From the NCBI GenBank assembly GCA_013373625.1, contig JABXHM010000012.1:19234-83233 (forward strand): a DNA stretch of 64,000 nucleotides, written 5' to 3'. The DNA comes from Alteromonadaceae bacterium (lineage in GTDB: Bacteria; Pseudomonadota; Gammaproteobacteria; Enterobacterales; Alteromonadaceae). Shown here in pieces: positions 1-64,000 of this stretch; position 1 is the stretch's first letter, and every line of letters begins with the position of its first letter. Both the position numbers and the translations under genes were made by a program. A model generated the notes under the pieces. That model made no database searches. It was given only the letters and a program-made list of their open reading frames with translations, and was not told the DNA's origin.

Positions 1-356
1 GGGGGATTCATGTGGTTAGGACAGGATGCGATCAAATCCATACCGTTCACTTTAACCCGCAGACGATCATCTGCGAGCCCATGAATAGCGGGCAATCCAG
101 ACAGTCCGCCGGTTGCATTAATATGCAGGCCGGCTAACCCGGTTAACAGGCTGGCGGTATCGCTGGTCGCGGCAGATTGTCGCTGAATGTCGTCTTTACT
201 AAGCAATACCTTATGGCCAGACAAGGTTTGGCCAGCAGTACTGCCCTCAACATTTATGTGCTCAATGTTGTCATCGGCGAATAACGGACTGCTCAATGTC
301 AGCAGTGCCAGTGTGAATCTGTTTAACATAAATAGTGCAGGAAATCGGTGTGTCAT
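1..356 (-). CDS. TonB-dependent copper receptor, OprC/NosA-like (partial, N-terminal 118 aa)
   Basis: Outer-membrane receptor whose 3' part lies beyond the left edge. From the ATG at 356 the frame stays open to base 1. It encodes a signal peptide (about residues 1-27, ending near LFADD), then the start of a plug domain. The last visible residues carry DDRLRVKVNGMDLIASCPNH followed by MNP. This stretch is characteristic of the OprC/NosA copper-receptor family, and its CxxxM (Cys112, Met116) corresponds to half of the CxxxM-HxM copper site described for Pseudomonas OprC. It is the last visible gene of a minus-strand series with two PepSY proteins and dld. An in-frame ATG at residue 10 is an alternative start. 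The family call is strong; copper as substrate is inferred from the motif. Confidence 0.85.
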   Translation of the reverse strand, partial: MTHRFPALFMLNRFTLALLTLSSPLFADDNIEHINVEGSTAGQTLSGHKVLLSKDDIQRQSAATSDTASLLTGLAGLHINATGGLSGLPAIHGLADDRLRVKVNGMDLIASCPNHMNP

Positions 357-453
357 TGTTACTCCAGGCAGTTTTTCAGACCAATGCCAAGCCTTTGTTT
401 TATTTTTAAGTACTTGACCGTTCGAATAATAATGAAAAGGAGTGGTTATGGCC

Positions 454-470
454 TGCGACATATTGTCGCA
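454..470. repeat. Short perfect inverted repeat between PepSY-ferredoxin and receptor genes
   Basis: TGCGACA, three bases, TGTCGCA: a perfect 7-bp inverted repeat 98 bases upstream of the receptor start and 16 bases downstream of the PepSY-ferredoxin stop. There is no T-run on the transcribed strand, so it is a poor terminator. It could be an operator for the receptor gene or an RNA hairpin in a shared transcript. Confidence 0.35.
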
Positions 471-485
471 CTATCATCAAAGTGA

Positions 486-1547
486 TTATTGGTCTGAGCG
501 GGAGGTTGGCAATGCAACAGGGATCGTTATTTCACTAAATTGCCGGGCAGGATGTTGACATGCGAGCCGGATACCATCGGCAATTGCCTGAGTAGACAGA
601 TGTGCTGTTTCGACAGGCGTTACCGGCATTGAGGCGTTTGTGACTATTTTGCACTTACCGCAGGTACCAGCGCCCTGACACTCTGATGGCAGGCTGATAT
701 CGTTGGCGAGCAGGGCAAAATACAAGTTGTCACCTGCATGCTCAGACAAGCAAAGGGAATGGGTGTGACTGTGTTTGTCTCGTATGGTCAACTGAGTATT
801 GGTGTGTGGCTCAAACTCATTCAAGGGGCGTGCTACTGCATGAGTATGAAACAACAAATACGCGCCGCTAAGGCTTAACATACCTGTGAGCACGGCAAAC
901 ACGATAATAATGCTGTTGTTAAAGCTACCAGTGCCCGCGTAATCCATAAAATGCAGGGTGAACATTAACGCTCTGAAACGGCTATCGTCGTTAACAAAAG
1001 TGACAACATGGCCGGTCAGCGCGTCCAAATAGATACTGGTGTTCAATGCATCGTTAACATTAACCCGCCACAGTGGATTTTGCTGGTTGTTAAGATCATC
1101 GATAGGCGGGGTAATTAAAACTGGCGCAGACATAACGGTATTCGATGCAGTTTGCTTATCAGAGCGATAGGCGCGTTGTGCAACAGAAGCTACCTGTTGG
1201 AGCCCAATTTGCCATGGCTGGCCGGTCTGAGCATCATAAACGCGGCGCTCAAGAGGAAAGTAGCGATGCGCTGGTTGGTTATACCATAGCACGTAGTAAG
1301 GCTTACCAAGGCTCCAGATTAGTTCAGCTTTTAGCGGTGCAGGTGCGGCCAGTTGCCTGAGTGGGAGCAGTGAAACACTGCCAACATCACCCACGTGATG
1401 AACCGTTTGGCGAACCTGTCGGGCTGTATCGCCCTGGCCTTCGGTGACATTGAAATACAGACCGGTACCCAGCCAGATAACCACCTGTATTGCTACGAGT
1501 AACGCCAACCATTTATGCCATACACTCAATACTACACGTTGCTTCAT
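486..1547 (-). CDS. PepSY-TM membrane protein with C-terminal 2Fe-2S ferredoxin domain
   Basis: A 353-residue inner-membrane protein. An N-terminal membrane helix (around WHKWLALLVAIQVVIWLGTG) is followed by a periplasmic PepSY-like region, a second helix near residues 210-235 (FMDYAGTGSFNNSIIIVFAV) and a soluble ferredoxin domain. Its cysteines are C290, C296, C299 and C330 (CX5CX2C then C), the spacing seen in NqrF-type plant-like ferredoxins. I chose the ATG at 1547 because it overlaps the upstream stop as ATGA and matches the start of the paralogous neighbour. A longer frame reaches 1595. PepSY-TM proteins related to FpvG/PiuB are linked to reduction of imported metal complexes. Reduction of metal taken up by the adjacent receptor is inferred. 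Confidence 0.8.
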   Translation of the reverse strand: MKQRVVLSVWHKWLALLVAIQVVIWLGTGLYFNVTEGQGDTARQVRQTVHHVGDVGSVSLLPLRQLAAPAPLKAELIWSLGKPYYVLWYNQPAHRYFPLERRVYDAQTGQPWQIGLQQVASVAQRAYRSDKQTASNTVMSAPVLITPPIDDLNNQQNPLWRVNVNDALNTSIYLDALTGHVVTFVNDDSRFRALMFTLHFMDYAGTGSFNNSIIIVFAVLTGMLSLSGAYLLFHTHAVARPLNEFEPHTNTQLTIRDKHSHTHSLCLSEHAGDNLYFALLANDISLPSECQGAGTCGKCKIVTNASMPVTPVETAHLSTQAIADGIRLACQHPARQFSEITIPVALPTSRSDQ

Positions 1548-2260
1548 TGACTTGAGCGCCAATTGGACCGCCATTTTGCCGAAAGTTGTAAACATAGCAG
1601 CGTTAAACCGCTAAATGTTGCCAGTAACCCCAGTATGCTTGCTATACGTAACAGCAGATTGGTAACATTTTCTCCGTCATCATAGTCCATAATATGTAAG
1701 CGCCACAGCCAGTCGAATGCATACCAGTAGTGATGGCGACGCCGAATTACCTGGCCACTGTCCGGATGGATGTAGAATGTCGACCGGGCTAAATCCGCAA
1801 AAGAAACTTTCCACAATGCGGTGGAACCTGATGTGGTTGACTGATTGGCTGCTTGTTGCTGTACATCAACTATTTCAGCCGTGCCGGTATACTGCTGGCG
1901 CGCTATTCTGACCGCCTGCTGCTGGCTAATCGGAGGCAGCAGAGTGCCTGTTGCGCCGTTAATCAAATGCCAGCGTCCATTTGAAGCAGGTAGCTGAAAC
2001 CGGTAGACCGTTTGATTTAATACCCGGGTAAGCGTGATATTGCTGGCGTCCGGGTAGTCGGTCATTAACCCGGCAAACGAATAATTGACCTCTGCCAGAG
2101 GCAAACTAACAACTGGCTCGCGGCTTAACGATTCACCATGAATGAAGTGAATATTCATGCTCACCATATACAGGCCTGATAGTGCCCAGATGACACATTG
2201 CAATCCAATTATTCGCATTAACCATTTATGCGAAAGTCTGGCATTAGCCGCTGACAGCAC
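1544..2260 (-). CDS. PepSY domain-containing membrane protein
   Basis: About 238 residues. The N-terminal helix region (SHKWLMRIIGLQCVIWALSG) is clearly similar to the start of the next gene, so the two are paralogues. A PepSY-like periplasmic region follows, then a helix near the C-terminus (LLLRIASILGLLATFSGLTL). The frame is open from a TTG at 2311 that overlaps the dld stop. I prefer the GTG at 2260 because AAAGGAG lies nine bases upstream. The stop overlaps the downstream PepSY-ferredoxin start (ATGA), so the pair is probably translationally coupled and may form a membrane complex. This protein has no ferredoxin domain. Confidence 0.75.
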   Translation of the reverse strand: MLSAANARLSHKWLMRIIGLQCVIWALSGLYMVSMNIHFIHGESLSREPVVSLPLAEVNYSFAGLMTDYPDASNITLTRVLNQTVYRFQLPASNGRWHLINGATGTLLPPISQQQAVRIARQQYTGTAEIVDVQQQAANQSTTSGSTALWKVSFADLARSTFYIHPDSGQVIRRRHHYWYAFDWLWRLHIMDYDDGENVTNLLLRIASILGLLATFSGLTLLCLQLSAKWRSNWRSSQ

Positions 2261-2301
2261 GTTACGGTTATCTCCTTTTAGCACTTGGCAAATTTCTTTT
2301 A

Positions 2302-4005
2302 TTAGCAGCAATGACAGTTGCGTTTATGCTTGTCCATTTTACCCACACCGGGGTTAAAGGTGTTGGTAGGATCAATGTCGCGATAAAACTGGGCCAGGCC
2401 CTCTTCGGCCTTATATAAGTGTCCGACATTGTGTTCAGCCGGGTATTTCGCGCCCCGGTTATCGAGCAGTGTCAGCATTTCTGCTTTTACGGCACTGGCA
2501 TCGACACCTTTCTTGAGTACGTAATCCTGGTGAAAAACATGGCAAAAAAAGTGACCGTAGTACAGCGTTTTATCGATTTTATCTAACAATGATTGAGGAA
2601 GTTTTTCGACCCAGTGAGTGTCGTTGCGACGCAGCGCAATATCCAGCGCGAGTATGTCACCAGTGGTTTTTTCATTTAATAACTGGTAACGGACAGCCGC
2701 CCCCGCCGCAGCAAAGCGATGTAAAAAAGCACTGCTTGATTCTTCATCGGTACATTCAAAAAAGTCACCTACGGCGGCATTGTCAGTAAAAAACGCCGGT
2801 AAAAAAGCCTGTGCCTCGGCGATGCCTTCATCGCTCATTTTCAGTACAAGGTGATGTTCATACCGGTGGCGATAATCCAGCATACGTTGAGGTAAATGTT
2901 GTGGCAGCAAGCTGGCGATGCCTTGCATGACGCGATCGGTTAAAAATTTCGGCAGCACCGGCCATTTATTGAGTATGGCATCAATGCGGCCCTTGATAGC
3001 GAACATTCTGGGCAACCGGTTAGTACCCAGATGTTTTACACTGAGAAACGTATCTTTGCCGTACTGCCGGGTGATATCAAAGATATCGCGATGAATGTAT
3101 TCGCCCACCTCTGGCAGGTTGTTGAACTCACTGAGTATACGGCGTCGCAATTGGGTCAGTGTGTCGGGGTTATTGGTGCCGATATAAAAGGTTTTTTCCT
3201 TTTTTGCCACGGCAAAGGTATCCAGGCGTACGGCAAATACTGCCAGCTTTCCGGCGCAACCGCTGGCCTCATAAAGCCGCGTTGTATCGGCATTGAAACG
3301 GCTTGGCGTCGGCGCATCCACATCCCGCAGCCGGTCGATATAGTCGGCTGCGCTCGCTTGCTTGTCGGTAACACAGTTGCTCTGATCAAAGTTGCCAATT
3401 TGCAAGTTAGTCAGTATCTCCTCGGGCGACTCCCCCAGATCAATACCAAGGTGATTGACGAGTTCTAACTTTCCTTCGGCAGTAACCCGCGCGAACAACG
3501 CGAGTTCGGTATACGCAGGGCCGCGTTTAACCAGTGCTCCACCTGAATTATTGGCGACGCCACCCACGATAGATGCGCCCAGGCACGAGGAACCGATGAC
3601 CGAATGCGGGGCACGCGAAAGTGGTTTAAGCGTTGTTTCTAATTTATGTAATGTGGTACCGGGAAAACTCACGACTTGCTTGCCATGATCAAGTACATAG
3701 AGCTTATCCATTGCCAACGTATTGATGACCACTACATCGCGGTCGTAGTTGTTACCACTCGGGGTAGAGCCCTCGGTTAGCCCTGTTTTGGCGGCCTGCA
3801 TAATCACAATGCAGTTATTGTCTATACAGATCTTCAGTACCTGCCAAAGTGCTAATAATGTATCGGGGAACAACACGGCTAACGCACTGCCTTGTCCTGA
3901 ACGCCAACCTGAGCGATAGTGCTCAGTGCGACGGTCGCCTGTGGCTACCTGATCCTCAGCTAGCACAGTTAAAAACTGCGCAATGGTAGGGTGGTGATGA
4001 CTCAT
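2302..4005 (-). CDS. dld: Quinone-dependent D-lactate dehydrogenase
   Basis: FAD enzyme of 567 residues (E. coli Dld has 571) that oxidises D-lactate to pyruvate at the inner face of the membrane and passes electrons to quinone. The FAD-binding part includes SVIGSSCLGASIVGGVANNS and GGALVKRGPAYTELALFARV. The C-terminal membrane-binding and substrate region ends in a family-like NPGVGK. The start at 4005 (MSHHHPTIAQ) follows AAAGGAGT. An odd feature is the last six residues, NCHCC after KR, a cysteine-rich tail absent from the E. coli enzyme as I remember it. The gene is first in a minus-strand series with two PepSY proteins and a copper receptor, an unusual setting for dld. Confidence 0.92.
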   Translation of the reverse strand: MSHHHPTIAQFLTVLAEDQVATGDRRTEHYRSGWRSGQGSALAVLFPDTLLALWQVLKICIDNNCIVIMQAAKTGLTEGSTPSGNNYDRDVVVINTLAMDKLYVLDHGKQVVSFPGTTLHKLETTLKPLSRAPHSVIGSSCLGASIVGGVANNSGGALVKRGPAYTELALFARVTAEGKLELVNHLGIDLGESPEEILTNLQIGNFDQSNCVTDKQASAADYIDRLRDVDAPTPSRFNADTTRLYEASGCAGKLAVFAVRLDTFAVAKKEKTFYIGTNNPDTLTQLRRRILSEFNNLPEVGEYIHRDIFDITRQYGKDTFLSVKHLGTNRLPRMFAIKGRIDAILNKWPVLPKFLTDRVMQGIASLLPQHLPQRMLDYRHRYEHHLVLKMSDEGIAEAQAFLPAFFTDNAAVGDFFECTDEESSSAFLHRFAAAGAAVRYQLLNEKTTGDILALDIALRRNDTHWVEKLPQSLLDKIDKTLYYGHFFCHVFHQDYVLKKGVDASAVKAEMLTLLDNRGAKYPAEHNVGHLYKAEEGLAQFYRDIDPTNTFNPGVGKMDKHKRNCHCC

Positions 4006-4292
4006 TATTAACTCCTTTGACCGCCACTGGCGAAACACGAAAACGTGTTGTAAGCAATACAACGATTAGCTTATGGATGACTGCGTTGCTCAACAATACC
4101 AAACAGGGTGTTTACAGCGTCTTGGGTGCTAGCAATTTTGTTACGCAGCATGCAATGAATTGCCTGAGTTATCAATACTCTGACGGCCAGATATTTTATC
4201 ACTTTCGTAGGCGGGAGAAACGGGCAATGGTAAGCGGGCAGGAAAAAAAGTAAAGCTGACTGCCTGATAGACAGCCAACTTTGAGGGGGGAA

Positions 4293-4970
4293 CTAGGACT
4301 TTTTGCAGCGAAACCGGCGTATAAGCGCGAATGACATTACTGCAAATACAGCCATTAAAGGAGGCTCTGGCACCTCAACATTCACATCGGCAATATCGAA
4401 TTCAAACAGGCGTGCTTCAAGTGAACCAAACGAGTAGCCTGCGCCAAAACCCGAGGCCTGAATAACGCCTTGCGAAGTATTTAAAGTGGGTGACGTCCAG
4501 GCGAAACCGGGTGATGAAAATGCACTTTGCACATCAGTAAGCAAGGCATCATAGGTACCATCTTCCACATCAGCATACACTGTACTACCGTTTGACAAGT
4601 AAGCAGTGTCTGTGTATCCGGTCAAAAATGAAGCAATATTACTGCTCATACGCACTGATACCGACGGATCTGTCATATTAACACCGTTAATTAATCCGCT
4701 GATATTCTCGGCATCCGTACCACCACCCATGGCCAGTATATAGAACTTATTATCTCCGGTTGCCACGTTAAACGAGAGGGAAGACAATTCGTCGATTTGT
4801 TCTGTCCAGGTGACATCGTTTTGATATAACAAGTGATGGATATTAGAATCTGTACCGGTAAATACCGCAAAATCATTATCCGCTACAATTTCAATAGTGA
4901 AAGGTGCGGCGATTGCAGTACTTGTGAGCACCGAGGCACTCAAGATTAACGATCTTAATAGCTGCTTCAT
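4293..4970 (-). CDS. PEP-CTERM sorting domain protein
   Basis: A secreted 225-residue protein. The N-terminal signal peptide ends near IAAPFTIE. A cysteine-free, Ser/Thr/Asp-rich body follows. The C-terminus has the tripartite PEP-CTERM signal: VPEP at 200-203, a hydrophobic helix (PLMAVFAVMSFAL) and a basic tail (IRRFRCKKS). Exosortase family enzymes cleave this signal and route the protein to the surface or exopolysaccharide matrix. No exosortase gene is visible here. The ligand or function of the body is unknown. A sigma-54-type promoter lies 50 bases upstream, a common feature of PEP-CTERM genes. Confidence 0.8.
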   Translation of the reverse strand: MKQLLRSLILSASVLTSTAIAAPFTIEIVADNDFAVFTGTDSNIHHLLYQNDVTWTEQIDELSSLSFNVATGDNKFYILAMGGGTDAENISGLINGVNMTDPSVSVRMSSNIASFLTGYTDTAYLSNGSTVYADVEDGTYDALLTDVQSAFSSPGFAWTSPTLNTSQGVIQASGFGAGYSFGSLEARLFEFDIADVNVEVPEPPLMAVFAVMSFALIRRFRCKKS

Positions 4971-5494
4971 TATTAACCCTACTACTCATAAATGGTGTCA
5001 GTGGAACTGATTGTATATAAGCAGATTTCAGGCCAATAATTTTACACTTCAATTACAAATTTAACCTGTTGTTTTTCATTGTTTTTTATTTTGACCTGTG
5101 AAAGTTTGAATTTGATGCGTAAAAATATCTGACAGTCAACGGGGGCCAATCATGACAGCGTTTTCAGTCTTATCCTCGTTAAGTTGTTGATTTATATTTT
5201 TTGATTATTCGTGAGTGTGATGGGTTAAGTTTATTGATCAATTTTGCGACGAATTCTGCGCCGGGGTTATGTGCTTAGGCACTACCCATCTACAATTCTT
5301 AAAGAGCTATATATAAACAGAGACTGTTAGGTTTTTGTTATGGGTGTTTCGGTAGGACACTATCTGGCTTTATCCATGGTGGGGCGGTCATCATCGTTCA
5401 ACGGTATGTTGGCTGTAATATTATTTTGTGCTGAGCGGTCATTTAGGTAACATACTGTCAATGATAACCCCAAAACTATGCAGATTAATAAAAA
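4971..5494. other. AT-rich intergenic region between PEP-CTERM gene and 5495 gene
   Basis: A 524-base gap between divergent genes. Apart from the sigma-54-like site at 5020-5035 I see no gene, terminator or strong repeat. The stretch at about 5040-5230 is very T-rich on the plus strand. Confidence 0.5.
5020..5035 (-). promoter_or_regulatory. Candidate sigma-54 (-24/-12) promoter of the PEP-CTERM gene
   Basis: On the minus strand TGGCCTGAAATCTGCT has the invariant GG and GC elements separated by ten bases, as required for RpoN holoenzyme. The predicted transcript starts near 5009, giving a 39-base leader before the ATG at 4970. No activator site was identified. Confidence 0.6.
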
Positions 5495-6064
5495 GTGAAT
5501 AACAACGCAGCAGTCGTGCTATTACAAATGGATCCACAAGAAATAAAACACGCAAAAGTGATTTCGGGTGTGTCTCCCACGGTATTGAGAAGAGTGTTCG
5601 GTTTTTGGGTGATATTCGTTGCAGCTATATGTGGATTAGTAAGTGTAGCACCCAACCTTTCGCCGTCTTTTGTGATGATGACCTGTGTTATATTGTTAGT
5701 GTTTACCTTTCTTATTTTCTATCAGAGTCGCATCGCTGAGGGCTGGCCCTCGATTATCTACTACCAAAACCGCATAGGTGTTGTTCAGGAACCCGTAAAG
5801 CGTCAATTTTTAATGGTCAATAAACACTTTGTTGAGGGTGCATCACCGCATGTGCTTAAACCTAACAAAAATGCTGTTGCAATTGCGCTTGATGACTCCA
5901 CTCTAACCGAGCATGACAAGACGTTGTTACAACAAGCCATATGGCCTGACGACAAGCGATTGATAGCACTGAGTTATTTTAAAAAGCGTGAAGATATTTG
6001 TGTAGCGATCCGTCAAATTATTGAGACCAAGCGAACAGGTGGCCAGGTAAATTCTGCTGGGTAA
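5495..6064 (+). CDS. Two-helix membrane protein of unknown function
   Basis: A 189-residue protein that I do not recognise. Two adjacent hydrophobic helices (about residues 34-52, FGFWVIFVAAICGLVSVAP, and 58-76, FVMMTCVILLVFTFLIFYQ) are followed by a soluble C-terminal domain of about 110 residues, probably cytoplasmic. Translation starts at a GTG with no good ribosome binding site; ATG at 5528 (MDPQEIKHAK) is an alternative. The architecture suggests a membrane-anchored domain with a short hairpin, but no catalytic motif is evident. It is a single gene between the PEP-CTERM and BON genes. Confidence 0.6.
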   Translation: MNNNAAVVLLQMDPQEIKHAKVISGVSPTVLRRVFGFWVIFVAAICGLVSVAPNLSPSFVMMTCVILLVFTFLIFYQSRIAEGWPSIIYYQNRIGVVQEPVKRQFLMVNKHFVEGASPHVLKPNKNAVAIALDDSTLTEHDKTLLQQAIWPDDKRLIALSYFKKREDICVAIRQIIETKRTGGQVNSAG

Positions 6065-6144
6065 AATCTTCAATTTATATGGAAAACACTACACCTTAGA
6101 ATTTAACCCCTTAAAAAATTAATTTAAAAACAATGTGTTAGATT

Positions 6145-6160
6145 TGGCCTGAAAGTCGCA
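6145..6160 (+). promoter_or_regulatory. Candidate sigma-54 (-24/-12) promoter of the BON gene
   Basis: TGGCCTGAAAGTCGCA keeps GG, ten bases, GC. It shares its first ten bases with the promoter-like site of the PEP-CTERM gene. The predicted start is near 6171, a 24-base leader that contains the CGGAGA ribosome binding site of the ATG at 6195. Confidence 0.6.
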
Positions 6161-6194
6161 TAAGTATCTTTGAATTCTCAATCGGAGATACATT

Positions 6195-6764
6195 ATGAAA
6201 CGTTCAATACTTTCTCTAGTCGTTGTTGGTGCTCTTACTGCGTCAGCGTCTGGTCCGGTTCTGGCGGACTCAAAATGGGAAGAGACAGCCAAGGATGCCT
6301 GGATTGATGGCAAGGCCGAATCGACTCTGTTGTTCAATACCCATCTGAATTCCTTTGATATCAATACCGATGTCCAGGATGGCGTCATTATTCTCACTGG
6401 TAAAGTCGACAATACGATAGACAAGAAGCTTGCTGAAGAGCTGGTTGTTGGCATCGATGGTGTCGAGAGAGTGGATAATCAACTCACAGTTGTTAGCAGT
6501 TCCGATGATGACGAGCCAATGATTGATGAGGAAACCTCTGCAAAATTAACCGATGCGAAAATCGCTACCGTGGTGAAGTCTCGTTATTTAATGGATTCAG
6601 ACATTTCGGGGCTGGATATTGATGTTGATGTGAATAACAGCAACGTCGTGCTGAAAGGTACTGTTGAGAGCGAATCTGAGCGGGCATTGGCCGTGGAGAT
6701 TGCCAAAAACACTGCTGAAGTGGAATCAGTTGACGATCAGTTAACCGTCACTGATACCGAATAA
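6195..6764 (+). CDS. Periplasmic BON-domain protein (OsmY-like)
   Basis: A 189-residue secreted protein with a signal peptide cleaved near VLADSKW and two BON domains: about residues 35-100 (ending GIDGVERVDNQLTVV) and 115-187 (ending AEVESVDDQLTVT). An acidic linker (SSSDDDEPMIDEE) joins them. BON domains bind phospholipid surfaces, and OsmY/DolP-type proteins act in envelope stress and outer-membrane integrity. CGGAGA precedes the ATG. A perfect terminator follows at once, so the gene is monocistronic. The upstream sigma-54-like site suggests regulated expression. Confidence 0.88.
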   Translation: MKRSILSLVVVGALTASASGPVLADSKWEETAKDAWIDGKAESTLLFNTHLNSFDINTDVQDGVIILTGKVDNTIDKKLAEELVVGIDGVERVDNQLTVVSSSDDDEPMIDEETSAKLTDAKIATVVKSRYLMDSDISGLDIDVDVNNSNVVLKGTVESESERALAVEIAKNTAEVESVDDQLTVTDTE

Positions 6765-6771
6765 GCTTGAG

Positions 6772-6807
6772 GACTGCGACTTCTTACCAGAAGTCGCAGT
6801 CGTTTTT
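6772..6807 (+). terminator. Rho-independent terminator after the BON gene
   Basis: GACTGCGACTTCT, four-base loop, AGAAGTCGCAGTC is a perfect 13-bp stem followed by GTTTTT. It lies 8 bases after the BON stop codon. Confidence 0.93.
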
Positions 6808-6832
6808 CTAAACTACTTCAATGGTGATACCA

Positions 6833-7195
6833 ATGCAAAAATATACTAAATGGATATTAGGCACCTTATTGGTATGCAGCGGTGTGTTGGCTACCAGTCA
6901 TACTGAATCGGTGACTCGCTGGACGGGCAACGATTCAACGACAAAAGTGCATCAAACAGCTAACCCCGTTATTAGCGCTGTCATCACGGACCTTGAAAAC
7001 GAAGTGAAATCGACACACTTTGATTCCAAACGAACCATACACAGATTGCGTTTCAAGCGTATAGTGTATTACCTCAGCGAAGCGCGCAGCTTTGATGAAA
7101 AAAACTGGGAATATAATCGGGACGAAGCCTTAACCCGTGCCTCGAATATTCTACGCCACCATCAAGTAAAAACCGGACAAGGTTATGAATTATAA
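6833..7195 (+). CDS. Small secreted protein of unknown function, first gene of the mlaA/RND run
   Basis: A 120-residue protein with an N-terminal signal sequence (MQKYTKWILGTLLVCSGVLA) and a basic, helix-prone mature part rich in Arg, His and Glu (RTIHRLRFKRIVYYLSEARS). I do not recognise the family. I prefer ATG 6833, which has GGTGAT ahead of it, over ATG 6821. Its last 11 bases overlap mlaA, so it is probably co-translated with the lipid-trafficking genes downstream and may be a periplasmic partner of them. Confidence 0.6.
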   Translation: MQKYTKWILGTLLVCSGVLATSHTESVTRWTGNDSTTKVHQTANPVISAVITDLENEVKSTHFDSKRTIHRLRFKRIVYYLSEARSFDEKNWEYNRDEALTRASNILRHHQVKTGQGYEL

Positions 7196-8078
7196 GTCGA
7201 CGTTAATTGCATTCTGGCTAGTTGTGCTGGCGGGATGTTCATCGGTACCGCCTCCCGAGCAGACTTCAACAGCGAATACGGCGGCAACGCAGAAACAACA
7301 AAAAAGCCAACAACGAGTTTCTGAACAAACCGAGCAGCTCAGCCAGGGACAAAAGGTCAGTATTGCAACCTCGCAGGGCGAGATCAGTGTTGAACCCGCT
7401 GTTGTGGCTGTTGCTAATGCCGAACAATCTTCCGGTCAAGTACCTTCTACACCCGATTATTACGACCCATGGGAAGGTTTTAACCGCTCCATGTTTAGCT
7501 TTAACCATGCAGCGTATGAATACGTACTAATTCCTGTAACAGACGGTTACAAAGCCGTTCTGCCTCAGCCGGTCCGCTCTTCCGTTGGCAATTTCTTTGC
7601 GAATCTTCGTGAGCCACTCAATTTATTAAATAATCTGTTTTCCGGTGATGTCGATGATGCCGGCAGTAACTTAGGGCGCTTTTTGATCAATAGCACTGTG
7701 GGTGTTCTGGGGCTATTCGATCCAGCGACCAGTTGGTTTGATATCGAGAAAAAGCGTCGTTCTATAGCCGATACACTGACCCATTACGGGGTTGGGTCCG
7801 GCCCATTCTTAGTATTACCTATACTCGGCCAAAGCGATGTTCGTGGTGGCTTTTCAGTGCTGACTGAAGGACTGATTCATCCGGTTAATCAAATAGCCGA
7901 TTCGCCACAGAATTTGCAGCTTCGTGCTGTTGATGGGGTGGATGATTTTTCTAAACAATCAGAAACCTATCAGACATTGTATAACGAAGCGCAGGATCCT
8001 TATCTGTATTTTAGGAACCAGTATTTACAAGGGCAGGCCAGGGACACGTTGTATGAAAAACGAAACACTAAGGAATAA
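7185..8078 (+). CDS. mlaA: Outer-membrane lipoprotein MlaA (VacJ)
   Basis: A 297-residue lipoprotein with lipobox LAGC (Cys18), a Gln/Thr/Ser-rich linker of about 60 residues and the MlaA/VacJ domain beginning YDPWEGFNRSMFSFNHA. Family blocks FFANLREPLNLLNNL and LGRFLINSTVGVLGLFDPA are present. MlaA removes misplaced phospholipid from the outer leaflet of the outer membrane. In E. coli it works with MlaC and MlaFEDB. Here it overlaps the small secreted gene (11 bases) and the RND transporter gene (26 bases), and no other mla gene is present in the window. Confidence 0.93.
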   Translation: MNYKSTLIAFWLVVLAGCSSVPPPEQTSTANTAATQKQQKSQQRVSEQTEQLSQGQKVSIATSQGEISVEPAVVAVANAEQSSGQVPSTPDYYDPWEGFNRSMFSFNHAAYEYVLIPVTDGYKAVLPQPVRSSVGNFFANLREPLNLLNNLFSGDVDDAGSNLGRFLINSTVGVLGLFDPATSWFDIEKKRRSIADTLTHYGVGSGPFLVLPILGQSDVRGGFSVLTEGLIHPVNQIADSPQNLQLRAVDGVDDFSKQSETYQTLYNEAQDPYLYFRNQYLQGQARDTLYEKRNTKE

Positions 8079-10515
8079 CTTAGCAAACGCCATTGTCAAA
8101 GGGCGTTGGGCGATAATTGTAAGTTTTATGCTGTTGGTGGCAGTGGCGGCTGCAGGTATTCCAAAATTTAAAATTGCGGCGTCCGCAGACACTTTGTTAG
8201 TAAAAGACAATGAGCTGTATATTCAAACCCAGATTGCGCAGCAAACGTTTAGCCCCGATGAATTTATTTTACTGGCGTACGAACCTGTCGACCACGAGGT
8301 GTTCAGCGAGCAGACGTTTTCCGATCTGGCAATGTTGTCAGATGAGCTCAGCCAGATACAACGCGTTGAGAGCACGACGTCAATCCTCAATGTACCGCTT
8401 ATCGATAATGCTGATGCGTTAACCGGCCAAACAGATGTCAGCGCGCTAACATGGCAAAATCAACACTATGCGCCTGAAACCATGCGTAAGTTAGTGAGCG
8501 GTCATCCTATTTTTACGGATTTACTGATTAACCGTGATAACACCGCGACATCTATTCAGATTGTCTTTAAGTCCAATCAGGAGCTGGTTGAAATTGAGCG
8601 ACAAATCACCAACATCAAAGCAAACCTGCTAGAGAGGTCGTTAACCGACGAAGAACAAGCACAGATTGCCCAACTGCAATCAAGGGCTGAGCCATTGCGT
8701 GCGGAACTCACCCGTCAACGTAAACAGGAAATTGAGCAAATCAATGCCATCACTAAGCAAGTCAATGATCGTGCGAATACCTACTTGGGTGGTTCTTATG
8801 TCGTTGGCCAGCATCTTATTGATATTATCCGCGCCGATTTGGTGACGTTTGGTCTGGCTATTGCGGTCGTTATTGCGCTGTTATTAGCGGTGCTATTCAG
8901 GCGGGTTAAATGGGTGGTATTTCCATTGTTAAGCTGTGGCCTCAGTGTGACGCTGACTATCGGTGCGCTAGGGTGGTTTGACCTGCGAGCTACAGTAATA
9001 TCGGCTAATTTTGTGGCGCTGCAAATTATTTTAACGCTGGCAGTGATGATTCATATGCTGGGCAGTTATCGGTATATCGCACGTGAACAGCCTGAGCTCA
9101 ACCAGCATGAGCGCGTGAAACGCATGTTGGAAGATAAACTGGCGCCATGCTTCTTTGCTTCATTGACCACCAGTGTGGGCTTTGCAGCTTTGCTCTTTAG
9201 CGGGCTTGAACCTGTTATATCCTTTGGTGTGATGATGTTAATTGCCATGGTGATCTCACAGCTGGTTAGTCTGCTTTTATTTCCCGCACTACTTGCGTTG
9301 TTATCATCAGGAAGCGAGGCCAAAGACTATGGTTTTATTAAACGTACGCTGGCCGCGTGTCGCTCGTTATCACTGAATAAACCCGGCTTAACAAGCATTA
9401 GCGCCATTTTGATCTTTGTTGCGCTCGGTGCTGGTATTTCACGGCTGAACGTTGAAAACTCCTTTATTAATTACTTTGCAAAGGACACCCGGGTTTATCA
9501 GGAACTGGCCTATATCGATAAAGAGTTTGGTGGTACTACGGCGCTGGATATTATTATTGACGTGCCGCAAAAGCCCGATGACCCGTCGTTACTGATCGGG
9601 GCAGACAGTGTTAATCAGCTGACGTTGGTGCAAAGCGCGGTCACTGCATTTGAGGCGACCGGCAGCGTCACTTCTTTGGTGAACTTTACTGAGCTGGCAA
9701 AGCAACTGAATGGCAACAGACCGTTAACCGAATACGAACTGTCCAGTATTTATTATCTTTTGAATGAGAAAGTGGTGAATCAGTTGGTGGGGGCGTACTT
9801 TTCTGAAGAAGATCAACGCTTGCGAATGGCTATCAGAATTCAGGATACCACCGAAGGGTTAAACCGCGAGCAGTTTATGGCGCAGCTTAAAGACGATTTA
9901 GCGACGGTTGGGGTTGAACAAGACAACTATCAGCTCACCAGTCTGTTTGTACTGTATCAGGATATACTCAGCCGTTTATTTGACTCGCAAATTACTACCC
10001 TGGGTATTGTTTATGTAGCGTTGGGGTTAGTCTTTTTACTGATCTTCCGATCTATAAAAGTGGCGCTTATTGCACTGCTGCCAAACATCCTGACAACCCT
10101 CGCTATTTTAGGCGTGATAGGATGGGCCGGCATTCCACTTGATATTATGACCATTACTATAGCTGCCATCGCAATGGGGATAGCAGTAGATGATACGCTG
10201 CATTTTGTTCACAGTTATCTTGCATCGCTGCGTGATAAAACTAATACAGCATCTACAAGCCGGGCAGCGCAAGCGGCGGAATCTGCTTTTAAACACAGTG
10301 GACTGGCCATTTTGTTAACCACTACCGTCATAGCTGTGGGCTTTTCATTGTTTGGCTTTTCTGACTTCCTGCCAAGTGTCTATTTTGGCTTGCTAACAGC
10401 GCTGGCTATGGTAATGGCACTGGTCACAGACTTAACATTGCTGCCAGCGCTACTGAATAAGTGGGTTGCAGCTGATTACGCCAATAGTAGTGAGGAGGCG
10501 GCTCATGCACAGTAA
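8053..10515 (+). CDS. RND/MMPL-family transporter
   Basis: An 820-residue inner-membrane protein with the duplicated RND layout. Each half has one helix, a large periplasmic domain (about residues 45-250 and 450-650) and a block of five helices. The second-half motif IAMGIAVDDTLHFVHSY matches the TM4 region of MMPL/HpnN-like exporters. The first periplasmic domain holds a Gln/Glu-rich coiled stretch (ERSLTDEEQAQIAQLQSRAE). The ATG at 8053 lies inside mlaA. Relatives export lipids or hydrophobic molecules. Pairing with MlaA suggests phospholipid transfer between membranes, which is inference. Confidence 0.85.
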   Translation: MKNETLRNNLANAIVKGRWAIIVSFMLLVAVAAAGIPKFKIAASADTLLVKDNELYIQTQIAQQTFSPDEFILLAYEPVDHEVFSEQTFSDLAMLSDELSQIQRVESTTSILNVPLIDNADALTGQTDVSALTWQNQHYAPETMRKLVSGHPIFTDLLINRDNTATSIQIVFKSNQELVEIERQITNIKANLLERSLTDEEQAQIAQLQSRAEPLRAELTRQRKQEIEQINAITKQVNDRANTYLGGSYVVGQHLIDIIRADLVTFGLAIAVVIALLLAVLFRRVKWVVFPLLSCGLSVTLTIGALGWFDLRATVISANFVALQIILTLAVMIHMLGSYRYIAREQPELNQHERVKRMLEDKLAPCFFASLTTSVGFAALLFSGLEPVISFGVMMLIAMVISQLVSLLLFPALLALLSSGSEAKDYGFIKRTLAACRSLSLNKPGLTSISAILIFVALGAGISRLNVENSFINYFAKDTRVYQELAYIDKEFGGTTALDIIIDVPQKPDDPSLLIGADSVNQLTLVQSAVTAFEATGSVTSLVNFTELAKQLNGNRPLTEYELSSIYYLLNEKVVNQLVGAYFSEEDQRLRMAIRIQDTTEGLNREQFMAQLKDDLATVGVEQDNYQLTSLFVLYQDILSRLFDSQITTLGIVYVALGLVFLLIFRSIKVALIALLPNILTTLAILGVIGWAGIPLDIMTITIAAIAMGIAVDDTLHFVHSYLASLRDKTNTASTSRAAQAAESAFKHSGLAILLTTTVIAVGFSLFGFSDFLPSVYFGLLTALAMVMALVTDLTLLPALLNKWVAADYANSSEEAAHAQ

Positions 10516-10966
10516 GTTTGGTTCGTTGAAGGATTTATCGGCCCGATTTTTTGCCGGTTTGTTTCTGTGCGTATCGGCCACCATGGTAGCTATGTCTGGT
10601 ATTCACTTTTATACCGGTTTTAGCGCAGACATCGATTTTGTCTCAGCGGTGATCAAAGCGGTTAACGATCTGTTTATCGCGCTGGCAACCTATGAACTTG
10701 CAATGGGTATATTTAAAGAATATCGCCACAGTGAAGAAGGGGATTTATTTTTGTCGATCCGTCGCACTGTGACCAGGTTTGTCAGTGTCGTGGTGATTGC
10801 ACTGGTGCTTGAAGGGTTAGTTATGATTATAAAATACAGTCAGCTTGACCTTGCAGGTAACTTATTTTACCCGGTGGCAGTGGTCGTTGCTGCCAGTGTA
10901 TTACTTATGTCATTAGGCGTTTTTCTGCACCTTACCCGCGACAAAAATGCGTTGCCGAGCGGGTAA
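10505..10966 (+). CDS. Four-helix membrane protein of unknown function
   Basis: A 153-residue integral membrane protein. Hydrophobic segments lie near residues 13-35, 42-65, 85-108 and 115-140. A conserved-looking cytoplasmic stretch is ELAMGIFKEYRHSEEGD. The start at 10505 is preceded by GAGGAGG and overlaps the RND gene by 11 bases, so it is the last gene of the run 6833-10966. I do not recognise a named family. Its position suggests an accessory subunit of the transporter. Confidence 0.65.
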   Translation: MHSKFGSLKDLSARFFAGLFLCVSATMVAMSGIHFYTGFSADIDFVSAVIKAVNDLFIALATYELAMGIFKEYRHSEEGDLFLSIRRTVTRFVSVVVIALVLEGLVMIIKYSQLDLAGNLFYPVAVVVAASVLLMSLGVFLHLTRDKNALPSG

Positions 10967-10977
10967 TCCTGTGGACG

Positions 10978-11004
10978 CTGCGCGGTGCAGCACACGCCGC
11001 GCAG
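10978..11004. repeat. Inverted repeat downstream of the mlaA/RND run
   Basis: CTGCGCGG, eleven bases, CCGCGCAG forms a GC-rich 8-bp stem 11 bases after the stop of the last gene. No T-run follows. It could stabilise the 3' end of the mRNA. Confidence 0.4.
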
Positions 11005-11078
11005 CTCGCTAGCCTAAAATCCTGAGCCCTGGTAATATTATCCAGTGACCTGGTCGATGTTACCGGTAATACACAATA

Positions 11079-11100
11079 AAAAGGCCGCATAGCCTTTTAA
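11079..11100 (+). terminator. Probable terminator of the mlaA/RND run
   Basis: AAAAGGC, six-base loop, GCCTTTT: a short A/T-flanked stem typical of bidirectional terminators. It has only three GC pairs, so moderate strength is expected. Confidence 0.5.
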
Positions 11101-11216
11101 TGTGCTTTGTAGCCATCACTTGTTGACCGTTGGTGTACAACAAAGATTAACCGGCCCTGGTGTTTATTTATGCCGGCTCGCGTACAATAATGCCATCATT
11201 TCTGGTGGTGTTCACA

Positions 11217-12401
11217 ATGTTCAAATCTGGTTTAGTTACTTTATTAACACTGTTTATCAGTGCTTCGTATGTGCTTTCTTCACACGCAGACTCAATTCGG
11301 GTAGCGACCTTCAATGTCAGTATGGAAGCCAGTAATTATTCACAAAGTGATACTGATGGCGTCGATGCTAACATACTGCTGGCGCATTTAAGGTCGGCTG
11401 AGCATCCGCAAATTCGTAATATTGCCGAAATTATTCAGCGTGTGGCGCCGGATATTATATTACTCAATGAGTTTGATTATTCTCCGGTCGCAAATCCCAG
11501 CGCAACAGCACTGTTTGTATCCAATTACCTGAATATCAGCCAGCAAGGCCAGGCCCCAATAGATTACCCATACCAGTATATTGCACCGGTGAATACCGGC
11601 GTGCCTACGCCTTATGATTTAGATAATAACGGCGAAAAAACCGGCCATGGCGGTGACGCCTATGGTTGGGGATTGTATCCTGGCCAGTATGGTATGGCGC
11701 TGTTATCCCGTTATCCCATTGATGTTGAGGGGATCCGTACCTTTCAACGGTTCTTGTGGCAGCATTTGCCCGAAGCTCAGGTACCGGTTGATCCGGTGTC
11801 AGGCGACCCCTGGTATAACGAGGAAGAGTGGGCGGCGCTGCGCTTAAGTTCTAAATCTCACTGGGATATACCAGTTAATGTCAATGGCAATATTGTACAT
11901 ATTTTAGCAATGCACCCTACGCCGCCAACCTTTGATGGCCCGGAGGACAGAAACGGCAAACGAAACCATGATGAAATTCGCTTGATGGCCGATTATTTAT
12001 TGCCGTCAACAGCCGGTTATATCTACGATGATGCAGGGCGAAAAGGGAGTTTTTCGGGGCGCAGATTTGTACTGGCTGGCGATTTTAATGCGGCAGATAT
12101 TGGCGATAAATACCGCCCAAACGTGATTGAGCAACTCACAGAACATCCACTGGTAAATAATAGCGTGATACCGGTAAGTGATGGCGGAAATGCATCGGAT
12201 ATGGCGCAATACAGCCGACGTTTCACCGCCTCTTGGGGCGCACGTGCCGATTATGTATTACCCTCACGAGCCGGCTTCGACGTTACCGCAGCCGGTGTGT
12301 TCTGGCCGGACAAAGATTCACCACTTTATCGTTTGGTAAAAGATCGTCTAAGTAGCTCCGATCACCGATTAGTGTGGATAGATTTGAGGTTAACAGAATA
12401 A
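11217..12401 (+). CDS. Secreted endonuclease/exonuclease/phosphatase-fold protein
   Basis: About 394 residues with a signal peptide (MFKSGLVTLLTLFISASYVL, cleaved near HADS). The DNase I-like fold is marked by RVATFNVSM, IILLNEFDYS (metal-binding Glu), RFVLAGDFNAADIGDK (Asp and Asn) and the C-terminal SSDHRLVWIDL (catalytic Asp-His). The substrate could be DNA, a phospholipid or a phosphoester; the sequence does not decide. I chose ATG 11217 because the signal peptide begins there. In-frame GTG 11160 and ATG 11190 are also possible. Confidence 0.85.
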   Translation: MFKSGLVTLLTLFISASYVLSSHADSIRVATFNVSMEASNYSQSDTDGVDANILLAHLRSAEHPQIRNIAEIIQRVAPDIILLNEFDYSPVANPSATALFVSNYLNISQQGQAPIDYPYQYIAPVNTGVPTPYDLDNNGEKTGHGGDAYGWGLYPGQYGMALLSRYPIDVEGIRTFQRFLWQHLPEAQVPVDPVSGDPWYNEEEWAALRLSSKSHWDIPVNVNGNIVHILAMHPTPPTFDGPEDRNGKRNHDEIRLMADYLLPSTAGYIYDDAGRKGSFSGRRFVLAGDFNAADIGDKYRPNVIEQLTEHPLVNNSVIPVSDGGNASDMAQYSRRFTASWGARADYVLPSRAGFDVTAAGVFWPDKDSPLYRLVKDRLSSSDHRLVWIDLRLTE

Positions 12402-12474
12402 CCCGGTATGTTTCACCGGCTTGTTGTAGTGACTTTTCCGGCTCAATGCCAGGGCGTGTTGATGGGTTTAATGT

Positions 12475-12507
12475 AAAAAAAGGGCAATATCGCTGCCGAT
12501 ATTGCCC
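12475..12507 (-). terminator. Terminator of the DUF1328/acidic lipoprotein operon
   Basis: On the minus strand GGGCAATATCG, four bases, CGATATTGCCC is a perfect 11-bp stem followed by seven T. It lies 29 bases beyond the stop of the acidic lipoprotein gene and could also stop plus-strand transcripts from the 11217 gene. Confidence 0.9.
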
Positions 12508-12535
12508 TTATCTGTTTAAGCGGACTGATCGTTAA

Positions 12536-12736
12536 TTAACAATCGTCGTCTTCAGCTTCTACGCCTTCTTTAACATCTTCACAAGCATCTTCCACTGCGT
12601 TACCAGCGTCAGTAACTGCTTCGTCGATAGCTTCGCCAGCGTCTTCTGCTTCACCGTCACCACAAGCGATAACTGAACACGCAAAGGCGGCGATAACGGT
12701 CATTTTTAACATGTCTAAAAACTTTAAATTTTTCAT
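12536..12736 (-). CDS. Small acidic lipoprotein
   Basis: A 66-residue protein with a signal sequence ending in the lipobox-like VIAC (Cys25) and a very acidic mature part (EAEDAGEAIDEAVTDAGNAV and onward to EAEDDDC). The alternating Ala and acid pattern suggests a single amphipathic helix. Three cysteines, one of them terminal, are notable. It follows the DUF1328 gene by 29 bases and shares its terminator. Small envelope proteins of this kind (compare entericidin-like lipoproteins) are usually stress induced. Function is unknown. Confidence 0.7.
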   Translation of the reverse strand: MKNLKFLDMLKMTVIAAFACSVIACGDGEAEDAGEAIDEAVTDAGNAVEDACEDVKEGVEAEDDDC

Positions 12737-12765
12737 AATTATTCCTTAATTATTAATGTTTAATA

Positions 12766-12942
12766 CTATGCCTTGGGGGTTTTTCCGCGTAAGGCCCCAG
12801 CAATAAGCGATATAACGAGTAGCACAACAAATAGAAAGAACAGAAACTGCGCGATACCTGTTGCTGCACCAGCGATGCCACCAAAACCGAAAACTGCTGC
12901 TATAATTGCGATAATAAAAAATGTGATTGCCCAACCTAACAT
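12766..12942 (-). CDS. DUF1328 small membrane protein (YtjA-like)
   Basis: A 58-residue protein, [20 protein letters not shown] and onward to ALRGKTPKA, with two hydrophobic helices separated by a Gly/Ala turn ([12 protein letters not shown]). This is the DUF1328/YtjA pattern, small inner-membrane proteins commonly found with stress genes. AAGGAGACATC precedes the ATG. It is the first gene of an operon with the acidic lipoprotein, and a sigma-54-like promoter lies 42 bases upstream. Confidence 0.88.
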
Positions 12943-12983
12943 GATGTCTCCTTGTTTATTTCATCGTATGTCACTTTATATTA

Positions 12984-12999
12984 TGCTAGTCTTGTGCCA
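12984..12999 (-). promoter_or_regulatory. Candidate sigma-54 promoter of the DUF1328 operon
   Basis: Minus-strand TGGCACAAGACTAGCA has a full consensus -24 half (TGGCAC) and GC at the correct ten-base spacing. The predicted start is near 12973, with a 31-base leader containing the AAGGAG site. Confidence 0.65.
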
Positions 13000-13193
13000 T
13001 TGCGTATGTTGTTGAATTTAAACGAAAATAATTAATTCCAATAAGTTTTGGACTTCTTGTGTGCTACATCGTTACAGTCTTTTTGCATTTTTTACACGGC
13101 AGTTCAGGCAGCCTTACTTTCGCATTTGCTGACATTCGCGCTAATTAGGTTTAGGATCGCGCCATTACACGTTTATTTTTATCCGGAGTACCA

Positions 13194-13841
13194 ATGGCAA
13201 ATACTCACTCAGCATTTATCGGGCTGATGCAACGTGCCCGCAATGTTAAACGCTGGCCGTTGATGGCCCAGTTTCAGTCTGAAATGTTATCTACCCACAT
13301 TTACGAAGCCTCGGTCATTGCCCATATGCTCGGGGTAATCGCTAAAGAAGTGTATAACGAAGATATTGTTCCTGACCGCGTGGCGTCGATGGCGATTTTT
13401 CATGAGGGCAGCGAAATAGCAGGTATGAGTGATATTCCCAGCCCGGTCAAATATCACGATCCGGAAACTACCCAGGCGATCAAAAAGTTAGAGCGTCGGT
13501 TTGAACAAATGTTAATCAAAACCTTACCGGAAGCTCTGCAGGAAAGCTATGAGCCGTTGATTGTCCAAGATAAAAATGATGATCACGTACGATTAGCTAA
13601 AGCTGCAGATGTACTTTGTGCTTATCTGAAATGCGACTATGAGCTCGCTAAGTCAAACCATGAATTTTCAAATGCAATGGAAGAGATGGAAGTTCAACTG
13701 GCGCGATATCGTGAACTGCACCCTTGTGTCGATTATTTTTGTAAGGTCTTCTTAGAAGACGCCAAAGGGACCCTGGATGAACAGACCAAGGATCTGGATT
13801 GGGTCGAGAACGCCAACCAGGCCAATCTCAAATCTTCCTGA
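13194..13841 (+). CDS. yfbR: YfbR-like 5'-deoxynucleotidase with HD changed to HE
   Basis: A 215-residue HD-domain protein aligned with E. coli YfbR, a metal-dependent dNMP phosphohydrolase. KRWPLM matches the family start and DIPSPVKY matches the active-site loop. Metal ligands H35, H70 and D139 and catalytic E74 are present at a constant +2 offset from E. coli H33, H68, D137 and E72. The HD aspartate (E. coli D69) is Glu71 here (IFHEGSE), and the loop after it reads MSD instead of TGD. Activity may be altered. It is a monocistronic gene. Confidence 0.82.
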   Translation: MANTHSAFIGLMQRARNVKRWPLMAQFQSEMLSTHIYEASVIAHMLGVIAKEVYNEDIVPDRVASMAIFHEGSEIAGMSDIPSPVKYHDPETTQAIKKLERRFEQMLIKTLPEALQESYEPLIVQDKNDDHVRLAKAADVLCAYLKCDYELAKSNHEFSNAMEEMEVQLARYRELHPCVDYFCKVFLEDAKGTLDEQTKDLDWVENANQANLKSS

Positions 13842-13992
13842 GTAGAACGCCTTATTTTGCCTGGTTTCATTGAATGCGGTTGCACTCAGTGGTAGTGGCC
13901 CGGTTAACGGGTGCACAGTAATCGGTTGTATTTTATATTGTTGCGCCGTAGCAGGGGGAAGCCAGTACAATATCCTTTTGGACGCTCGTGCC

Positions 13993-14403
13993 TTATCCCT
14001 TAATCAGGGCATTTAGCTTTTCAAGGCACTGCTGATGACGATTCGTAATTTGACGCAGTTTTAGTGATAGACCAGAGGGCTTCAGTGATGACAAACTGTC
14101 GTTCAGGCACGTTAGCAATTGTTCTTCCAGTTCAATGAAACCGTCGATTTTATCCAGTGATGGATAGCTGGTTAACATCGCCTGCAAACGCTCGCTGACC
14201 GCTTCAGATAATGTGTCGTCGTCTGCTTCATCATTGTCAGGAGTAAGAAGCTCCAGGGCACGTTTTTTTTCATCTTTCAGTAGTTTGAAACAAGCCAGTT
14301 GTTGGCTTGACAGGTTGTTCGATGTCGCTGAACTGTATAAATCTGCGCCTTTGCTAAATAACGCCTGTAAATGGTCTACTGCATTGATCTTATCGTGCAT
14401 CAT
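13993..14403 (-). CDS. Helical protein of unknown function
   Basis: A 136-residue protein that is entirely helix-prone, without signal peptide or membrane segment. It contains LQALFSKGADLYSSATSNNL, LKDEKKRALELLTPD and QITNRHQQCLEKLNALIKG. It resembles small four-helix-bundle stress proteins (DUF2383/PA2169-like) in size and pattern, but I cannot assign a family. I chose ATG 14403, in a tandem ATG ATG; a longer frame reaches 14454. It lies 43 bases after the CC0125-type lipoprotein gene, so it is probably in the same sigma-54-like operon. Confidence 0.6.
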   Translation of the reverse strand: MMHDKINAVDHLQALFSKGADLYSSATSNNLSSQQLACFKLLKDEKKRALELLTPDNDEADDDTLSEAVSERLQAMLTSYPSLDKIDGFIELEEQLLTCLNDSLSSLKPSGLSLKLRQITNRHQQCLEKLNALIKG

Positions 14404-14446
14404 AACTACTCTATAAATTAGGTGAATGAGACGAAAGGCTGTTTTG

Positions 14447-15076
14447 CTAATCAACCATTATCGCTTGTTTTGGTCTTGGCTCATGGCTCCCGAGCTGAAT
14501 GGTCATAGTGTAATATTTCGCCGGACCGCTATTCATTGTTGATACGGCACCAACAGGTTTTGGTGTTGTAACACGTTCACATCCTGATACAGTGCACTGT
14601 TGGTTCTTTGGCAGCTCAGTGGTTTTGATATCGCCAGTTGCCGCGCCATCCACAGTCTCTGCCTGCGGTGCAGCTGTCATAACCTGTTGCTCTTCCATGT
14701 CAGGTAGATTAACCATGTCTGCCGATATCACCCTGTACCATGAAAAGCCTTTGGTGCGGCCGATTTCAGCGGCGCGCTGATGAGCGTAGGCCGATAGTTG
14801 TTCTGTACTGGTCGCGGCATTTGCCTTGTACATGATTTTATATTTTGATTCAGACAGTCGGTGTGAGGAATAACCCTCTGCGCCTGCACTTGGTGCCGCT
14901 TGATAGGGCGTCGATACTAATGAGCTACCTGCACACCCGGTCAACATACAGGTAGTGAATGCCGCTACAAGTAACGCTTTTGCCAGATTCGTATTACTGA
15001 ATAATTTAACCAATAAACTTAACTCTACGCTGGCTATCGCGTTAAATGCTGTTATCTGTTTGACAATTCTGTGCAT
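14447..15076 (-). CDS. CC0125/CC1285-type lipoprotein
   Basis: About 209 residues with lipobox LTGC followed by AGSSLVSTPYQAAPSAGAEG, then YSSHRLSESKYKIMYKANAA and AYAHQRAAEIGRTKGFSWYR. The layout (STPYQPA, GY, RYxVxF/Y, RAAE, G-W-R) is that of the CC0125/CC1285 lipoprotein family of unknown role. ATG 15076 has AGGGA at good spacing, but this gives a signal of almost 50 residues. TTG 15013 would give a normal 27-residue lipoprotein signal (VKLFSNTNLAKALLV) and may be the real start. Confidence 0.7.
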   Translation of the reverse strand: MHRIVKQITAFNAIASVELSLLVKLFSNTNLAKALLVAAFTTCMLTGCAGSSLVSTPYQAAPSAGAEGYSSHRLSESKYKIMYKANAATSTEQLSAYAHQRAAEIGRTKGFSWYRVISADMVNLPDMEEQQVMTAAPQAETVDGAATGDIKTTELPKNQQCTVSGCERVTTPKPVGAVSTMNSGPAKYYTMTIQLGSHEPRPKQAIMVD

Positions 15077-15136
15077 AATCATTTCCCTGTTAAGGTCAAC
15101 TTGTGTTGGTATCTGTTAATAATCTAAACAGATATG

Positions 15137-15152
15137 TGCAACGCTTATGCCA
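15137..15152 (-). promoter_or_regulatory. Candidate sigma-54 promoter of the CC0125-type lipoprotein operon
   Basis: Minus-strand TGGCATAAGCGTTGCA matches the consensus closely: TGGCA at -24, TTGCA at -12, GG and GC ten bases apart. The predicted start is near 15126. Confidence 0.7.
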
Positions 15153-15260
15153 TCGTTTGTGATTAATTTAACGTATTGAAATAAAAGAAAAAATAATAAT
15201 TAGATACATAACTTAAACGTCAGAAGCCGGCGGCTATGTAAAACTTGCACAGCCGCGCTA

Positions 15261-17216
15261 TCAAAAGTTCAAAGTAGCCAAATCGTTTTTGGTAACAGGT
15301 TTGAGCAGGGTTTGCCTGACCGGGAGATCAGCGAGACGGTGTTGTTCCGGCTTTGCACCACTGATAATCGTAAATGTGAGTTGCGGCGCTATCTGCTGTA
15401 GTTCAGCAACGAGCTCGTACCCATTGGTATCTGGCAGGTGTAAGTCCATCAATACATGACAATACATGTCTGGATTAGCCGTGACCTTTTGCAATGCCTG
15501 ATGACCACTGTGGGCAGTATCTGCCTGATGATTAAGGCTCTTAAGTAATACGCACATTAACTCGGCAGCATCTTCGTCGTCTTCAACCACCAACAGGTGC
15601 TCATTGCTCGTATTGTCAGGCTCAATATCCACTACCGGTAGCGTCTCTTTCGCCGGTATTAAAAAGGTATCCAGTACCTGGCTCAATTCGCGTCGGTCAA
15701 CTGGCTTGGCGATGACGTTATCAAATCCATCGCTAAGAAGCGATTCACGCAGCCCTTTACGACTCGCGGCGGTAACGGCAACTACCGGCGTTTGAATGCC
15801 TTCTTCACGTATGGCCCGCAGACAGTCAATGCCATTCATAGCTGGCATATGAATATCCATCAAAATTAAATGAAATGGTCGCTTCTTTTGCTCTGCAATG
15901 CGTACTTTTTCCAGTGCATCGAGTCCGTTCTGGGCATACGACACAGTAGCCTGACTCATGCCAACTAATCTGCCGGTAAGGCGACGTATCTCCCTTAGAT
16001 CATCAACAATTAATACTCTGCCATCGAGTTGCTGATTGATTTTAAACTGCTTGGCACGACGCACTGGTGCTTCTAAATCCAGTGGTACGGTGCTGACCTG
16101 TCCTGAATTGCCGGTATCGACAGTAAACCAAAACCGACTGCCTTCACCTTGTTTAGACTCAACACTGATATTGCCGCCCATACGTTGAACAAGTTCATTG
16201 GAAATTGCCAACCCCAGGCCAGCTCCACCATGATTTGCCTGCATTAAATCTTCGATTTGCTCAAACGGTCTGAAAATCGTTTGCAGCTTATCTTGCGGCA
16301 TGCCAATACCGGTATCTTTCACAGCAAAGCAAAGTTGCTGACTGGACTCGTTAAACTCAATATGAATATTCACCTCACCAGAATCAGTAAACTTTATCGC
16401 ATTGTTAGTGAGGTTAATGAGTATTTGTCGTAGTCGGGTAGGGTCGCTTTTAATAAACTCTGGCAATAAAGAGTCTGAGGTGATGGTCAATAGTAACCCT
16501 TTCTCGCTGGCTTGCATGACCATTAAACTGTAGAGGTCAGTTAAAAATCCGGTCAAATTGAATTCAGTACGCACCAGATCAAGTTTATTGGCCATAATCC
16601 GGGACATATCGAGCAGATCGTTCAATAAACACAATAAATGCTGGCTGTTATTTAAGATCGTTGATAGCTCTGAGTTAATATGTTCGTTTTCTGGCGAATC
16701 GAGCAATAATTCAGTGTAACCAAGAATCGACGAGAGTGGCGTACGTAATTCATGGCCAAGGTGGGCTAAAAACTTATCTTTCGCCCGGTTTTGTTGCTCC
16801 ACCCGGTTACGTTCAAGGCGTTCTGTTTCTATTTCGCGGCGCACTAAAGCATAGCGAAGAGTACGCATAAAACGAGGCGTGTCGACTTCTGACTTGGTCA
16901 GAAAATCAGCCGCTCCGGCGCGCATCACCCGATCATCGACAACACTGTCGGCTTGTCCGGTTAATACCACTACGGGAATATTAACCGACAAGCTTTTTAG
17001 TTTTGCCAATACATCCATGGCGTTTTCCTGGCCAAGCAAGTAGTCAAGTAAACATAAATCGAAGGATTCTGCTTTTAATAACTCAATAGCTTCGGCACCG
17101 TTTTTGGCCCAGTGCAGTTCAAACCGAGGTGAGGTACATTGTTCAAGAGAGTCGGCGGTAAGAAAATAATCATCTTCATCATCTTCAACGAGTAATATAC
17201 GTACAGTGTCGGTCAT
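15261..17216 (-). CDS. Hybrid histidine kinase: REC-HisKA-HATPase-REC-REC
   Basis: A 651-residue cytoplasmic protein with no membrane segment. Order: receiver 1 (about 5-125, Asp58), DHp (145-210, His155 in AHLGHELRTP), HATPase (255-370: NLTNNAIKFT, DTGIGMP, GGAGLGLAI), receiver 2 (400-518, Asp454 in LILMDIHMP) and receiver 3 (540-651, Asp591 in HVLMDLHLP). With input arriving as a receiver, it probably takes phosphate or protein contact from another kinase. I chose ATG 17216, after GAGAGGG; a longer frame reaches 17249. It is the last gene of the five-gene cluster. Confidence 0.88.
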   Translation of the reverse strand: MTDTVRILLVEDDEDDYFLTADSLEQCTSPRFELHWAKNGAEAIELLKAESFDLCLLDYLLGQENAMDVLAKLKSLSVNIPVVVLTGQADSVVDDRVMRAGAADFLTKSEVDTPRFMRTLRYALVRREIETERLERNRVEQQNRAKDKFLAHLGHELRTPLSSILGYTELLLDSPENEHINSELSTILNNSQHLLCLLNDLLDMSRIMANKLDLVRTEFNLTGFLTDLYSLMVMQASEKGLLLTITSDSLLPEFIKSDPTRLRQILINLTNNAIKFTDSGEVNIHIEFNESSQQLCFAVKDTGIGMPQDKLQTIFRPFEQIEDLMQANHGGAGLGLAISNELVQRMGGNISVESKQGEGSRFWFTVDTGNSGQVSTVPLDLEAPVRRAKQFKINQQLDGRVLIVDDLREIRRLTGRLVGMSQATVSYAQNGLDALEKVRIAEQKKRPFHLILMDIHMPAMNGIDCLRAIREEGIQTPVVAVTAASRKGLRESLLSDGFDNVIAKPVDRRELSQVLDTFLIPAKETLPVVDIEPDNTSNEHLLVVEDDEDAAELMCVLLKSLNHQADTAHSGHQALQKVTANPDMYCHVLMDLHLPDTNGYELVAELQQIAPQLTFTIISGAKPEQHRLADLPVRQTLLKPVTKNDLATLNF

Positions 17217-17226
17217 AACCCTCTCG

Positions 17227-17679
17227 CTAGGTGTTATTGGGAAGTTCAACGAATTCTACCCAGTAACGGCCGAGAGCCTGCATTAGATCAACCAGTCCCT
17301 CAAAATTAACGGGTTTGGTAATGTAGGAAGCGGCGCCCATATCATAGCCGCGTAACATGTCTTCTTCTTCTTTCGATGTGGTCAGAATCACCACCGGGAT
17401 GCTGCGTAACGTCGGGTCAGCTTTAATTTGCTGCAATGCCTCGCGACCGTCCATGCGCGGCATATTGAGATCAAGTAAAATCAGACTTGGCCGCGGCGAT
17501 AACGCGGCATCAGAAAATTTACCTTCCCGACGCAGGTATTCAAGCAGCTCAACACCGTCTTCGACGCAATGTAAGTTATTCAGAACACGGCCTTCTTTTA
17601 AGGCATCTACTGCCAGCAAACGATCGTCTTCGTCATCATCTGCCATTAATATGGTAATTGGCAATCTACTATTAGGCAT
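17227..17679 (-). CDS. Single-domain response regulator (Rcp1-like)
   Basis: A 150-residue stand-alone receiver. The acidic pocket ADDDEDD (residues 13-19), phosphoacceptor Asp70 in LILLDLNMPRMDG, the Thr in VVILTTSKEEED and Lys in ITKPV are all intact. The extra residues around 50-63 are typical of Rcp1-type regulators that pair with phytochrome-like kinases. It overlaps the CHASE3 kinase gene by 8 bases and ends 10 bases before the hybrid kinase start. It has no output domain, so it is a phosphate carrier or acts by protein contact. Confidence 0.9.
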   Translation of the reverse strand: MPNSRLPITILMADDDEDDRLLAVDALKEGRVLNNLHCVEDGVELLEYLRREGKFSDAALSPRPSLILLDLNMPRMDGREALQQIKADPTLRSIPVVILTTSKEEEDMLRGYDMGAASYITKPVNFEGLVDLMQALGRYWVEFVELPNNT

Positions 17680-19180
17680 GGCTAATTACTCCCTGTTGTT
17701 GCAAATTGGTAAACGGCTGTCCATCCTCTGGTAGGTATATTTCAAACCTGGCGCCTTGTTGAGGCTCCGAGAAGGCTTGTATCGTGCCATTGTGGCGTTC
17801 GACAATGCGGCGACATACTGCAAGTCCAATACCTGTGCCCTGATACTCTGAACGACCATGTAAACGCTGGAATGGCGCAAAAATTTTCTCCGCAAAGTTT
17901 TGTTCAAAACCAATACCATTATCCTGCAGTGTTATTTTGAACCATTTTAAACCAGGAAGTAAATGTAAAGATTCAACATTTTCTGAATATAAACTTTCAT
18001 AACGAAGACTGATGTGTGGGGTGGTATCGGATTTAATGAACTTAAGTGCATTGGATAACAAGTTTAAAAACAACTGATTCATTTGGCTGGTGTCAGCTTG
18101 AATGGTGGGTAAATCATCAACGTCAATAACCGCTGAGGTTTCTTCGATCTTAATTTCAAGATCATCTAATACCGACTCCATAACGTTATTGAGGTCGGTG
18201 CTGACAAAGTCTTTTCCCCGCGTTGTAACTCTGGAAAATTCAAGTAAGTCACTAATTAGCATTGACATTCTTTCTGCAGCATTGAGCATACGGCGTAGAA
18301 AGTCTTTACCACGTTCATCCATAACCGATTCGTAGCCAGTACTGACACGGTTACCAAAAGCACGTATCTTGCGTAACGGTTCTTGCAAGTCATGGGAGGC
18401 AACAAACGCAAAGTCTTCAAGTTCGCGGTTGCTGCGCGAGAGTTCCTCAGCGTAAACCTGAAGTTCTGCTGTACGCTCCTCTACTTTCGATTCAAGTACC
18501 ATATTGTGTTGCTGTAGCTCTCGCTGGTGGCTTATGGTTTCGCGAATATTTATGCGTAGTAAAAAGAAGATACCGAGAATCAACAGAGCAGTGGTAACGG
18601 CTGAAATGACTAGGTTAGTAATGGCGTCGGCCCGTAACTTCATAAGAGAATTAACGTGTTGGCTTTGTAGCTGTCGCTCTTGTTGTTCGATTTTAACGAA
18701 CAGTGTCTCAAACTCATCATACTGTACCAGGCCGCGGTCAGTTGAAAACAGCGTTAATGCCTGTTCACGCTGGCCTTGCCTGGCCAGTTCGACCACTTCT
18801 ATCAGCGATGTTAATTTCACCTTTGAAAGATCAACAAGTTGCTGAAGACGTTGTTCTTGCTCAGAAAAGTCTGAGGAGATGGCGTTTTGCTCAACTTTTT
18901 CAATTAACCGGTTGACGCTATCCAGCGTGGTTTCATAATCAGTGAGGTACTCTTCTTTCTGCGTTAATAGATAACCTCGTTGGCCCGATTCGGCGCGCAA
19001 TATCGCTACATGAAGTGTATTGATTGAATTGATGACTTTGTTGGTAGTAAAAAGTCGTCTTTCTAAAGACGCTAATTCGTCGAGCGTATGAATCGTATAG
19101 GCTGAGTTGGCAGCGATTACAATTACAACCAGCGAAATTAGCAGTATCCAGGAAGCTGTATTGCGCAGAAAGTGGCTCAT
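17672..19180 (-). CDS. CHASE3-domain sensor histidine kinase
   Basis: A 502-residue membrane kinase: helix at about 12-30, periplasmic CHASE3 domain at 35-170 (LRAESGQRGYLLTQKEEYLT is a typical block), second helix at about 188-210, coiled linker, DHp with His263 (FVASHDLQEPLRKI) and HATPase (NLLSNALKFI, DNGIGFE, GTGIGLAVCRRIV). The DHp is of the type found in phytochrome-like kinases, which usually partner Rcp1-like receivers such as the next gene. Its start overlaps the stop of the small DHp gene as ATGA. Confidence 0.9.
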   Translation of the reverse strand: MSHFLRNTASWILLISLVVIVIAANSAYTIHTLDELASLERRLFTTNKVINSINTLHVAILRAESGQRGYLLTQKEEYLTDYETTLDSVNRLIEKVEQNAISSDFSEQEQRLQQLVDLSKVKLTSLIEVVELARQGQREQALTLFSTDRGLVQYDEFETLFVKIEQQERQLQSQHVNSLMKLRADAITNLVISAVTTALLILGIFFLLRINIRETISHQRELQQHNMVLESKVEERTAELQVYAEELSRSNRELEDFAFVASHDLQEPLRKIRAFGNRVSTGYESVMDERGKDFLRRMLNAAERMSMLISDLLEFSRVTTRGKDFVSTDLNNVMESVLDDLEIKIEETSAVIDVDDLPTIQADTSQMNQLFLNLLSNALKFIKSDTTPHISLRYESLYSENVESLHLLPGLKWFKITLQDNGIGFEQNFAEKIFAPFQRLHGRSEYQGTGIGLAVCRRIVERHNGTIQAFSEPQQGARFEIYLPEDGQPFTNLQQQGVISHA

Positions 19181-19410
19181 TCATTGTTGCCTGTGTTAGT
19201 TGGATTGAAGTTATCTACGATTTGGCTGAGACTTTCACTGCAGTCCTGGCAACCTGCAATGATTTTGTCTAATGCTGCCAAGGCTTTGTCTGGCGGAACA
19301 GCACCCTCCAGTGCAAGCTTGATTAACTCAGCTTGCATTGTAATTCGGTTTAGTGGGCGGCGGGCGTCATGCACTGCGGTTTGCAACATTGCAAACTGTT
19401 CGTCATCCAT
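19177..19410 (-). CDS. Stand-alone histidine phosphoacceptor (DHp-only) protein
   Basis: A 77-residue protein that is little more than a HisKA dimerisation helix pair. The H-box AVHDARRPLNRITMQAELIK has candidate phosphoacceptor His14, followed by a second helix (DKALAALDKIIAGCQDCSES). There is no ATPase domain. The ATG at 19410 lies 4 bases after the sigma-54 regulator stop, and the gene's stop overlaps the kinase start (ATGA). It could be a phosphotransfer intermediate, a kinase decoy or a degenerate kinase remnant. The H-box resemblance is clear; activity is inferred. Confidence 0.65.
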   Translation of the reverse strand: MDDEQFAMLQTAVHDARRPLNRITMQAELIKLALEGAVPPDKALAALDKIIAGCQDCSESLSQIVDNFNPTNTGNNE

Positions 19411-19414
19411 AATG

Positions 19415-20758
19415 TTATTGTCCGTTGTCTGTGGTGATATCACCGTAAGCATGCAGACGATTGTAAAGTGTTTTGGTACTAATACCGAGCATTTCAGCTG
19501 CAGTAGTTTTGTTGCCATCTACCTTTTCGAGGGTCGCATAGATGAGTTCTTTTTCGACATCCTCGATAGTACGACCTGCTTTGAGGCCGGTTGATAAGGT
19601 CTGCTTTTTGGCAAAAGGTGACTCAATAGTTTTAGGTAGTTCAATGTCCACCCCCTCAGGTTCGCTCATAATGGCAGCACGATGCACAAAATGGCGCAGT
19701 TCCCGAACATTACCCGGCCAGTCGTAAGCCGAAAGTTTTTCGAGTTGCTCCGATTGCCAGCGGAATTGGCTGTTATTCTCGCTATTGAGCTGATCAATAA
19801 AATAACGCGCCAGTAAAGGGATATCTTCTTTGCGTTCGCGTAAAGGAGGAATAGTAATGGGAAAGACTGCCAGGCGGAAATAAATATCTTCGCGCAATAC
19901 TTTGCTTTCTGCGAGTTCTTCCATGCTGCGGTTAGATGCAGAGACTACCCGGCAATTAACCGGTGTAGCCTTGGTGCCGCCAACACGGATAACCACTTTG
20001 TTTTCCAGCACGCGCAACAAATTAGGTTGCATATCAATTGGCATTTCAGTGATTTCGTCAAGAAATAAAGTACCGTTTTCAGCTTGTTCAAATACACCTG
20101 CCTTGCGGCCAATTGCGCCGGTAAAAGCGCCTTTTTCATGGCCAAACAATTCACTGCCAATGAGTTCTTTAGAGAATGCCCCACAGTTTGTTGCGACATA
20201 AGGTCCAGGGCAATCTGCGGCGGCATGAATGGCTGCCGCAACCACCTCTTTACCGACACCACTTTCGCCTAACAGCATCACGTTAGCATTGGTTTTACTT
20301 ACCCGGCTGATTAGCTTGTAGAGTTCCTGCATTGGTGCAGACTCGCCAATTAACTGACCAAAATGCCGGGTGACACTCTGTTTGGTCGATTTTTTTGGGA
20401 CGGATTTTTTTTGCGGCTGTAAAACTGACTCAAGTTCTTCGCGCTGAATAGGTTTAACCAGGTAGTCGACGTTGTCGCCGCACATGTCTTTGATGATACC
20501 TTTAACCGAAGGGTGACCGGTTATCAGTGTGACTCGAGGCTGCTTCTGCTCGCTATTGAGCGATTCAAGTAAGTGCAGACCTGAGCCGTCCGGCAACATG
20601 AAATCCAGCAAAATGTGATCAAATGATTCTTTACTCAGCCAGTCTTTAGCTTCGGCAAGATTTGCAGCAGTCAGTACTTCGTGACCCAGAAACTCTATAA
20701 TGGTGCAGGCGACGTCCGTGAACTCAGTGTCATCGTCTACGAGAAGAATTGTTAACAA
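19415..20758 (-). CDS. Sigma-54-dependent NtrC-family response regulator
   Basis: A 447-residue activator. Receiver with Asp52 (ILLDFMLPDGSG); AAA+ domain with Walker A LLGESGVGKEVVA, the sigma-54-contacting GAFTGA in HEKGAFTGA, Walker B GTLFLDEI and arginine fingers; Fis-type HTH at the C-terminus (KTTAAEMLGISTKTLYNRLH). It activates RpoN promoters after phosphorylation. It is the first gene of a five-gene minus-strand cluster with two kinases and two other signalling proteins. Plausible targets are the sigma-54-like promoters in this window; that link is inferred from proximity. Confidence 0.93.
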   Translation of the reverse strand: MLTILLVDDDTEFTDVACTIIEFLGHEVLTAANLAEAKDWLSKESFDHILLDFMLPDGSGLHLLESLNSEQKQPRVTLITGHPSVKGIIKDMCGDNVDYLVKPIQREELESVLQPQKKSVPKKSTKQSVTRHFGQLIGESAPMQELYKLISRVSKTNANVMLLGESGVGKEVVAAAIHAAADCPGPYVATNCGAFSKELIGSELFGHEKGAFTGAIGRKAGVFEQAENGTLFLDEITEMPIDMQPNLLRVLENKVVIRVGGTKATPVNCRVVSASNRSMEELAESKVLREDIYFRLAVFPITIPPLRERKEDIPLLARYFIDQLNSENNSQFRWQSEQLEKLSAYDWPGNVRELRHFVHRAAIMSEPEGVDIELPKTIESPFAKKQTLSTGLKAGRTIEDVEKELIYATLEKVDGNKTTAAEMLGISTKTLYNRLHAYGDITTDNGQ

Positions 20759-20840
20759 CGTTCAGTCCTTATTAACGAAAATATTTTAAATTGCGGCCGG
20801 ATGGCTAACTTTAACTTATTAAGCAGCGTTTTGTCTCTAT

Positions 20841-21755
20841 TTACTTGCTGTCACCGAGGGACTCTGCATTGGGTAAAGACATTGTTTGATAACGTAATTC
20901 ACCAATAAACGCTCGCGCAGCCGGGCCGAGACGGTCACCGTCTGCGAAGCACAAATGCACGATTGATTTACGTAAACCGCCTTGCTCAAGAGGTAATGGC
21001 TTTAGTGTACCATCTTCGAGCTGGCTTTTAATAATGGCAAGCGGCAACCAGGCAAAACCCAAACCCTGACTAATGATATCGATGGATGTACGTACATGAC
21101 TGACAGTCCATCGTTGTTCAGCCCCTAACCAGCCCGCATCGGCTTTTCGATCGGCAGAGGAGTCCCGCACAACAATTTGCCGATAACTTTTAAGATCAGC
21201 CAACGTTAATGTACGGTTGAGCGAATGTAACGGGTGTGATGGGTGAGCGACAGCAATAAATTCGATATCACACAGGTCTTCGCTAAATCCGCTGTCATAA
21301 GAAAATGGTGAAATAGCAATATCAACCTCGCCGCCTTTCAGTAACGTATTGGCACCGTTAAGTACGGTTTCCATTAACTCTATTCTTAGTAGCGGGTATT
21401 CTTGTGAGACTTTGTTGAGCGCCTCGTATAGCATCTCGGTAGGAAATATAATGTCAACGGCTATGCGTAAGTAGGTTTCGATGCCGGAGGTGAGACTGTT
21501 TGCGACGCTTTCAATTTTGTGCGCTTCCTCCAACAAAAAACAAGCGCGGCGGTACATTAACTCTCCGGCCTTAGTCAGCGTAACCCGACGGCCTTCGTTG
21601 TTAAACAACGTAAGACCCAGAGCATGTTCTAATTTTTGTACTGCGTGATGAATGCTGGACTGACTTTTGTGAACCTGTTCCGCAGCCTGATTAAACCCGC
21701 CTGCTTCGACCACAGCCTTAAACATTCGCCATTGTTCAAGCGTTGCTTTCAACAT
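20841..21755 (-). CDS. LysR-family transcriptional regulator
   Basis: A 304-residue regulator: N-terminal winged HTH (EAGGFNQAAEQVHKSQSSIH, then VQKLEHALGLTLFNN) and C-terminal effector domain of two subdomains (from about residue 92). GGAGTG precedes the ATG. No divergent partner gives away its target; the rhodanese gene upstream is on the same strand. The effector is unknown. Confidence 0.9.
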   Translation of the reverse strand: MLKATLEQWRMFKAVVEAGGFNQAAEQVHKSQSSIHHAVQKLEHALGLTLFNNEGRRVTLTKAGELMYRRACFLLEEAHKIESVANSLTSGIETYLRIAVDIIFPTEMLYEALNKVSQEYPLLRIELMETVLNGANTLLKGGEVDIAISPFSYDSGFSEDLCDIEFIAVAHPSHPLHSLNRTLTLADLKSYRQIVVRDSSADRKADAGWLGAEQRWTVSHVRTSIDIISQGLGFAWLPLAIIKSQLEDGTLKPLPLEQGGLRKSIVHLCFADGDRLGPAARAFIGELRYQTMSLPNAESLGDSK

Positions 21756-21833
21756 CTAATAGGCACTCCGCTATGCTGCCATTCCTAATTCATGGCGAGT
21801 CGTCAATGCGTAGAGATTACACCTATTAATTAA

Positions 21834-22181
21834 TTAGTTAAATGCCTTTTGAATGGTGGGGATGTCACAACTCATGACAGCTACATGCTGATAACCCATT
21901 TTTGCCAGTTGCTCTGCAGCCAGCATTGCTCGAGCCCCTGATGCACAGTGCAGAATAATGGTTGCGCCCGGATCGGTAACTAATTCGAGTATTTTCATTT
22001 CCAATAAACCGCGCGGTATATTGATGGCGCCCTTAGCCGGTGAGTTAGCATGCTCAGCAGGCTCCCTGACATCAATGACGTAACAATCATGCCGGGCTTT
22101 CTTTGCCGCGGCTTCGGCTGCGGTGATTTTTTCAGGCTGAGGTTCAATAGCGGCCAAACGTTCTTGCAGGGTAAGTAGCAT
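21834..22181 (-). CDS. Single-domain rhodanese (sulfurtransferase)
   Basis: A 115-residue rhodanese-like domain: CYVIDVREPAEHANSPAKGA (CH2A-type start), INIPRG, and active-site loop HCASGARAM with the persulfide-carrying cysteine. It probably moves sulfane sulfur between thiols. ATG 22181 follows GAGAA; a TTG twelve bases upstream is in frame. It is divergent from an ArsR-family regulator with BigR/SqrR-type cysteines, which points to sulfide or persulfide homeostasis. Confidence 0.88.
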   Translation of the reverse strand: MLLTLQERLAAIEPQPEKITAAEAAAKKARHDCYVIDVREPAEHANSPAKGAINIPRGLLEMKILELVTDPGATIILHCASGARAMLAAEQLAKMGYQHVAVMSCDIPTIQKAFN

Positions 22182-22208
22182 AATTGTTCTCAAATTTTAT
22201 CAAAATAT

Positions 22209-22221
22209 AGATTAAATCTAA
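22209..22221. promoter_or_regulatory. Candidate operator of the BigR/SqrR-type regulator
   Basis: TAGATT, one base, AATCTA is a perfect 6-bp inverted repeat centred 34 bases upstream of the rhodanese start, in the divergent region. AT-rich dyads of this size are usual for ArsR-family repressors. No binding data exist for this site. Confidence 0.4.
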
Positions 22222-22415
22222 TGTTGGGATGGTGTTCTGTCAACTTGCATAAAATTTCTCATACAGTCCATATATTGAGCATGGCTTAAACTAACTTCCC
22301 TGATAATACAATAATATTTCTTGATAAAAATAGCAGATTGACGTTCAATAAAGAGGATAGCTTGCAGTAACACTTAGGCGTAGTAACGACGCTGAAATAA
22401 CTAAGGTTTAACGCT

Positions 22416-22712
22416 ATGGATCCCAGTCAAATACTGAGCAGAGCAGCAGACGCTGAGCAGTTTTTAAAACAACTTTCTAATAAGACGCGCCTGATGGTGC
22501 TGTGTTCCCTACTCGAAGGTGAACGGTCGGTGACTGAACTGCTCAGTAGCGTACCGGTAACACAGCCGGTATTGTCGCAACATTTAGCCTTATTGCGAGA
22601 AGCGAAACTGGTGGCAACCCGCCGCTCTGGCCAAACGATTTATTACTCGTTGGCCGATGAGCGAATCAGGAAAACCATGCAGTTACTTTACAGTTTTTTC
22701 TGCGAAGATTGA
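22416..22712 (+). CDS. ArsR-family repressor of the BigR/SqrR (persulfide-sensing) type
   Basis: A 98-residue winged-helix protein. The recognition region reads VTQPVLSQHLALLREAKLVA and the wing RRSGQTIYYSL. Cys30 (RLMVLCSLLEGE) and Cys96 (FFCED) are 66 residues apart, the same spacing as the redox cysteine pair of SqrR and BigR, which forms a tetrasulfide with persulfides and then releases DNA. The metal-site motif of ArsR itself (ELCVCDL) is absent. It is divergent from a rhodanese gene, in line with that role. Confidence 0.85.
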   Translation: MDPSQILSRAADAEQFLKQLSNKTRLMVLCSLLEGERSVTELLSSVPVTQPVLSQHLALLREAKLVATRRSGQTIYYSLADERIRKTMQLLYSFFCED

Positions 22713-22759
22713 TGCCGCTGAACTCGAGGTAGTGGTGTCACTTTACAGGCGAGTTATTA

Positions 22760-23437
22760 TTAGTCGTCTGCGTCCGGTGCGCTTTCTAAATCAGCTTTAT
22801 CCATATTAAGCACAATGCTATGTCCGGCCCAGTCAATGTGTTTAATCTGGTGCGTTGGAACTTTAACTTGCTTCCCACCCGGTAGCCAATCATTCAGGTT
22901 TATGATTAGGTCGGCGACCGACCATTCAGGTAGTTGCACGATAAAATCGTCAACATGTCCTGCTTTACCATCGTTAAGTACAATAGAATAACCTTCGAGC
23001 TCCTCACAAGAACGAAGGTGTTCTTCGTTGGCCGGCGCTGTTTCGTGAACCTGCTCGGCGATGTCCACCAACTCCATTGGATGGGCGTATTCACCCCAGG
23101 TGCCTGGACCTGTCCAATAATAACCGTATCCAAAATAGCGGAACAACAGGGATTCATATTCGCGGGAGACCGGTTGGTGAGCCTCCAGCGGCGGGCTGTT
23201 TTTAACCGCGTCCTGACTTAAATTAACGTGAAGTTTTTCATTAGTATGATCGACTTTTTCAATCGATACAGGGGTAATAACTACCTTACGGCTGAGTGGC
23301 AGCCATTTATTCGTATCGGCTACCAGATACCTGACAACCCATTGTTCGTCGTCTATCAGAACATCCTGACATCCACCGATGTCGCCGTCGCTGGCATGAA
23401 TACCAAAGTGCTTGAGTTGGGAGAAACGAGTTTCCAT
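22760..23437 (-). CDS. PRC-barrel domain protein (two repeats)
   Basis: A 225-residue soluble protein with two PRC-barrel-like halves. The first is METRFSQLKHFGIHASDGDI to about residue 75 (VRYLVADTNKWLPLSRKVVI). The second starts near EELEGYSIVLNDGKAGHVDD and runs to WLPGGKQVKVPTHQI. Stress-linked PRC-barrel proteins of this size occur widely and their ligand is unknown. The start at 23437 has TGGAGG. An upstream in-frame ATG at 23458 lacks this. Confidence 0.82.
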   Translation of the reverse strand: METRFSQLKHFGIHASDGDIGGCQDVLIDDEQWVVRYLVADTNKWLPLSRKVVITPVSIEKVDHTNEKLHVNLSQDAVKNSPPLEAHQPVSREYESLLFRYFGYGYYWTGPGTWGEYAHPMELVDIAEQVHETAPANEEHLRSCEELEGYSIVLNDGKAGHVDDFIVQLPEWSVADLIINLNDWLPGGKQVKVPTHQIKHIDWAGHSIVLNMDKADLESAPDADD

Positions 23438-23592
23438 GCTGACCTCCAAAAATGTCAATGCTGTTGAACATTTCTATTCAATAGCATGGCATCAGGATCA
23501 ATAAACTGCGAGTTTTGGCGAAAAGAATTTATGGTGTCGGCAGAATAAACCTGCCGACATGCTTGGTGAAATAGCAATGAAATGGGTAAAAA

Positions 23593-23949
23593 TCAGGCGA
23601 CGTCAAATTCTTCGTCAGAGTAATCTTCATCAAAGTCAGACTGATTGCTTGCCGAACTATGCAGCGTATAAAACTGTTTTCGGTTGCGCGCCAGTTTGAT
23701 GTATTTCAACCACGCTTTCTCTAAAGTACTGGAAGCGGGTGTCTCTCCTTTAAGTACCTCAATGAAACGCTGCTCTTCAGCATTTTCAGGAACTAATTCG
23801 CCTGATTCTAATGCGGCCAGGGTTTTACCGTAACCAGATAGAATATCGGCTTCAGTAATGCTGAAATCGCCCGACTTGCGAAATCCGTATGGGAAATGCT
23901 GACGGTCGATAAATTGCTTTTGTGGTAAACGAATATCTGTCGTCTTCAT
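23593..23949 (-). CDS. maoP: MaoP/YifE family protein (DUF413)
   Basis: A 118-residue protein of the DUF413 family: FIDRQHFPYGFRKSGDFSIT, EADILSGYGKTLAALESGEL, EKAWLKYIKLARNRKQFYTL and an acidic tail rich in Asp and Glu. E. coli MaoP organises the Ori macrodomain together with the maoS site. As in E. coli, the gene is divergent from hdfR, although here a small gene sits between them. Confidence 0.88.
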   Translation of the reverse strand: MKTTDIRLPQKQFIDRQHFPYGFRKSGDFSITEADILSGYGKTLAALESGELVPENAEEQRFIEVLKGETPASSTLEKAWLKYIKLARNRKQFYTLHSSASNQSDFDEDYSDEEFDVA

Positions 23950-24316
23950 AATGATGTTCTCGTCATTAGCTGGTTAGGTTTCGATAAATTAAACAACATG
24001 GCTGCACGATTAACATTGCGTGCTTATTTTCAGTGCACTTTTAATTTATTAATGGCGAAATGAAAAACAAAAAATTTTTCTCCTGACAATAAAAAAAATT
24101 GTTTTACAAAAGTGACATATTTCGCACTGCTGAATTTTGCTCCTGGCTTCTCTGAATCGCTGTATCTAAAGCCCTTGGCCAAGGCTAGCTGTGGCTAAAT
24201 ACTATTTGCTAACATGCCGGCGGGCTGTATTTTTGTATAAAAAATAACCACAAATAAACTTTGTCGTGACGATAAAAACTATTCATTTCCTATTTTTTGC
24301 AGGGAAGGAATAATAA
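23950..24316. other. maoP-hdfR intergenic region with a 12-bp palindrome
   Basis: A 367-base AT-rich gap. The perfect palindrome CCTTGGCCAAGG (24173-24184) stands out. In E. coli the maoS site lies in the corresponding region, but I cannot say that this palindrome is its counterpart. No other gene or terminator is seen. Confidence 0.4.
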
Positions 24317-24352
24317 ATGGTGAAAGTTCGTAACCACCAGAGAAGACAATGA
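24317..24352 (+). CDS. Short upstream reading frame (11 codons) coupled to the next gene
   Basis: ATG at 24317 after GGGAAGGAA encodes MVKVRNHQRRQ, then TGA overlapping the ATG of the next frame (ATGA). Strongly basic. It may be a leader peptide that couples translation, or a remnant of a longer N-terminus of the 56-residue protein. Evidence is limited to the ribosome site and the overlap. Confidence 0.35.
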   Translation: MVKVRNHQRRQ

Positions 24353-24519
24353 GTAAAGACTATCGTTACCAGAGGGAAGAATGGGACTCGGTAGATGACG
24401 AGGATAATGTTGACGATCCGCGTAAAAGCCTGAAACGTCAGCAGACCGTTAAAAACAAGAAAAAAGCGATGCAACAGCGCGACAAACAGCGGCGGGCTCA
24501 GTTCGATAGCTTCGAATAG
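24349..24519 (+). CDS. Small highly charged protein (56 aa)
   Basis: MSKDYRYQREEWDSVDDEDN continues into a Lys/Arg/Gln-rich helix (KRQQTVKNKKKAMQQRDKQR). An acidic first half and basic second half, no hydrophobic core, probably disordered or nucleic-acid/ribosome associated. AGAGAAG precedes the ATG, which overlaps the stop of an 11-codon frame. It lies between maoP and hdfR. Family not recognised. Confidence 0.6.
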   Translation: MSKDYRYQREEWDSVDDEDNVDDPRKSLKRQQTVKNKKKAMQQRDKQRRAQFDSFE

Positions 24520-24616
24520 CTCACGAGGAGTCGTGATTAACGCACGTTTTTATTTTACTTTGCGGTAAACTTGTGCCAGCTTATGCGTATGGACGAGAGT
24601 CATAGTACGTATAAGC

Positions 24617-25459
24617 ATGGACATTCGTTTTCTGACGACATTTGTAGAAGTAGTTAAAACACGTCATTTCGGCAAAGCTGCCGAAAATCTCTATTTGACG
24701 CAATCTGCGGTAAGTGCGCGGATAAAGCAGCTCGAAGAGTATTTCCACACCACTTTGTTTGTACGCCACCGCAATAGCATACAGCTGACGCCAGCGGGTG
24801 AACGCTTGTTGCCCTATGCTGAGCAACTCAGTGCTACCTTGCAGCAAGCTAAGCAGGAATTGCAACGAGAAGCCGGGGAATATTTAGTATGCGGGGCGGG
24901 GCAGCTCAACAACGAAATTTGGATGCCTGATCTGCTGAAGCACATTCACAGTGCGTTTCCGGAGTGGGCGATCAAGGCCGAAGTATTACCCTCTGAACAA
25001 ATATCCCGCCAATTACATGATCGCAGTATTGATCTTGCTTTTTCCAGTGAGCCATTAAAGTCGGAAGAGTTCACTGGCCAGTTACTCAAAGCCGCGCCTT
25101 TAGGCTTGTTCAGTATTAATCAGACAACAGTGGATATGTCACCCTCTCAGTTCGTTTCGATTGATTGGGGCAGTAAAGCGCGTGAAGAGTTACTCACTCG
25201 TTTTGCTGAATACCGGGATGCCAAATTCACCACTAATTCATTGCGTCTTGCCCTGGCTACGTTGGCACAGGAAGGTGGCATAGCGGTATTACCAGTGGGC
25301 CTCGCCTGGCAACAATGGGGGCTTGAAAATGTGCGTTGTATTGATCAATTTACAACGGCGCAATGTAAACTCTATATGTACTTTATGAAATCTGTCAGAC
25401 GCGCTATTGTGCCCGAAGTTGTGAAAGTGGTGAGCCAGAATTTTGCAACGGATAGTTAA
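24617..25459 (+). CDS. hdfR: LysR-family regulator HdfR
   Basis: A 280-residue LysR regulator. The N-terminus (MDIRFLTTFVEVVKTRHFGK, AAENLYLTQSAVSARIKQLE) and LFVRHRNSIQLTPAGERLLP match E. coli HdfR, a repressor of the flagellar master operon flhDC. A typical effector domain follows. The neighbouring maoP gene gives conserved synteny. The target here may differ, since alteromonads lack an enterobacterial-type flhDC system. Confidence 0.85.
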   Translation: MDIRFLTTFVEVVKTRHFGKAAENLYLTQSAVSARIKQLEEYFHTTLFVRHRNSIQLTPAGERLLPYAEQLSATLQQAKQELQREAGEYLVCGAGQLNNEIWMPDLLKHIHSAFPEWAIKAEVLPSEQISRQLHDRSIDLAFSSEPLKSEEFTGQLLKAAPLGLFSINQTTVDMSPSQFVSIDWGSKAREELLTRFAEYRDAKFTTNSLRLALATLAQEGGIAVLPVGLAWQQWGLENVRCIDQFTTAQCKLYMYFMKSVRRAIVPEVVKVVSQNFATDS

Positions 25460-25497
25460 CGCCTAACTTAGGCAGTGCATTGATAAAGAGAACAACT

Positions 25498-25854
25498 ATG
25501 ATCACTGATGAAGATTTTTTTAGCCTGAAGCCAGAACAACGACTGGCTGTATTTTTCTCTACTGTTAAAGAGCAGGGTGAACTATTTATTTTGAACGACG
25601 AGCTTGGCTGCGTCATGCTTACCTCCGACGAAGATGAAGAGGGGGTGCCGGTATGGCCAACCGCCAGTCTGGCGAGTATGTGGGCTGATCAGGAATGGGC
25701 TCATTGTGAGCCAAAAGCGATTAGTCTTGAGGTTTGGACCGAACGCTGGACATCGGGAATGACCAAGGATTTACTGCATGTCATACTGGCACCTGTACCT
25801 GGTGAGGAAAGCGAGCTAATGCTGCCAGAAGAGTTTGCCCAAAAGCTTTCTTAA
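25498..25854 (+). CDS. DUF2750 family protein
   Basis: A 118-residue cytoplasmic protein: MITDEDFFSLKPEQRLAVFF, GELFILNDELGCVMLTSDED, VPVWPTASLASMWADQEW and a C-terminal PEEFAQKL. This layout is that of DUF2750, small acidic proteins of unknown role. ATG 25498 follows AAAGAGAA; an in-frame start at 25480 is possible. It lies 38 bases after hdfR and may be cotranscribed with it. Confidence 0.8.
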   Translation: MITDEDFFSLKPEQRLAVFFSTVKEQGELFILNDELGCVMLTSDEDEEGVPVWPTASLASMWADQEWAHCEPKAISLEVWTERWTSGMTKDLLHVILAPVPGEESELMLPEEFAQKLS

Positions 25855-26036
25855 CGTTCGGTTATTCAACCGTCATTTTGTCGTGCCTCAGGTAAGTTGA
25901 AGCTGGGGCAGTGTGCATAACCCGGGATTTTCCCCGTCCAACCCAATGTGCTTCTTTTTGCCTTTGCAACAACTTATCGTGGGTAATTCTTAAATGACCG
26001 TAGTCAGAGGTAGTTATCATTAGCAAGGAGAATACT

Positions 26037-27413
26037 ATTTCAGCACTCGTGCCAGGTGATGCAGATTTTTGGTTTTTACCATTAGGTGGAACCGGTGAAA
26101 TTGGTATGAATCTGAATTTGTACGGGCATGCTGGCAAGTGGTTAATGGTTGACTGTGGCGTCACGTTTGACGAGTCGTTACAAGCCCCTTATCTGAATAA
26201 AGCAACCACACCAACGAATAAACATAACGTGGTAGCACCAGACCCCACCTTTATTGTTGAACACAAAGAACACCTGGCCGGATTAGTGGTAACCCATGGG
26301 CATGAAGATCATATAGGCGCTGTCGCGGCGCTTTGGCCACGCTTGCGCAGCCCGGTGTATGTCACGCCTTTCACCGCTGAAATACTGTATCGTAAACTGG
26401 GCCAGGCAGGATTGCTCGGTAAAGTACCTGTACATGTGGTAAACCCTGAAAGCCAAATTACAATTGGTCCATTTTTGCTTAAATGGCTGGATATTACTCA
26501 CTCTATTCCTGAACCTCAGGCACTACTAATTACTACGTCAGCAGGCACGGTTCTGCATACTGCAGATTGGAAAATAGACGCACAACCCATCACAGGTAAA
26601 CCGTTTGATGCCAATGCGTACCGGGCATTGAGCGAGCAAAACCTATTAGCTTTAATTGGCGATTCTACCAATGCTTTAAAACCTGGCTTTTCGATTTCAG
26701 AACGGATTTGTGCGGAAGGGTTGCAAACTATTATTAAGCAGTGTCCGGGGCGAGTGGTCGTCAGTTGTTTTGGAAGTAATATCGCGCGTTTAATATCCAT
26801 CGCCCGAATTGCCCAAAAGACCGGTCGATACCTTGGCTTACTCGGGCGCTCGCTGGAAAATATGCTGGGTGTTGCACGCAAGACAGGTTATTGGCCGGAT
26901 GATTTGGCGATTATTGATCCCCAACACCTGGGCTACCTTCCACCCAGCGAAGTACTGGTAGTTGCTACCGGTAGTCAGGGAGAGCCTCGTGCAGCACTCA
27001 ATCGCCTGGCTATTGATGGCTCACCTTTCTTCGAATTGAGTGAAGGGGATACGGTGATTTTCTCCAGCATTGTTATTCCGGGCAATGAAGTTGCCGTGCA
27101 ACGTCTCGTCGAAAAGCTGCAAAACAAGAAAGTAACAGTGGTGCAGTCAGAAGATACTGAGGTACCTATCCATGCCAGTGGTCACCCCTGCGCTGAAGAG
27201 TTAAAACTCATGTATCAGTGGACTCAACCCAGTATGGCAATTCCTGTACATGGCGAGCCGGAACATCTGCAGGCCCATGCCGAAATAGCCCAGGCCATGG
27301 GGGTAAGACGCACATACGTGGGACGCAACGGTGACTTATACCTGCTTGCTCCGCAACCCGGCATTCGGCGCCAGCGAGTGCATACAGGCCGTATCGCATT
27401 AGCCGAGCGCTAA
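26037..27413 (+). CDS. Ribonuclease J-like metallo-beta-lactamase protein
   Basis: About 458 residues. The MBL/beta-CASP fold of RNase J is shown by FLPLGGTGEIGMNLNLYG, THGHEDHIGAV (metal site), GSQGEPRAAL and PVHGEPEHL. It lacks the long C-terminal domain of Bacillus RNase J1 (about 550 residues). There is no in-frame ATG, GTG or TTG between the upstream stop (26001) and GTG 26049. AAGGAG (26025-26030) sits six bases before ATT 26037, so I place the start there. GTG 26049 is the alternative. RNase J is unusual in gammaproteobacteria, which depend on RNase E. Confidence 0.85.
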   Translation: MSALVPGDADFWFLPLGGTGEIGMNLNLYGHAGKWLMVDCGVTFDESLQAPYLNKATTPTNKHNVVAPDPTFIVEHKEHLAGLVVTHGHEDHIGAVAALWPRLRSPVYVTPFTAEILYRKLGQAGLLGKVPVHVVNPESQITIGPFLLKWLDITHSIPEPQALLITTSAGTVLHTADWKIDAQPITGKPFDANAYRALSEQNLLALIGDSTNALKPGFSISERICAEGLQTIIKQCPGRVVVSCFGSNIARLISIARIAQKTGRYLGLLGRSLENMLGVARKTGYWPDDLAIIDPQHLGYLPPSEVLVVATGSQGEPRAALNRLAIDGSPFFELSEGDTVIFSSIVIPGNEVAVQRLVEKLQNKKVTVVQSEDTEVPIHASGHPCAEELKLMYQWTQPSMAIPVHGEPEHLQAHAEIAQAMGVRRTYVGRNGDLYLLAPQPGIRRQRVHTGRIALAER

Positions 27414-27646
27414 TTGGATGACCGTATGTATGCTTAGTGGCAATGCATTAAACGACGCCATGACAATATATTGATTGTTGAAAGAGCCTGCAACCGCCTG
27501 TACATAGCGTCAGCATTGCGGTATTCAACACGAATAAATAATACGTCAACATACAAATGTGGGGAGTTATGTGCTATTAATTAGAGTAATTCCACAACGC
27601 GCTCAGAAACAAAGCCCTTGAGAAACAGGGAAGGTTTAAGTTATTA

Positions 27647-30600
27647 ATGATTAGTGGTTCATTGCTCCCTTTCCTGATCCGACGCCTGCTGATAATCCTC
27701 TGCATTTTCACATTGTCAGTACCGGCCATGGCCAATGTGTCATCCCCGCTCATAAAAGCGCCAATGTCATCCGTGTTGTCTACACAGCAAGGACTGGTGC
27801 AGGACAGCGTTACCGATATTCTGATTGATAACGATGGCTTTGTCTGGATTGCTACCGATGGTGGCCTTGACCGCTATGATGGTTACAGAGTGGAGCATAT
27901 TGTAGGTAACAATGGTGAGCTTGCATCGACGCCGGTCGAAACCCTGTTTTTAGACAGCAGCAACCGTTTGTGGATTGGTACTCAGTATCGTGGCGTTTAT
28001 ATGCTTAATCTGAACACCAATGTGTTACAGGTAGTGTCGAAAATTCCGTCGCAGGAATTGCCTGATTATTTCCAGATGATCGAAAAATTTTTTGAGCTAC
28101 CTGATGGCAACATATTAATGCTGAGTCGTCAGCTTCTTGTCAAATACGACATTAAAAATAAAGAGCATGAAGTGCTATACCATGTGGCGTCTCCAGAGGA
28201 AGGCAGAGCACCTTACCTGCGCGATTTTTTGCTCATCGATGAAATGGTGGTGTTGGCGACCTCTGAGGGGCTGTATATTGCTGAATATGCACCGCAACTG
28301 GCCTTTCATCGTCTTGAACATCGCGCCGGTGTGGAGCGTAATATCGATAATGCTAACGCCAAACTACTGCTATTAAAAAATGAAACGCTCTGGGTTGGCA
28401 CGGTAATGGGCCTGTTCAGTTTGCCCTGGGACAATGTTAAACAAGCTTACCAGGCGGGAACAGAGGTTGTGCTTGGAACCCAATTGGTCGTTGAACAGCG
28501 CAACATATGGCAAATGATCAGCGCAAGTAATGATCTCTTATGGCTTGGAACGGATATAGGTTTGTTGCGTTTGAGCCGCGATAAAGACGGCTGGCAATCC
28601 CGGTATATTCTGGAGCCTTCCACTGACGGCATTGCATTCTCACGTCAGGATATTCGTGCACTAGCAATAACGCCTAACAATGATTTGTGGCTGGGTTCTT
28701 ATTTGAATGGTGCGATTTACTGGTCACCTAAAAGTTTATACTTTAAGACGGTACAGAATTACACTGACCATAAGTCCGTTAAGGTGTTAAGCGACAATGT
28801 GGTGTGGTCTATTTATGAAGATGATGATCAAACGCTTTGGGTAGGCACTGATAATGGGTTAACACACTACAATCAGCGTACTGGTGAAAGTGAATTTTAT
28901 ATTGTTAACCCCGGCAGCACTGAGCAATACAGTATTCACAGCATATCAAAAATCATTCCCCTGCCCGGTAATCAGTTGTTGCTTTCAACCCTCGCAGGGT
29001 TATTGTTGTTTGATCGCGAAAGCAAAGAGTATCGACGCCTGGAGTTTGGTTTCAAGGAAGAAGAAGTTATTTACCTTGCCGGGCCCGCGCTGGATGCTCA
29101 GGGGCATCTATACTTTTTTGGCGATAATCTGTATCGATACGACTTTGACAACGCGCAACTGACTCAGTTAGATAAGTTGGAAGCACAAATCCCATTTCAT
29201 ACGATCATGAATTTTATTGGGCCAAATCCTATTCATACCGATGAAATGTTGATCGCAACCTATGATGGCTTATGGTCTTTCAATATCAAGACCCTGGAGG
29301 CACAACAAATACACCGGCTGCCTGAACGTCTGGTTAATACAGATTTTTGGCCAGATAAGGTTAAGTTGGATAACGGAGTGTTGTGGGTGGTCTATCCCGG
29401 TTATGGTTTGGTTGGATTGGATGCAAAAAAGTATAACCAACGTTTTCACTATGGCCATGAGATAGTTGGGCACGGCGCTGTCATGTTTGATTTGTTAAAG
29501 GATGACGATGGTTATTTTTGGTTTAGTTCATTAAATGGCATACACCGATTCTCAGCCAAAGATCGTTCATTTATTCGTTTTGAATATGGCCGCGAACTCA
29601 ACATTGCAGAATTCAATCAAGGTGCTAATCAGCGTTTAAGCGATGGTAGAATTGTGTTTGGCTCGCCTAAAGGGTTACTGTTTTTCGATCCCCAGGCAAT
29701 AAATTCAGTTATTCAACAAAACAGTCTTCAGCAGAGCCTCCGGGAAATGGTGATCACGGGGTTGAAACTGGCGTCGAGACAATTGGATTTACCCAAGAAA
29801 AACCTGGCCAATACCCATATTCAGCTCAACCATGATGACTACGGTCTAACCATCGAATTTTCTGCGATGGATTATTATGGTGCCAGAGATACTAACTTTA
29901 AATATATATTGCGCAAGAATGGCCAGATACTCAGTGAAGATATCACTCATGATACAAAGGTAGTGTTGCCATCATTAACCGCTGGTGAGTATCGCTTTGA
30001 TGTATTGCCTGAGTCGCAACTGAATTACTACAAACGACTACCTGCCAGCCTATCAATTACAATGGCTTACCCACCATTTCTATCCCCTGTGGCCTACACA
30101 CTTTATGCATTGACACTGGCAATTTTGATTATCGCATACCTGGTTAGCCGACATGTACAGATAATGCGGCTAAAGAATGCGCAGCAGCAAGTGAAGTTGT
30201 TTGGCAATGCTTTCAGGCATACCAGTGACTGGGTTGTCATTTTTGACCAACAATATGTTCCCGTAGCGGCAAACCCCGCGTTTGAGCAAGCTTTTGGTCT
30301 GACATCGCGGGAGAATCTGGATCGCGAACTATTGCGTTTATATCAACAGGTGCCAATGCTTGAGTCACAACTTTCCGGACAGCTTCATTTACTCAAAGAT
30401 TGCGATGAGTGGAAGGGAGAAGAGCGGATAAAAATGCCGGATGGGCGTGAGTATGATGTGTTGGTCGATATCAATCGTATGAGCGAGGATAACGAATTAG
30501 ACAGCACCCATTATCTGGCAGTCATTTCAAATATTACCGAGCAAAAGAATGCTGAACGGAAACTGGTAAAAATTGCTAACTACGATAGCCTGACCGGACT

Positions 30601-31879
30601 GGTTAACAGAAGCTTGTTACTAGACCGGTTGGAGCATGCAATCAGTGCCGCTGACACTCATCAACATTTAGTCGCCGTCTTGTTTGTCGATCTTGATCGG
30701 TTCAAAGGGATCAATGACTCACTGGGGCATGACTATGGTGACAAGCTGTTGCGGGTGGTGGCAAATCGTATGATTAACCTGGCCTCAAAAAGTGACACCG
30801 TGGCCCGGCTCGGTGGTGATGAATTTGTGATTGTCATGGAAGAAGTTGAGCATGAGTCAGCGGTTTCCAGCTTTGTGTCTCAACTGATTGAATCAATCGA
30901 AACACCTATTGCGCTTGGTAAAGAGGTGCTGCGGGTATCCTGTTCGGTTGGCATTTCTTTTTACCCAAATGATGGCGCAGAGCCTCAAGAGTTACTGAAA
31001 CAAGCTGATGTCGCCATGTATACCGCTAAAAAGAACAATTTGACGGCGTTTACTTATTTCACTAAAGAAATGAACGAGCGTGCCATACAGCGATTAGAAC
31101 TTGAAAATGTTGTTAAATCGGCGTTTGATCAAAAAGCATTTCAAAACTTTTATCAGCCTATTATTAACCTGACAACCGGGAAAACGGAAGGGGTAGAACT
31201 GTTATTGCGTTGCCACTTTAATAATGAGTGGATCCCCCCTTCGGCGTTTATTCCTGTACTTGAGGAATTACGCCATATTTTAGAGCTTACTCGAAGCTCT
31301 ATTGCTAATGCAGTGGCAGATTTACGTGATTGGTATGCGCAGGGCTTTGATGGCTATGTGTCAATTAATTTGTCAGCGTTGCACTTTAAAACCCACTTCG
31401 ATTTAGCCTATATAGAAGAATTGCTTAAACACCATGACATTCCGTATTCTGCAATACGCTTTGAAATTACCGAAAGCGTACTCATGGATAAATCTGATGG
31501 CGTGTTAAATGAACTCAATCGTATTCGTGATGCTGGTTTTAAACTGGCGTTGGATGACTTTGGAACCGGGTATTCATCGCTCAGCTACCTAAGGCGCTTT
31601 CCGCTGGACATTTTAAAAATAGATAAATCGTTTATTGATGATGTGAAAGTCAGTGAAGATGAGAATGCGCTGGTACAAACCACCATTAACCTGGCCAGTA
31701 GCTTAAATATGGATTGTATTGCAGAAGGGATTGAACACCCTGAACAAGTCCGTTTTTTACTTAACCATGGATGTCAGCGTTTACAAGGTTTTTATTTTTC
31801 TCACCCGGTTAACAATAAAGCAGTGCAGCCATTGCTGTTTAAGCAATGGCTGCCCCTGACTGACGGGCCTACCCGGTAG
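27647..31879 (+). CDS. Propeller-type sensor with PAS, GGDEF and EAL domains
   Basis: A 1410-residue membrane protein. Signal peptide (1-30), about 700 residues of two-component-regulator propeller repeats (for example VWIATDGGLDRYDGYR, LWIGTQYRGVYMLN, LWVGTDNGLTHYN), a Y_Y_Y-like domain (about 720-800), membrane helix (about 813-833), PAS (about 850-975), GGDEF (RLGGDEFVIV near 1055) and EAL (1160-1400). The diguanylate cyclase site is intact but the RxxD inhibitory site reads SKSD. The EAL signature is GVELLLR; DDFGTGYSSL and EITESVL are intact. It probably senses a periplasmic glycan and controls cyclic-di-GMP. Single gene. Confidence 0.92.
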   Translation: MISGSLLPFLIRRLLIILCIFTLSVPAMANVSSPLIKAPMSSVLSTQQGLVQDSVTDILIDNDGFVWIATDGGLDRYDGYRVEHIVGNNGELASTPVETLFLDSSNRLWIGTQYRGVYMLNLNTNVLQVVSKIPSQELPDYFQMIEKFFELPDGNILMLSRQLLVKYDIKNKEHEVLYHVASPEEGRAPYLRDFLLIDEMVVLATSEGLYIAEYAPQLAFHRLEHRAGVERNIDNANAKLLLLKNETLWVGTVMGLFSLPWDNVKQAYQAGTEVVLGTQLVVEQRNIWQMISASNDLLWLGTDIGLLRLSRDKDGWQSRYILEPSTDGIAFSRQDIRALAITPNNDLWLGSYLNGAIYWSPKSLYFKTVQNYTDHKSVKVLSDNVVWSIYEDDDQTLWVGTDNGLTHYNQRTGESEFYIVNPGSTEQYSIHSISKIIPLPGNQLLLSTLAGLLLFDRESKEYRRLEFGFKEEEVIYLAGPALDAQGHLYFFGDNLYRYDFDNAQLTQLDKLEAQIPFHTIMNFIGPNPIHTDEMLIATYDGLWSFNIKTLEAQQIHRLPERLVNTDFWPDKVKLDNGVLWVVYPGYGLVGLDAKKYNQRFHYGHEIVGHGAVMFDLLKDDDGYFWFSSLNGIHRFSAKDRSFIRFEYGRELNIAEFNQGANQRLSDGRIVFGSPKGLLFFDPQAINSVIQQNSLQQSLREMVITGLKLASRQLDLPKKNLANTHIQLNHDDYGLTIEFSAMDYYGARDTNFKYILRKNGQILSEDITHDTKVVLPSLTAGEYRFDVLPESQLNYYKRLPASLSITMAYPPFLSPVAYTLYALTLAILIIAYLVSRHVQIMRLKNAQQQVKLFGNAFRHTSDWVVIFDQQYVPVAANPAFEQAFGLTSRENLDRELLRLYQQVPMLESQLSGQLHLLKDCDEWKGEERIKMPDGREYDVLVDINRMSEDNELDSTHYLAVISNITEQKNAERKLVKIANYDSLTGLVNRSLLLDRLEHAISAADTHQHLVAVLFVDLDRFKGINDSLGHDYGDKLLRVVANRMINLASKSDTVARLGGDEFVIVMEEVEHESAVSSFVSQLIESIETPIALGKEVLRVSCSVGISFYPNDGAEPQELLKQADVAMYTAKKNNLTAFTYFTKEMNERAIQRLELENVVKSAFDQKAFQNFYQPIINLTTGKTEGVELLLRCHFNNEWIPPSAFIPVLEELRHILELTRSSIANAVADLRDWYAQGFDGYVSINLSALHFKTHFDLAYIEELLKHHDIPYSAIRFEITESVLMDKSDGVLNELNRIRDAGFKLALDDFGTGYSSLSYLRRFPLDILKIDKSFIDDVKVSEDENALVQTTINLASSLNMDCIAEGIEHPEQVRFLLNHGCQRLQGFYFSHPVNNKAVQPLLFKQWLPLTDGPTR

Positions 31880-31900
31880 ATAACACCGCGCGGGCTAACA

Positions 31901-34159
31901 TCAGGCGGTTTTTACATTAAGCGGAATTGGCAGGTTCCTGAAGCGCTGACCGGTTGCAGCAAATAACGCATTAGCCAGAGCGCCTGCGGCTGGAGGGGTA
32001 GGCGGTTCACCAACGCCGCCAGGCAGTGCATCGCTTTGTATAATTTCAACATCAATTTTGACCGGTGTTTGCGGCATACGCGCTACCAGGTAATTATGGA
32101 AATTACTCTGCGTTACCTCGCCATTGAGCGCCGTTATTTGACCAATGGCACAGCTGATACCGTAAATCAGGCCGCCTTCGCACTGGGCTTTTACATGATC
32201 AGGGTTAACAACCGTTCCTGCGTCTAATGCCATGTATGCATTGGGAATAGTCCATTCACCACGTTCGTTGATGTTCACTTCAATTACGGCGGCTGCATAA
32301 CTTAAAAACGAGCGGTGTACCGCTAAACCGAGAAACCGGCCTTGTTGCGCCTGATTGTTCCAGTCGGCCATTTTTGTAACCGTTTCAACCACCTGTTTAA
32401 GACGCGCAGTATCGACCGGGTAATCGCTAATGTCATCACCATAGTTACTGTATTTGGCATTGCTTTTGGCAAAATCGATATGTCGATCAGGGCCGATTAA
32501 GTCGAGTAAAAACGTTTTGTGATCGGTATTGGTCTGATGCGCCAGTTCTGCTACAAAAGACTGTGTCGCGAAAGCATGATAAACATTGGCAACACTGCGC
32601 AGCCAGCCGATTCTGACGTGGGCATCAGCTTCACCACGTTCTAATTGTAAGTTTGGCACGGCAAAAGGTGTATCAATAAGGCCTAGATCAAGTTCACCAT
32701 CGCTGGGCTTGTTGGCCGAAGAATTAAAGGTAGAGGAAATGGGCGGAAATACAGTTTTGTGATACCAGCCGGTGACATTGTTGTCATCATCGAGCGTGGC
32801 GCTGAGTCGCTGAGCGCTGACGGTGTGATAGTAGCCATGCTTAATATCGTCTTCGCGACGCCAGATAACCTTGACCGGACGTCCAGCAGCTTTCGCCAGT
32901 AACGCGGCTTCCACAACAAAGTCGGGCTTTGCTTTACGGCCAAAACCGCCGCCGAGAAGTGTAACGTTAATGGTCACGGCTTCTAATGGTATCTGCAGCG
33001 CGTTGGCGACTTGTTGTTGTGCCGATTGAGGAGATTGCACACAGGCCCAGATTTCGGCACTGTCTGCGGTTACTCTGGCCGTTGCAGCGGGCGGCTCCAT
33101 GGGCGCCTGAGCCAGGTGGGGAGCATAGTAACTGGCATCAATAACGTTGCTGGCCCGTTCTCTGGCTTGATTAAAATCCCCCAGTTTGCGCACAACCTCA
33201 CCAGGCTTGCCCGCTTCTTCCAGTAATGTTTGCTGGTATGCTTCTGAATTATAACTGGCATTAGTGCCATTATCCCACTCAGTATTTAATGCATTAACAG
33301 CTTGCCAGGCAAGCCAGGTATTGCTGGCTAATACGGCAATGCCGCCCAAAGGGTTAAATAGGGCTGGTGCCGATGCTTCAGGTAAATTAATGACATCAAC
33401 AACACCAGCCATCTTTTTCACTTCGGCCTGATTGGAGGATTTTACTTTACCAAATAGTACGGGTGGACGTTGAATAACGGCGAAACACATGTCGTCCAGG
33501 ACGACATCCTGACCATATACTGCGCTACCATTGGTCATGTCTTTTATATCGATACTGGGTACCGCTTTACCTATTTGGTTCCAGTTTTGCCGGGCTTTAA
33601 GCTTAACATCCTGCGTCTCTGGCAGAGCAAGAGTCGCTGCTACAGCAATCACATCAGCGAAGGGAACACGTCGTCCGCTTGGTTTATGCACTACATGATG
33701 CGCTTCGGTATAGCATTCGCCCGGGTCTACCTGCCAGCCTTTTGCCGCCGCCGTACACAGCATTAGCGCCGCCATTGCACCTGTTTCCCGTAGGCGCTTA
33801 AAGTTGCGTCTGATACTGCGTGACCCATCGGTATTCTGGTCGCCGTATTTGGCGTTACCAGTGGCCTGATTAATGGTTACGTATTGCCAGTCAGCCCCAA
33901 GTTCTTCAATGATCACTTGTGGAATGCTGGTACGTACTTGCTGGCCCATTTCTGAACGGTGACAGGTAATCTCTACCTCACCGTTGTTGGCAAAGTGGAT
34001 GAATACATTGGGCGTAAAGCCACTGTCGCTGGCACCGCCTGCAAACATGGCCTGCGCCTGAGTGCCCGGTAACAGCGACAAGCTTAATGTAAAGCCGGAG
34101 GCGGTAATACTGCGCTTTAAGAACGCACGGCGAGAGTGTGACACTGTGTTGTCATTCAT
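31901..34159 (-). CDS. Molybdopterin-binding subunit of a xanthine dehydrogenase-family enzyme (IorB-like)
   Basis: A 752-residue molybdenum hydroxylase large subunit with a twin-arginine signal ([20 protein letters not shown]), so it is exported folded. Molybdenum-site blocks: [29 protein letters not shown], and the C-terminal [20 protein letters not shown] with the catalytic Glu. It resembles isoquinoline 1-oxidoreductase beta subunits and periplasmic aldehyde dehydrogenases; the substrate is undetermined. Its start overlaps the stop of the 2Fe-2S subunit (ATGA). The cofactor would come from moa gene products encoded at 53-56 kb. Confidence 0.9.
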
Positions 34160-34614
34160 TTTACCACCACCTTTTGAGCCGCTGTTTTGACTGCTGCACG
34201 GATGCGCGGATAGGTTCCACAGCGACAGATATTGCCTGCCATATGACTTTCAATATCGTCATCTGTCAGAGTTTGTTGTTTATCAACCAGTGCTGCTGCC
34301 TGCATCATCTGCCCACTCTGACAATAACCGCATTGAGGAACATTATGTTCGCGCCAGGCTTCCTGCACCGGGTGAGAGTCATCTTTGGACAAGCCTTCGA
34401 TAGTAGTGACAGATTTACCAGTGATGGCATTCATGGGGAGTTGGCAGGAGCGTGTTGGCTCGCCGTCAATATGAACTGTACAGGCACCACACAGAGCCAT
34501 ACCGCACGAGTACTTGGTGCCGGTCATTTTGAGATCGTCGCGTATAAACCACAGCAGGGGCATGTCAGGGTCACCCTGGTAGTCAAACTCTTGTTCATTG
34601 ATGATGACTTTCAT
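34156..34614 (-). CDS. 2Fe-2S subunit of a xanthine dehydrogenase-family enzyme (IorA-like)
   Basis: A 152-residue protein with two 2Fe-2S clusters: plant-type [20 protein letters not shown] plus SCQLP, and the C-terminal four-Cys helical cluster [12 protein letters not shown] with [11 protein letters not shown]. It passes electrons from the molybdenum subunit to an acceptor. It lacks a signal peptide and probably travels with the TAT-exported partner. ATG 34614 follows TGAGGAAAG. No FAD subunit is nearby, as expected for the Ior type, which uses a cytochrome or other acceptor. Confidence 0.92.
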
Positions 34615-34842
34615 AGCTTTCCTCATGTATAAATGGCGCACTCTACTACATCATCATATTTCATTACTCAGACAATACAGGTAGAGCCAAAAACTGCATT
34701 CGTAATAAATACAGCCATTAAATTCATTTAATGTTAGCGCTTTTCCATTACAATTTGTTAAATTTATTATCGATGTTTTTGTAAAGTCTTTGTTAAAATG
34801 CGCTATTACAATAATAATTAATTATTTCCGGTGGATATCACA

Positions 34843-36516
34843 ATGCCAGACCAGTCAACAGTACCCAAGACAGAATCGAGTAACACTTTATTAGCGTGCC
34901 TTTATCATTGGGAACAGCACACTCCCCAAAGTCTTTGTATGGTGCAGCCTGTCGACGGACAGTATCACTCTTATTCATGGTTAAGTGTCGCCACAACGGT
35001 ACGTAAGCTTGCGCAACAGTTAATCGACATGAACTACGAACCGGGAAGCCGCATTGCTATATTGTCAAAAAACTGTGCTGAGTGGTTAATGGCTGATCTG
35101 GCGATTATGATGGCAGGCTATGTCTCGGTACCTATTTTTTCGACCGCCGGAACTGACACCATTGATTACGTGCTCAAGCATGCCGAGGTGAAGCTGGTTT
35201 TTGTTGGCAAACTTGATGAAACCGATAAGCAACTCAACGCTATTCCTGACAGTGTCGCGACGGTGGCGTTTCCCTACCCGAACCTGGATACCGATTACAG
35301 CTGGGCGCAATTCACTGCCGCTGAACCGCTTAAAGAAAGCCCCCAGGTTGCGCCAGATGCGCTCATGACAATTATTTACACATCCGGCAGCACAGGCAGC
35401 CCGAAGGGGGTTATGCATACCTACGAATCTATGGCGTGGGCCGGCAATCAGGGCATGATAGATTTACACCTCGATACGCAGGACCGTCTTTTGAGTTACC
35501 TGCCTTTGGCACATATTACTGAGCGGGTTTTGGTTGAAATGGCCGGCTTCAAGGCCGGGTTGACGATACACTTTATTGAATCACTGGATAGTTTCCAGCG
35601 CGATGTACAACATTGTGAGCCGACGTTATTTGTGTCCGTACCGCGCCTGTGGTCTAAGTTTCAACTTGGGATCCTACAAAAGTTACCCCAGGCAAAACTC
35701 GACATACTGCTTAAAATACCCTTCATTAGCGGTCTGATTAAGAAGAAAGTTCGTACTGGGCTGGGCCTTGGGAAAGCAAAAATATGTGCCAGCGGTTCAG
35801 CGCCACTAGCGCCAGTTATTACCTCCTGGTTTGCTGCGCTCGGCATCGAAATCAGCGAAGGGTGGGGCATGACTGAAAATGCCGCGCTGGGTACAGCGAG
35901 TTTGCCGTTTAATCACGATAAAATAGGTTCGATAGGCAGACCCTGGGGCGGCGTATCCTTGCGATTGTCTGAGCAACAGGAATTACTGACCAAATCGCCG
36001 GGTAACATGCAGGGCTATTATCTTGATCCGGCGCGCACCGCACAAGCTTTCACAGAGGATGGTTATTTACGTACCGGCGATAAAGCCGCTATCGACAATG
36101 ACGGGTACTATTATATCACCGGGCGGATCAAAGAAATTTTTAAAACCGCAAAAGGAAAATACGTCACCCCTGCGCCCATTGAAGCGTTATTAATGGACAA
36201 CAATAATATTGAGCAGGTGTGCGTAACGGGCGCTGGCCTACCTCAGCCTATTGCATTATTGGTGTTGTCTGAAGAAGGTCAAACCCGCAGCAATGGCAGT
36301 GTTACCACCTCGTTGCAAGATACCCTGAAAAAGGTCAATGCCAGCCTTGAAAGCCACCAGCGTCTTGCACATCTGATTGTCATTTCTGAGCCCTGGACTA
36401 TTGAGAATGAGCTGTTAACGCCAACACTGAAGGTTAAGCGACATGTACTGGAAGAACGCTTTGCCGATGTTATTGAGCAAGATTACAGCGAAGCGGTTGT
36501 GTGGCACAAACGGTAA
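34843..36516 (+). CDS. AMP-forming long-chain acyl-CoA synthetase family protein
   Basis: A 557-residue adenylate-forming enzyme. P-loop-like YTSGSTGSPKGVMHTYESMA, the GWGMTENAALG adenine-binding block, GYLRTGDKAAID and the lysine region TGRIKEIFKTAKGKYVTPAP. It belongs to the FAA1/FadD15 type, activating fatty acids. ATG 34843 is preferred to GTG 34831. The chain-length preference cannot be read. Monocistronic, closed by a strong terminator. Confidence 0.9.
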   Translation: MPDQSTVPKTESSNTLLACLYHWEQHTPQSLCMVQPVDGQYHSYSWLSVATTVRKLAQQLIDMNYEPGSRIAILSKNCAEWLMADLAIMMAGYVSVPIFSTAGTDTIDYVLKHAEVKLVFVGKLDETDKQLNAIPDSVATVAFPYPNLDTDYSWAQFTAAEPLKESPQVAPDALMTIIYTSGSTGSPKGVMHTYESMAWAGNQGMIDLHLDTQDRLLSYLPLAHITERVLVEMAGFKAGLTIHFIESLDSFQRDVQHCEPTLFVSVPRLWSKFQLGILQKLPQAKLDILLKIPFISGLIKKKVRTGLGLGKAKICASGSAPLAPVITSWFAALGIEISEGWGMTENAALGTASLPFNHDKIGSIGRPWGGVSLRLSEQQELLTKSPGNMQGYYLDPARTAQAFTEDGYLRTGDKAAIDNDGYYYITGRIKEIFKTAKGKYVTPAPIEALLMDNNNIEQVCVTGAGLPQPIALLVLSEEGQTRSNGSVTTSLQDTLKKVNASLESHQRLAHLIVISEPWTIENELLTPTLKVKRHVLEERFADVIEQDYSEAVVWHKR

Positions 36517-36574
36517 GCAAGGCGTTATTTGTTGAGTGGTAAGTTAAACCGGTTTTAGCCAAAACCACAGACAC

Positions 36575-36603
36575 AAAAGCCGGCAGTTGAACGCCGGCTT
36601 TTG
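36575..36603. terminator. Bidirectional terminator between acyl-CoA synthetase and dUTPase
   Basis: AAAAGCCGGC, eight-base loop, GCCGGCTTTT: a perfect 10-bp stem with A and T tracts on both sides, in the gap between two convergent genes. Confidence 0.9.
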
Positions 36604-36626
36604 TATTATAGAAATAAGGGGAAGTC

Positions 36627-37283
36627 CTATTTTGCGTAGCGTTGCTGCAGGCCCTGATACACCAAATCAGCATAATCGGCGGCGTTAATGTCCAGTTCTC
36701 CTAACACCTCCACAAGGTGTTCGTTGTCTTCGCGGCCTTGCCAGGTTTTCTGATATGTACCGGCCTTGTAGCCGTTGTCCTGTCTGAAAAAGTTAAGAAT
36801 ATTCTTGCCCACATACTGGCGATACAATTCATCGCCACTCATTTCACATTGTTCAACAATACACATAAACAGCGGTACGCTAAAACGCTTGGCTGCACAT
36901 AGACCGGCCATTAGCTCCAGGTTGTCAAGTAATGAAAGCGAAGCCGGTGAGTAGTCTTTGCCGTCAAAAGTGACTAACGGGTCTTTTTGTTGTGCAAGCT
37001 GGGCGGCAAGGGCATGAGCCGTTGCATCGACATCACCCTTATAGTCGATAATGCTGGCAGACAGTGCAAAGTGCCAGATATCAACCAGTTCCATTTGCAA
37101 CTGGGGCAAATCTTTTTGTTGAGCCTTCCACCATTTCCAGCCGTGATGTTCAATGGCTTCTACTGACTCAACCATTGCTGCGCGTAAATACCCGTATCCG
37201 GCAGTAAGCCATTGCGGATTGACCTTAATATTCATTTTGTTTTGGAGCGACAGCATTGTATTGAGTTGTTGTTGAGACAGCAT
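36627..37283 (-). CDS. Dimeric (all-alpha) dUTP diphosphatase
   Basis: A 218-residue all-alpha NTP pyrophosphatase of the dimeric dUTPase type (Leishmania/Campylobacter Dut). Metal-binding helix pair: MVESVEAIEHHGWKWWKAQQ and MELVDIWHF, giving the ExxE...ExxD motif. C-terminal VEVLGELDINAADYADLVYQ is typical. It hydrolyses dUTP to dUMP, keeping uracil out of DNA. The substrate is inferred from the family. Confidence 0.87.
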   Translation of the reverse strand: MLSQQQLNTMLSLQNKMNIKVNPQWLTAGYGYLRAAMVESVEAIEHHGWKWWKAQQKDLPQLQMELVDIWHFALSASIIDYKGDVDATAHALAAQLAQQKDPLVTFDGKDYSPASLSLLDNLELMAGLCAAKRFSVPLFMCIVEQCEMSGDELYRQYVGKNILNFFRQDNGYKAGTYQKTWQGREDNEHLVEVLGELDINAADYADLVYQGLQQRYAK

Positions 37284-37559
37284 AAATTACCTATTTAATT
37301 GAGCCATGGCAGTGAGGGGGTGCCGAAATAGTATGACCAGCCTGAGTACAGACACAGAATTACCGTTAAACGCAAAGTTTAACATGACCGGGTGGCAGGT
37401 AAAGACAGTTATCACACCAGGTGAATGGTCATTTTTAATGACAATTGTGCACATTTATAATGCACTTTATGGGAGCGGATGCACCATATTGATGAAATTC
37501 AGGTGCCCGTTATTGGCGAGGGGTGTTTTTAAGTTGTTGTTATTATTGACTTTAAATGT

Positions 37560-37575
37560 TGGCATTTTTTCTGCA
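37560..37575 (+). promoter_or_regulatory. Candidate sigma-54 promoter of a small RNA
   Basis: TGGCATTTTTTCTGCA has TGGCA at -24 and TGCA at -12 with GG and GC ten bases apart. The predicted start is near 37586. It points toward a terminator at 37672-37715 with no clear gene between. Confidence 0.6.
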
Positions 37576-37585
37576 ATGGTTAAAG

Positions 37586-37715
37586 CGTTAACAGTGTTAC
37601 ATGCTGGCGCTAACTTTAGCCGGTGCCAGGCAACGCCGGCCAAAGTTGTTAGTATGTAGCCCGTAACCTTGCCCATACAGATTTTTCGTGTCCTGAGGTC
37701 TGTATGGGTTTTTTT
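37586..37715 (+). ncRNA. Candidate sigma-54-dependent small RNA, about 130 nt
   Basis: Bounded by the sigma-54-like site and the terminator stem. Inside, AACTTT-A-GCCGG (37612-37623), a 12-base loop and CCGGC-C-AAAGTT (37636-37647) form an 11-pair hairpin with one mismatch. A single-stranded-looking stretch (37648-37671) precedes the terminator. The longest internal frame (ATG 37601, 21 codons) lacks a good ribosome site. No known RNA family is recognised. It could regulate by base pairing, possibly with Hfq, which is inference. Confidence 0.45.
37672..37715 (+). terminator. Strong terminator upstream of recC
   Basis: CCCATACAGA, 17 bases, TCTGTATGGG, then seven T (37709-37715). The 10-bp stem and T-run are clear. 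No annotated gene ends here, which is why a small transcript is proposed. Confidence 0.85.
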
Positions 37716-37873
37716 ATGTCTGTTTGTTATTTGTACATTCCAACGCGCGCTACTATAAACGATTGTTGATAAATTCACCAGTCATTTCACTACTTATTTC
37801 TTATCACGCACTATCAGTGCATACTTAACAGCAGTTTGGATGTTTGTTCATTCGGTCAAAGGATACCTGCGCA

Positions 37874-40800
37874 TTGTTAACACTTTATCCGTCCAATAAG
37901 CTCGAACACCTGAGTTTTCTGCTGGCGACGTTATTCGATCAACAACCAGCCCGCGGCTTAGCTGCCGATATCGTGCTGGTTGAAAGTCCGGGGATGCAAC
38001 ACTGGCTGAGTATGCAGTTGGCCGAGCAGCGCGGTATTGCGATGAATATATCGTTTCCGCTGCCCGTGCGCTTTATGTGGGACATTGCCCGTGACGTGCT
38101 CGGTGATGATGCTGTGCCCAAAGAGTCGCCTTTCAGGCGCGAAACATTGCGTTGGCGAATTTACCAGTTATTTTCTGATCCTGAGGCACTGGCTGATCCG
38201 GCATTAAGCCGGGTTGCTGGTTTCCTGACCAAGAGTACTCAAAGCGGTGGCGGTCAACTCCAGCGTTTGCAGTTAGCTGTATCACTGGCAGATTTATTTG
38301 AGCAGTACCTGCTCTACCGACCAGACTGGCTGCTGGCCTGGAAGCGCCATGAAAAGGTAACCGGTGATGATGCCGATGAAGTTTGGCAGGCGCAGGTGTG
38401 GCGCAAATTGGTCAGCGACACGCCAACCCATCCGGCGCGTTTACATGAGCGTATGGTCACGGCGCTACAGCAACCTGATCAAAAGCTTATCGACGCTTTG
38501 CCCGAGCGCATTATCCTGTTTGCTATCAATACAATGGCGCCGCAATTTGTGGCGTTTTTAGATGCGCTGGCACAATGGGTGGATGTGCATTTATATCATT
38601 TAAACCCCTGCGTGAATTATTGGGGCAATGCGGCTGGTCGGGGTGAACAGGCTCGCTTATTAAGACTGGAAGGCATTGAAGCCTGGATGACGCAGTCACA
38701 GGACAATCCGCTACTGGCGAATTTAGGACGCCAGGGCAGGGACTTGTTTAATCAGCTCACTGAACTGCAAAGCTACGAAATTAGCGCTTTTGACCTACCG
38801 CCACCGTCGGAACAACAGCTGGGTACCAGCCTGTTAAGCCGGGTGCAGCAGGATATTCTGGAGTCCAGAGCCGGCGACGCGAATTACCAGTGGCAACCTG
38901 ATGACTACAGTATTTTAATCAGCTCCGCGCACAGCGCTCTGCGAGAAGTGCAGTCGTTACATGACTATTTGCTGTTGCAGTTGCAGAACGACCCAAACTT
39001 GCAACCCCGCGATATACTGGTTATGTGTCCGGCGATAGAGCAATACGCACCGGCCATCGAAGCGGTCTTTGCCCGGGTGGGCGTTGCCTTCGGTGAGGAT
39101 GATGTGTCACCGAGGATCCCATGCACCATTGCCGACCGTTCGCCACTGGATGCCGATCCGCTGATCGCAGCATTTCTGTCACTACTGTCACTGCCTGATA
39201 GCCGCTTCAGTGTGACGCAAATACTTGAATATCTCAGTTTAACACCGCTGCAGCGCCGCTTTGGATTAACCGAAGAAAGCCTGACTGTTATTGAATACTG
39301 GCTGGAGCAGGCGAATATTCACTGGGGGTTAAATGATACGCACAAATCGGCGGTTACCGAGAACGCCACCGACAGCGCCATGTTCAGTTGGCAGTGGGGA
39401 TTGCAACGGCTAATGCTCGGAATGGTCAGTGAAGACCACGTACAGTTGTTTGGCAATTGTGTCACCGTGCCTGATGTGGAAGGACAGGCTGGCGCTGAGC
39501 TTGGCCGCTTAATGCTGGTTATTGAACAATTAATGCGTCACAACCAGGCGCTTGGTCAGTCTCGTACGGCCTTAGACTGGCAGCAGTATTTATATCGCCT
39601 GCGTGATGACTGTTTTGCTCCGGTGAGTGACGACACTGACAGTTGGGAAAGCATTGGTAAAGCTATCGCAGACTTTGCATTGCAATGCGAGCAGGCGGGG
39701 TTCTCCGGCGAGTTGAGTCTGGCTGAAGTGCGGGAGGTGCTAACCCGACGCTTTGCAACACCTGATGCGGGTAATCACTTTATGACCGGGCAGGTGACGT
39801 TTTGCTCGATGTTACCCATGCGCAGTATTCCGTTTAAAGTCATCGCGATTTTAGGTCTCAACGATGGTGAGTTTCCGCGCACTAACCCGCCTGGCAGTAT
39901 TAATATTATGGCACGTCAGGGCAGCCGGTTAGGCGATCGCTCGCGGCGTCAGGAAGACCGTTATTTGTTTTTAGAAGCGATCATTTCAGCCAGGCAAGCG
40001 CTGTATTTAAGCTACCAGGGGCGCAGTGCCCTGAATAATGCTGAGCGTCAGCCCAGTCTGGTGCTGCAGGAAGTGATGGACTTTCTGCATCAGGATTATG
40101 CATGGGATGCCCGGCAGGCCGTGCGGCAACTGCCGCTTCACCCGTTTAGCCCGGATGTGTTTCGCGGTCAGTGGCCCAGCTATGCAAAAGGGTGGCATCG
40201 TCTGGCACAGGCGGTTGCAGAGCCGGTCAGCACTGATGACGTCCTCACACTATCCTTTGCCGGCGACCAACAGTTAACGCGCAGTATTAGCTGTGTCGAA
40301 GTGGGCCGCTGTTTTGACGATCCGCTGGCCTGGCTGGCCCGTCAGTTGGGATTGCGGTTAGACATTGATAATCGGTTGCTACAAGACAGTGAGCCGTTTG
40401 AGAGCAGCAAACTCACTCGCTATCGCTACGTTGATGAACTGGTTAATTGTGGTGCAATGTCTGGTAGCAGCGACGCACTCACTCAGCAGTTTTTACTCGG
40501 TGGCGATCTGCCTGACACGCCGGTGAGCCGCTTAGAATTACAACAATGGCAGGAGGCTGCGCATTTATTGCTGGAGGCTGCGCCGCTGACCGACGACACT
40601 CAGACCACGGTAGCCACACAAATTGGCCGCTGGCATCTTTATGGCAGCTGTTATCAACTGCACAACGAGCTGGTGAGTTATCATGTTGGCCAGCATCAGG
40701 TGCGACGTAGTTTTGTTGCCTGGATCACCATGTTAGTTGCCAATAGTGAAGGGCTGACGCTGCCGCTTTCCCTGCACTACATAGACTGGAGCAAGGAGCC

Positions 40801-41167
40801 GCTACAACGCCGTACAGAGGTCTTTGAAGCGTTTGACAGTGAAGAGGCACAGACAATTTTGAGCCGCTTAGTTGCAATGCTGGAACGCATAGAACAACAA
40901 CCAACACTAGTGCATTTGGCAGTGGCTGAAGCATTTTCAAAGTTTGCTAAGATGTGTTCAGAAAATGACGACTGGAAACAGCACGAAGAGCTGCAAAAGC
41001 GCTGGAATATGCTAACGGATCCCAACGATGCCTACAGTAAACTTGGCAATAGCGCCTACTTTAATTGGTTCTTTAGTCAGGTGCCGACAGTGGACGATCT
41101 GCCTCTGACCGATTTGGCTGCGCTGTATTGCCCATTTTTTAACAGCATGGCGAAAACAAAAAAATGA
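37874..41167 (+). CDS. recC: Exodeoxyribonuclease V subunit gamma (RecC)
   Basis: 1097 residues (E. coli 1122). It recognises Chi and splits the DNA strands in RecBCD. Family blocks: LTLYPSNKLEHL (E. coli LRVYHSNRLDVL), VESPGMQHWLSMQLAEQRGI, FPLPVRFMWDI, SLLSLPDSRF, CSMLPMRSIPFKVIAILGLN and GDRSRRQEDRYLFLEAIISA. The start is set at TTG 37874 by alignment to the E. coli N-terminus, with AAAGGA upstream; the frame is open further to TTG 37844. Its stop overlaps recB (ATGA). No ptrA gene lies between recC and recB, unlike in E. coli. Confidence 0.95.
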   Translation: MLTLYPSNKLEHLSFLLATLFDQQPARGLAADIVLVESPGMQHWLSMQLAEQRGIAMNISFPLPVRFMWDIARDVLGDDAVPKESPFRRETLRWRIYQLFSDPEALADPALSRVAGFLTKSTQSGGGQLQRLQLAVSLADLFEQYLLYRPDWLLAWKRHEKVTGDDADEVWQAQVWRKLVSDTPTHPARLHERMVTALQQPDQKLIDALPERIILFAINTMAPQFVAFLDALAQWVDVHLYHLNPCVNYWGNAAGRGEQARLLRLEGIEAWMTQSQDNPLLANLGRQGRDLFNQLTELQSYEISAFDLPPPSEQQLGTSLLSRVQQDILESRAGDANYQWQPDDYSILISSAHSALREVQSLHDYLLLQLQNDPNLQPRDILVMCPAIEQYAPAIEAVFARVGVAFGEDDVSPRIPCTIADRSPLDADPLIAAFLSLLSLPDSRFSVTQILEYLSLTPLQRRFGLTEESLTVIEYWLEQANIHWGLNDTHKSAVTENATDSAMFSWQWGLQRLMLGMVSEDHVQLFGNCVTVPDVEGQAGAELGRLMLVIEQLMRHNQALGQSRTALDWQQYLYRLRDDCFAPVSDDTDSWESIGKAIADFALQCEQAGFSGELSLAEVREVLTRRFATPDAGNHFMTGQVTFCSMLPMRSIPFKVIAILGLNDGEFPRTNPPGSINIMARQGSRLGDRSRRQEDRYLFLEAIISARQALYLSYQGRSALNNAERQPSLVLQEVMDFLHQDYAWDARQAVRQLPLHPFSPDVFRGQWPSYAKGWHRLAQAVAEPVSTDDVLTLSFAGDQQLTRSISCVEVGRCFDDPLAWLARQLGLRLDIDNRLLQDSEPFESSKLTRYRYVDELVNCGAMSGSSDALTQQFLLGGDLPDTPVSRLELQQWQEAAHLLLEAAPLTDDTQTTVATQIGRWHLYGSCYQLHNELVSYHVGQHQVRRSFVAWITMLVANSEGLTLPLSLHYIDWSKEPLQRRTEVFEAFDSEEAQTILSRLVAMLERIEQQPTLVHLAVAEAFSKFAKMCSENDDWKQHEELQKRWNMLTDPNDAYSKLGNSAYFNWFFSQVPTVDDLPLTDLAALYCPFFNSMAKTKK

Positions 41168-44100
41168 CCACTCAGCACTTAGATGTTATCCATTTACCCT
41201 TGCGCGGTCGTCATTTAATTGAGGCCAGTGCCGGTACCGGTAAAACCTTTAATATTACCCGCATCTACTTGCGCTGCCTGCTTGAGCAACAGTTAAGTGT
41301 TCAGCAAATTCTGGTTATGACCTTCACCAAAGCTGCGACCGAAGAAATCAGAGGACGCATCGCGTCAACCCTGCGCGATGCCATGCAGTACTGGCAGCAG
41401 CGGGCAGCCAATCAGCCTATGGCGCAGACCGATCCGGTACTCGATGCTATTTATGAACGGGTCGAGTCACAACAGGCAATGGCATTGCTACAGGCAGCGC
41501 TGCTTGAACTGGACGATGCGGCCGTATTTACCATACATGGCTTTTGCAACAAGGTACTGGCCGATATGGCGTTTACCTCAGCCGCACCGTTGGAGCTCTC
41601 GCTGGCCACAGATACTCGTGCTTTATATTTGCAGGGTTGCGAAGATTTTATCCGTAAACTAAGCCGCGACAGTGACGCCTTTGTGCAGCTTGCCAGTAAC
41701 AACTGGCATACCCCGGAACGCTTTTTGGCGCAGTTTAATACCTTGCTCGAATTTGGCGATAAGCCGGTTATACCCGAGCCGGAGCAAATCGAAGACGAGT
41801 TTATTCAGGCGCTGGCAAAACTCGACGAGCAGTTCCGCTCGCAGGCTGAGCGAATTTATCAGACGCTGGTCAGTCATGAAGCGTTGTTTGAGCAGGCCAT
41901 TATCGGCGGTGATGACGCTCGCCAACACGAATGGCAGGTGATTTTAGACTGGTTACATAAGGGGCCGTTGGCCGATATTCCACCTGAGGCAGGCAAATTT
42001 TCTAATGGTAATCGTTACAAAGCCAAACGCGAGGGCGTTAGCGATGCAAAAGCGATTATTGAACCACTAAAATCTTTTCGTCTTGAACTCGACAAGGCGG
42101 TGAAATCGCTTTTAAAGTCTAAGCAAACGCTGTTAGACAAAGCGCCGGTGTACAAACTGGTTGCTGACGGGGTTGCTTATGTGCAAGCCCACGTAAGAAA
42201 GCAAAAGCAACAGCTTAATATCGTCGACTTTAACGACCTAATTCGGATGTTAGCGTCACAAATCAGCGGGCCAGATACCCCTTTGTGTGAACAGCTGCGA
42301 GAGCAATATCCGGTAGCGTTGGTGGATGAGTTTCAGGATACCGATGCTGATCAGTATCATATACTGGCTAATGTATATCCGTCTGCTGAGGCTTCAACAC
42401 AACGTGAGGTAACACCAGCGTTAATGATGATAGGCGATCCTAAACAGGCCATTTACGGGTTTCGTGGCGGTGATATCTTTACCTACTTACAAGCAGCCCG
42501 ACAAGCCGAATATCGCTGGGTGATGGATACCAACTGGCGTTCGGTTGCGCCCGTGGTGGCCGGGTATAACCGCTTGTTTTGGGGAGCCGATTGCCGTCAG
42601 CCGGCACGGGATCTGTTTAATTTTAATATTCAGTATGAACCGGTAAAAGCCAGTAGCGCTGCCAAGGCGGTGTCAACGCCGCTGATAGACCCGGCATCTG
42701 ACCGTCGTGCGCTGACGTTTTTATGTGACAATTCGCCCACCGCAGAAAACAACAATAAAGGGGAAACGCGCCAGCAACTCGCCCGCTTACTAACCCTCGA
42801 GGTGATGCGGTTACTGACTCAGGCACAGTTAGGTGGTCATCCGGTGCGCCCCGCAGACATTGCCATTTTAGTGCAGACCGGCAGCGAGGCAACGGTTATT
42901 CAGCAAGCACTTAAAGAAGCTGGTTTACCGGCGGTGTATTTGTCTAACCGCAATAGTTTGTTTGCCAGCAGTGAGGCAGCTGATTTATTGCTGGTTTTAA
43001 ATGCGATATGGCATTCACACGATCTGCGATTGGTGAATGGTATTATCGCCAGCCCTTTGTTAGGCCTGGAACCGGCGCAAATTCAAACCATGTTAATTGA
43101 TGAAAATGCCAGCGATTGGGATACGCTGCTGATGCAAATTGTGCTGTGGCGCGATATTTGGCAGCGGCGCGGAGTAATGCCGTTGGTGCTGGGGTTACTG
43201 CAAAATCATTATTTACCTACTCGTGGTGACGCAGAGCGCAGCCTGACTAACTATCAGCATCTGGCTGAATTGCTGCAGGAAACAGCCCGAACGTATCCTC
43301 AGCCGGGCCATTTACTCAACTGGCTGCATCGACAGGTGCAGGCGCCAGAGCAGGCACAGGAACATATTCAGCGGCTGGAGTCTGATGCAAGGCTGATCCA
43401 GATTGTCACTCAGCATGGCTCTAAAGGCTTAGAGTATCCCATTGTATTTGTGCCCTTCGCGGGCGATTATCGCGATCCGGTAAAGTTTGGCAACAGCCAG
43501 GCTGAGGTCTTGCGTTTTTACGATGAACGCGCTGGTATGCAGCGCATGGCACTGGGAGCGACACCGGCAACGATTGAGCAGGTCCGGCGGGAAGGGAACG
43601 CTGAATCGATGCGATTGCTGTACGTTGCTATTACCCGTGCGTCGCACCGTTGCTACCTTGGCGCTGCTGAAAGTAAACATACTGAGCAGTCGGCGCTTGG
43701 CCGGGTTGTCAGGCGTGCTGATTGTGATTCCTGGCAGCACGCAATTCACCAGATCATGGCGGAGCCCTGTGAGCATATTGGCCTTATCGACAATATTCAG
43801 CAAGTCGCAGCGCCAGACATTAATCATAACGAAGCGGGGCTATCCTACGCGCCTTTTGAACGCAAATTTGAAGATAGCTGGCGGCTTTATTCGTTCTCGG
43901 CACTGACCCGTCAGGCGGCGCATACGCAGTATCGGCATCGCGAGGCGGAGATACCCGCCGATGCCACCACGCCGGCCGGACTGGCACAACAGCACATACG
44001 TTATCAGCTAAAAGCCGGTGCACAGAGCGGCAATTTACTTCACGATTTACTGGAAGTGACCGACTTTACTGCGCCAGACTGGCACAATACGGGGGCGCAG

Positions 44101-44763
44101 GTGGCGCAACGATATGGTATAGAGGACACTCAGCACGCCGCCTTATTCAGTTGGCTTGACGAGGTGCTGGCCACGCCAATGTCATTGCATGACAACAATG
44201 TACTGCAACTTAATCAGTTGAAACCAGATCATACCTTACGTGAAGCAGAGTTTTATTTTCCTTTGCAACAGGTCAATCGGGGCGAACTGGCGAATGTACT
44301 GCGCGAACATCGCGCCAGTATAGGGGCAGATGCGCTGCCGCCGCACTTAGATGGCGCGGATCTTGATGGTATGATGCATGGTTTTATCGATCTGATTTTT
44401 ACTGCGCACGGTCGCTATTATGTGGCCGATTACAAATCGACATTTCTCGGTCTTTCTCCAATTGACTATCAACCTGACGCCCTGAACCGCAATAATCAGC
44501 AGCATTATTATGACTTACAATATCTGATCTACAGCGTAGCGCTGCACAAGTTCCTGACTCAGCGTATACCGGACTACGAACCGGGCCAGCACTTTGGTGG
44601 TGTGGCGTATTTTTACCTGAGAGGCATGGCACCACACAACCCTGCCCAAAGTGGCGTGTTTTACCATCCTTTGTCGGTCTCATTGTTGCGCGATATGGAG
44701 CACGCGCTTACCGGCAGGTCAACGGTGCTTGCGTCTATTCATAAGGCTGAGGAAGAGCTATGA
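41164..44763 (+). CDS. recB: Exodeoxyribonuclease V subunit beta (RecB)
   Basis: 1199 residues (E. coli 1180). A UvrD-type 3'-5' helicase with C-terminal nuclease. Walker A region LIEASAGTGKTFNITRIYLR; motif II ALVDEFQDTDADQY; QAIYGFRGGDIFTY; TQHGSKGLEYPIVFVPF; LLYVAITRASHRC. The nuclease domain has GFIDLIFTAHGRYYVADYKS with the catalytic Asp and Lys (DYK), intact. It overlaps recC and recD by 4 bases each, so the three subunits are translationally coupled. Confidence 0.97.
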   Translation: MTTQHLDVIHLPLRGRHLIEASAGTGKTFNITRIYLRCLLEQQLSVQQILVMTFTKAATEEIRGRIASTLRDAMQYWQQRAANQPMAQTDPVLDAIYERVESQQAMALLQAALLELDDAAVFTIHGFCNKVLADMAFTSAAPLELSLATDTRALYLQGCEDFIRKLSRDSDAFVQLASNNWHTPERFLAQFNTLLEFGDKPVIPEPEQIEDEFIQALAKLDEQFRSQAERIYQTLVSHEALFEQAIIGGDDARQHEWQVILDWLHKGPLADIPPEAGKFSNGNRYKAKREGVSDAKAIIEPLKSFRLELDKAVKSLLKSKQTLLDKAPVYKLVADGVAYVQAHVRKQKQQLNIVDFNDLIRMLASQISGPDTPLCEQLREQYPVALVDEFQDTDADQYHILANVYPSAEASTQREVTPALMMIGDPKQAIYGFRGGDIFTYLQAARQAEYRWVMDTNWRSVAPVVAGYNRLFWGADCRQPARDLFNFNIQYEPVKASSAAKAVSTPLIDPASDRRALTFLCDNSPTAENNNKGETRQQLARLLTLEVMRLLTQAQLGGHPVRPADIAILVQTGSEATVIQQALKEAGLPAVYLSNRNSLFASSEAADLLLVLNAIWHSHDLRLVNGIIASPLLGLEPAQIQTMLIDENASDWDTLLMQIVLWRDIWQRRGVMPLVLGLLQNHYLPTRGDAERSLTNYQHLAELLQETARTYPQPGHLLNWLHRQVQAPEQAQEHIQRLESDARLIQIVTQHGSKGLEYPIVFVPFAGDYRDPVKFGNSQAEVLRFYDERAGMQRMALGATPATIEQVRREGNAESMRLLYVAITRASHRCYLGAAESKHTEQSALGRVVRRADCDSWQHAIHQIMAEPCEHIGLIDNIQQVAAPDINHNEAGLSYAPFERKFEDSWRLYSFSALTRQAAHTQYRHREAEIPADATTPAGLAQQHIRYQLKAGAQSGNLLHDLLEVTDFTAPDWHNTGAQVAQRYGIEDTQHAALFSWLDEVLATPMSLHDNNVLQLNQLKPDHTLREAEFYFPLQQVNRGELANVLREHRASIGADALPPHLDGADLDGMMHGFIDLIFTAHGRYYVADYKSTFLGLSPIDYQPDALNRNNQQHYYDLQYLIYSVALHKFLTQRIPDYEPGQHFGGVAYFYLRGMAPHNPAQSGVFYHPLSVSLLRDMEHALTGRSTVLASIHKAEEEL

Positions 44764-46643
44764 CAATCACAGACTTTGCCGCCTGTAGCGCAAAATTTGC
44801 AGCCATTGAAGCCATTGACTACTTCTTCGCCCGCGAAATGCTGCGCATGGCTGGTACTGATGTGCCCCAGGCAAATGCTGAAGAGACATTTTGCTTGTTA
44901 CTGGCATTGAGCGCAGCACAACGCACCGGAAACAGTTGCCTGTTGCTCAGTGATATAGCCGGTAAGCGCTGGTTCGAACATGCGGAACAAGCAGATACCG
45001 GCTGGCAATTTAGCGATGTTGAGCATTTACTCAATCTGGCTGGCGGGATCGCTAAGCTACCTCAGCTTAATGGTAAGCTGATTTTACTAGGCGCGCGGCT
45101 GTATACCGCACGGTACTGGCAATTTGAGCAGGAACTGGTGACGCAAATCGCTCAGCGTTGCGAACCGTTAACGCTCTCAGCAGAGCAACTCAAGGTGCTT
45201 AATGAGGTGTGGCCGGCTCTGTTTACAAATCAATCTGCACATCAGGAGCTAGACTGGCAACAGGTGGCGGTAGCACTGTGTGTTAACCGGCCTTTTGGTA
45301 TGTTGTCTGGTGGGCCCGGCACCGGAAAAACCTATACTATTGCGCGCCTGTTGATGGCCTTGCAGGTGGCATGGCAGGGTGAATTGTCGGTGGTGTTAGC
45401 GGCACCAACCGGCAAAGCCGCGCAGCGTTTGAGCGAATCACTGGACGCGGCACTGACGCAGTTTGCGCAAGTGCCGGGTTTAGCGCCTTTTGCAACGCAA
45501 CTACACCAACCTGCTATGACATTGCACCGTTTATTAGGTATGCCGCGTTGGGGCATCAACAGTCGCCACAATGCCAGTAACACTATCGCCGCCGATGTAG
45601 TAGTGGTGGACGAAAGCTCAATGATTGATTTGGCGCTGATGACCCGTTTATTTCGGGCTCTGGCGCCTCACACACGGGTAATATTAGTGGGCGACCCTAA
45701 GCAGTTACCCTCGGTAGAAGCCGGGAATGTGCTGGGTGATATTATCGCAGCATTTGGCGGCAGTGCCAGTGATGGTGTGGATGACGCCACAGCAAGACAA
45801 CTGGCAACGCTGTGTCCGCACTTACCGACATTGCCACGTCAGCAATCGGAGCCCCCAAAACCTGTTGTACACTTTGAGCTTAAGCGCTCGCAACGGTTTT
45901 CGGGGCAACTGGCAACCGTAGCCACCGCGATAAACGCGGGCCAGATCGACAGCCTGTGGCAACAATTGGCGGTGACGGATGCACGGCACAAAGATCAACT
46001 TAATGGCGTATGCCAATGTCCGTTCAGTGCGCTTGATACACAGTTTACTGATATTGCCCGTCACTGGTTTGGCGCAATTGCCAACGCCGCTAACCTGGCG
46101 GACGCGATGCAACAATTACAGTCGGTGCGCTGGCTGACCCCGTTTCGTCAGGGAGAGTTTGGTAGCGAACAGCTCAATAGTCGGGTAGAGCGATTACTGA
46201 CGCCGGGCACGGCACAACGTGGCTTTTACCGCGGACGACCGGTAATGATCACTGAAAATCATCACGGTCAGCGATTGTATAACGGTGATGTTGGGTTGAT
46301 TTGGCCCGATGAGCGCGGAGTGCTGAAAGCCTGGTTTATGGGCAGTGAACAATCATTTCGGGCGGTACCACTGATGCGCCTGCCACGCCACGAAACGGTA
46401 TATGCCATGACAATTCATAAATCCCAGGGGTCAGAATTTAACCGCTTAATGTTGTTATTGCCAGAGGCTCCCTCTAATCATGCGGTTAGTATTTATACCC
46501 GCGAGCTTATTTATACCGGACTAACCCGGGCCAGGGACGGTGCCTTACTGGTGACCAGCGAGAGCATCTTAAAACAGGCTGTTATGCAGCAACAGCAGCG
46601 TAAAACCGGTTTGGTGGAACGTTTACAGCAAGCGTTTGTTTAG
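44760..46643 (+). CDS. recD: Exodeoxyribonuclease V subunit alpha (RecD)
   Basis: 627 residues (E. coli 608). 5'-3' helicase of the RecBCD complex. Walker A MLSGGPGTGKTYTIARLLMA; AAPTGKAAQRLSESLD; DESSMIDLALM; VGDPKQLPSVEAGNVLGDI; and C-terminal YAMTIHKSQGSEF with YTGLTRAR. The N-terminal domain that contacts RecB is present. Last gene of the recC-recB-recD run. Confidence 0.96.
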   Translation: MTITDFAACSAKFAAIEAIDYFFAREMLRMAGTDVPQANAEETFCLLLALSAAQRTGNSCLLLSDIAGKRWFEHAEQADTGWQFSDVEHLLNLAGGIAKLPQLNGKLILLGARLYTARYWQFEQELVTQIAQRCEPLTLSAEQLKVLNEVWPALFTNQSAHQELDWQQVAVALCVNRPFGMLSGGPGTGKTYTIARLLMALQVAWQGELSVVLAAPTGKAAQRLSESLDAALTQFAQVPGLAPFATQLHQPAMTLHRLLGMPRWGINSRHNASNTIAADVVVVDESSMIDLALMTRLFRALAPHTRVILVGDPKQLPSVEAGNVLGDIIAAFGGSASDGVDDATARQLATLCPHLPTLPRQQSEPPKPVVHFELKRSQRFSGQLATVATAINAGQIDSLWQQLAVTDARHKDQLNGVCQCPFSALDTQFTDIARHWFGAIANAANLADAMQQLQSVRWLTPFRQGEFGSEQLNSRVERLLTPGTAQRGFYRGRPVMITENHHGQRLYNGDVGLIWPDERGVLKAWFMGSEQSFRAVPLMRLPRHETVYAMTIHKSQGSEFNRLMLLLPEAPSNHAVSIYTRELIYTGLTRARDGALLVTSESILKQAVMQQQQRKTGLVERLQQAFV

Positions 46644-46689
46644 ATATTTGGCGCGATGTTCTGACCGGTTACCTATTTTGGGGATCTGA

Positions 46690-47727
46690 CTAGCTGCTAT
46701 CGGTATCAACAAAATATAACAGGCAGTCTGATTTGGCGATATCACCGCGCGTGGTCACCATAAACATTTTCAGTGGTCGGGTAACGGTCAGTTCATTGTT
46801 ATAAACACTGAAATAATCGTCAATAAATTGGTTGGCCTGGTGTCCTGCGAGGCGAAAATGATCGAGTTTGTTGTGATCAAGCCAGCCCAGCACATCGCCT
46901 GGCCGGGTGATACCAAAGTTATGCTGTTCGATATCCTGGCGTATTGTGACGTTGGCTCCGAACACTGGTCGTTCGGCATACGCAAGGCTTACCTCATTGT
47001 AAATTTCTAACCGTTTAGGCTGTTTTAAAAGCGCCATATCCTGGCGCGCGACAAACACATCTTCAGCGGTTAAATAAGACTGTAAACCATCATAGGCATT
47101 CGCAGCAGATAGCTCATCCAATGCGCCACCAGCCTCAATCGTGACAATGGGGCAGCAAAAGGGCACTTCCATGATTGAACCCAGCTCAATATCGGTGTGA
47201 ATAAACCAGCGGGTAAAATGTGACGCAAGCGCTTGGTGTGTGTCGTCTAATCGGGTTGCCACACTGAAAGACGGGCCACTGCCAGAGGTATTGTGAATAT
47301 CAATGATGGCCTGTGGCGCCAGATCTACCAGATAGTCGGTGATTTGTTTGGCTAAGCGGCCTGGCGCGTCATTGTACGGTGGCCTGAAGCACCGGTTGAT
47401 ATCCCGGGAACCGGGCAATGCCCTGTGAGTGAACACGGGTTCGCGAAGAGCAGCGGCAACAGACACTATAATAAAGATTGTGTCGGCATAGGGTTTGAAG
47501 CCGCTACGCAGTAATTTGTGTATAGCCTCAACCCCCGACGGTTCATTACCATGTAATAAAGTCGTTACAACTCGTTTCTCGCGGGTGTGACCAGGGACAA
47601 AAATAATACCCGGCTCACCGATCTGTTGCAAAAAAGCCAGGCTTGACTCAGGTATTTGTTCAGGTGTGGGGGCTTTAAGCATTTTGAAGCCATAGCTGGT
47701 GCTGGGATTAGCCGCGGGCATTGTCAT
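46690..47727 (-). CDS. Succinylglutamate desuccinylase/aspartoacylase-like (M14) enzyme
   Basis: A 345-residue zinc carboxypeptidase-fold protein. Zinc ligands in TTLLHGNEPSGVEAI (HxxE) and the later His; DINRCF and DIHNTSGSGPSFSV are AstE/AspA-like blocks. ATG 47727 overlaps the upstream GCS2 gene (ATGA) after GGGAG; a longer frame reaches 47787. Such enzymes cleave N-acyl amino acids or small peptides. Coupling to a GCS2-type ligase suggests one makes and the other hydrolyses a gamma-glutamyl or related amide bond. The substrate is unknown. Confidence 0.82.
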   Translation of the reverse strand: MTMPAANPSTSYGFKMLKAPTPEQIPESSLAFLQQIGEPGIIFVPGHTREKRVVTTLLHGNEPSGVEAIHKLLRSGFKPYADTIFIIVSVAAALREPVFTHRALPGSRDINRCFRPPYNDAPGRLAKQITDYLVDLAPQAIIDIHNTSGSGPSFSVATRLDDTHQALASHFTRWFIHTDIELGSIMEVPFCCPIVTIEAGGALDELSAANAYDGLQSYLTAEDVFVARQDMALLKQPKRLEIYNEVSLAYAERPVFGANVTIRQDIEQHNFGITRPGDVLGWLDHNKLDHFRLAGHQANQFIDDYFSVYNNELTVTRPLKMFMVTTRGDIAKSDCLLYFVDTDSS

Positions 47728-49190
47728 AGTGACTCCCAACAGGCCACAGGTTGACCACTCCGGCTTAACTGATAATACCGTCGACATAACTCTTCAAGTG
47801 CTTCTTTCTCGCTGTGTTGTCTGCGCAAAGAGTGATAGGTGTCGAGCTGCCATGTGGCACCAGTTTGACGTGCTGCCAGCCGGTGCTCTATGACGCCAAG
47901 ATACAAGTCCCGTTCAGCGCGGCTGATACCAATATTCGCCAGCCCTTCGTCTGCCAGGGGTAATAAGTCGGCCAGAATATCTGTGACGCGACTTTCGTCC
48001 AGGCTACGTTGTTGCAAATGTGGCCAGAGTATCCTGGCGTCCAGACCTGATTGAGCGCAGCGATAAAAATTGTATTCAGCATACTGAAAGGGCAGCCGCT
48101 GCAAATATTCCTCGCAGCGTGGTGACAAGGCTTCCACTAAACCAATTTGCAGCGCAGCATTGGCGAGCATGTCCTGATTTGTCGGCCCCGCCGGCAAGCT
48201 TCGGTACTCAATTCGCACATGACCTTGTTCGCCGGGTTCAAAAACGGCTCTGTTCCAGCTCCACACCGTACCGTGATGCAGATTGAGTTCGGTAAACGGC
48301 GAAGGCGGTGCATTGAGTCGTTCAGAGGTGACCGGTAATAACGGCGGATACAAGGCCACGCTCTCGGTAAAACAATCGGTAATGCCGTTGCGCAGCCAAC
48401 CGTGCCCGTAAGTCACTCTGGAGGGCTGACGCCACTCTTTGGCATCAGTATGGCGATAGTCAATAGATTGTTTAAACAAAGCTATACGGGTTTCCTGCCA
48501 CAGTCGTTTGCCCATAAAAAATGGCGAGTTACCTGCAATCGCTAATACCAGCGGAGTGACCAGTTGTGCGGTGTTAAAGGCATCTTTGAAACGTGTCAGC
48601 GGCATTTTATGGTGGAGCTGAAAAGACGTGTTTGCGCCTTCCATTGTGACATCGTCGCTGGTGGTTTTCACCCTATCCTGGCCACGAATATCAATATCAA
48701 AAGGGGCGCCACGATGCTGACTCAGTTCACGTGTAAGCGCCTCATAGCGAGGCCGGTTAGTCATATAGCTGTCGTTTAAGTGGCTATCGCTCAATGTGGG
48801 TAGTATGCCAATCGACATTGCATGACCGGCGTAATGTGATGCAGCCTTGTCGATAGCCTGGCACGCATTATCTAACTGGGCCCGAAGCTGACTGAACGCG
48901 TGCTCGCCGGCGTTGACCGGCTCAAGGTTAAATTCAATATTGTACTGGTTTAATTCTTCCTGAAGGCCGCCAATGCCCGCGCTGTCGAGTATGTACTCGA
49001 CTAACGGGGCTGGACTGAAATGCTGGTTAACCAGATAAAGCTCCAGCTCCGCGCCGAAGCTGACTTGCGGGTCGTTATAGCACGGCCGGGTTAGTTCAGC
49101 CGCCATTTCTGACAACTGCCGATGCACTCGCTGATTAAATTCCGAGCGCTGTGAATCCGTGAAATCATGTTGTTCAAAATTGACGCCCAT
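47724..49190 (-). CDS. Glutamate-cysteine ligase-type (GCS2) amidoligase
   Basis: A 488-residue member of the glutamine-synthetase-like ligases. SFGAELELYLVNQHFSPAPL (Glu-rich metal site), EFNLEPVN, TSDDVTMEGANTSFQLHHKM, AIAGNSPFF and GHVRIEYRSLPAGPTNQD are present. It may make gamma-glutamyl or other amino-acid amides with ATP. GAGGTC precedes the ATG. I do not call it gshA, since the coupled M14 gene suggests a dedicated pathway and family members vary in substrate. Confidence 0.8.
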   Translation of the reverse strand: MGVNFEQHDFTDSQRSEFNQRVHRQLSEMAAELTRPCYNDPQVSFGAELELYLVNQHFSPAPLVEYILDSAGIGGLQEELNQYNIEFNLEPVNAGEHAFSQLRAQLDNACQAIDKAASHYAGHAMSIGILPTLSDSHLNDSYMTNRPRYEALTRELSQHRGAPFDIDIRGQDRVKTTSDDVTMEGANTSFQLHHKMPLTRFKDAFNTAQLVTPLVLAIAGNSPFFMGKRLWQETRIALFKQSIDYRHTDAKEWRQPSRVTYGHGWLRNGITDCFTESVALYPPLLPVTSERLNAPPSPFTELNLHHGTVWSWNRAVFEPGEQGHVRIEYRSLPAGPTNQDMLANAALQIGLVEALSPRCEEYLQRLPFQYAEYNFYRCAQSGLDARILWPHLQQRSLDESRVTDILADLLPLADEGLANIGISRAERDLYLGVIEHRLAARQTGATWQLDTYHSLRRQHSEKEALEELCRRYYQLSRSGQPVACWESL

Positions 49191-49298
49191 GCGACCTCAG
49201 TAAGCACATTTCAAAGCTGGTTAACGTTATCTGTTTAATAAGTGTAGAAGTATGAGGCTCAGAGTACTAGTAAACCACCAAATGGTGTTGATACAGAT

Positions 49299-49331
49299 CA
49301 ATCACAAATACGCTTATTTTTGTTGTGATTG
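49299..49331. repeat. Inverted repeat in the divergent region before the metalloprotease
   Basis: CAATCACAA (49299-49307), 15-base spacer, TTGTGATTG (49323-49331) is a perfect 9-bp inverted repeat. A second dyad, CACCA-AA-TGGTG, lies at 49276-49287. Position between divergent genes suggests operator sites; nothing else supports it. Confidence 0.35.
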
Positions 49332-49473
49332 AGAGACTTGGACTTGATTACCAAGATGGGTGTTTATCCGTGTAGTTGGTGATTTGGTCAGGTGTGACTG
49401 GATTTACCTGGTGCGATTAGGTAGCTTAACGCTAACGCCGTTGTGATCAGCATTTTTATGGGAGGACGCTCTG

Positions 49474-51858
49474 TTGCGAGTATTGGTATTGGTTGTGAGC
49501 CTGTTGGTAGCAGGATTGTCACCGGTGAAAGGAGAAACGATTGCTTCTTTTACCGAAGGAATGGCAAAAAAAGCGGGTTTTATACCGGTTTATTATGATG
49601 CCAGCAAAGATAAAGTGTTTTTGCAAATAGAGACGCTAAACGAACCCTTGTTGTTTCAGTCAAGCCTGCCGCATGGCGTTGGCTCCAATGATATCGGTTT
49701 AGACCGAGGCCAGTTGGGGGCTACCCGGTTGGTGCAGTTTGAGCGATACGGGAATAAAATTTTACTTAAACAACTTAATACTGAATACCGCGCCAGCGCT
49801 GAAAATCCGGCGGAAAAAGCCAGTATTGATGAAGCTTTTGCCGATTCGGTTATTGCGGGTTTTACCATTGTTGCCAGCAATGACAGTGCGGTAATAATTG
49901 ATTACACCGATCAGTTGTTTAGCGATATTCATGGTATCGCCGAACGCCTGAAATCAAGTAATCAGGGGAGCTTCAAGCCTGATGCCAGCCGCAGCGGTGT
50001 TTACATAGACAAAACCAAAGCGTTTCCACTAAACACCGAGCTTGAAGCCCTGGTGACCTTTGGTGGCAATGGCACCGGCAGTTACCTGCGCTCCGTTACT
50101 CCGGATGCCGACAGCGTGACAGTGCATTTGCACCATTCATTTATTGCCTTACCGGATGATGGCTATGAACCGCGCGTATTCCATCCGTTCTCTGGTTATT
50201 GGAAACACAGTTGGCAGGACTATTCTGCACCAATTACTGAACCTCTGGAGCAAGCGTATATCCGCCGTCACCGTTTAGCCAAACAAGATCCGACCGCCGC
50301 AGTTAGCGAAGCAGTAGAACCCATTGTGTACTATTTGGACCCGGGTATTCCTGAGCCAGTGATGAGTGCGTTAAAAGACGGTGCCAGCTGGTGGAATCAG
50401 GCGTTTGAGGCAGCCGGTTATAAAGATGCTTTTCAGGTAAAAGTATTGCCACCCGACGCCGACCCTATGGATGTGCGTTACAACGTCATTAACTGGGTGC
50501 ACCGCGCCACACGTGGCTGGTCTTACGGCTCATCGGTGGTTGATCCGCGGACCGGTGAAATTATAAAAGGTCATGTCACGTTGGGATCATTGCGGGTAAG
50601 ACAGGACTATCTGATTGCACTGGGTTTAACCAGTCCATTCAGCAGTGACAGCAAGACCACAACGGCACAAAAAGAGATGGCGCTGGCGCGAATTCGTCAG
50701 TTGTCAGCCCACGAAGTCGGGCATACACTGGGTATCGCCCATAACTTTGCGGCGAGTGAGAATGGCCGGGAGTCGGTCATGGATTATCCGCACCCTCAAA
50801 TTGACATTATCGACGGTAAAATTTCACTTGCTGATGCCTACGATGTGGGAATGGGGCAGTGGGATAACTATGTTATTGCTTATGGTTATCAGGATTTTGC
50901 AGACGATACCAATGTACAAAATGCGCTGGATTCAATGGTAGTCGCCGCCCGGGAACTAGGATTAAAGTATAAGTCGGATGCCGATGTACGTTCATCGCGT
51001 CACGCTTCAGCGGATGGTCACCTCTGGGATAACGGTGAAAACCCACTGGCTGAATACGACCACCTTATGCAGGTACGTAAGCTGGCCCTGAGTAAAATGG
51101 GACTGAATACATTGCAAACCGGTGAGAGTTTGTCGTCATTAGAAAATGCGCTGGTACCGGTGTATTTACTGCACCGGTTTCAGCTCGAAGCTATTGCCAA
51201 ACAGGTCGCAGGCATCCATTACCAGTACGAAAGCAAAGGCGATTTTGCAAAACCCAAAGGCGTTAAACCTGTGGCCCCTGAAACACAGGTTGAGGCGATG
51301 ACCCGCCTAATCGATGCCTCCACTGCGCAAGTACTGGCTATGCCCGATGCGGTGTTAGATTTGATTACGCCACCAATATTTGCGGAAGCGGAAACCCGCG
51401 AGCAATTTAATAGCCGTATGGGACGGGTACTGGATCCTATCTCTGCGGCCGAGAGCGCCGCCGCATTTAGTCTGCAGTTGCTGTTGCACCCTGAGCGTCT
51501 CAATCGATTGGTTTATCAGCATAGCCGCCAGTCCAGTGTGCCTGGTGTTGATGACTTAATTCGCAAGATTTTCTCGGTGCACTTTTATCGCCAGCAGCGT
51601 GCCAATAGCAACCTGATTTCACGCTTACAATTGGTAGCATTACAAAGTGTTATGCAGTCTCTGCAAGCCAAAGACACCGCGCCAGAGGTCAAACTGGCGA
51701 TCACCGCTGAGTTAATGACGCTGACCGAATGGCTGGAGGATGAAGAGGATGTGCCGGGGTACCGGGCGTTGGAGCATTACCTCGAACAATTCTGGGATAC
51801 CGGCGAGTGGCCGTTAGACTTTGAAGTTAAACCCCTACCACCGGGCTCACCCATCTAA
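49474..51858 (+). CDS. Secreted zinc-dependent metalloprotease (metzincin-like)
   Basis: A 794-residue protein starting at TTG 49474, eight bases from the GGAGGA site's first base cluster. Signal peptide MRVLVLVVSLLVAGLSPVKG. A N-terminal DUF5117-like region is followed by the protease core SAHEVGHTLGIAHNFAASE (HExxHxxGxxH) and the Met-turn region SVMDYPHP. A long C-terminal helical domain follows (DUF4953-like). This family is common in marine and Bacteroidota genomes; substrate unknown. It is divergent from the GCS2/M14 pair and ends in a clear terminator. Confidence 0.88.
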   Translation: MRVLVLVVSLLVAGLSPVKGETIASFTEGMAKKAGFIPVYYDASKDKVFLQIETLNEPLLFQSSLPHGVGSNDIGLDRGQLGATRLVQFERYGNKILLKQLNTEYRASAENPAEKASIDEAFADSVIAGFTIVASNDSAVIIDYTDQLFSDIHGIAERLKSSNQGSFKPDASRSGVYIDKTKAFPLNTELEALVTFGGNGTGSYLRSVTPDADSVTVHLHHSFIALPDDGYEPRVFHPFSGYWKHSWQDYSAPITEPLEQAYIRRHRLAKQDPTAAVSEAVEPIVYYLDPGIPEPVMSALKDGASWWNQAFEAAGYKDAFQVKVLPPDADPMDVRYNVINWVHRATRGWSYGSSVVDPRTGEIIKGHVTLGSLRVRQDYLIALGLTSPFSSDSKTTTAQKEMALARIRQLSAHEVGHTLGIAHNFAASENGRESVMDYPHPQIDIIDGKISLADAYDVGMGQWDNYVIAYGYQDFADDTNVQNALDSMVVAARELGLKYKSDADVRSSRHASADGHLWDNGENPLAEYDHLMQVRKLALSKMGLNTLQTGESLSSLENALVPVYLLHRFQLEAIAKQVAGIHYQYESKGDFAKPKGVKPVAPETQVEAMTRLIDASTAQVLAMPDAVLDLITPPIFAEAETREQFNSRMGRVLDPISAAESAAAFSLQLLLHPERLNRLVYQHSRQSSVPGVDDLIRKIFSVHFYRQQRANSNLISRLQLVALQSVMQSLQAKDTAPEVKLAITAELMTLTEWLEDEEDVPGYRALEHYLEQFWDTGEWPLDFEVKPLPPGSPI

Positions 51859-51873
51859 GCCTGAAACAACGAT

Positions 51874-51899
51874 AACCCCGGCTTCTTGCCGGGGTTTTT
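51874..51899 (+). terminator. Terminator of the metalloprotease gene
   Basis: AACCCCGGC, five-base loop, GCCGGGGTT followed by a T-run. It starts 15 bases after the stop codon. Confidence 0.92.
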
Positions 51900-52001
51900 A
51901 TTTTGGGCGAAGCTACGCGCACCGGCTTAGATTTTCCACACCTTACTGGCGGGTTGAGCAGTCGATAGGGAGGGCCGCTTTTGGTTTTTTACTAGCCTGC
52001 C

Positions 52002-53132
52002 TTAATTACCTTCACTCAATGTGTAATAGTTGGTAAAACACTTGTATAACTGCGTGCCACTCAACACTGAGGCTGACGGGAAGTGCAGCATGGGAATTAA
52101 ATCGCAGGGCGCATAAACAGGTTTACTGCCGCTCTCGCTGTCGAGTTCATCAATATTGAGAACCCGTGCCAGTAGTTCGCCCGCTTTCACATGCTGACCG
52201 GGCCTGGCACAGTACTCCACCATACCGCCCCAGTCTGTGTATAACGTTTTGTAATCGGCCAACGTTACACCGATGCGGGTCATGTTGGCAGGAGTGATTT
52301 TACTCTCTGGTAGCAATCCTTTGGCGGTGAGGTAGCTGATAATGCTGGTGGCATCAATTTCACCTTCGGCAAAATCTATGACTTCCTGACTGCCCATTTC
52401 CAGTGTGAAAGCCTCCACGCCAAAGTCCAGCGTGCGGTTGTCGCGCCCGTTAAGTAAATCGGTTAGCGTCCACCATGGGCAAAAAGTGGCTTCATCCAGG
52501 GCGCCAGCGAATTTATTCGGTATAAAAATGCAGTGGGGGAAATTAAACTGAAGGGCGCTGTCTTTGGCATATTGTGGAATATAAATATGCCGGGTGGATA
52601 CCGGACCATTATGCAAATCGAGTACGTAATCGGCGTCAAGCGCGAGCTGTTGTAAACGCAGGTTGAGTTGTTGTGCGAGACCAAGCCCCCAGGGACTGGC
52701 AAGTTTTTCAGCGATAGCCTGATGCCAGTGTGCGCGAAAACGCTGTTTAATTGAGGTGGTGGATTCTTCTTCGGTGACTGTCTCAGCAAAAATCTGAATT
52801 TGTTGTTCGTCGTAATAATAGCCGCGGTTCCAGTTAGTACCGTTGACCGGATCAAACCGGCCTAGGGTATACTCACCGGCTTTTATATTGGTACCGACCG
52901 GATTACAATTTGGCACTAATATGATTTCGCCACTTACCGGCGTATCCTGCAGCCACTGAATAAGGTGGTAAATGACCACATTTCCCTGTACCTCTGCGCC
53001 ATGAATAGAGCTTTGAATATACACGGTAGGGCCGGGACGTTGCCCTTTAATACGGTATACCGGTACATTCATACTGCGGCCGGAGGCATTTTGTGCCACT
53101 TTGATATGTTGCTTGCTGACTTGGTTTAACAT
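52002..53132 (-). CDS. Second M14-type succinylglutamate desuccinylase/aspartoacylase family protein
   Basis: A 376-residue zinc-dependent deacylase-like protein: YIQSSIHGAEVQGN (HxxE zinc ligands), LVPNCNPVGTN, YVLDLHNGPVSTRHIY and the Glu in VEAFTLEMGSQE. The C-terminal part (YCARPGQHVKAGELLARVLN) resembles a lipoyl-like beta barrel seen in this family. Only distantly similar to the 46690 gene. It starts 15 bases after the moeB stop on the same strand, so the two may be cotranscribed. Substrate unknown. Confidence 0.8.
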   Translation of the reverse strand: MLNQVSKQHIKVAQNASGRSMNVPVYRIKGQRPGPTVYIQSSIHGAEVQGNVVIYHLIQWLQDTPVSGEIILVPNCNPVGTNIKAGEYTLGRFDPVNGTNWNRGYYYDEQQIQIFAETVTEEESTTSIKQRFRAHWHQAIAEKLASPWGLGLAQQLNLRLQQLALDADYVLDLHNGPVSTRHIYIPQYAKDSALQFNFPHCIFIPNKFAGALDEATFCPWWTLTDLLNGRDNRTLDFGVEAFTLEMGSQEVIDFAEGEIDATSIISYLTAKGLLPESKITPANMTRIGVTLADYKTLYTDWGGMVEYCARPGQHVKAGELLARVLNIDELDSESGSKPVYAPCDLIPMLHFPSASVLSGTQLYKCFTNYYTLSEGN

Positions 53133-53147
53133 GAGTTTGACTACTTT

Positions 53148-53903
53148 TTATTTGTGGCTGCACACTTCACAGTACGGATCAGACGGCACGGTAAAGCGCT
53201 GCCAGTTAAGCGTTAGTCCGTCGTAGGTTAACAACTGACCCGGTGCTAATACTTCAGTGCCCATCAGCAGAAGCATCGCAATATGCGCTTGTTGTGTGCC
53301 AATAGTGGTCACCACCGGGGCAAAAATGCCTGCTTCAACACACGACAGTGTTTCTTCGTTCACCAGACGGCTGACGCACTGATAACAGGGGCTGCTTTGC
53401 ACCGGGTCGACAACCAGCAGTTGACCTTCGAAACGAATAGCCGCGCCGCTGACTAAAGGCGTATTCTGGCTATAGCACAGGCGGTTTATTTGCCGGCGGC
53501 TTGCGCTGTTATCGGTGCAGTCAAGCACAACATCATGGCTGTTTATGGCGTCAACCAGTGCATCATCAGTAAGCCGTGTGTGAACAGTGTTAATGCGACA
53601 GTCAGGGTTTATTGCCTGCAGACGGTCGCGTGCCGCATCGACTTTTAACTGGCCGGTCTGCGCAGCACTGAACAATATCTGACGAGGCAGGTTAGAGTGC
53701 TCAACGGTATCATCGTCGACCAGGGTTAACTGTCCCACACCACTGCTGCAAAGCAGCTGCGCGGCCGGACATCCCAGGCCGCCCATGCCAATCACAAGCA
53801 CACGGGCGTTGAGCAACGCTTCTTGTCCGCCGAGATCTATCTGCGGTAAAACAATATGCCGGTTAAATGTCACGGCTTGAGCATAACTTAAGGTATCTGG
53901 CAT
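53148..53903 (-). CDS. moeB: Molybdopterin-synthase adenylyltransferase
   Basis: A 251-residue E1-like enzyme that adenylates the C-terminal Gly-Gly of MoaD. NRHIVLPQIDLGGQEALLNA, nucleotide loop VIGMGGLGCPAAQLL, DDDTVEHSNLPRQ, DCTDN, and two zinc CxxC pairs (CYQC and CEVC). E. coli MoeB has 249 residues. I chose ATG 53903 from the family start; a longer frame reaches 53948. Divergent from moaB across 80 bases, which may hold a shared control region. Confidence 0.92.
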   Translation of the reverse strand: MPDTLSYAQAVTFNRHIVLPQIDLGGQEALLNARVLVIGMGGLGCPAAQLLCSSGVGQLTLVDDDTVEHSNLPRQILFSAAQTGQLKVDAARDRLQAINPDCRINTVHTRLTDDALVDAINSHDVVLDCTDNSASRRQINRLCYSQNTPLVSGAAIRFEGQLLVVDPVQSSPCYQCVSRLVNEETLSCVEAGIFAPVVTTIGTQQAHIAMLLLMGTEVLAPGQLLTYDGLTLNWQRFTVPSDPYCEVCSHK

Positions 53904-53983
53904 AGTTAGCGCTTTGATCCTATTGCGATTCAACGCATAATGTACCAATTCGACAGTCTCGTCGCAGCAGATTTTTAAGGAGC

Positions 53984-54496
53984 ATGATGACTACTGCCTC
54001 TGAATCCCTGGCTATTGCCATTCTTACCGTGTCAGACACTCGCACCCTGCAAACCGATACATCCGGTCAGTATCTGACTGATGCGGTGGCCGAAGCCGGT
54101 CACACGCTAGCTGATCGGCAGATAGTGGCCGACGATATTTATCAACAGCGTGCCATTGTGTCGGCGTGGATTGCTGATCCGGCGATCGAAGCCATACTGG
54201 TGACCGGCGGTACCGGATTTACCGGTCGCGACTCAACACCGGAAGCCTTGAGTGTATTGTTTGATAAAACCGTGGATGGTTTTGGTGAATTATTCCGTCA
54301 TTTAAGTTATGAGGAAATTGGCACCTCAACGATTCAGTCGCGTGCGCTGGCAGGTTTCGCCAATGCCACGGTGATATTTTGTTTACCTGGCTCCACCGGC
54401 GCTTGTAAAACCGCCTGGCAGGGGATTATTCAATCGCAACTGGATTCAACCTTTAAACCCTGCAATTTTGTGGGTCATTTGAAAGGGACGCACTAA
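53984..54496 (+). CDS. moaB: Molybdenum cofactor biosynthesis protein B
   Basis: A 170-residue MoaB/Mog fold protein: AILTVSDTRTLQTDTSGQYL, ILVTGGTGFTGRDSTPEAL and CLPGSTGACKTAW. It probably adenylates molybdopterin or assists molybdenum insertion. AAGGAG precedes the ATG. First gene of the run moaB-moaC-moaD-moaE-modA-modB-modC; no moaA is present in the window. Confidence 0.92.
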   Translation: MMTTASESLAIAILTVSDTRTLQTDTSGQYLTDAVAEAGHTLADRQIVADDIYQQRAIVSAWIADPAIEAILVTGGTGFTGRDSTPEALSVLFDKTVDGFGELFRHLSYEEIGTSTIQSRALAGFANATVIFCLPGSTGACKTAWQGIIQSQLDSTFKPCNFVGHLKGTH

Positions 54497-54976
54497 ATGG
54501 CCTTGTCACACGTTAATCAGCACGGCGAAGCCAATATGGTCGACGTTAGCGGCAAAGCGGTGACCACCCGGGAGGCGGTGGCTGAGGGCATTCTGAGTTT
54601 GTCATCTGAGGCCCTTGAGCAAGTGCAAAATAATACCGCTGCCAAGGGTGATGTACTGGCAGTAGCGCGAATTGCCGGCATTCAGGGGGCCAAACAATGC
54701 GCCAATCTGATTCCGCTGTGTCATCCGTTAGCATTAAGTAAAGTTGATATTGAATTTACCATCGATGCCGCAAATTCGCAGATTATTACCCGCTGCCGGT
54801 GTAAGTTGAATGGCCAGACCGGCGTAGAGATGGAAGCCCTCACTGGTGTCAATATAGCCTTGCTTACACTGTTTGATATGTGTAAAGCGGTCGATCCGGG
54901 GATGACCATGGGGGCTATTCGCGTACTTGAAAAACAAGGCGGCAAATCAGGCCACTGGAGTCGTAATGAAAGTTAA
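54497..54976 (+). CDS. moaC: Cyclic pyranopterin monophosphate synthase
   Basis: A 159-residue MoaC. SHVNQHGEANMVDVSGKAVT, AKQCANLIPLCHPLALSKVD, TGVEMEALTGVNIALLTLFD and MCKAVDPGM are diagnostic. With MoaA (not encoded here) it forms cyclic pyranopterin monophosphate from GTP. The ATG follows the moaB stop directly. Confidence 0.96.
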   Translation: MALSHVNQHGEANMVDVSGKAVTTREAVAEGILSLSSEALEQVQNNTAAKGDVLAVARIAGIQGAKQCANLIPLCHPLALSKVDIEFTIDAANSQIITRCRCKLNGQTGVEMEALTGVNIALLTLFDMCKAVDPGMTMGAIRVLEKQGGKSGHWSRNES

Positions 54977-55208
54977 ATTTTTTGCCCAGATTCGAGAACT
55001 GACCGGGGTGGAAGAAATAGAGTGCGATTTACCGGTACCGGCCACCATTGATGGCTTGCGTGAACAATTAATGGCGCGTGGCGCGAACTGGCAGCAGGCA
55101 CTGCAAACCAATGTGCTGTGCGCGCGCAATCAAACCCTGTGTGACGGGGTAACGCCAGTCTCTGCCGACGATGAAGTGGCTTTTTTTCCGCCGGTAACCG
55201 GAGGCTAG
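54966..55208 (+). CDS. moaD: Molybdopterin synthase small subunit
   Basis: An 80-residue ubiquitin-like protein, MKVKFFAQIRELTGVEEIEC, ending FFPPVTGG. The C-terminal Gly-Gly is adenylated by MoeB and thiolated to donate sulfur. It overlaps moaC by 11 bases. An in-frame upstream start (54927) exists, but the family start is ATG 54966. Confidence 0.95.
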   Translation: MKVKFFAQIRELTGVEEIECDLPVPATIDGLREQLMARGANWQQALQTNVLCARNQTLCDGVTPVSADDEVAFFPPVTGG

Positions 55209-55210
55209 TG

Positions 55211-55690
55211 ATGTTTGTTGAGGTCAGCCCAAACGATTTTCGCCAGCAGGACCTGTACGACAGGCTGTGCGCTGCGGATAACGCAAGTCGCTCAGGAGCC
55301 GTGGTGACGTTTACCGGACGAGTACGTGATTATAACGCCGAGGGTTCGATTGATGGGATTGAACTTGAATATTATCCCGGCATGACTGAAGCCGCACTGC
55401 AACAACTGCTGGAGCAGGCTCAGCAACGTTTTTTATTGTCTGATGCCGGCATTGTGCATCGTGTGGGCCGGTTACCTAATCACGCGCAGATAGTATGGGT
55501 GGGCACCTGTGCACCTCACCGCAAAGACGCATTTAATGCAGCCAGTTACATTATGGATATGCTGAAGCAGTCGGTTCCCATTTGGAAAAAAGAATGGGCA
55601 AACGGCGCAGCGCAGTGGGTGGCTGCAACGTCCACCGATAGTCAGGCAGCAATGCGTTGGCTTAAAGATACTGACGAGTCCGGGGCATAG
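55211..55690 (+). CDS. moaE: Molybdopterin synthase catalytic subunit
   Basis: A 159-residue MoaE: SGAVVTFTGRVRDYN, ELEYYPGMTE, HRVGRLPNHAQIVWVGTCAP, and HRKDAF...LKQSVPIWKKE with the catalytic lysines. It converts precursor Z to molybdopterin with MoaD. GGAGG precedes; GTG 55208 and ATG 55211 are adjacent and I chose the ATG. Confidence 0.95.
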   Translation: MFVEVSPNDFRQQDLYDRLCAADNASRSGAVVTFTGRVRDYNAEGSIDGIELEYYPGMTEAALQQLLEQAQQRFLLSDAGIVHRVGRLPNHAQIVWVGTCAPHRKDAFNAASYIMDMLKQSVPIWKKEWANGAAQWVAATSTDSQAAMRWLKDTDESGA

Positions 55691-55692
55691 CA

Positions 55693-56505
55693 TTGACCAC
55701 TCTTCTGCGTCTGTGGTTAATATTATTGGTGGGATTGTCTGGTTTAGTGAAGGCTAGCCCGGAATCTCTTTTATCACCGTCCGGGCTGGTGCTCTCACAA
55801 CTGCTTTCTGAGCCGCTGAGTATTGCGGTAGCGGCTAATTTTGCCGGGCCGTTAAATGCATTACTGCCTGCGTTTGAACAGGCGACGGGAATTCAAACCC
55901 GGGTGACGGTAGGCTCCAGTGGCGCATTATTCGCACAAATTCAACACGGTGCGCCCTATGATGTCTTTTTATCGGCCGATAGCAAACGGCCGCAGGCGCT
56001 GGTCAGTAACGCGTTGATCCCCGCCAATGCTGTAACGACCTACGCGATTGGCCAGCTGGCATTAGTCGGGCGGGTAAACAGCGTGACTGATCACGCATTA
56101 CTGGCAGATTCGGTACGCCTTGCGATTGCCGATCCCGATTTAGCGCCTTACGGGCGTGCTGCGCGGGAACTTCTGCAGGCATCCGGCGTATGGTCGCTGT
56201 TACAGACGCGGCTGATTAGGGGCACAAATGTGCAGCAAACCCTGCAATTCTGGCAAACCGGTAATGTCGATGCTGCTTTGATAGCGGCATCACAGTGTGT
56301 CACGTACCAGCTGGATTGTAAGCCAGTACCGGCGCTCTACGAACCTGTCATTCAACAGATGGCAGTCATTGTCACGCATAATAAAGCCAGAACATTGGCT
56401 GGTCGCTCGTTAGCCCGCTACCTGCAAAGTACTGCGGTACAGCAGCAACTGGCCGAAATGGGTTACCGTCTGGTTGCAGATGCCCACAACAAGGACCCTT
56501 TCTAG
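55693..56505 (+). CDS. modA: Molybdate-binding periplasmic protein
   Basis: A 270-residue substrate-binding protein starting at TTG, with signal peptide (TTLLRLWLILLVGLSGLVKA). ModA blocks: LSIAVAANFAGPLNALLPAF, VTVGSSGALFAQIQHGAPYD, VFLSADSKRP, LAIADPDLAPYGRAARELL. It binds molybdate or tungstate for ModBC. It follows moaE by two bases, linking molybdate uptake with cofactor synthesis. Confidence 0.93.
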   Translation: MTTLLRLWLILLVGLSGLVKASPESLLSPSGLVLSQLLSEPLSIAVAANFAGPLNALLPAFEQATGIQTRVTVGSSGALFAQIQHGAPYDVFLSADSKRPQALVSNALIPANAVTTYAIGQLALVGRVNSVTDHALLADSVRLAIADPDLAPYGRAARELLQASGVWSLLQTRLIRGTNVQQTLQFWQTGNVDAALIAASQCVTYQLDCKPVPALYEPVIQQMAVIVTHNKARTLAGRSLARYLQSTAVQQQLAEMGYRLVADAHNKDPF

Positions 56506-56507
56506 TC

Positions 56508-57182
56508 GTGGAAGCCACAGCAATCATTCTTACGTTAAAACTGGCAGGGCTGTCTACTTTACTGCTTATGTTATTAGCATTGCCGGTGAGTTGGGGGCTG
56601 AGTCGCTGGAACAGCCCGTTTAAGTCGGTGGTACAGGCCATCGTTGCGCTGCCATTAGTCTTACCGCCTACGGTGCTGGGGTTTTATCTGTTGCTGGCCT
56701 TTGCGCCTGATAGTGTGATTGGTAGCTGGTGGCAGAGTATCACCGGTGAACGTTTGGCGTTTACCTTTGAGGCCTTGCTTCTGGGCTCGGTCATATACTC
56801 GTTACCATTTGCCGTGCAGCCTCTTCATGCGGGATTTACTCAACTGCATCCCCATTATCTTGAAACAGCCAGAATGTTGAATTTACCTTGGTATACGCGC
56901 TTACGCGTTGTGGTATTACCGGCTATTAAACCGAGTATTTTTATTGCTGCGGGTCTTAGTTTTGCTCACACCATTGGTGAATTCGGCGTTGTGTTAATGA
57001 TTGGCGGAAACATCCCTGGTGAAACGCGGGTCGTCTCCATCGCGTTGTTTGATCATGTAGAGTCGCTCAATTATGCCAGCGCTCACATGCTGGCGGCTGT
57101 GTTGCTGGTATTTTCGTTGTTACTGCTCATAGCACTTTATTATCTGCAGGGTAAACGGAGGCTGAAATGGAATGTCATGTAA
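56508..57182 (+). CDS. modB: Molybdate ABC transporter permease
   Basis: A 224-residue permease with five to six helices and the EAA loop HYLETARMLNLPWYTRLRVV followed by LPAIKPSIF. GEFGVVLMIGGNIPGETRVV is typical of ModB. GTG start. It overlaps modC by 16 bases. Confidence 0.94.
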   Translation: MEATAIILTLKLAGLSTLLLMLLALPVSWGLSRWNSPFKSVVQAIVALPLVLPPTVLGFYLLLAFAPDSVIGSWWQSITGERLAFTFEALLLGSVIYSLPFAVQPLHAGFTQLHPHYLETARMLNLPWYTRLRVVVLPAIKPSIFIAAGLSFAHTIGEFGVVLMIGGNIPGETRVVSIALFDHVESLNYASAHMLAAVLLVFSLLLLIALYYLQGKRRLKWNVM

Positions 57183-58216
57183 GCCAAAGGGCCGGTGCTT
57201 TTGCACTGCAAGCGCGCTTAACGCTGCCAGTTGGTTGCAACTGGATTGGCCTGTTTGGGCCCTCCGGAGCCGGTAAATCCACTTTGTTACGGGCTCTTGC
57301 GGGGCTTGAATCCACAGCTCAGGTAATCGGGCAATGGGGCGAACTGACACTGCCAGACGCCGGGAAAACCGTGCTGGTAAGCGCTCAGACACCACTTTTT
57401 CCGGCCATTACAGTTGCCCGGAATTTGCAGTTGGTTGCACACCATAATCAGCAAACTGAGGCGCAGACAGATTGGGCTATCGATAGCTGTGAATGCCGCC
57501 AGTTATTAGGGAAGAAAACCAGTGCATTATCCGGGGGCGAGTTGCAACGGGTTAAGTTGGCCAGAGCGTTACTGGCTGCGCCAGCGCTGTTATTACTGGA
57601 TGAAAGCTTTAGTGCCATGGACACCGCACTTAAGCAGCGCATTCAATGGCGGCTGCGCTATGAATGGGCTGGTCACTGCCGGGTAATAATGGTCAGTCAT
57701 GATTTGAACGATATGATGCGATGCTGCCAGCAGATCGCGTTGATCAGTGCGGGTAAAGTGCTCAGTCAGGGCGATATAGCGACTACTCTGAGCGAGCAGC
57801 ACTCGTTGGTAAAACCGGCCTGTGCTGATAAACAGGTATTGCCAATGGCCAGCGTGCTTAAAGGACTTTTTTATTCACAGACACCCGGCGGAGTTCAGTT
57901 TAAGGTTGGGCAGCATATTGTAAACTGCAGTGAGGCTGCCGCGCGTGACAATAGTAATCATATTGCTATGTTAGTGCCTGCGTCCCAGGTGGTGTTAAGC
58001 CAGCGCAGTGATGCGCAATTAAGCCTGTCAAACAGTTTGCCCGGTAAAATAATGACGCTGGAGCCCAGCGGCGCCAACCAGGTTAAAGTGTGTTTAGCCT
58101 GCGCCGATCAACTACTGATAGCGCTGGTTGATAGTACTGTTATCAAATCAATTCCACTTTGTCCCGGTGACACGGTTACCGCACACTTCGGTAGTCGCTT
58201 TGAGTACCATTTGTGA
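57167..58216 (+). CDS. modC: Molybdate ABC transporter ATP-binding protein
   Basis: A 349-residue ATPase. Walker A FGPSGAGKSTLLRALAGLES, signature LSGGELQRVKLARALLAAPA, Walker B LLLLDESFSAMD, switch His in VSHDLND, and a C-terminal MOP/TOBE domain (SLPGKIMTLEPSGANQVKV) that binds molybdate. Last gene of the moa/mod run; convergent with hemN 15 bases away. Confidence 0.94.
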   Translation: MECHVSQRAGAFALQARLTLPVGCNWIGLFGPSGAGKSTLLRALAGLESTAQVIGQWGELTLPDAGKTVLVSAQTPLFPAITVARNLQLVAHHNQQTEAQTDWAIDSCECRQLLGKKTSALSGGELQRVKLARALLAAPALLLLDESFSAMDTALKQRIQWRLRYEWAGHCRVIMVSHDLNDMMRCCQQIALISAGKVLSQGDIATTLSEQHSLVKPACADKQVLPMASVLKGLFYSQTPGGVQFKVGQHIVNCSEAAARDNSNHIAMLVPASQVVLSQRSDAQLSLSNSLPGKIMTLEPSGANQVKVCLACADQLLIALVDSTVIKSIPLCPGDTVTAHFGSRFEYHL

Positions 58217-58231
58217 TCCACCCGGCATGAT

Positions 58232-59602
58232 TTAAATGACCCTTGAGTAGCGTTGGCGGTGAAGTTGTTTACCTAAATAGGCATCAAACGCCATACAAAT
58301 AGTGCGCAGCAGCAATCTCGCCCGGGGCACCACTTTTATATGCTGCGTGGTAACCGACACGAGCGCATCGTCGATAAAGGGCCCGAGGCTATCAATGGCA
58401 GCGGCAAAGTATTCGTTAAAGTTTATTTGCCACAATGACTCGATGTCACAGATTGCCACATTGAGGTTACACATTAGCTGCATAATCACATCTCGACGCA
58501 ACATGTCGTCCTGGCTAAGTAACACCCCCTTACAGATCACGCTGCTTTGAGCATCAATAGCAGCGTAATATTCATTGAGTGTTTTGGGGTTTTGACCGTA
58601 AATATTGTGTACTGCGGAAATCGACGACACGCCCAACCCCAGTAAATCCAGATCACCACGCGTAGTATAGCCCTGAAAATTGCGGTGCAACGCGCCATGG
58701 CGTTGGGCAATGGCCAGTTCATCATTGGCTTTGGCAAAATGGTCGATACCAATTAGCTGATATCCTGCCTCCTGCAAGCTTTGTGTTGCCTGTTTCATTA
58801 ACGCCAGTTTTGTTTGAGGTGAGGGTAACCACGCATCTTTAATTTTACGTTGGGCGGCAAACCGGTCTGGTAAATGAGCGTAACTAAATAAGGACACCCG
58901 TTCAGGATCCATGGCTTTCACCGCTGCCAGGGTTGTTTTAAAGGTGTCTTCAGTCTGATGTGGCAGACCGTAAATAAGATCCAGGTTAACCGACTCAAAA
59001 CCAACCTGGCGGGCATGTTCAACTAAATCGGCAATATGCTGGGTGCTCTGAATTCGATTAATGGCTTGCTGAACGTTGTAGTCGATATCCTGAACCCCAA
59101 TGCTCAGGCGTCGGTACCCGATTGAGGCGAGAGACGAGAGATAATCAGGGTCAACCCGGCGTGGGTCTATCTCGATACTGCATTGTACGTTGTCGGTAAA
59201 TTGAAACGCAGCGCGCAGAATAGCCATTAACCTGGTGTGTTGTTTAGTGCTTAAAAAACTGGGTGATCCACCACCAAGATGTAGCTGTTGAACCCGGTAA
59301 TGGTTGAATGTAGGCGCTCGCCGAACAATTTCTTTAGCCAGGTAATCGAGATACCGATCGGCTTTTTCGGTATGACGGGTAATAATTTTATTGCAACCAC
59401 AGTAGTAACAGAGACTATGACAAAAGGGGATATGCACGTACAACGACAGTTCACCGTTGGGACTGGTTTGCGCAGCGTTGATTAAATTCGTGTCGTTAAT
59501 ACTTTCATTAAACTCAAGTGCAGTCGGGTATGAGGTATAGCGGGGTCCGTTAAGGTTGTATTTGTTGAGCAGTGCGGGATCAAAAAAGTCAATGGTTTGC
59601 AT
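58232..59602 (-). CDS. hemN: Oxygen-independent coproporphyrinogen III oxidase
   Basis: A 456-residue radical SAM enzyme. The cluster motif is CHSLCYYCGC (Cys61, 65, 68 and the HemN-specific Cys70) after YVHIPF. LHLGGGSPSFLS, IEIDPRRVD, RLSIGVQDID, NLDLIYGLPHQT and YTTRGDLDLLGLGVSSIS are family blocks. It decarboxylates coproporphyrinogen III anaerobically in haem synthesis. An FNR-like site with a matching -10 lies upstream. Confidence 0.95.
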   Translation of the reverse strand: MQTIDFFDPALLNKYNLNGPRYTSYPTALEFNESINDTNLINAAQTSPNGELSLYVHIPFCHSLCYYCGCNKIITRHTEKADRYLDYLAKEIVRRAPTFNHYRVQQLHLGGGSPSFLSTKQHTRLMAILRAAFQFTDNVQCSIEIDPRRVDPDYLSSLASIGYRRLSIGVQDIDYNVQQAINRIQSTQHIADLVEHARQVGFESVNLDLIYGLPHQTEDTFKTTLAAVKAMDPERVSLFSYAHLPDRFAAQRKIKDAWLPSPQTKLALMKQATQSLQEAGYQLIGIDHFAKANDELAIAQRHGALHRNFQGYTTRGDLDLLGLGVSSISAVHNIYGQNPKTLNEYYAAIDAQSSVICKGVLLSQDDMLRRDVIMQLMCNLNVAICDIESLWQINFNEYFAAAIDSLGPFIDDALVSVTTQHIKVVPRARLLLRTICMAFDAYLGKQLHRQRYSRVI

Positions 59603-59665
59603 GGCCTGATATCGTCATAGTTTGTGTTTAAAAATCACCGGAGTGGAGGCTTTTCAATCACTGAC

Positions 59666-59706
59666 AGCATACAGTACTGGTAAAAAGTAACTTTGATCTC
59701 GTTCAA
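59666..59706 (-). promoter_or_regulatory. Candidate FNR-dependent (class II) promoter of hemN
   Basis: Minus-strand TTGAACGAGATCAA (59693-59706) matches the FNR consensus TTGAT-N4-ATCAA in nine of ten positions. TATGCT (59666-59671) follows 21 bases later, close to the spacing of a -10 element when FNR is centred at about -41.5. The leader to the hemN ATG would be about 55 bases. Confidence 0.6.
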
Positions 59707-59756
59707 TAAACCGGTTGCTTAGCGAACGTTGATAAGCCAACCGGGGCGCTATGAAG

Positions 59757-59794
59757 ATAAGGGCCTTTTGATTGCCCAATCTGCAGGCCCTTAT
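59757..59794 (-). terminator. Probable terminator/stem-loop after the TonB-dependent receptor gene
   Basis: ATAAGGGCCT and AGGCCCTTAT form a perfect 10-bp stem whose 18-base loop can itself pair (GATTG/CAATC). It lies 15 bases after the receptor stop. No long T-run follows, so the type is uncertain. Confidence 0.5.
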
Positions 59795-59809
59795 AAACTG
59801 ATTAGGTCG

Positions 59810-62359
59810 TTAAAACTGCTTTCTTAATGACACACCAAACGTACGCGGCATGCCCGGGTAAGCCATTATTTTGCCGGTCTGTACCGGTACATCAAAGCCA
59901 TTTTTAGCAACGTAACGAGTATCGAAAACGTTCTTGCTCCATACGATAATCTGACTGTCCCAGCGCGGCAGATCCCACATCCAGCTTGCATTGACTAAAT
60001 CAAAACTGTCGAGATGTTTATAGGGGTCGTTAGTGTCGTCCATGAATAAATCGCCGGTATACATATAGTCTATGCGCAGGGTAGTGGGGATAGCCGCTAT
60101 GTCGAGGTAATGTTCCAGGCCAAGTGTATAACGGGTTTGTGGCTCAAAGCCTATACGGTCACCAGCGCGAGAACAATAAGGGGTGTCGGGACTCTGCCGA
60201 CCCGGGTCGTCGATACCGGTATGCCAGGTGTAGGCAACCCAACATGTGCCGTTGTCAAAGGAATCAAACTGAGCCAGCAATCGGGCATAGTTAATTGTAA
60301 TTTGAGTTGACGCGACTGGGAACCAGGTTACATCGAGCTCCACCCCTTTGGTGCCAATACTCCCAGCATTTTGCAGGTTAAAACCGGTGCCAGTGAAGGT
60401 TGAGGCCTGAAAATCATCAATATCTGTTTTATGCATTGCGAAATTAAGGCGCAAATTATGTTCGGGCAGCTCTTGCTTGATACCCACTTCCCAGGCTGTT
60501 GACGTTTCAGACCGAAAAACCGGGTCAAAGGCGCTACTGATCCGATCGGTATTGATACCGCCTGATTTATAACCATTTGCCCAGGAGGCATATATCAGCT
60601 GATTATCATTGGCTTGGTAACTCACTTTAACTGTGCCGCTGAGGTTATTTTCTGACAGTGACTCGTTAAGCGCTGGACGCGGTAACACCGATGCAGTGTC
60701 TAAAAAGTAAAATCCCCAACCGGGTTGTTGAAAAGGCGCAATGGCAGCCAGTGATGCATTATCTACCATCTGGCCATTACTTAGCGCTGCGCCAATAGCG
60801 GCAAGTGCTGCGCCCGCTGCTACAGGGTCAGGCGGCGATGGTAATCCATTAAAACCGGGGCCAGTTTCCTGATAATTACCGGTAAGCGTTTTATCTTCTG
60901 TTGTCCAGCGTAGCCCTGTGGTTACGGTCAGATGGCGGGCAAACTGCCAGTCGGACTGGGCAAATAACGCGTAGCTATCCTGGGTTTGGTCAGCACTGTG
61001 GGGAAACTGGGTGCCACCGGGAGTCGCTGGTGCCGTAGGTGCTATCAAACCGCCGGAGAGGGCGCTCAGGGTGTCCAGACCTTGAGCCAGGGGCGCGAGC
61101 TGCGCAGCACTGGCAGCAAAAAATACCGGAAAATCTGCGCCAATACTGTTGGTGAAATCCAAATCAAGACTTTGGTGGAAATAGAAAACTCCGATAATAG
61201 CAGTGAGATCATCGGTATTGTAATGCAATCGCAGTTCTTGGGTGAGGGCCTGTTGTGCAGCATCGTTTGTCGTTGATAATAATTCGACATCAGCAAAGTC
61301 AGTATCGGACTGATCAAAGCTATCGAAATAGCGCAGGGCAGTGAGTGATACCAAAGATAACGTGTCATTGAGTGCCCAATCGACTTCAGCCGAAATACCT
61401 CTGTCTTCCATTTTAGAACGTGGTGGCGTGCTCAGTGCTGTGGTGTAGTCGTAAAATTGTTGTTGGGTAAATACGGTGCCGTTTAATAATGGTGACGCGA
61501 GCAACGCATCCGTTCCGAATTTTCCAGCTATCTCTTTGGCCTGAAGATTATCCTGCCAGGTGAGTGCGGCGCAACAACGCTCGTCTAATTCGGCGTAATC
61601 GGCAATCAACCGGATTGCTAAATCATTAGCTGGTGTATGTAACGCTTGTAAGCGAAAACCTGAACGATTGCGGTTATTAAGCGGTTTGCCAGGGTGCCAT
61701 AAATCATCAACCCAACCGTCGCGTTGCGAACTAAAACCACTCACGCGCATGGCAAGTGTATCGTTCAGCAGCGTAAGCGATTTAGCGCCACTGACATTGA
61801 CAGTATTTAAGTTACCTGCGGTGAGTTGCAAAAATCCGCTGCCGTCATAACCTGGCTTTATTGTGTTGATCACGACAGCGCCTGAGGGCGTATTTTTACC
61901 AAACAAGCTGCCTTGGGGACCACGTAATATTTGTACTGACTCGAGATCCACCAGATCATTAATTACTGAGTTTTGCCGTGCCCGGTACACACCGTCCACG
62001 TATAAGCCTACTGACGATTCAAATCCGAAATTTTGTGATGATGTCCCTATACCGCGGATGGCAAAGGCACTATTGGTAGCCGTTTGGCTTTGAAATGCTG
62101 ACAAAGTCGGCACACTACGTTCAACATCGAACAAATCAAAGCTGGCCTTTTCAGCCAGTACTTGTCCTGTCAAAGCGGTTACTGCAACGGGCACTTCCTG
62201 TAGGTTCTGGCTTCGTTTCTGGGCGGTAACTTCAATGACTTCAAGTTTGTTATCAGTATCAGTTTGGCTATGTACAGGGGATGATATCAGTGCAAGGATG
62301 AGAAGCAGATAGCCGCTTTTAACGAAATTGAGCTCAAACAAGGCGCAGTTTGTATGCAT
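59810..62359 (-). CDS. TonB-dependent receptor
   Basis: About 849 residues. Signal sequence (FVKSGYLLLILALISSPVHS), TonB box-like region IEVTAQKRSQNLQEVPVAVT, plug domain (VDGVYRARQNSVINDLVDLE, ILRGPQGSLFGKNTPSGAVV) and a 22-strand barrel ending in the terminal Phe (FGVSLRKQF). This subfamily takes up diverse carbon compounds or siderophores in marine bacteria; the substrate is unknown. I chose ATG 62359; the frame is open to 62395. A weak sigma-54-like sequence upstream is noted among the rejected items. Confidence 0.9.
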   Translation of the reverse strand: MHTNCALFELNFVKSGYLLLILALISSPVHSQTDTDNKLEVIEVTAQKRSQNLQEVPVAVTALTGQVLAEKASFDLFDVERSVPTLSAFQSQTATNSAFAIRGIGTSSQNFGFESSVGLYVDGVYRARQNSVINDLVDLESVQILRGPQGSLFGKNTPSGAVVINTIKPGYDGSGFLQLTAGNLNTVNVSGAKSLTLLNDTLAMRVSGFSSQRDGWVDDLWHPGKPLNNRNRSGFRLQALHTPANDLAIRLIADYAELDERCCAALTWQDNLQAKEIAGKFGTDALLASPLLNGTVFTQQQFYDYTTALSTPPRSKMEDRGISAEVDWALNDTLSLVSLTALRYFDSFDQSDTDFADVELLSTTNDAAQQALTQELRLHYNTDDLTAIIGVFYFHQSLDLDFTNSIGADFPVFFAASAAQLAPLAQGLDTLSALSGGLIAPTAPATPGGTQFPHSADQTQDSYALFAQSDWQFARHLTVTTGLRWTTEDKTLTGNYQETGPGFNGLPSPPDPVAAGAALAAIGAALSNGQMVDNASLAAIAPFQQPGWGFYFLDTASVLPRPALNESLSENNLSGTVKVSYQANDNQLIYASWANGYKSGGINTDRISSAFDPVFRSETSTAWEVGIKQELPEHNLRLNFAMHKTDIDDFQASTFTGTGFNLQNAGSIGTKGVELDVTWFPVASTQITINYARLLAQFDSFDNGTCWVAYTWHTGIDDPGRQSPDTPYCSRAGDRIGFEPQTRYTLGLEHYLDIAAIPTTLRIDYMYTGDLFMDDTNDPYKHLDSFDLVNASWMWDLPRWDSQIIVWSKNVFDTRYVAKNGFDVPVQTGKIMAYPGMPRTFGVSLRKQF

Positions 62360-62475
62360 GTACGATCCGGATATGCGTGGGCAAAAACTTGGCATAGTGT
62401 AGTGCCAAATACCGCTAAACGATAGCCAGACTAGTTAAATAATGCAGTAAAAATCTTACAGCGGCAAATTACAGA

Positions 62476-62739
62476 CTAACGCGCGCTGTCAGTTAACCAG
62501 TTTGTTTGCGATTGACGGCTCGGCGCTGCTAACGCTTTTGCTGGTTTCGTATTATGCGTAATGTGTTTACCTAATAACTGTTTTATCGGTAAACGGGTAT
62601 TGTCAGTGCGAAGTTTCTTAATCAGCTTGATGGATGTGTGCGTTCGCACTTGTTCGCCATCTGTCTGGTTATTTGCCAGGGCCGGACCAGCAGTAACAGA
62701 TAATAACAGCAGGGCGGTTGAAACTAATTTAGTTGTCAT
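62476..62739 (-). CDS. Small basic secreted protein
   Basis: An 87-residue protein with a clear signal peptide (MTTKLVSTALLLLSVTAGPA, cleaved near ALANN) and a basic, Thr/Lys-rich mature part without cysteines (KLIKKLRTDNTRLPIKQLLG). Family not recognised. It lies between the receptor gene and the DUF3718 genes as a separate unit with only a weak ribosome site, so it is less certain than its neighbours. Confidence 0.5.
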   Translation of the reverse strand: MTTKLVSTALLLLSVTAGPALANNQTDGEQVRTHTSIKLIKKLRTDNTRLPIKQLLGKHITHNTKPAKALAAPSRQSQTNWLTDSAR

Positions 62740-62886
62740 CGTTAACTCGCATTATTGGTTCAGGATCCAGTAAGGCATAGTAAACCTCACACTGACGATT
62801 CTGGCTATGTTTACTGTTATACATAGGTATGTCAAACAATAACAATGATATATAAATTCGTTTTAAATCAACGTCATAATTTTTAA

Positions 62887-62912
62887 TAGAAGGCGTTTTT
62901 CAACGCCTTCTA
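62887..62912 (-). terminator. Stem-loop after the first DUF3718 gene
   Basis: TAGAAGGCGTT, four-base loop, AACGCCTTCTA is a perfect 11-bp stem 40 bases beyond the DUF3718 stop. The following bases are only weakly T-rich, so termination is probable but not certain. Confidence 0.5.
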
Positions 62913-62952
62913 TGGGCTCACTGTGTTGATAGGAGCGAACACTTATACAAAT

Positions 62953-63348
62953 TTACAAACGGGCAAACAGCGCCTGCGCTACCTGATGGTCCTGCAGACT
63001 GTTTTCGTTAATCCAGACTTGCAATGTTTTACCGTCAGTTTCAGGCGCACCTAAATCATTGCTGGGCATTTGCTTAACTAACAATGTGCCAACTTCGATT
63101 GCGTTATTGGCTATCGCCGTTTTAATCAGACTTTGGCCGTTACACGAAATGCCTGAATAATAGTCACGTAGCTTTAATGAGTAGTCAGTTTGAATGGTAC
63201 GCATTTTTTTACGTAATTCAGCCTTGTCGTCGGCAGCAACGATAGTACAAATGTTGGCTAAGGATTCTTCAACGCCCGCGACAGCAGCAGTGTTAATGCC
63301 AAATGTAGCGGTTAAAAGCAGAGCAGCAGTTTTAGTAAATTTTAACAT
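62953..63348 (-). CDS. DUF3718 secreted protein
   Basis: A 131-residue periplasmic protein. Signal peptide MLKFTKTAALLLTATFGINT (cleaved near AVAG). The mature part has two cysteines (NICTIV and ISCNG) likely to form a disulfide, ENSLQDHQVAQAL near the C-terminus and the DUF3718 pattern common in Alteromonadales. ATG 63348 follows GGAAACC; a longer frame reaches 63375. A close paralogue follows at the right edge. Function unknown. Confidence 0.8.
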   Translation of the reverse strand: MLKFTKTAALLLTATFGINTAAVAGVEESLANICTIVAADDKAELRKKMRTIQTDYSLKLRDYYSGISCNGQSLIKTAIANNAIEVGTLLVKQMPSNDLGAPETDGKTLQVWINENSLQDHQVAQALFARL

Positions 63349-63764
63349 GGTTCGGTTTCCAATAAAGGTAAGCAATGGCTTGTTTCTGTGTTTCGATGGC
63401 GCGGATTAAACACTTAATTGGTGGATAAATGAACAAAATTAATGATACGTAAGTATAGCTAAGTATACTTAACTGTTTAAGTTTATGATTTTTATTAAAT
63501 TTTAGTGCTATGTAACAATGTTCATTTCGCGTTTTCTACGTAATAAAACATTGCTTTACGTCGCTATATCGTCTGAAAGGCCTTTATACAGGGTGATGCT
63601 TAGGATTAAAAATGGGATTGCTTAACGGTTTAAATACAAAGTCCAAAGAAAGGTACCGCACTGTTAACGCTTGTAGACAGGGATTAAAACGACATCTCTA
63701 ACACCTGGAAAGTAGCCGAATAATTAAGCGTTACTTTGCTGAAATAGCAGTGAGCCTGAAAACG
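63349..63764. other. Intergenic region between tandem DUF3718 genes
   Basis: AT-rich gap upstream of the 62953 gene. It holds a direct repeat of TAAGTATA (63450-63457 and 63460-63467) whose second copy is part of the palindrome AAGTATACTT (63461-63470). No gene is seen. Confidence 0.4.
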
Positions 63765-63765
63765 C

Positions 63766-63788
63766 AAAAAAGCGCCTTGCGGCGCCTT
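63766..63788 (-). terminator. Terminator of the right-edge DUF3718 gene
   Basis: On the minus strand AAGGCGCC, GCAA loop, GGCGC then six T: an 8-pair stem (one G-T) with T-run, 76 bases after the stop of the partial gene. A second hairpin (TGCAGGGGACT/AGTCCCTGCA, 63794-63818) sits between them. Confidence 0.75.
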
Positions 63789-63864
63789 CTTACTGCAGGG
63801 GACTGCTAAGTCCCTGCAACCATGTTGAATGTGTACATGGCGAACATGAAAGGGGTGAGCCCGA

Positions 63865-64000
63865 TTAGATACGGCTCTGTAGCTCTTTTGCTACCGCGTG
63901 GTCCTGAAGACCATTTTCGCTAATCCAGGCTTGTAACGTTTTACCGTCGTTTTCTGGTGCGGTTAAGTCGCTGCTAGGCATTTTCTTAACCAGTAGTGTA
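63865..64000 (-). CDS. DUF3718 protein, paralogue of the preceding gene (partial, C-terminal 45 aa)
   Basis: The minus frame is open from the right edge to TAA at 63865. It encodes TLLVKKMPSSDLTAPENDGK followed by TLQAWISENGLQDHAVAKEL and QSRI. This is nearly collinear with the C-terminus of the 62953 protein (TLLVKQMPSNDLGAPETDGK, TLQVWINENSLQDHQVAQAL), so the two genes are a tandem duplication. The start lies outside the window. Confidence 0.8.
   Translation of the reverse strand, partial: TLLVKKMPSSDLTAPENDGKTLQAWISENGLQDHAVAKELQSRI

Follow-up and report, generated by a model that had tools for sequence, protein, structure and literature searches.

A predicted sigma-54 phosphorelay regulon of envelope stress genes in Alteromonadaceae

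In the 64,000-nucleotide stretch of Alteromonadaceae DNA analysed here (the window), three operons, encoding a BON protein, a DUF1328 protein with an acidic lipoprotein, and a CC0125 lipoprotein, are likely co-activated by a neighbouring NtrC-type activator under the predicted control of adjoining sensor proteins. A sigma-54-type promoter and an upstream element are conserved across the genus, which argues that one neighbouring regulator probably switches on the three gene groups together. The initial annotation had proposed a set of four operons; on comparison of sequences, the predicted regulon is supported for three of the four. To that proposal we add a shared upstream element, the ElaB-like genes at the head of the third operon in relatives, the finding that activator and BON gene occur together, and the cluster's recurrence in two further named genera.

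Regulator genes and promoter sites in the window

Four signalling genes form the regulator cluster:
19415-20758, minus strand: NtrC-type sigma-54 activator
17672-19180, minus strand: CHASE3 histidine kinase, phospho-acceptor His present
17227-17679, minus strand: lone receiver protein, phospho-acceptor Asp present
15261-17249, minus strand: hybrid kinase with three receiver domains, acceptor residues present

The 19415-20758 product has the receiver, the AAA+ domain with GAFTGA and the Fis-type HTH that mark an NtrC-type activator. The four genes keep together, and phospho-acceptor His or Asp residues are found in all four proteins; this gene order and the intact residues suggest that the kinases feed the activator. 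RpoN is encoded in the genome, as are RpoS (461.3 bits, cut-off 378.7) and other sigma-54 activators, a true PrsR among them.

The genes of the proposed target operons are as follows:
4293-4970, minus strand: PEP-CTERM gene, membership in the regulon not supported
6195-6764, plus strand: BON protein with two BON domains, OsmY-like, below the cut-off of the OsmY model
12766-12942, minus strand: DUF1328 protein, 58 aa (PF07043, 54.7 bits, cut-off 27)
12536-12736, minus strand: acidic lipoprotein-like protein, 66 aa, from its sequence and syntenic orthologues, no NCBIfam or Pfam match
14447-15082, minus strand: CC0125/CC1285 family lipoprotein (NF047637, 65.9 bits, cut-off 40)
13993-14454, minus strand: helical protein, no Pfam match; relatives carry a DUF2383 protein (PF09537) at this place

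Upstream of them lie four sigma-54-type sites:
5021-5035, minus strand: site of the PEP-CTERM gene, TGGCCTGAAATCTGC
6145-6159, plus strand: -24/-12 site of the BON gene, TGGCCTGAAAGTCGC
12985-12999, minus strand: site of the DUF1328-acidic lipoprotein operon, TGGCACAAGACTAGC
15138-15152, minus strand: site of the CC0125 operon, TGGCATAAGCGTTGC

All four TGGC-N9-GC sites described in the initial annotation are present in the claimed orientation, each claimed interval exceeding the 15-base pattern by one base. The gap from site to start codon is 50 bases for the PEP-CTERM gene (start at 4970), 35 for BON (6195), 42 for DUF1328 (12942) and 55 for CC0125 (15082). The argument that so many hits exceed chance did not hold by site count: the window holds 63 occurrences of the pattern, compared with 50.2 ± 7.1 in shuffled sequence, and 63 was reached in 5 of 100 shuffles. 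That amounts to roughly one occurrence in 2,000 positions on each strand, against the one in 4,096 that had been expected. Four of the 63 occurrences were fully non-coding, where about 5.5 were expected, in a count from roughly called ORFs (58, leaving 5,540 bases non-coding) that misses the DUF1328 site because a spurious ORF overlaps it. This lack of enrichment in the window's non-coding DNA favours the reading in which the pattern matches arose by chance and the operons are transcribed from other promoters. A consensus scan allowing three mismatches was uninformative (596 matches, 623.7 expected). It is the conservation of the sites in related genomes that raises three of the four above chance.

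Conservation of the sites and of a shared upstream element

For three of the four operons, the motif recurs in orthologous upstream regions. GG-N10-GC precedes BON, DUF1328 and the third operon in 21/21 genomes each, the set being the genus genomes that encode the sigma-54 activator, our own included; G005, G006 and G022, which lack the activator, were left out. Among 23 genus relatives, an activator orthologue occurs in 20, BON in the same 20, and neither in three. In 19 relatives the third operon begins with ElaB-like and other membrane-protein genes, and there the site precedes the ElaB-like gene; it precedes CC0125 in two genomes, that of the window and G002. Since CC0125 lies inside the operon in the 19, its upstream regions there were not counted.

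At a GG-N10-GC score of at least 8 of 13, all 61 target upstream regions of the genus matched, compared with 59/774 control ORF upstreams, and the bases between the conserved GG and GC positions vary across the 61. In an earlier comparison with fewer genus genomes (BON 18, DUF1328 17) and the same score within 300 bases upstream, controls matched in 0/13 (YfbR), 0/15 (LysR2), 1/15 (g23593), 1/18 (g5495), 2/15 (rhodanese-like), 2/17 (LysR), 2/17 (ArsR), 2/19 (CHASE3 kinase), 2/19 (hybrid kinase), 2/20 (activator), 2/10 (MMPL), 6/16 (PRC), 0/2 (LDH) and 1/2 (EEP) cases. Gene 6821 (9/11) and CC0125 (3/17) were excluded from these controls.

An unguided motif search found a second element, with the consensus TGTAAAAATTGC, 65-105 bases upstream of the promoter site. 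Its occurrences before the three operons of the window, recorded unstranded, are:
6044-6057 and 6058-6071: two tandem elements before BON, predicted activator binding sites by motif score (12.5 and 13.6 bits)
13085-13098: element of the DUF1328 promoter (19.2 bits), found in 21/21 genus genomes
15235-15248: element of the CC0125 promoter (16.1 bits)

When the motif was trained on two promoter families and the third was scored, BON reached 9.31, DUF1328 9.61 and ElaB-like 8.77 bits, compared with means of -0.10, 1.22 and 0.41 bits and maxima of 2.47, 3.72 and 2.25 bits in 200 shuffles that preserved base composition only. The element by itself is unspecific, with 28 matches of at least 7.5 bits in the 64 kb and 8.9% of control upstreams matching. 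Promoter and element together were found in 59/61 target upstreams and 13/774 control ORF upstreams, with a matrix trained on those same target sequences and with genomes that are related. The BON upstreams of G004 and G021 score below the element threshold. A matrix built from DUF1328 alone was rejected for being too restrictive to fit most upstream regions of BON and ElaB-like genes; by it, the DUF1328 upstream of G006 scored 11.0, compared with 14.1-26.0 in the 21 activator-bearing genomes.

Of the three genus genomes without the activator, only G006 keeps DUF1328 (93% identity); no site precedes it, and the highest element score there is 3.2 by the three-family matrix. This loss of site and element, the positional conservation of the sites in 61/61 target upstreams despite varying spacer bases, and the cross-validation of the element across promoter families all speak against chance matches, a reading that we regard as extremely improbable.

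A scan of 24 whole genus genomes for the exact element and promoter pattern, which misses degenerate sites, recovered the cluster promoters in some genomes among isolated other matches, and inspection by eye gave no further shared intergenic target. One match recurred in G013, G016, G017 and G022. An ExoD-like gene adjoins the activator; 11/13 orthologues have sigma-54-like sites, and 2/13 have the element too.

Outside the genus the signal thins. In Paraglaciecola marina, the four regulators accompany BON and an ElaB-like gene, both of which have site and element upstream, and no DUF1328 was found within the stretch. In Gilvimarinus agarilyticus, the four regulators lie with BON, DUF1328 and the acidic lipoprotein; the lipoprotein has site and element, the site upstream of DUF1328 has GA in place of GC, and BON has no upstream element of at least 7.5 bits. 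Neither BON nor DUF1328 of G036 is preceded by the site. When the class was scanned for sigma-54 sites directly ahead of a DUF1328 start, 91 of 370 genomes matched, mostly not at DUF1328; the window aside, a real DUF1328 gene (50-67% identity) follows the match in G228, G336 and G382, and that of G382 adjoins an activator. The link between sigma-54 and DUF1328 is therefore not general in the class. The lone receiver, used as a marker, was found in 10/370 genomes, and among 11 stretches from the eight such genomes outside the genus only that of G195 held all four regulators, plus a lipoprotein-like fragment.

The PEP-CTERM gene and the identity of the activator

Comparison upheld the proposed tie between the sigma-54-type promoters of the BON, DUF1328-lipoprotein and CC0125 operons and the neighbouring activator with its kinase and receiver genes; the PEP-CTERM gene gained no support as a member of the proposed set. 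The activator-type element was found upstream of BON, DUF1328 and CC0125/ElaB-like genes and not of the PEP-CTERM gene (3.3 bits, compared with 13.6, 19.2 and 16.1). We consider it unlikely that this gene belongs to the regulon as a genuine fourth member. Its sigma-54-like site stands at a fitting distance, and the weak element match TGCGTAAAAATATC at 5116-5129 is plausibly spaced, but that match scores near the control median of 1.0. The gene has no match in the 23 other stretches compared and thus leaves no footprint there, and the genome has an exosortase and, encoded elsewhere, a true PrsR, which offers it the published PrsR route.

PrsR also bears on the other three operons, whose sites might be real sigma-54 promoters served mainly by PrsR or another paralogue in place of the neighbour. 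The true PrsR scores 707.7 bits (cut-off 502.6), and the element read on the opposite strand, GCAATTTTTACA, ends in TTTACA like the published PrsR motif 1 in the available text of PMC1569441, a likeness of motif ends alone. The cluster activator itself falls below the PrsR (TIGR02915) cut-off (313.4 versus 502.6 bits). However, the presence of BON tracks this neighbouring activator, as counted above. A true PrsR (718.6 bits) and DUF1328 are both encoded in G006, yet neither site nor element is present there; G028 has no PrsR above the cut-off, yet its activator adjoins BON and DUF1328 with sites. Control mainly by PrsR or another paralogue is therefore very unlikely, and we favour the neighbouring activator.

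Proposed mechanism and relation to known systems

Starting from what the sequences hold (sites, element, their conservation, activator co-occurrence, domains, phospho-acceptor residues and a GAFTGA loop), the pathway can be pictured as follows. A signal reaching the CHASE3 domain or the hybrid kinase would lead to phosphorylation of the activator, whose predicted controllers are the CHASE3 kinase, the lone receiver and the multi-receiver hybrid kinase. The phosphorylated activator would bind the upstream element, oligomerise and drive promoter opening by RpoN polymerase at all three operons. Their products, namely OsmY-like BON, YtjA-type DUF1328, and CC0125 and acidic lipoproteins, joined in relatives by ElaB-like and further membrane proteins, may shield or reshape the envelope during stress.

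PspF, the activator of the phage-shock (Psp) response, is not known to carry a receiver. The Psp system shares with ours a sigma-54 activator that switches on membrane-stress genes and differs from it in its targets and from our receiver-type activator with kinases. The accessible part of PMC10100675 names the Psp response as an RpoN-controlled inner-membrane stress response. PrsK/PrsR, as far as the available portions of PMC1569441 and PMC9850573 describe it, shares an NtrC-type receiver activator, a sigma-54 promoter, a histidine kinase, and envelope or surface products; its upstream motif ends in TTTACA, as our element does on one strand. By contrast, our cluster has two more signalling genes, exists beside a separate PrsR, and has BON, DUF1328, CC0125 and ElaB-like targets where PrsK/PrsR controls PEP-CTERM genes.

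In enterobacteria, osmY and yqjD-yqjE-yqjK are RpoS stress genes. So are elaB and ytjA, according to the accessible text of PMC6389858 and PMC5437024, respectively. Compared by gene content only, OsmY-like, DUF1328 and ElaB-like types are shared, whereas the promoters here are predicted to be of sigma-54 type although RpoS is encoded. Sigma-54 is presented as a controller of the bacterial exterior in PMC3162934, a theme shared through the envelope functions; the available text of that source contains neither Alteromonas nor osmY and names no such regulon or activator. The matches listed in the open-licence literature included no description of such a regulon.

Tentatively, a sigma-54 phosphorelay conserved in the genus, Paraglaciecola and Gilvimarinus may have captured an enterobacterial RpoS-type set (OsmY, YtjA, ElaB/YqjD). 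It would then serve as an envelope stress response that is gated by a signal and distinct from RpoS, to which individual lineages may have added genes such as the ExoD-like one. The host is related to Paraglaciecola, and stress genes of the kind under RpoS in gut bacteria would sit under a different sigma factor there. DUF1328, CC0125 lipoproteins, DUF2383-like and ElaB-like proteins, all poorly understood, are tied here to one predicted regulator, promoter type and upstream element, so that their trigger becomes directly testable by identifying what the CHASE3 kinase or the hybrid kinase senses. Should the model be true, RpoS-type enterobacterial stress genes would be wired to sigma-54 in bacteria that retain RpoS.

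Sigma-54-type promoters in the genus

The four TGGC-N9-GC sites that the initial annotation had placed before the PEP-CTERM, BON, DUF1328-acidic lipoprotein and CC0125 operons are present in the window, oriented as claimed, with 35 to 55 bases between each site and its start codon. Its argument that they exceed chance did not hold: the pattern has 63 matches in the window versus 50.2 expected, with no excess in non-coding DNA. The site count in the window is thus uninformative, and the case rests on comparison with related genomes.

The BON protein has two BON domains and is OsmY-like, under the cut-off of that model. The DUF1328 protein (58 aa) belongs to PF07043, the CC0125 lipoprotein matches NF047637 above cut-off, and family-profile searches found no family for the acidic lipoprotein. 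The sigma-54 activator is composed of a receiver, an AAA+ domain with GAFTGA and a Fis HTH; its neighbours are a CHASE3 kinase, a lone receiver and a three-receiver hybrid kinase. Elsewhere, the genome encodes RpoN and RpoS as well as an exosortase and a true PrsR. A likely terminator lies directly 3' of BON (6771-6807), where a T run follows an inverted repeat (GACTGCGACTTC/GAAGTCGCAGTC); BON is thus probably monocistronic. An MlaA-like lipoprotein and an MMPL/HAE3-type transporter, possibly a lipid-transport pair, follow BON (7185-10515), as in several relatives.

Across the genus, own genome included, a sigma-54-type site precedes BON in 21/21 genomes, with GG 48-52 bases from the start in 20 and 68 in the remaining one, and DUF1328 in 21/21 (54-59 bases in 19; 90 and 108 in the other two). 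The third promoter in relatives heads an ElaB-like gene, with a site in 19/19 genomes at 51-60 bases; in the window's genome and G002, the site precedes CC0125, and no ElaB-like gene was found in either. Scores of at least 8 of 13 against the consensus were obtained for 61/61 target upstreams versus 59/774 control ORFs. At three loci read, ElaB-like is followed by small membrane-protein genes (YqjE-like, YqjK-like) and then CC0125, with DUF2383 next in two. We take the names ElaB and YqjE from position and sequence character, beside sub-threshold Pfam matches (DUF883_C, 14.9 bits versus a cut-off of 27; holin-like, 18.3 versus 28.4), and YqjK from position alone.

A shared upstream element and the activator

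Alignment revealed a second conserved block upstream of the promoters. A motif search on both strands, run without guidance on the three promoter families, gave the consensus TGTAAAAATTGC (other strand GCAATTTTTACA). In cross-validation, motifs built from two families scored the left-out family at 8.8-9.6 bits, whereas shuffles averaged -0.1 to 1.2. Across the 61 upstreams, the end of the best match lies 65-105 bases before GG. A motif scan of the window placed matches as follows.

Element matches in the window
6044-6057, element match
6058-6071, element match
13085-13098, element match
15235-15248, element match

The element alone is not specific, as it has 28 matches in 64 kb. Promoter and element together, with a matrix trained on these targets, occur in 59/61 target upstreams (BON 19/21, DUF1328 21/21, ElaB-like 19/19) versus 13/774 controls. 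The PEP-CTERM gene, originally counted as a member, has no such element match upstream (best score 3.3); given this score, the encoded exosortase and true PrsR, and an excerpt of PMC1569441 (section 7), it is more likely a PrsR target.

Activator orthologues (78-88% identity) are present in 20/23 same-genus relatives, and BON orthologues (E up to 1e-15) in exactly those 20; both are missing from G005, G006 and G022. DUF1328 is absent from two of these three genomes. G006 retains it (93% identity); no sigma-54 site lies upstream, where the element scores 3.2 at best. The absences of all three genes in G005 and G022 are weaker evidence, because these assemblies are fragmented (590 and 300 contigs).

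Further candidate members and paralogues

Some of the 13 control upstreams with promoter and element may belong to members: an ExoD-like gene, a small secreted protein, DUF2383 proteins and a lone receiver. Orthologues of the gene we presume to be ExoD-like have sigma-54-like sites in 11/13 cases (element as well in 2), those of the small secreted protein in 8/11 (6), DUF2383 genes in 3/8 (2) and lone receivers in 7/8 (2). Thirteen genus genomes (e.g. G003, G004, G011, G021) have the ExoD-like gene adjoining the activator; none was seen next to the activator in the window, where the small secreted protein copy at 6821 lacks the combination of site and element.

Second BON genes in G004, G003, G021 and G012 (L056-L059) have sigma-54-type sites and share another upstream word near TGTAAGAAACGACA. 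Since this differs from the element, it suggests a different activator. Second DUF1328 genes in G020, G010 and G017 (L130-L132) carry a sigma-54-like site, TAGGCCTRTGSTTTGCA, 53-54 bases upstream (3/3), with no element nearby (0/3).

Proposed route, known systems and other genera

In the standard sigma-54 route, a kinase phosphorylates an activator, which binds an upstream element and contacts RpoN polymerase. The cluster's predicted parts fit this route: a kinase would phosphorylate the activator (signal and phosphotransfer order being hypothetical), which would then occupy the predicted element and contact RpoN polymerase.

The nearest known system is PrsK/PrsR, although the activator here falls under the PrsR family cut-off. 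Psp represents the classical envelope-stress response under RpoN, and osmY and yqjDEK are RpoS genes in enterobacteria. Excerpts of published work name Psp as an RpoN-controlled inner-membrane stress system (PMC10100675), and describe RpoS regulation of E. coli elaB (PMC6389858) and tight RpoS control of Salmonella ytjA, a DUF1328 gene (PMC5437024). Excerpts of the one listed paper pairing DUF1328 with RpoN, and of one listed on osmY, RpoN and envelope stress in E. coli, describe no such control, and no such regulon was found in open-licence literature among the matches listed.

Among the matches listed in a named-genome search, P. marina and G. agarilyticus represent at least two other genera, and the cluster may occur in further ones. 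In P. marina, one stretch encodes the activator (67%) and the other three regulators (CHASE3 kinase, receiver and hybrid kinase) as well as BON and ElaB-like, with site and element before each of the last two. G. agarilyticus has the activator (56%) with CHASE3 kinase, receiver, hybrid kinase, BON, DUF1328 and acidic lipoprotein; its ElaB-like match is a fragment. There, the acidic lipoprotein has a site (TTGGCATGGTTCGCGCA) and element (GTAAAAGTTGCA), DUF1328 a GA-variant site beside an element scoring 15.3, and BON a site without element. Sites also precede BON in G028 and G037, and DUF1328 in G028, G037 and G382, as well as in G228 and G336 by class-wide pattern scan; G036, also outside the genus, has none before either gene. 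More distant sigma-54 activators adjoin BON and/or DUF1328 in G036 (L101), G037 (L082), G028 (L081) and G382 (L308), and the association of a sigma-54 activator with these genes may therefore predate the four-gene cluster.
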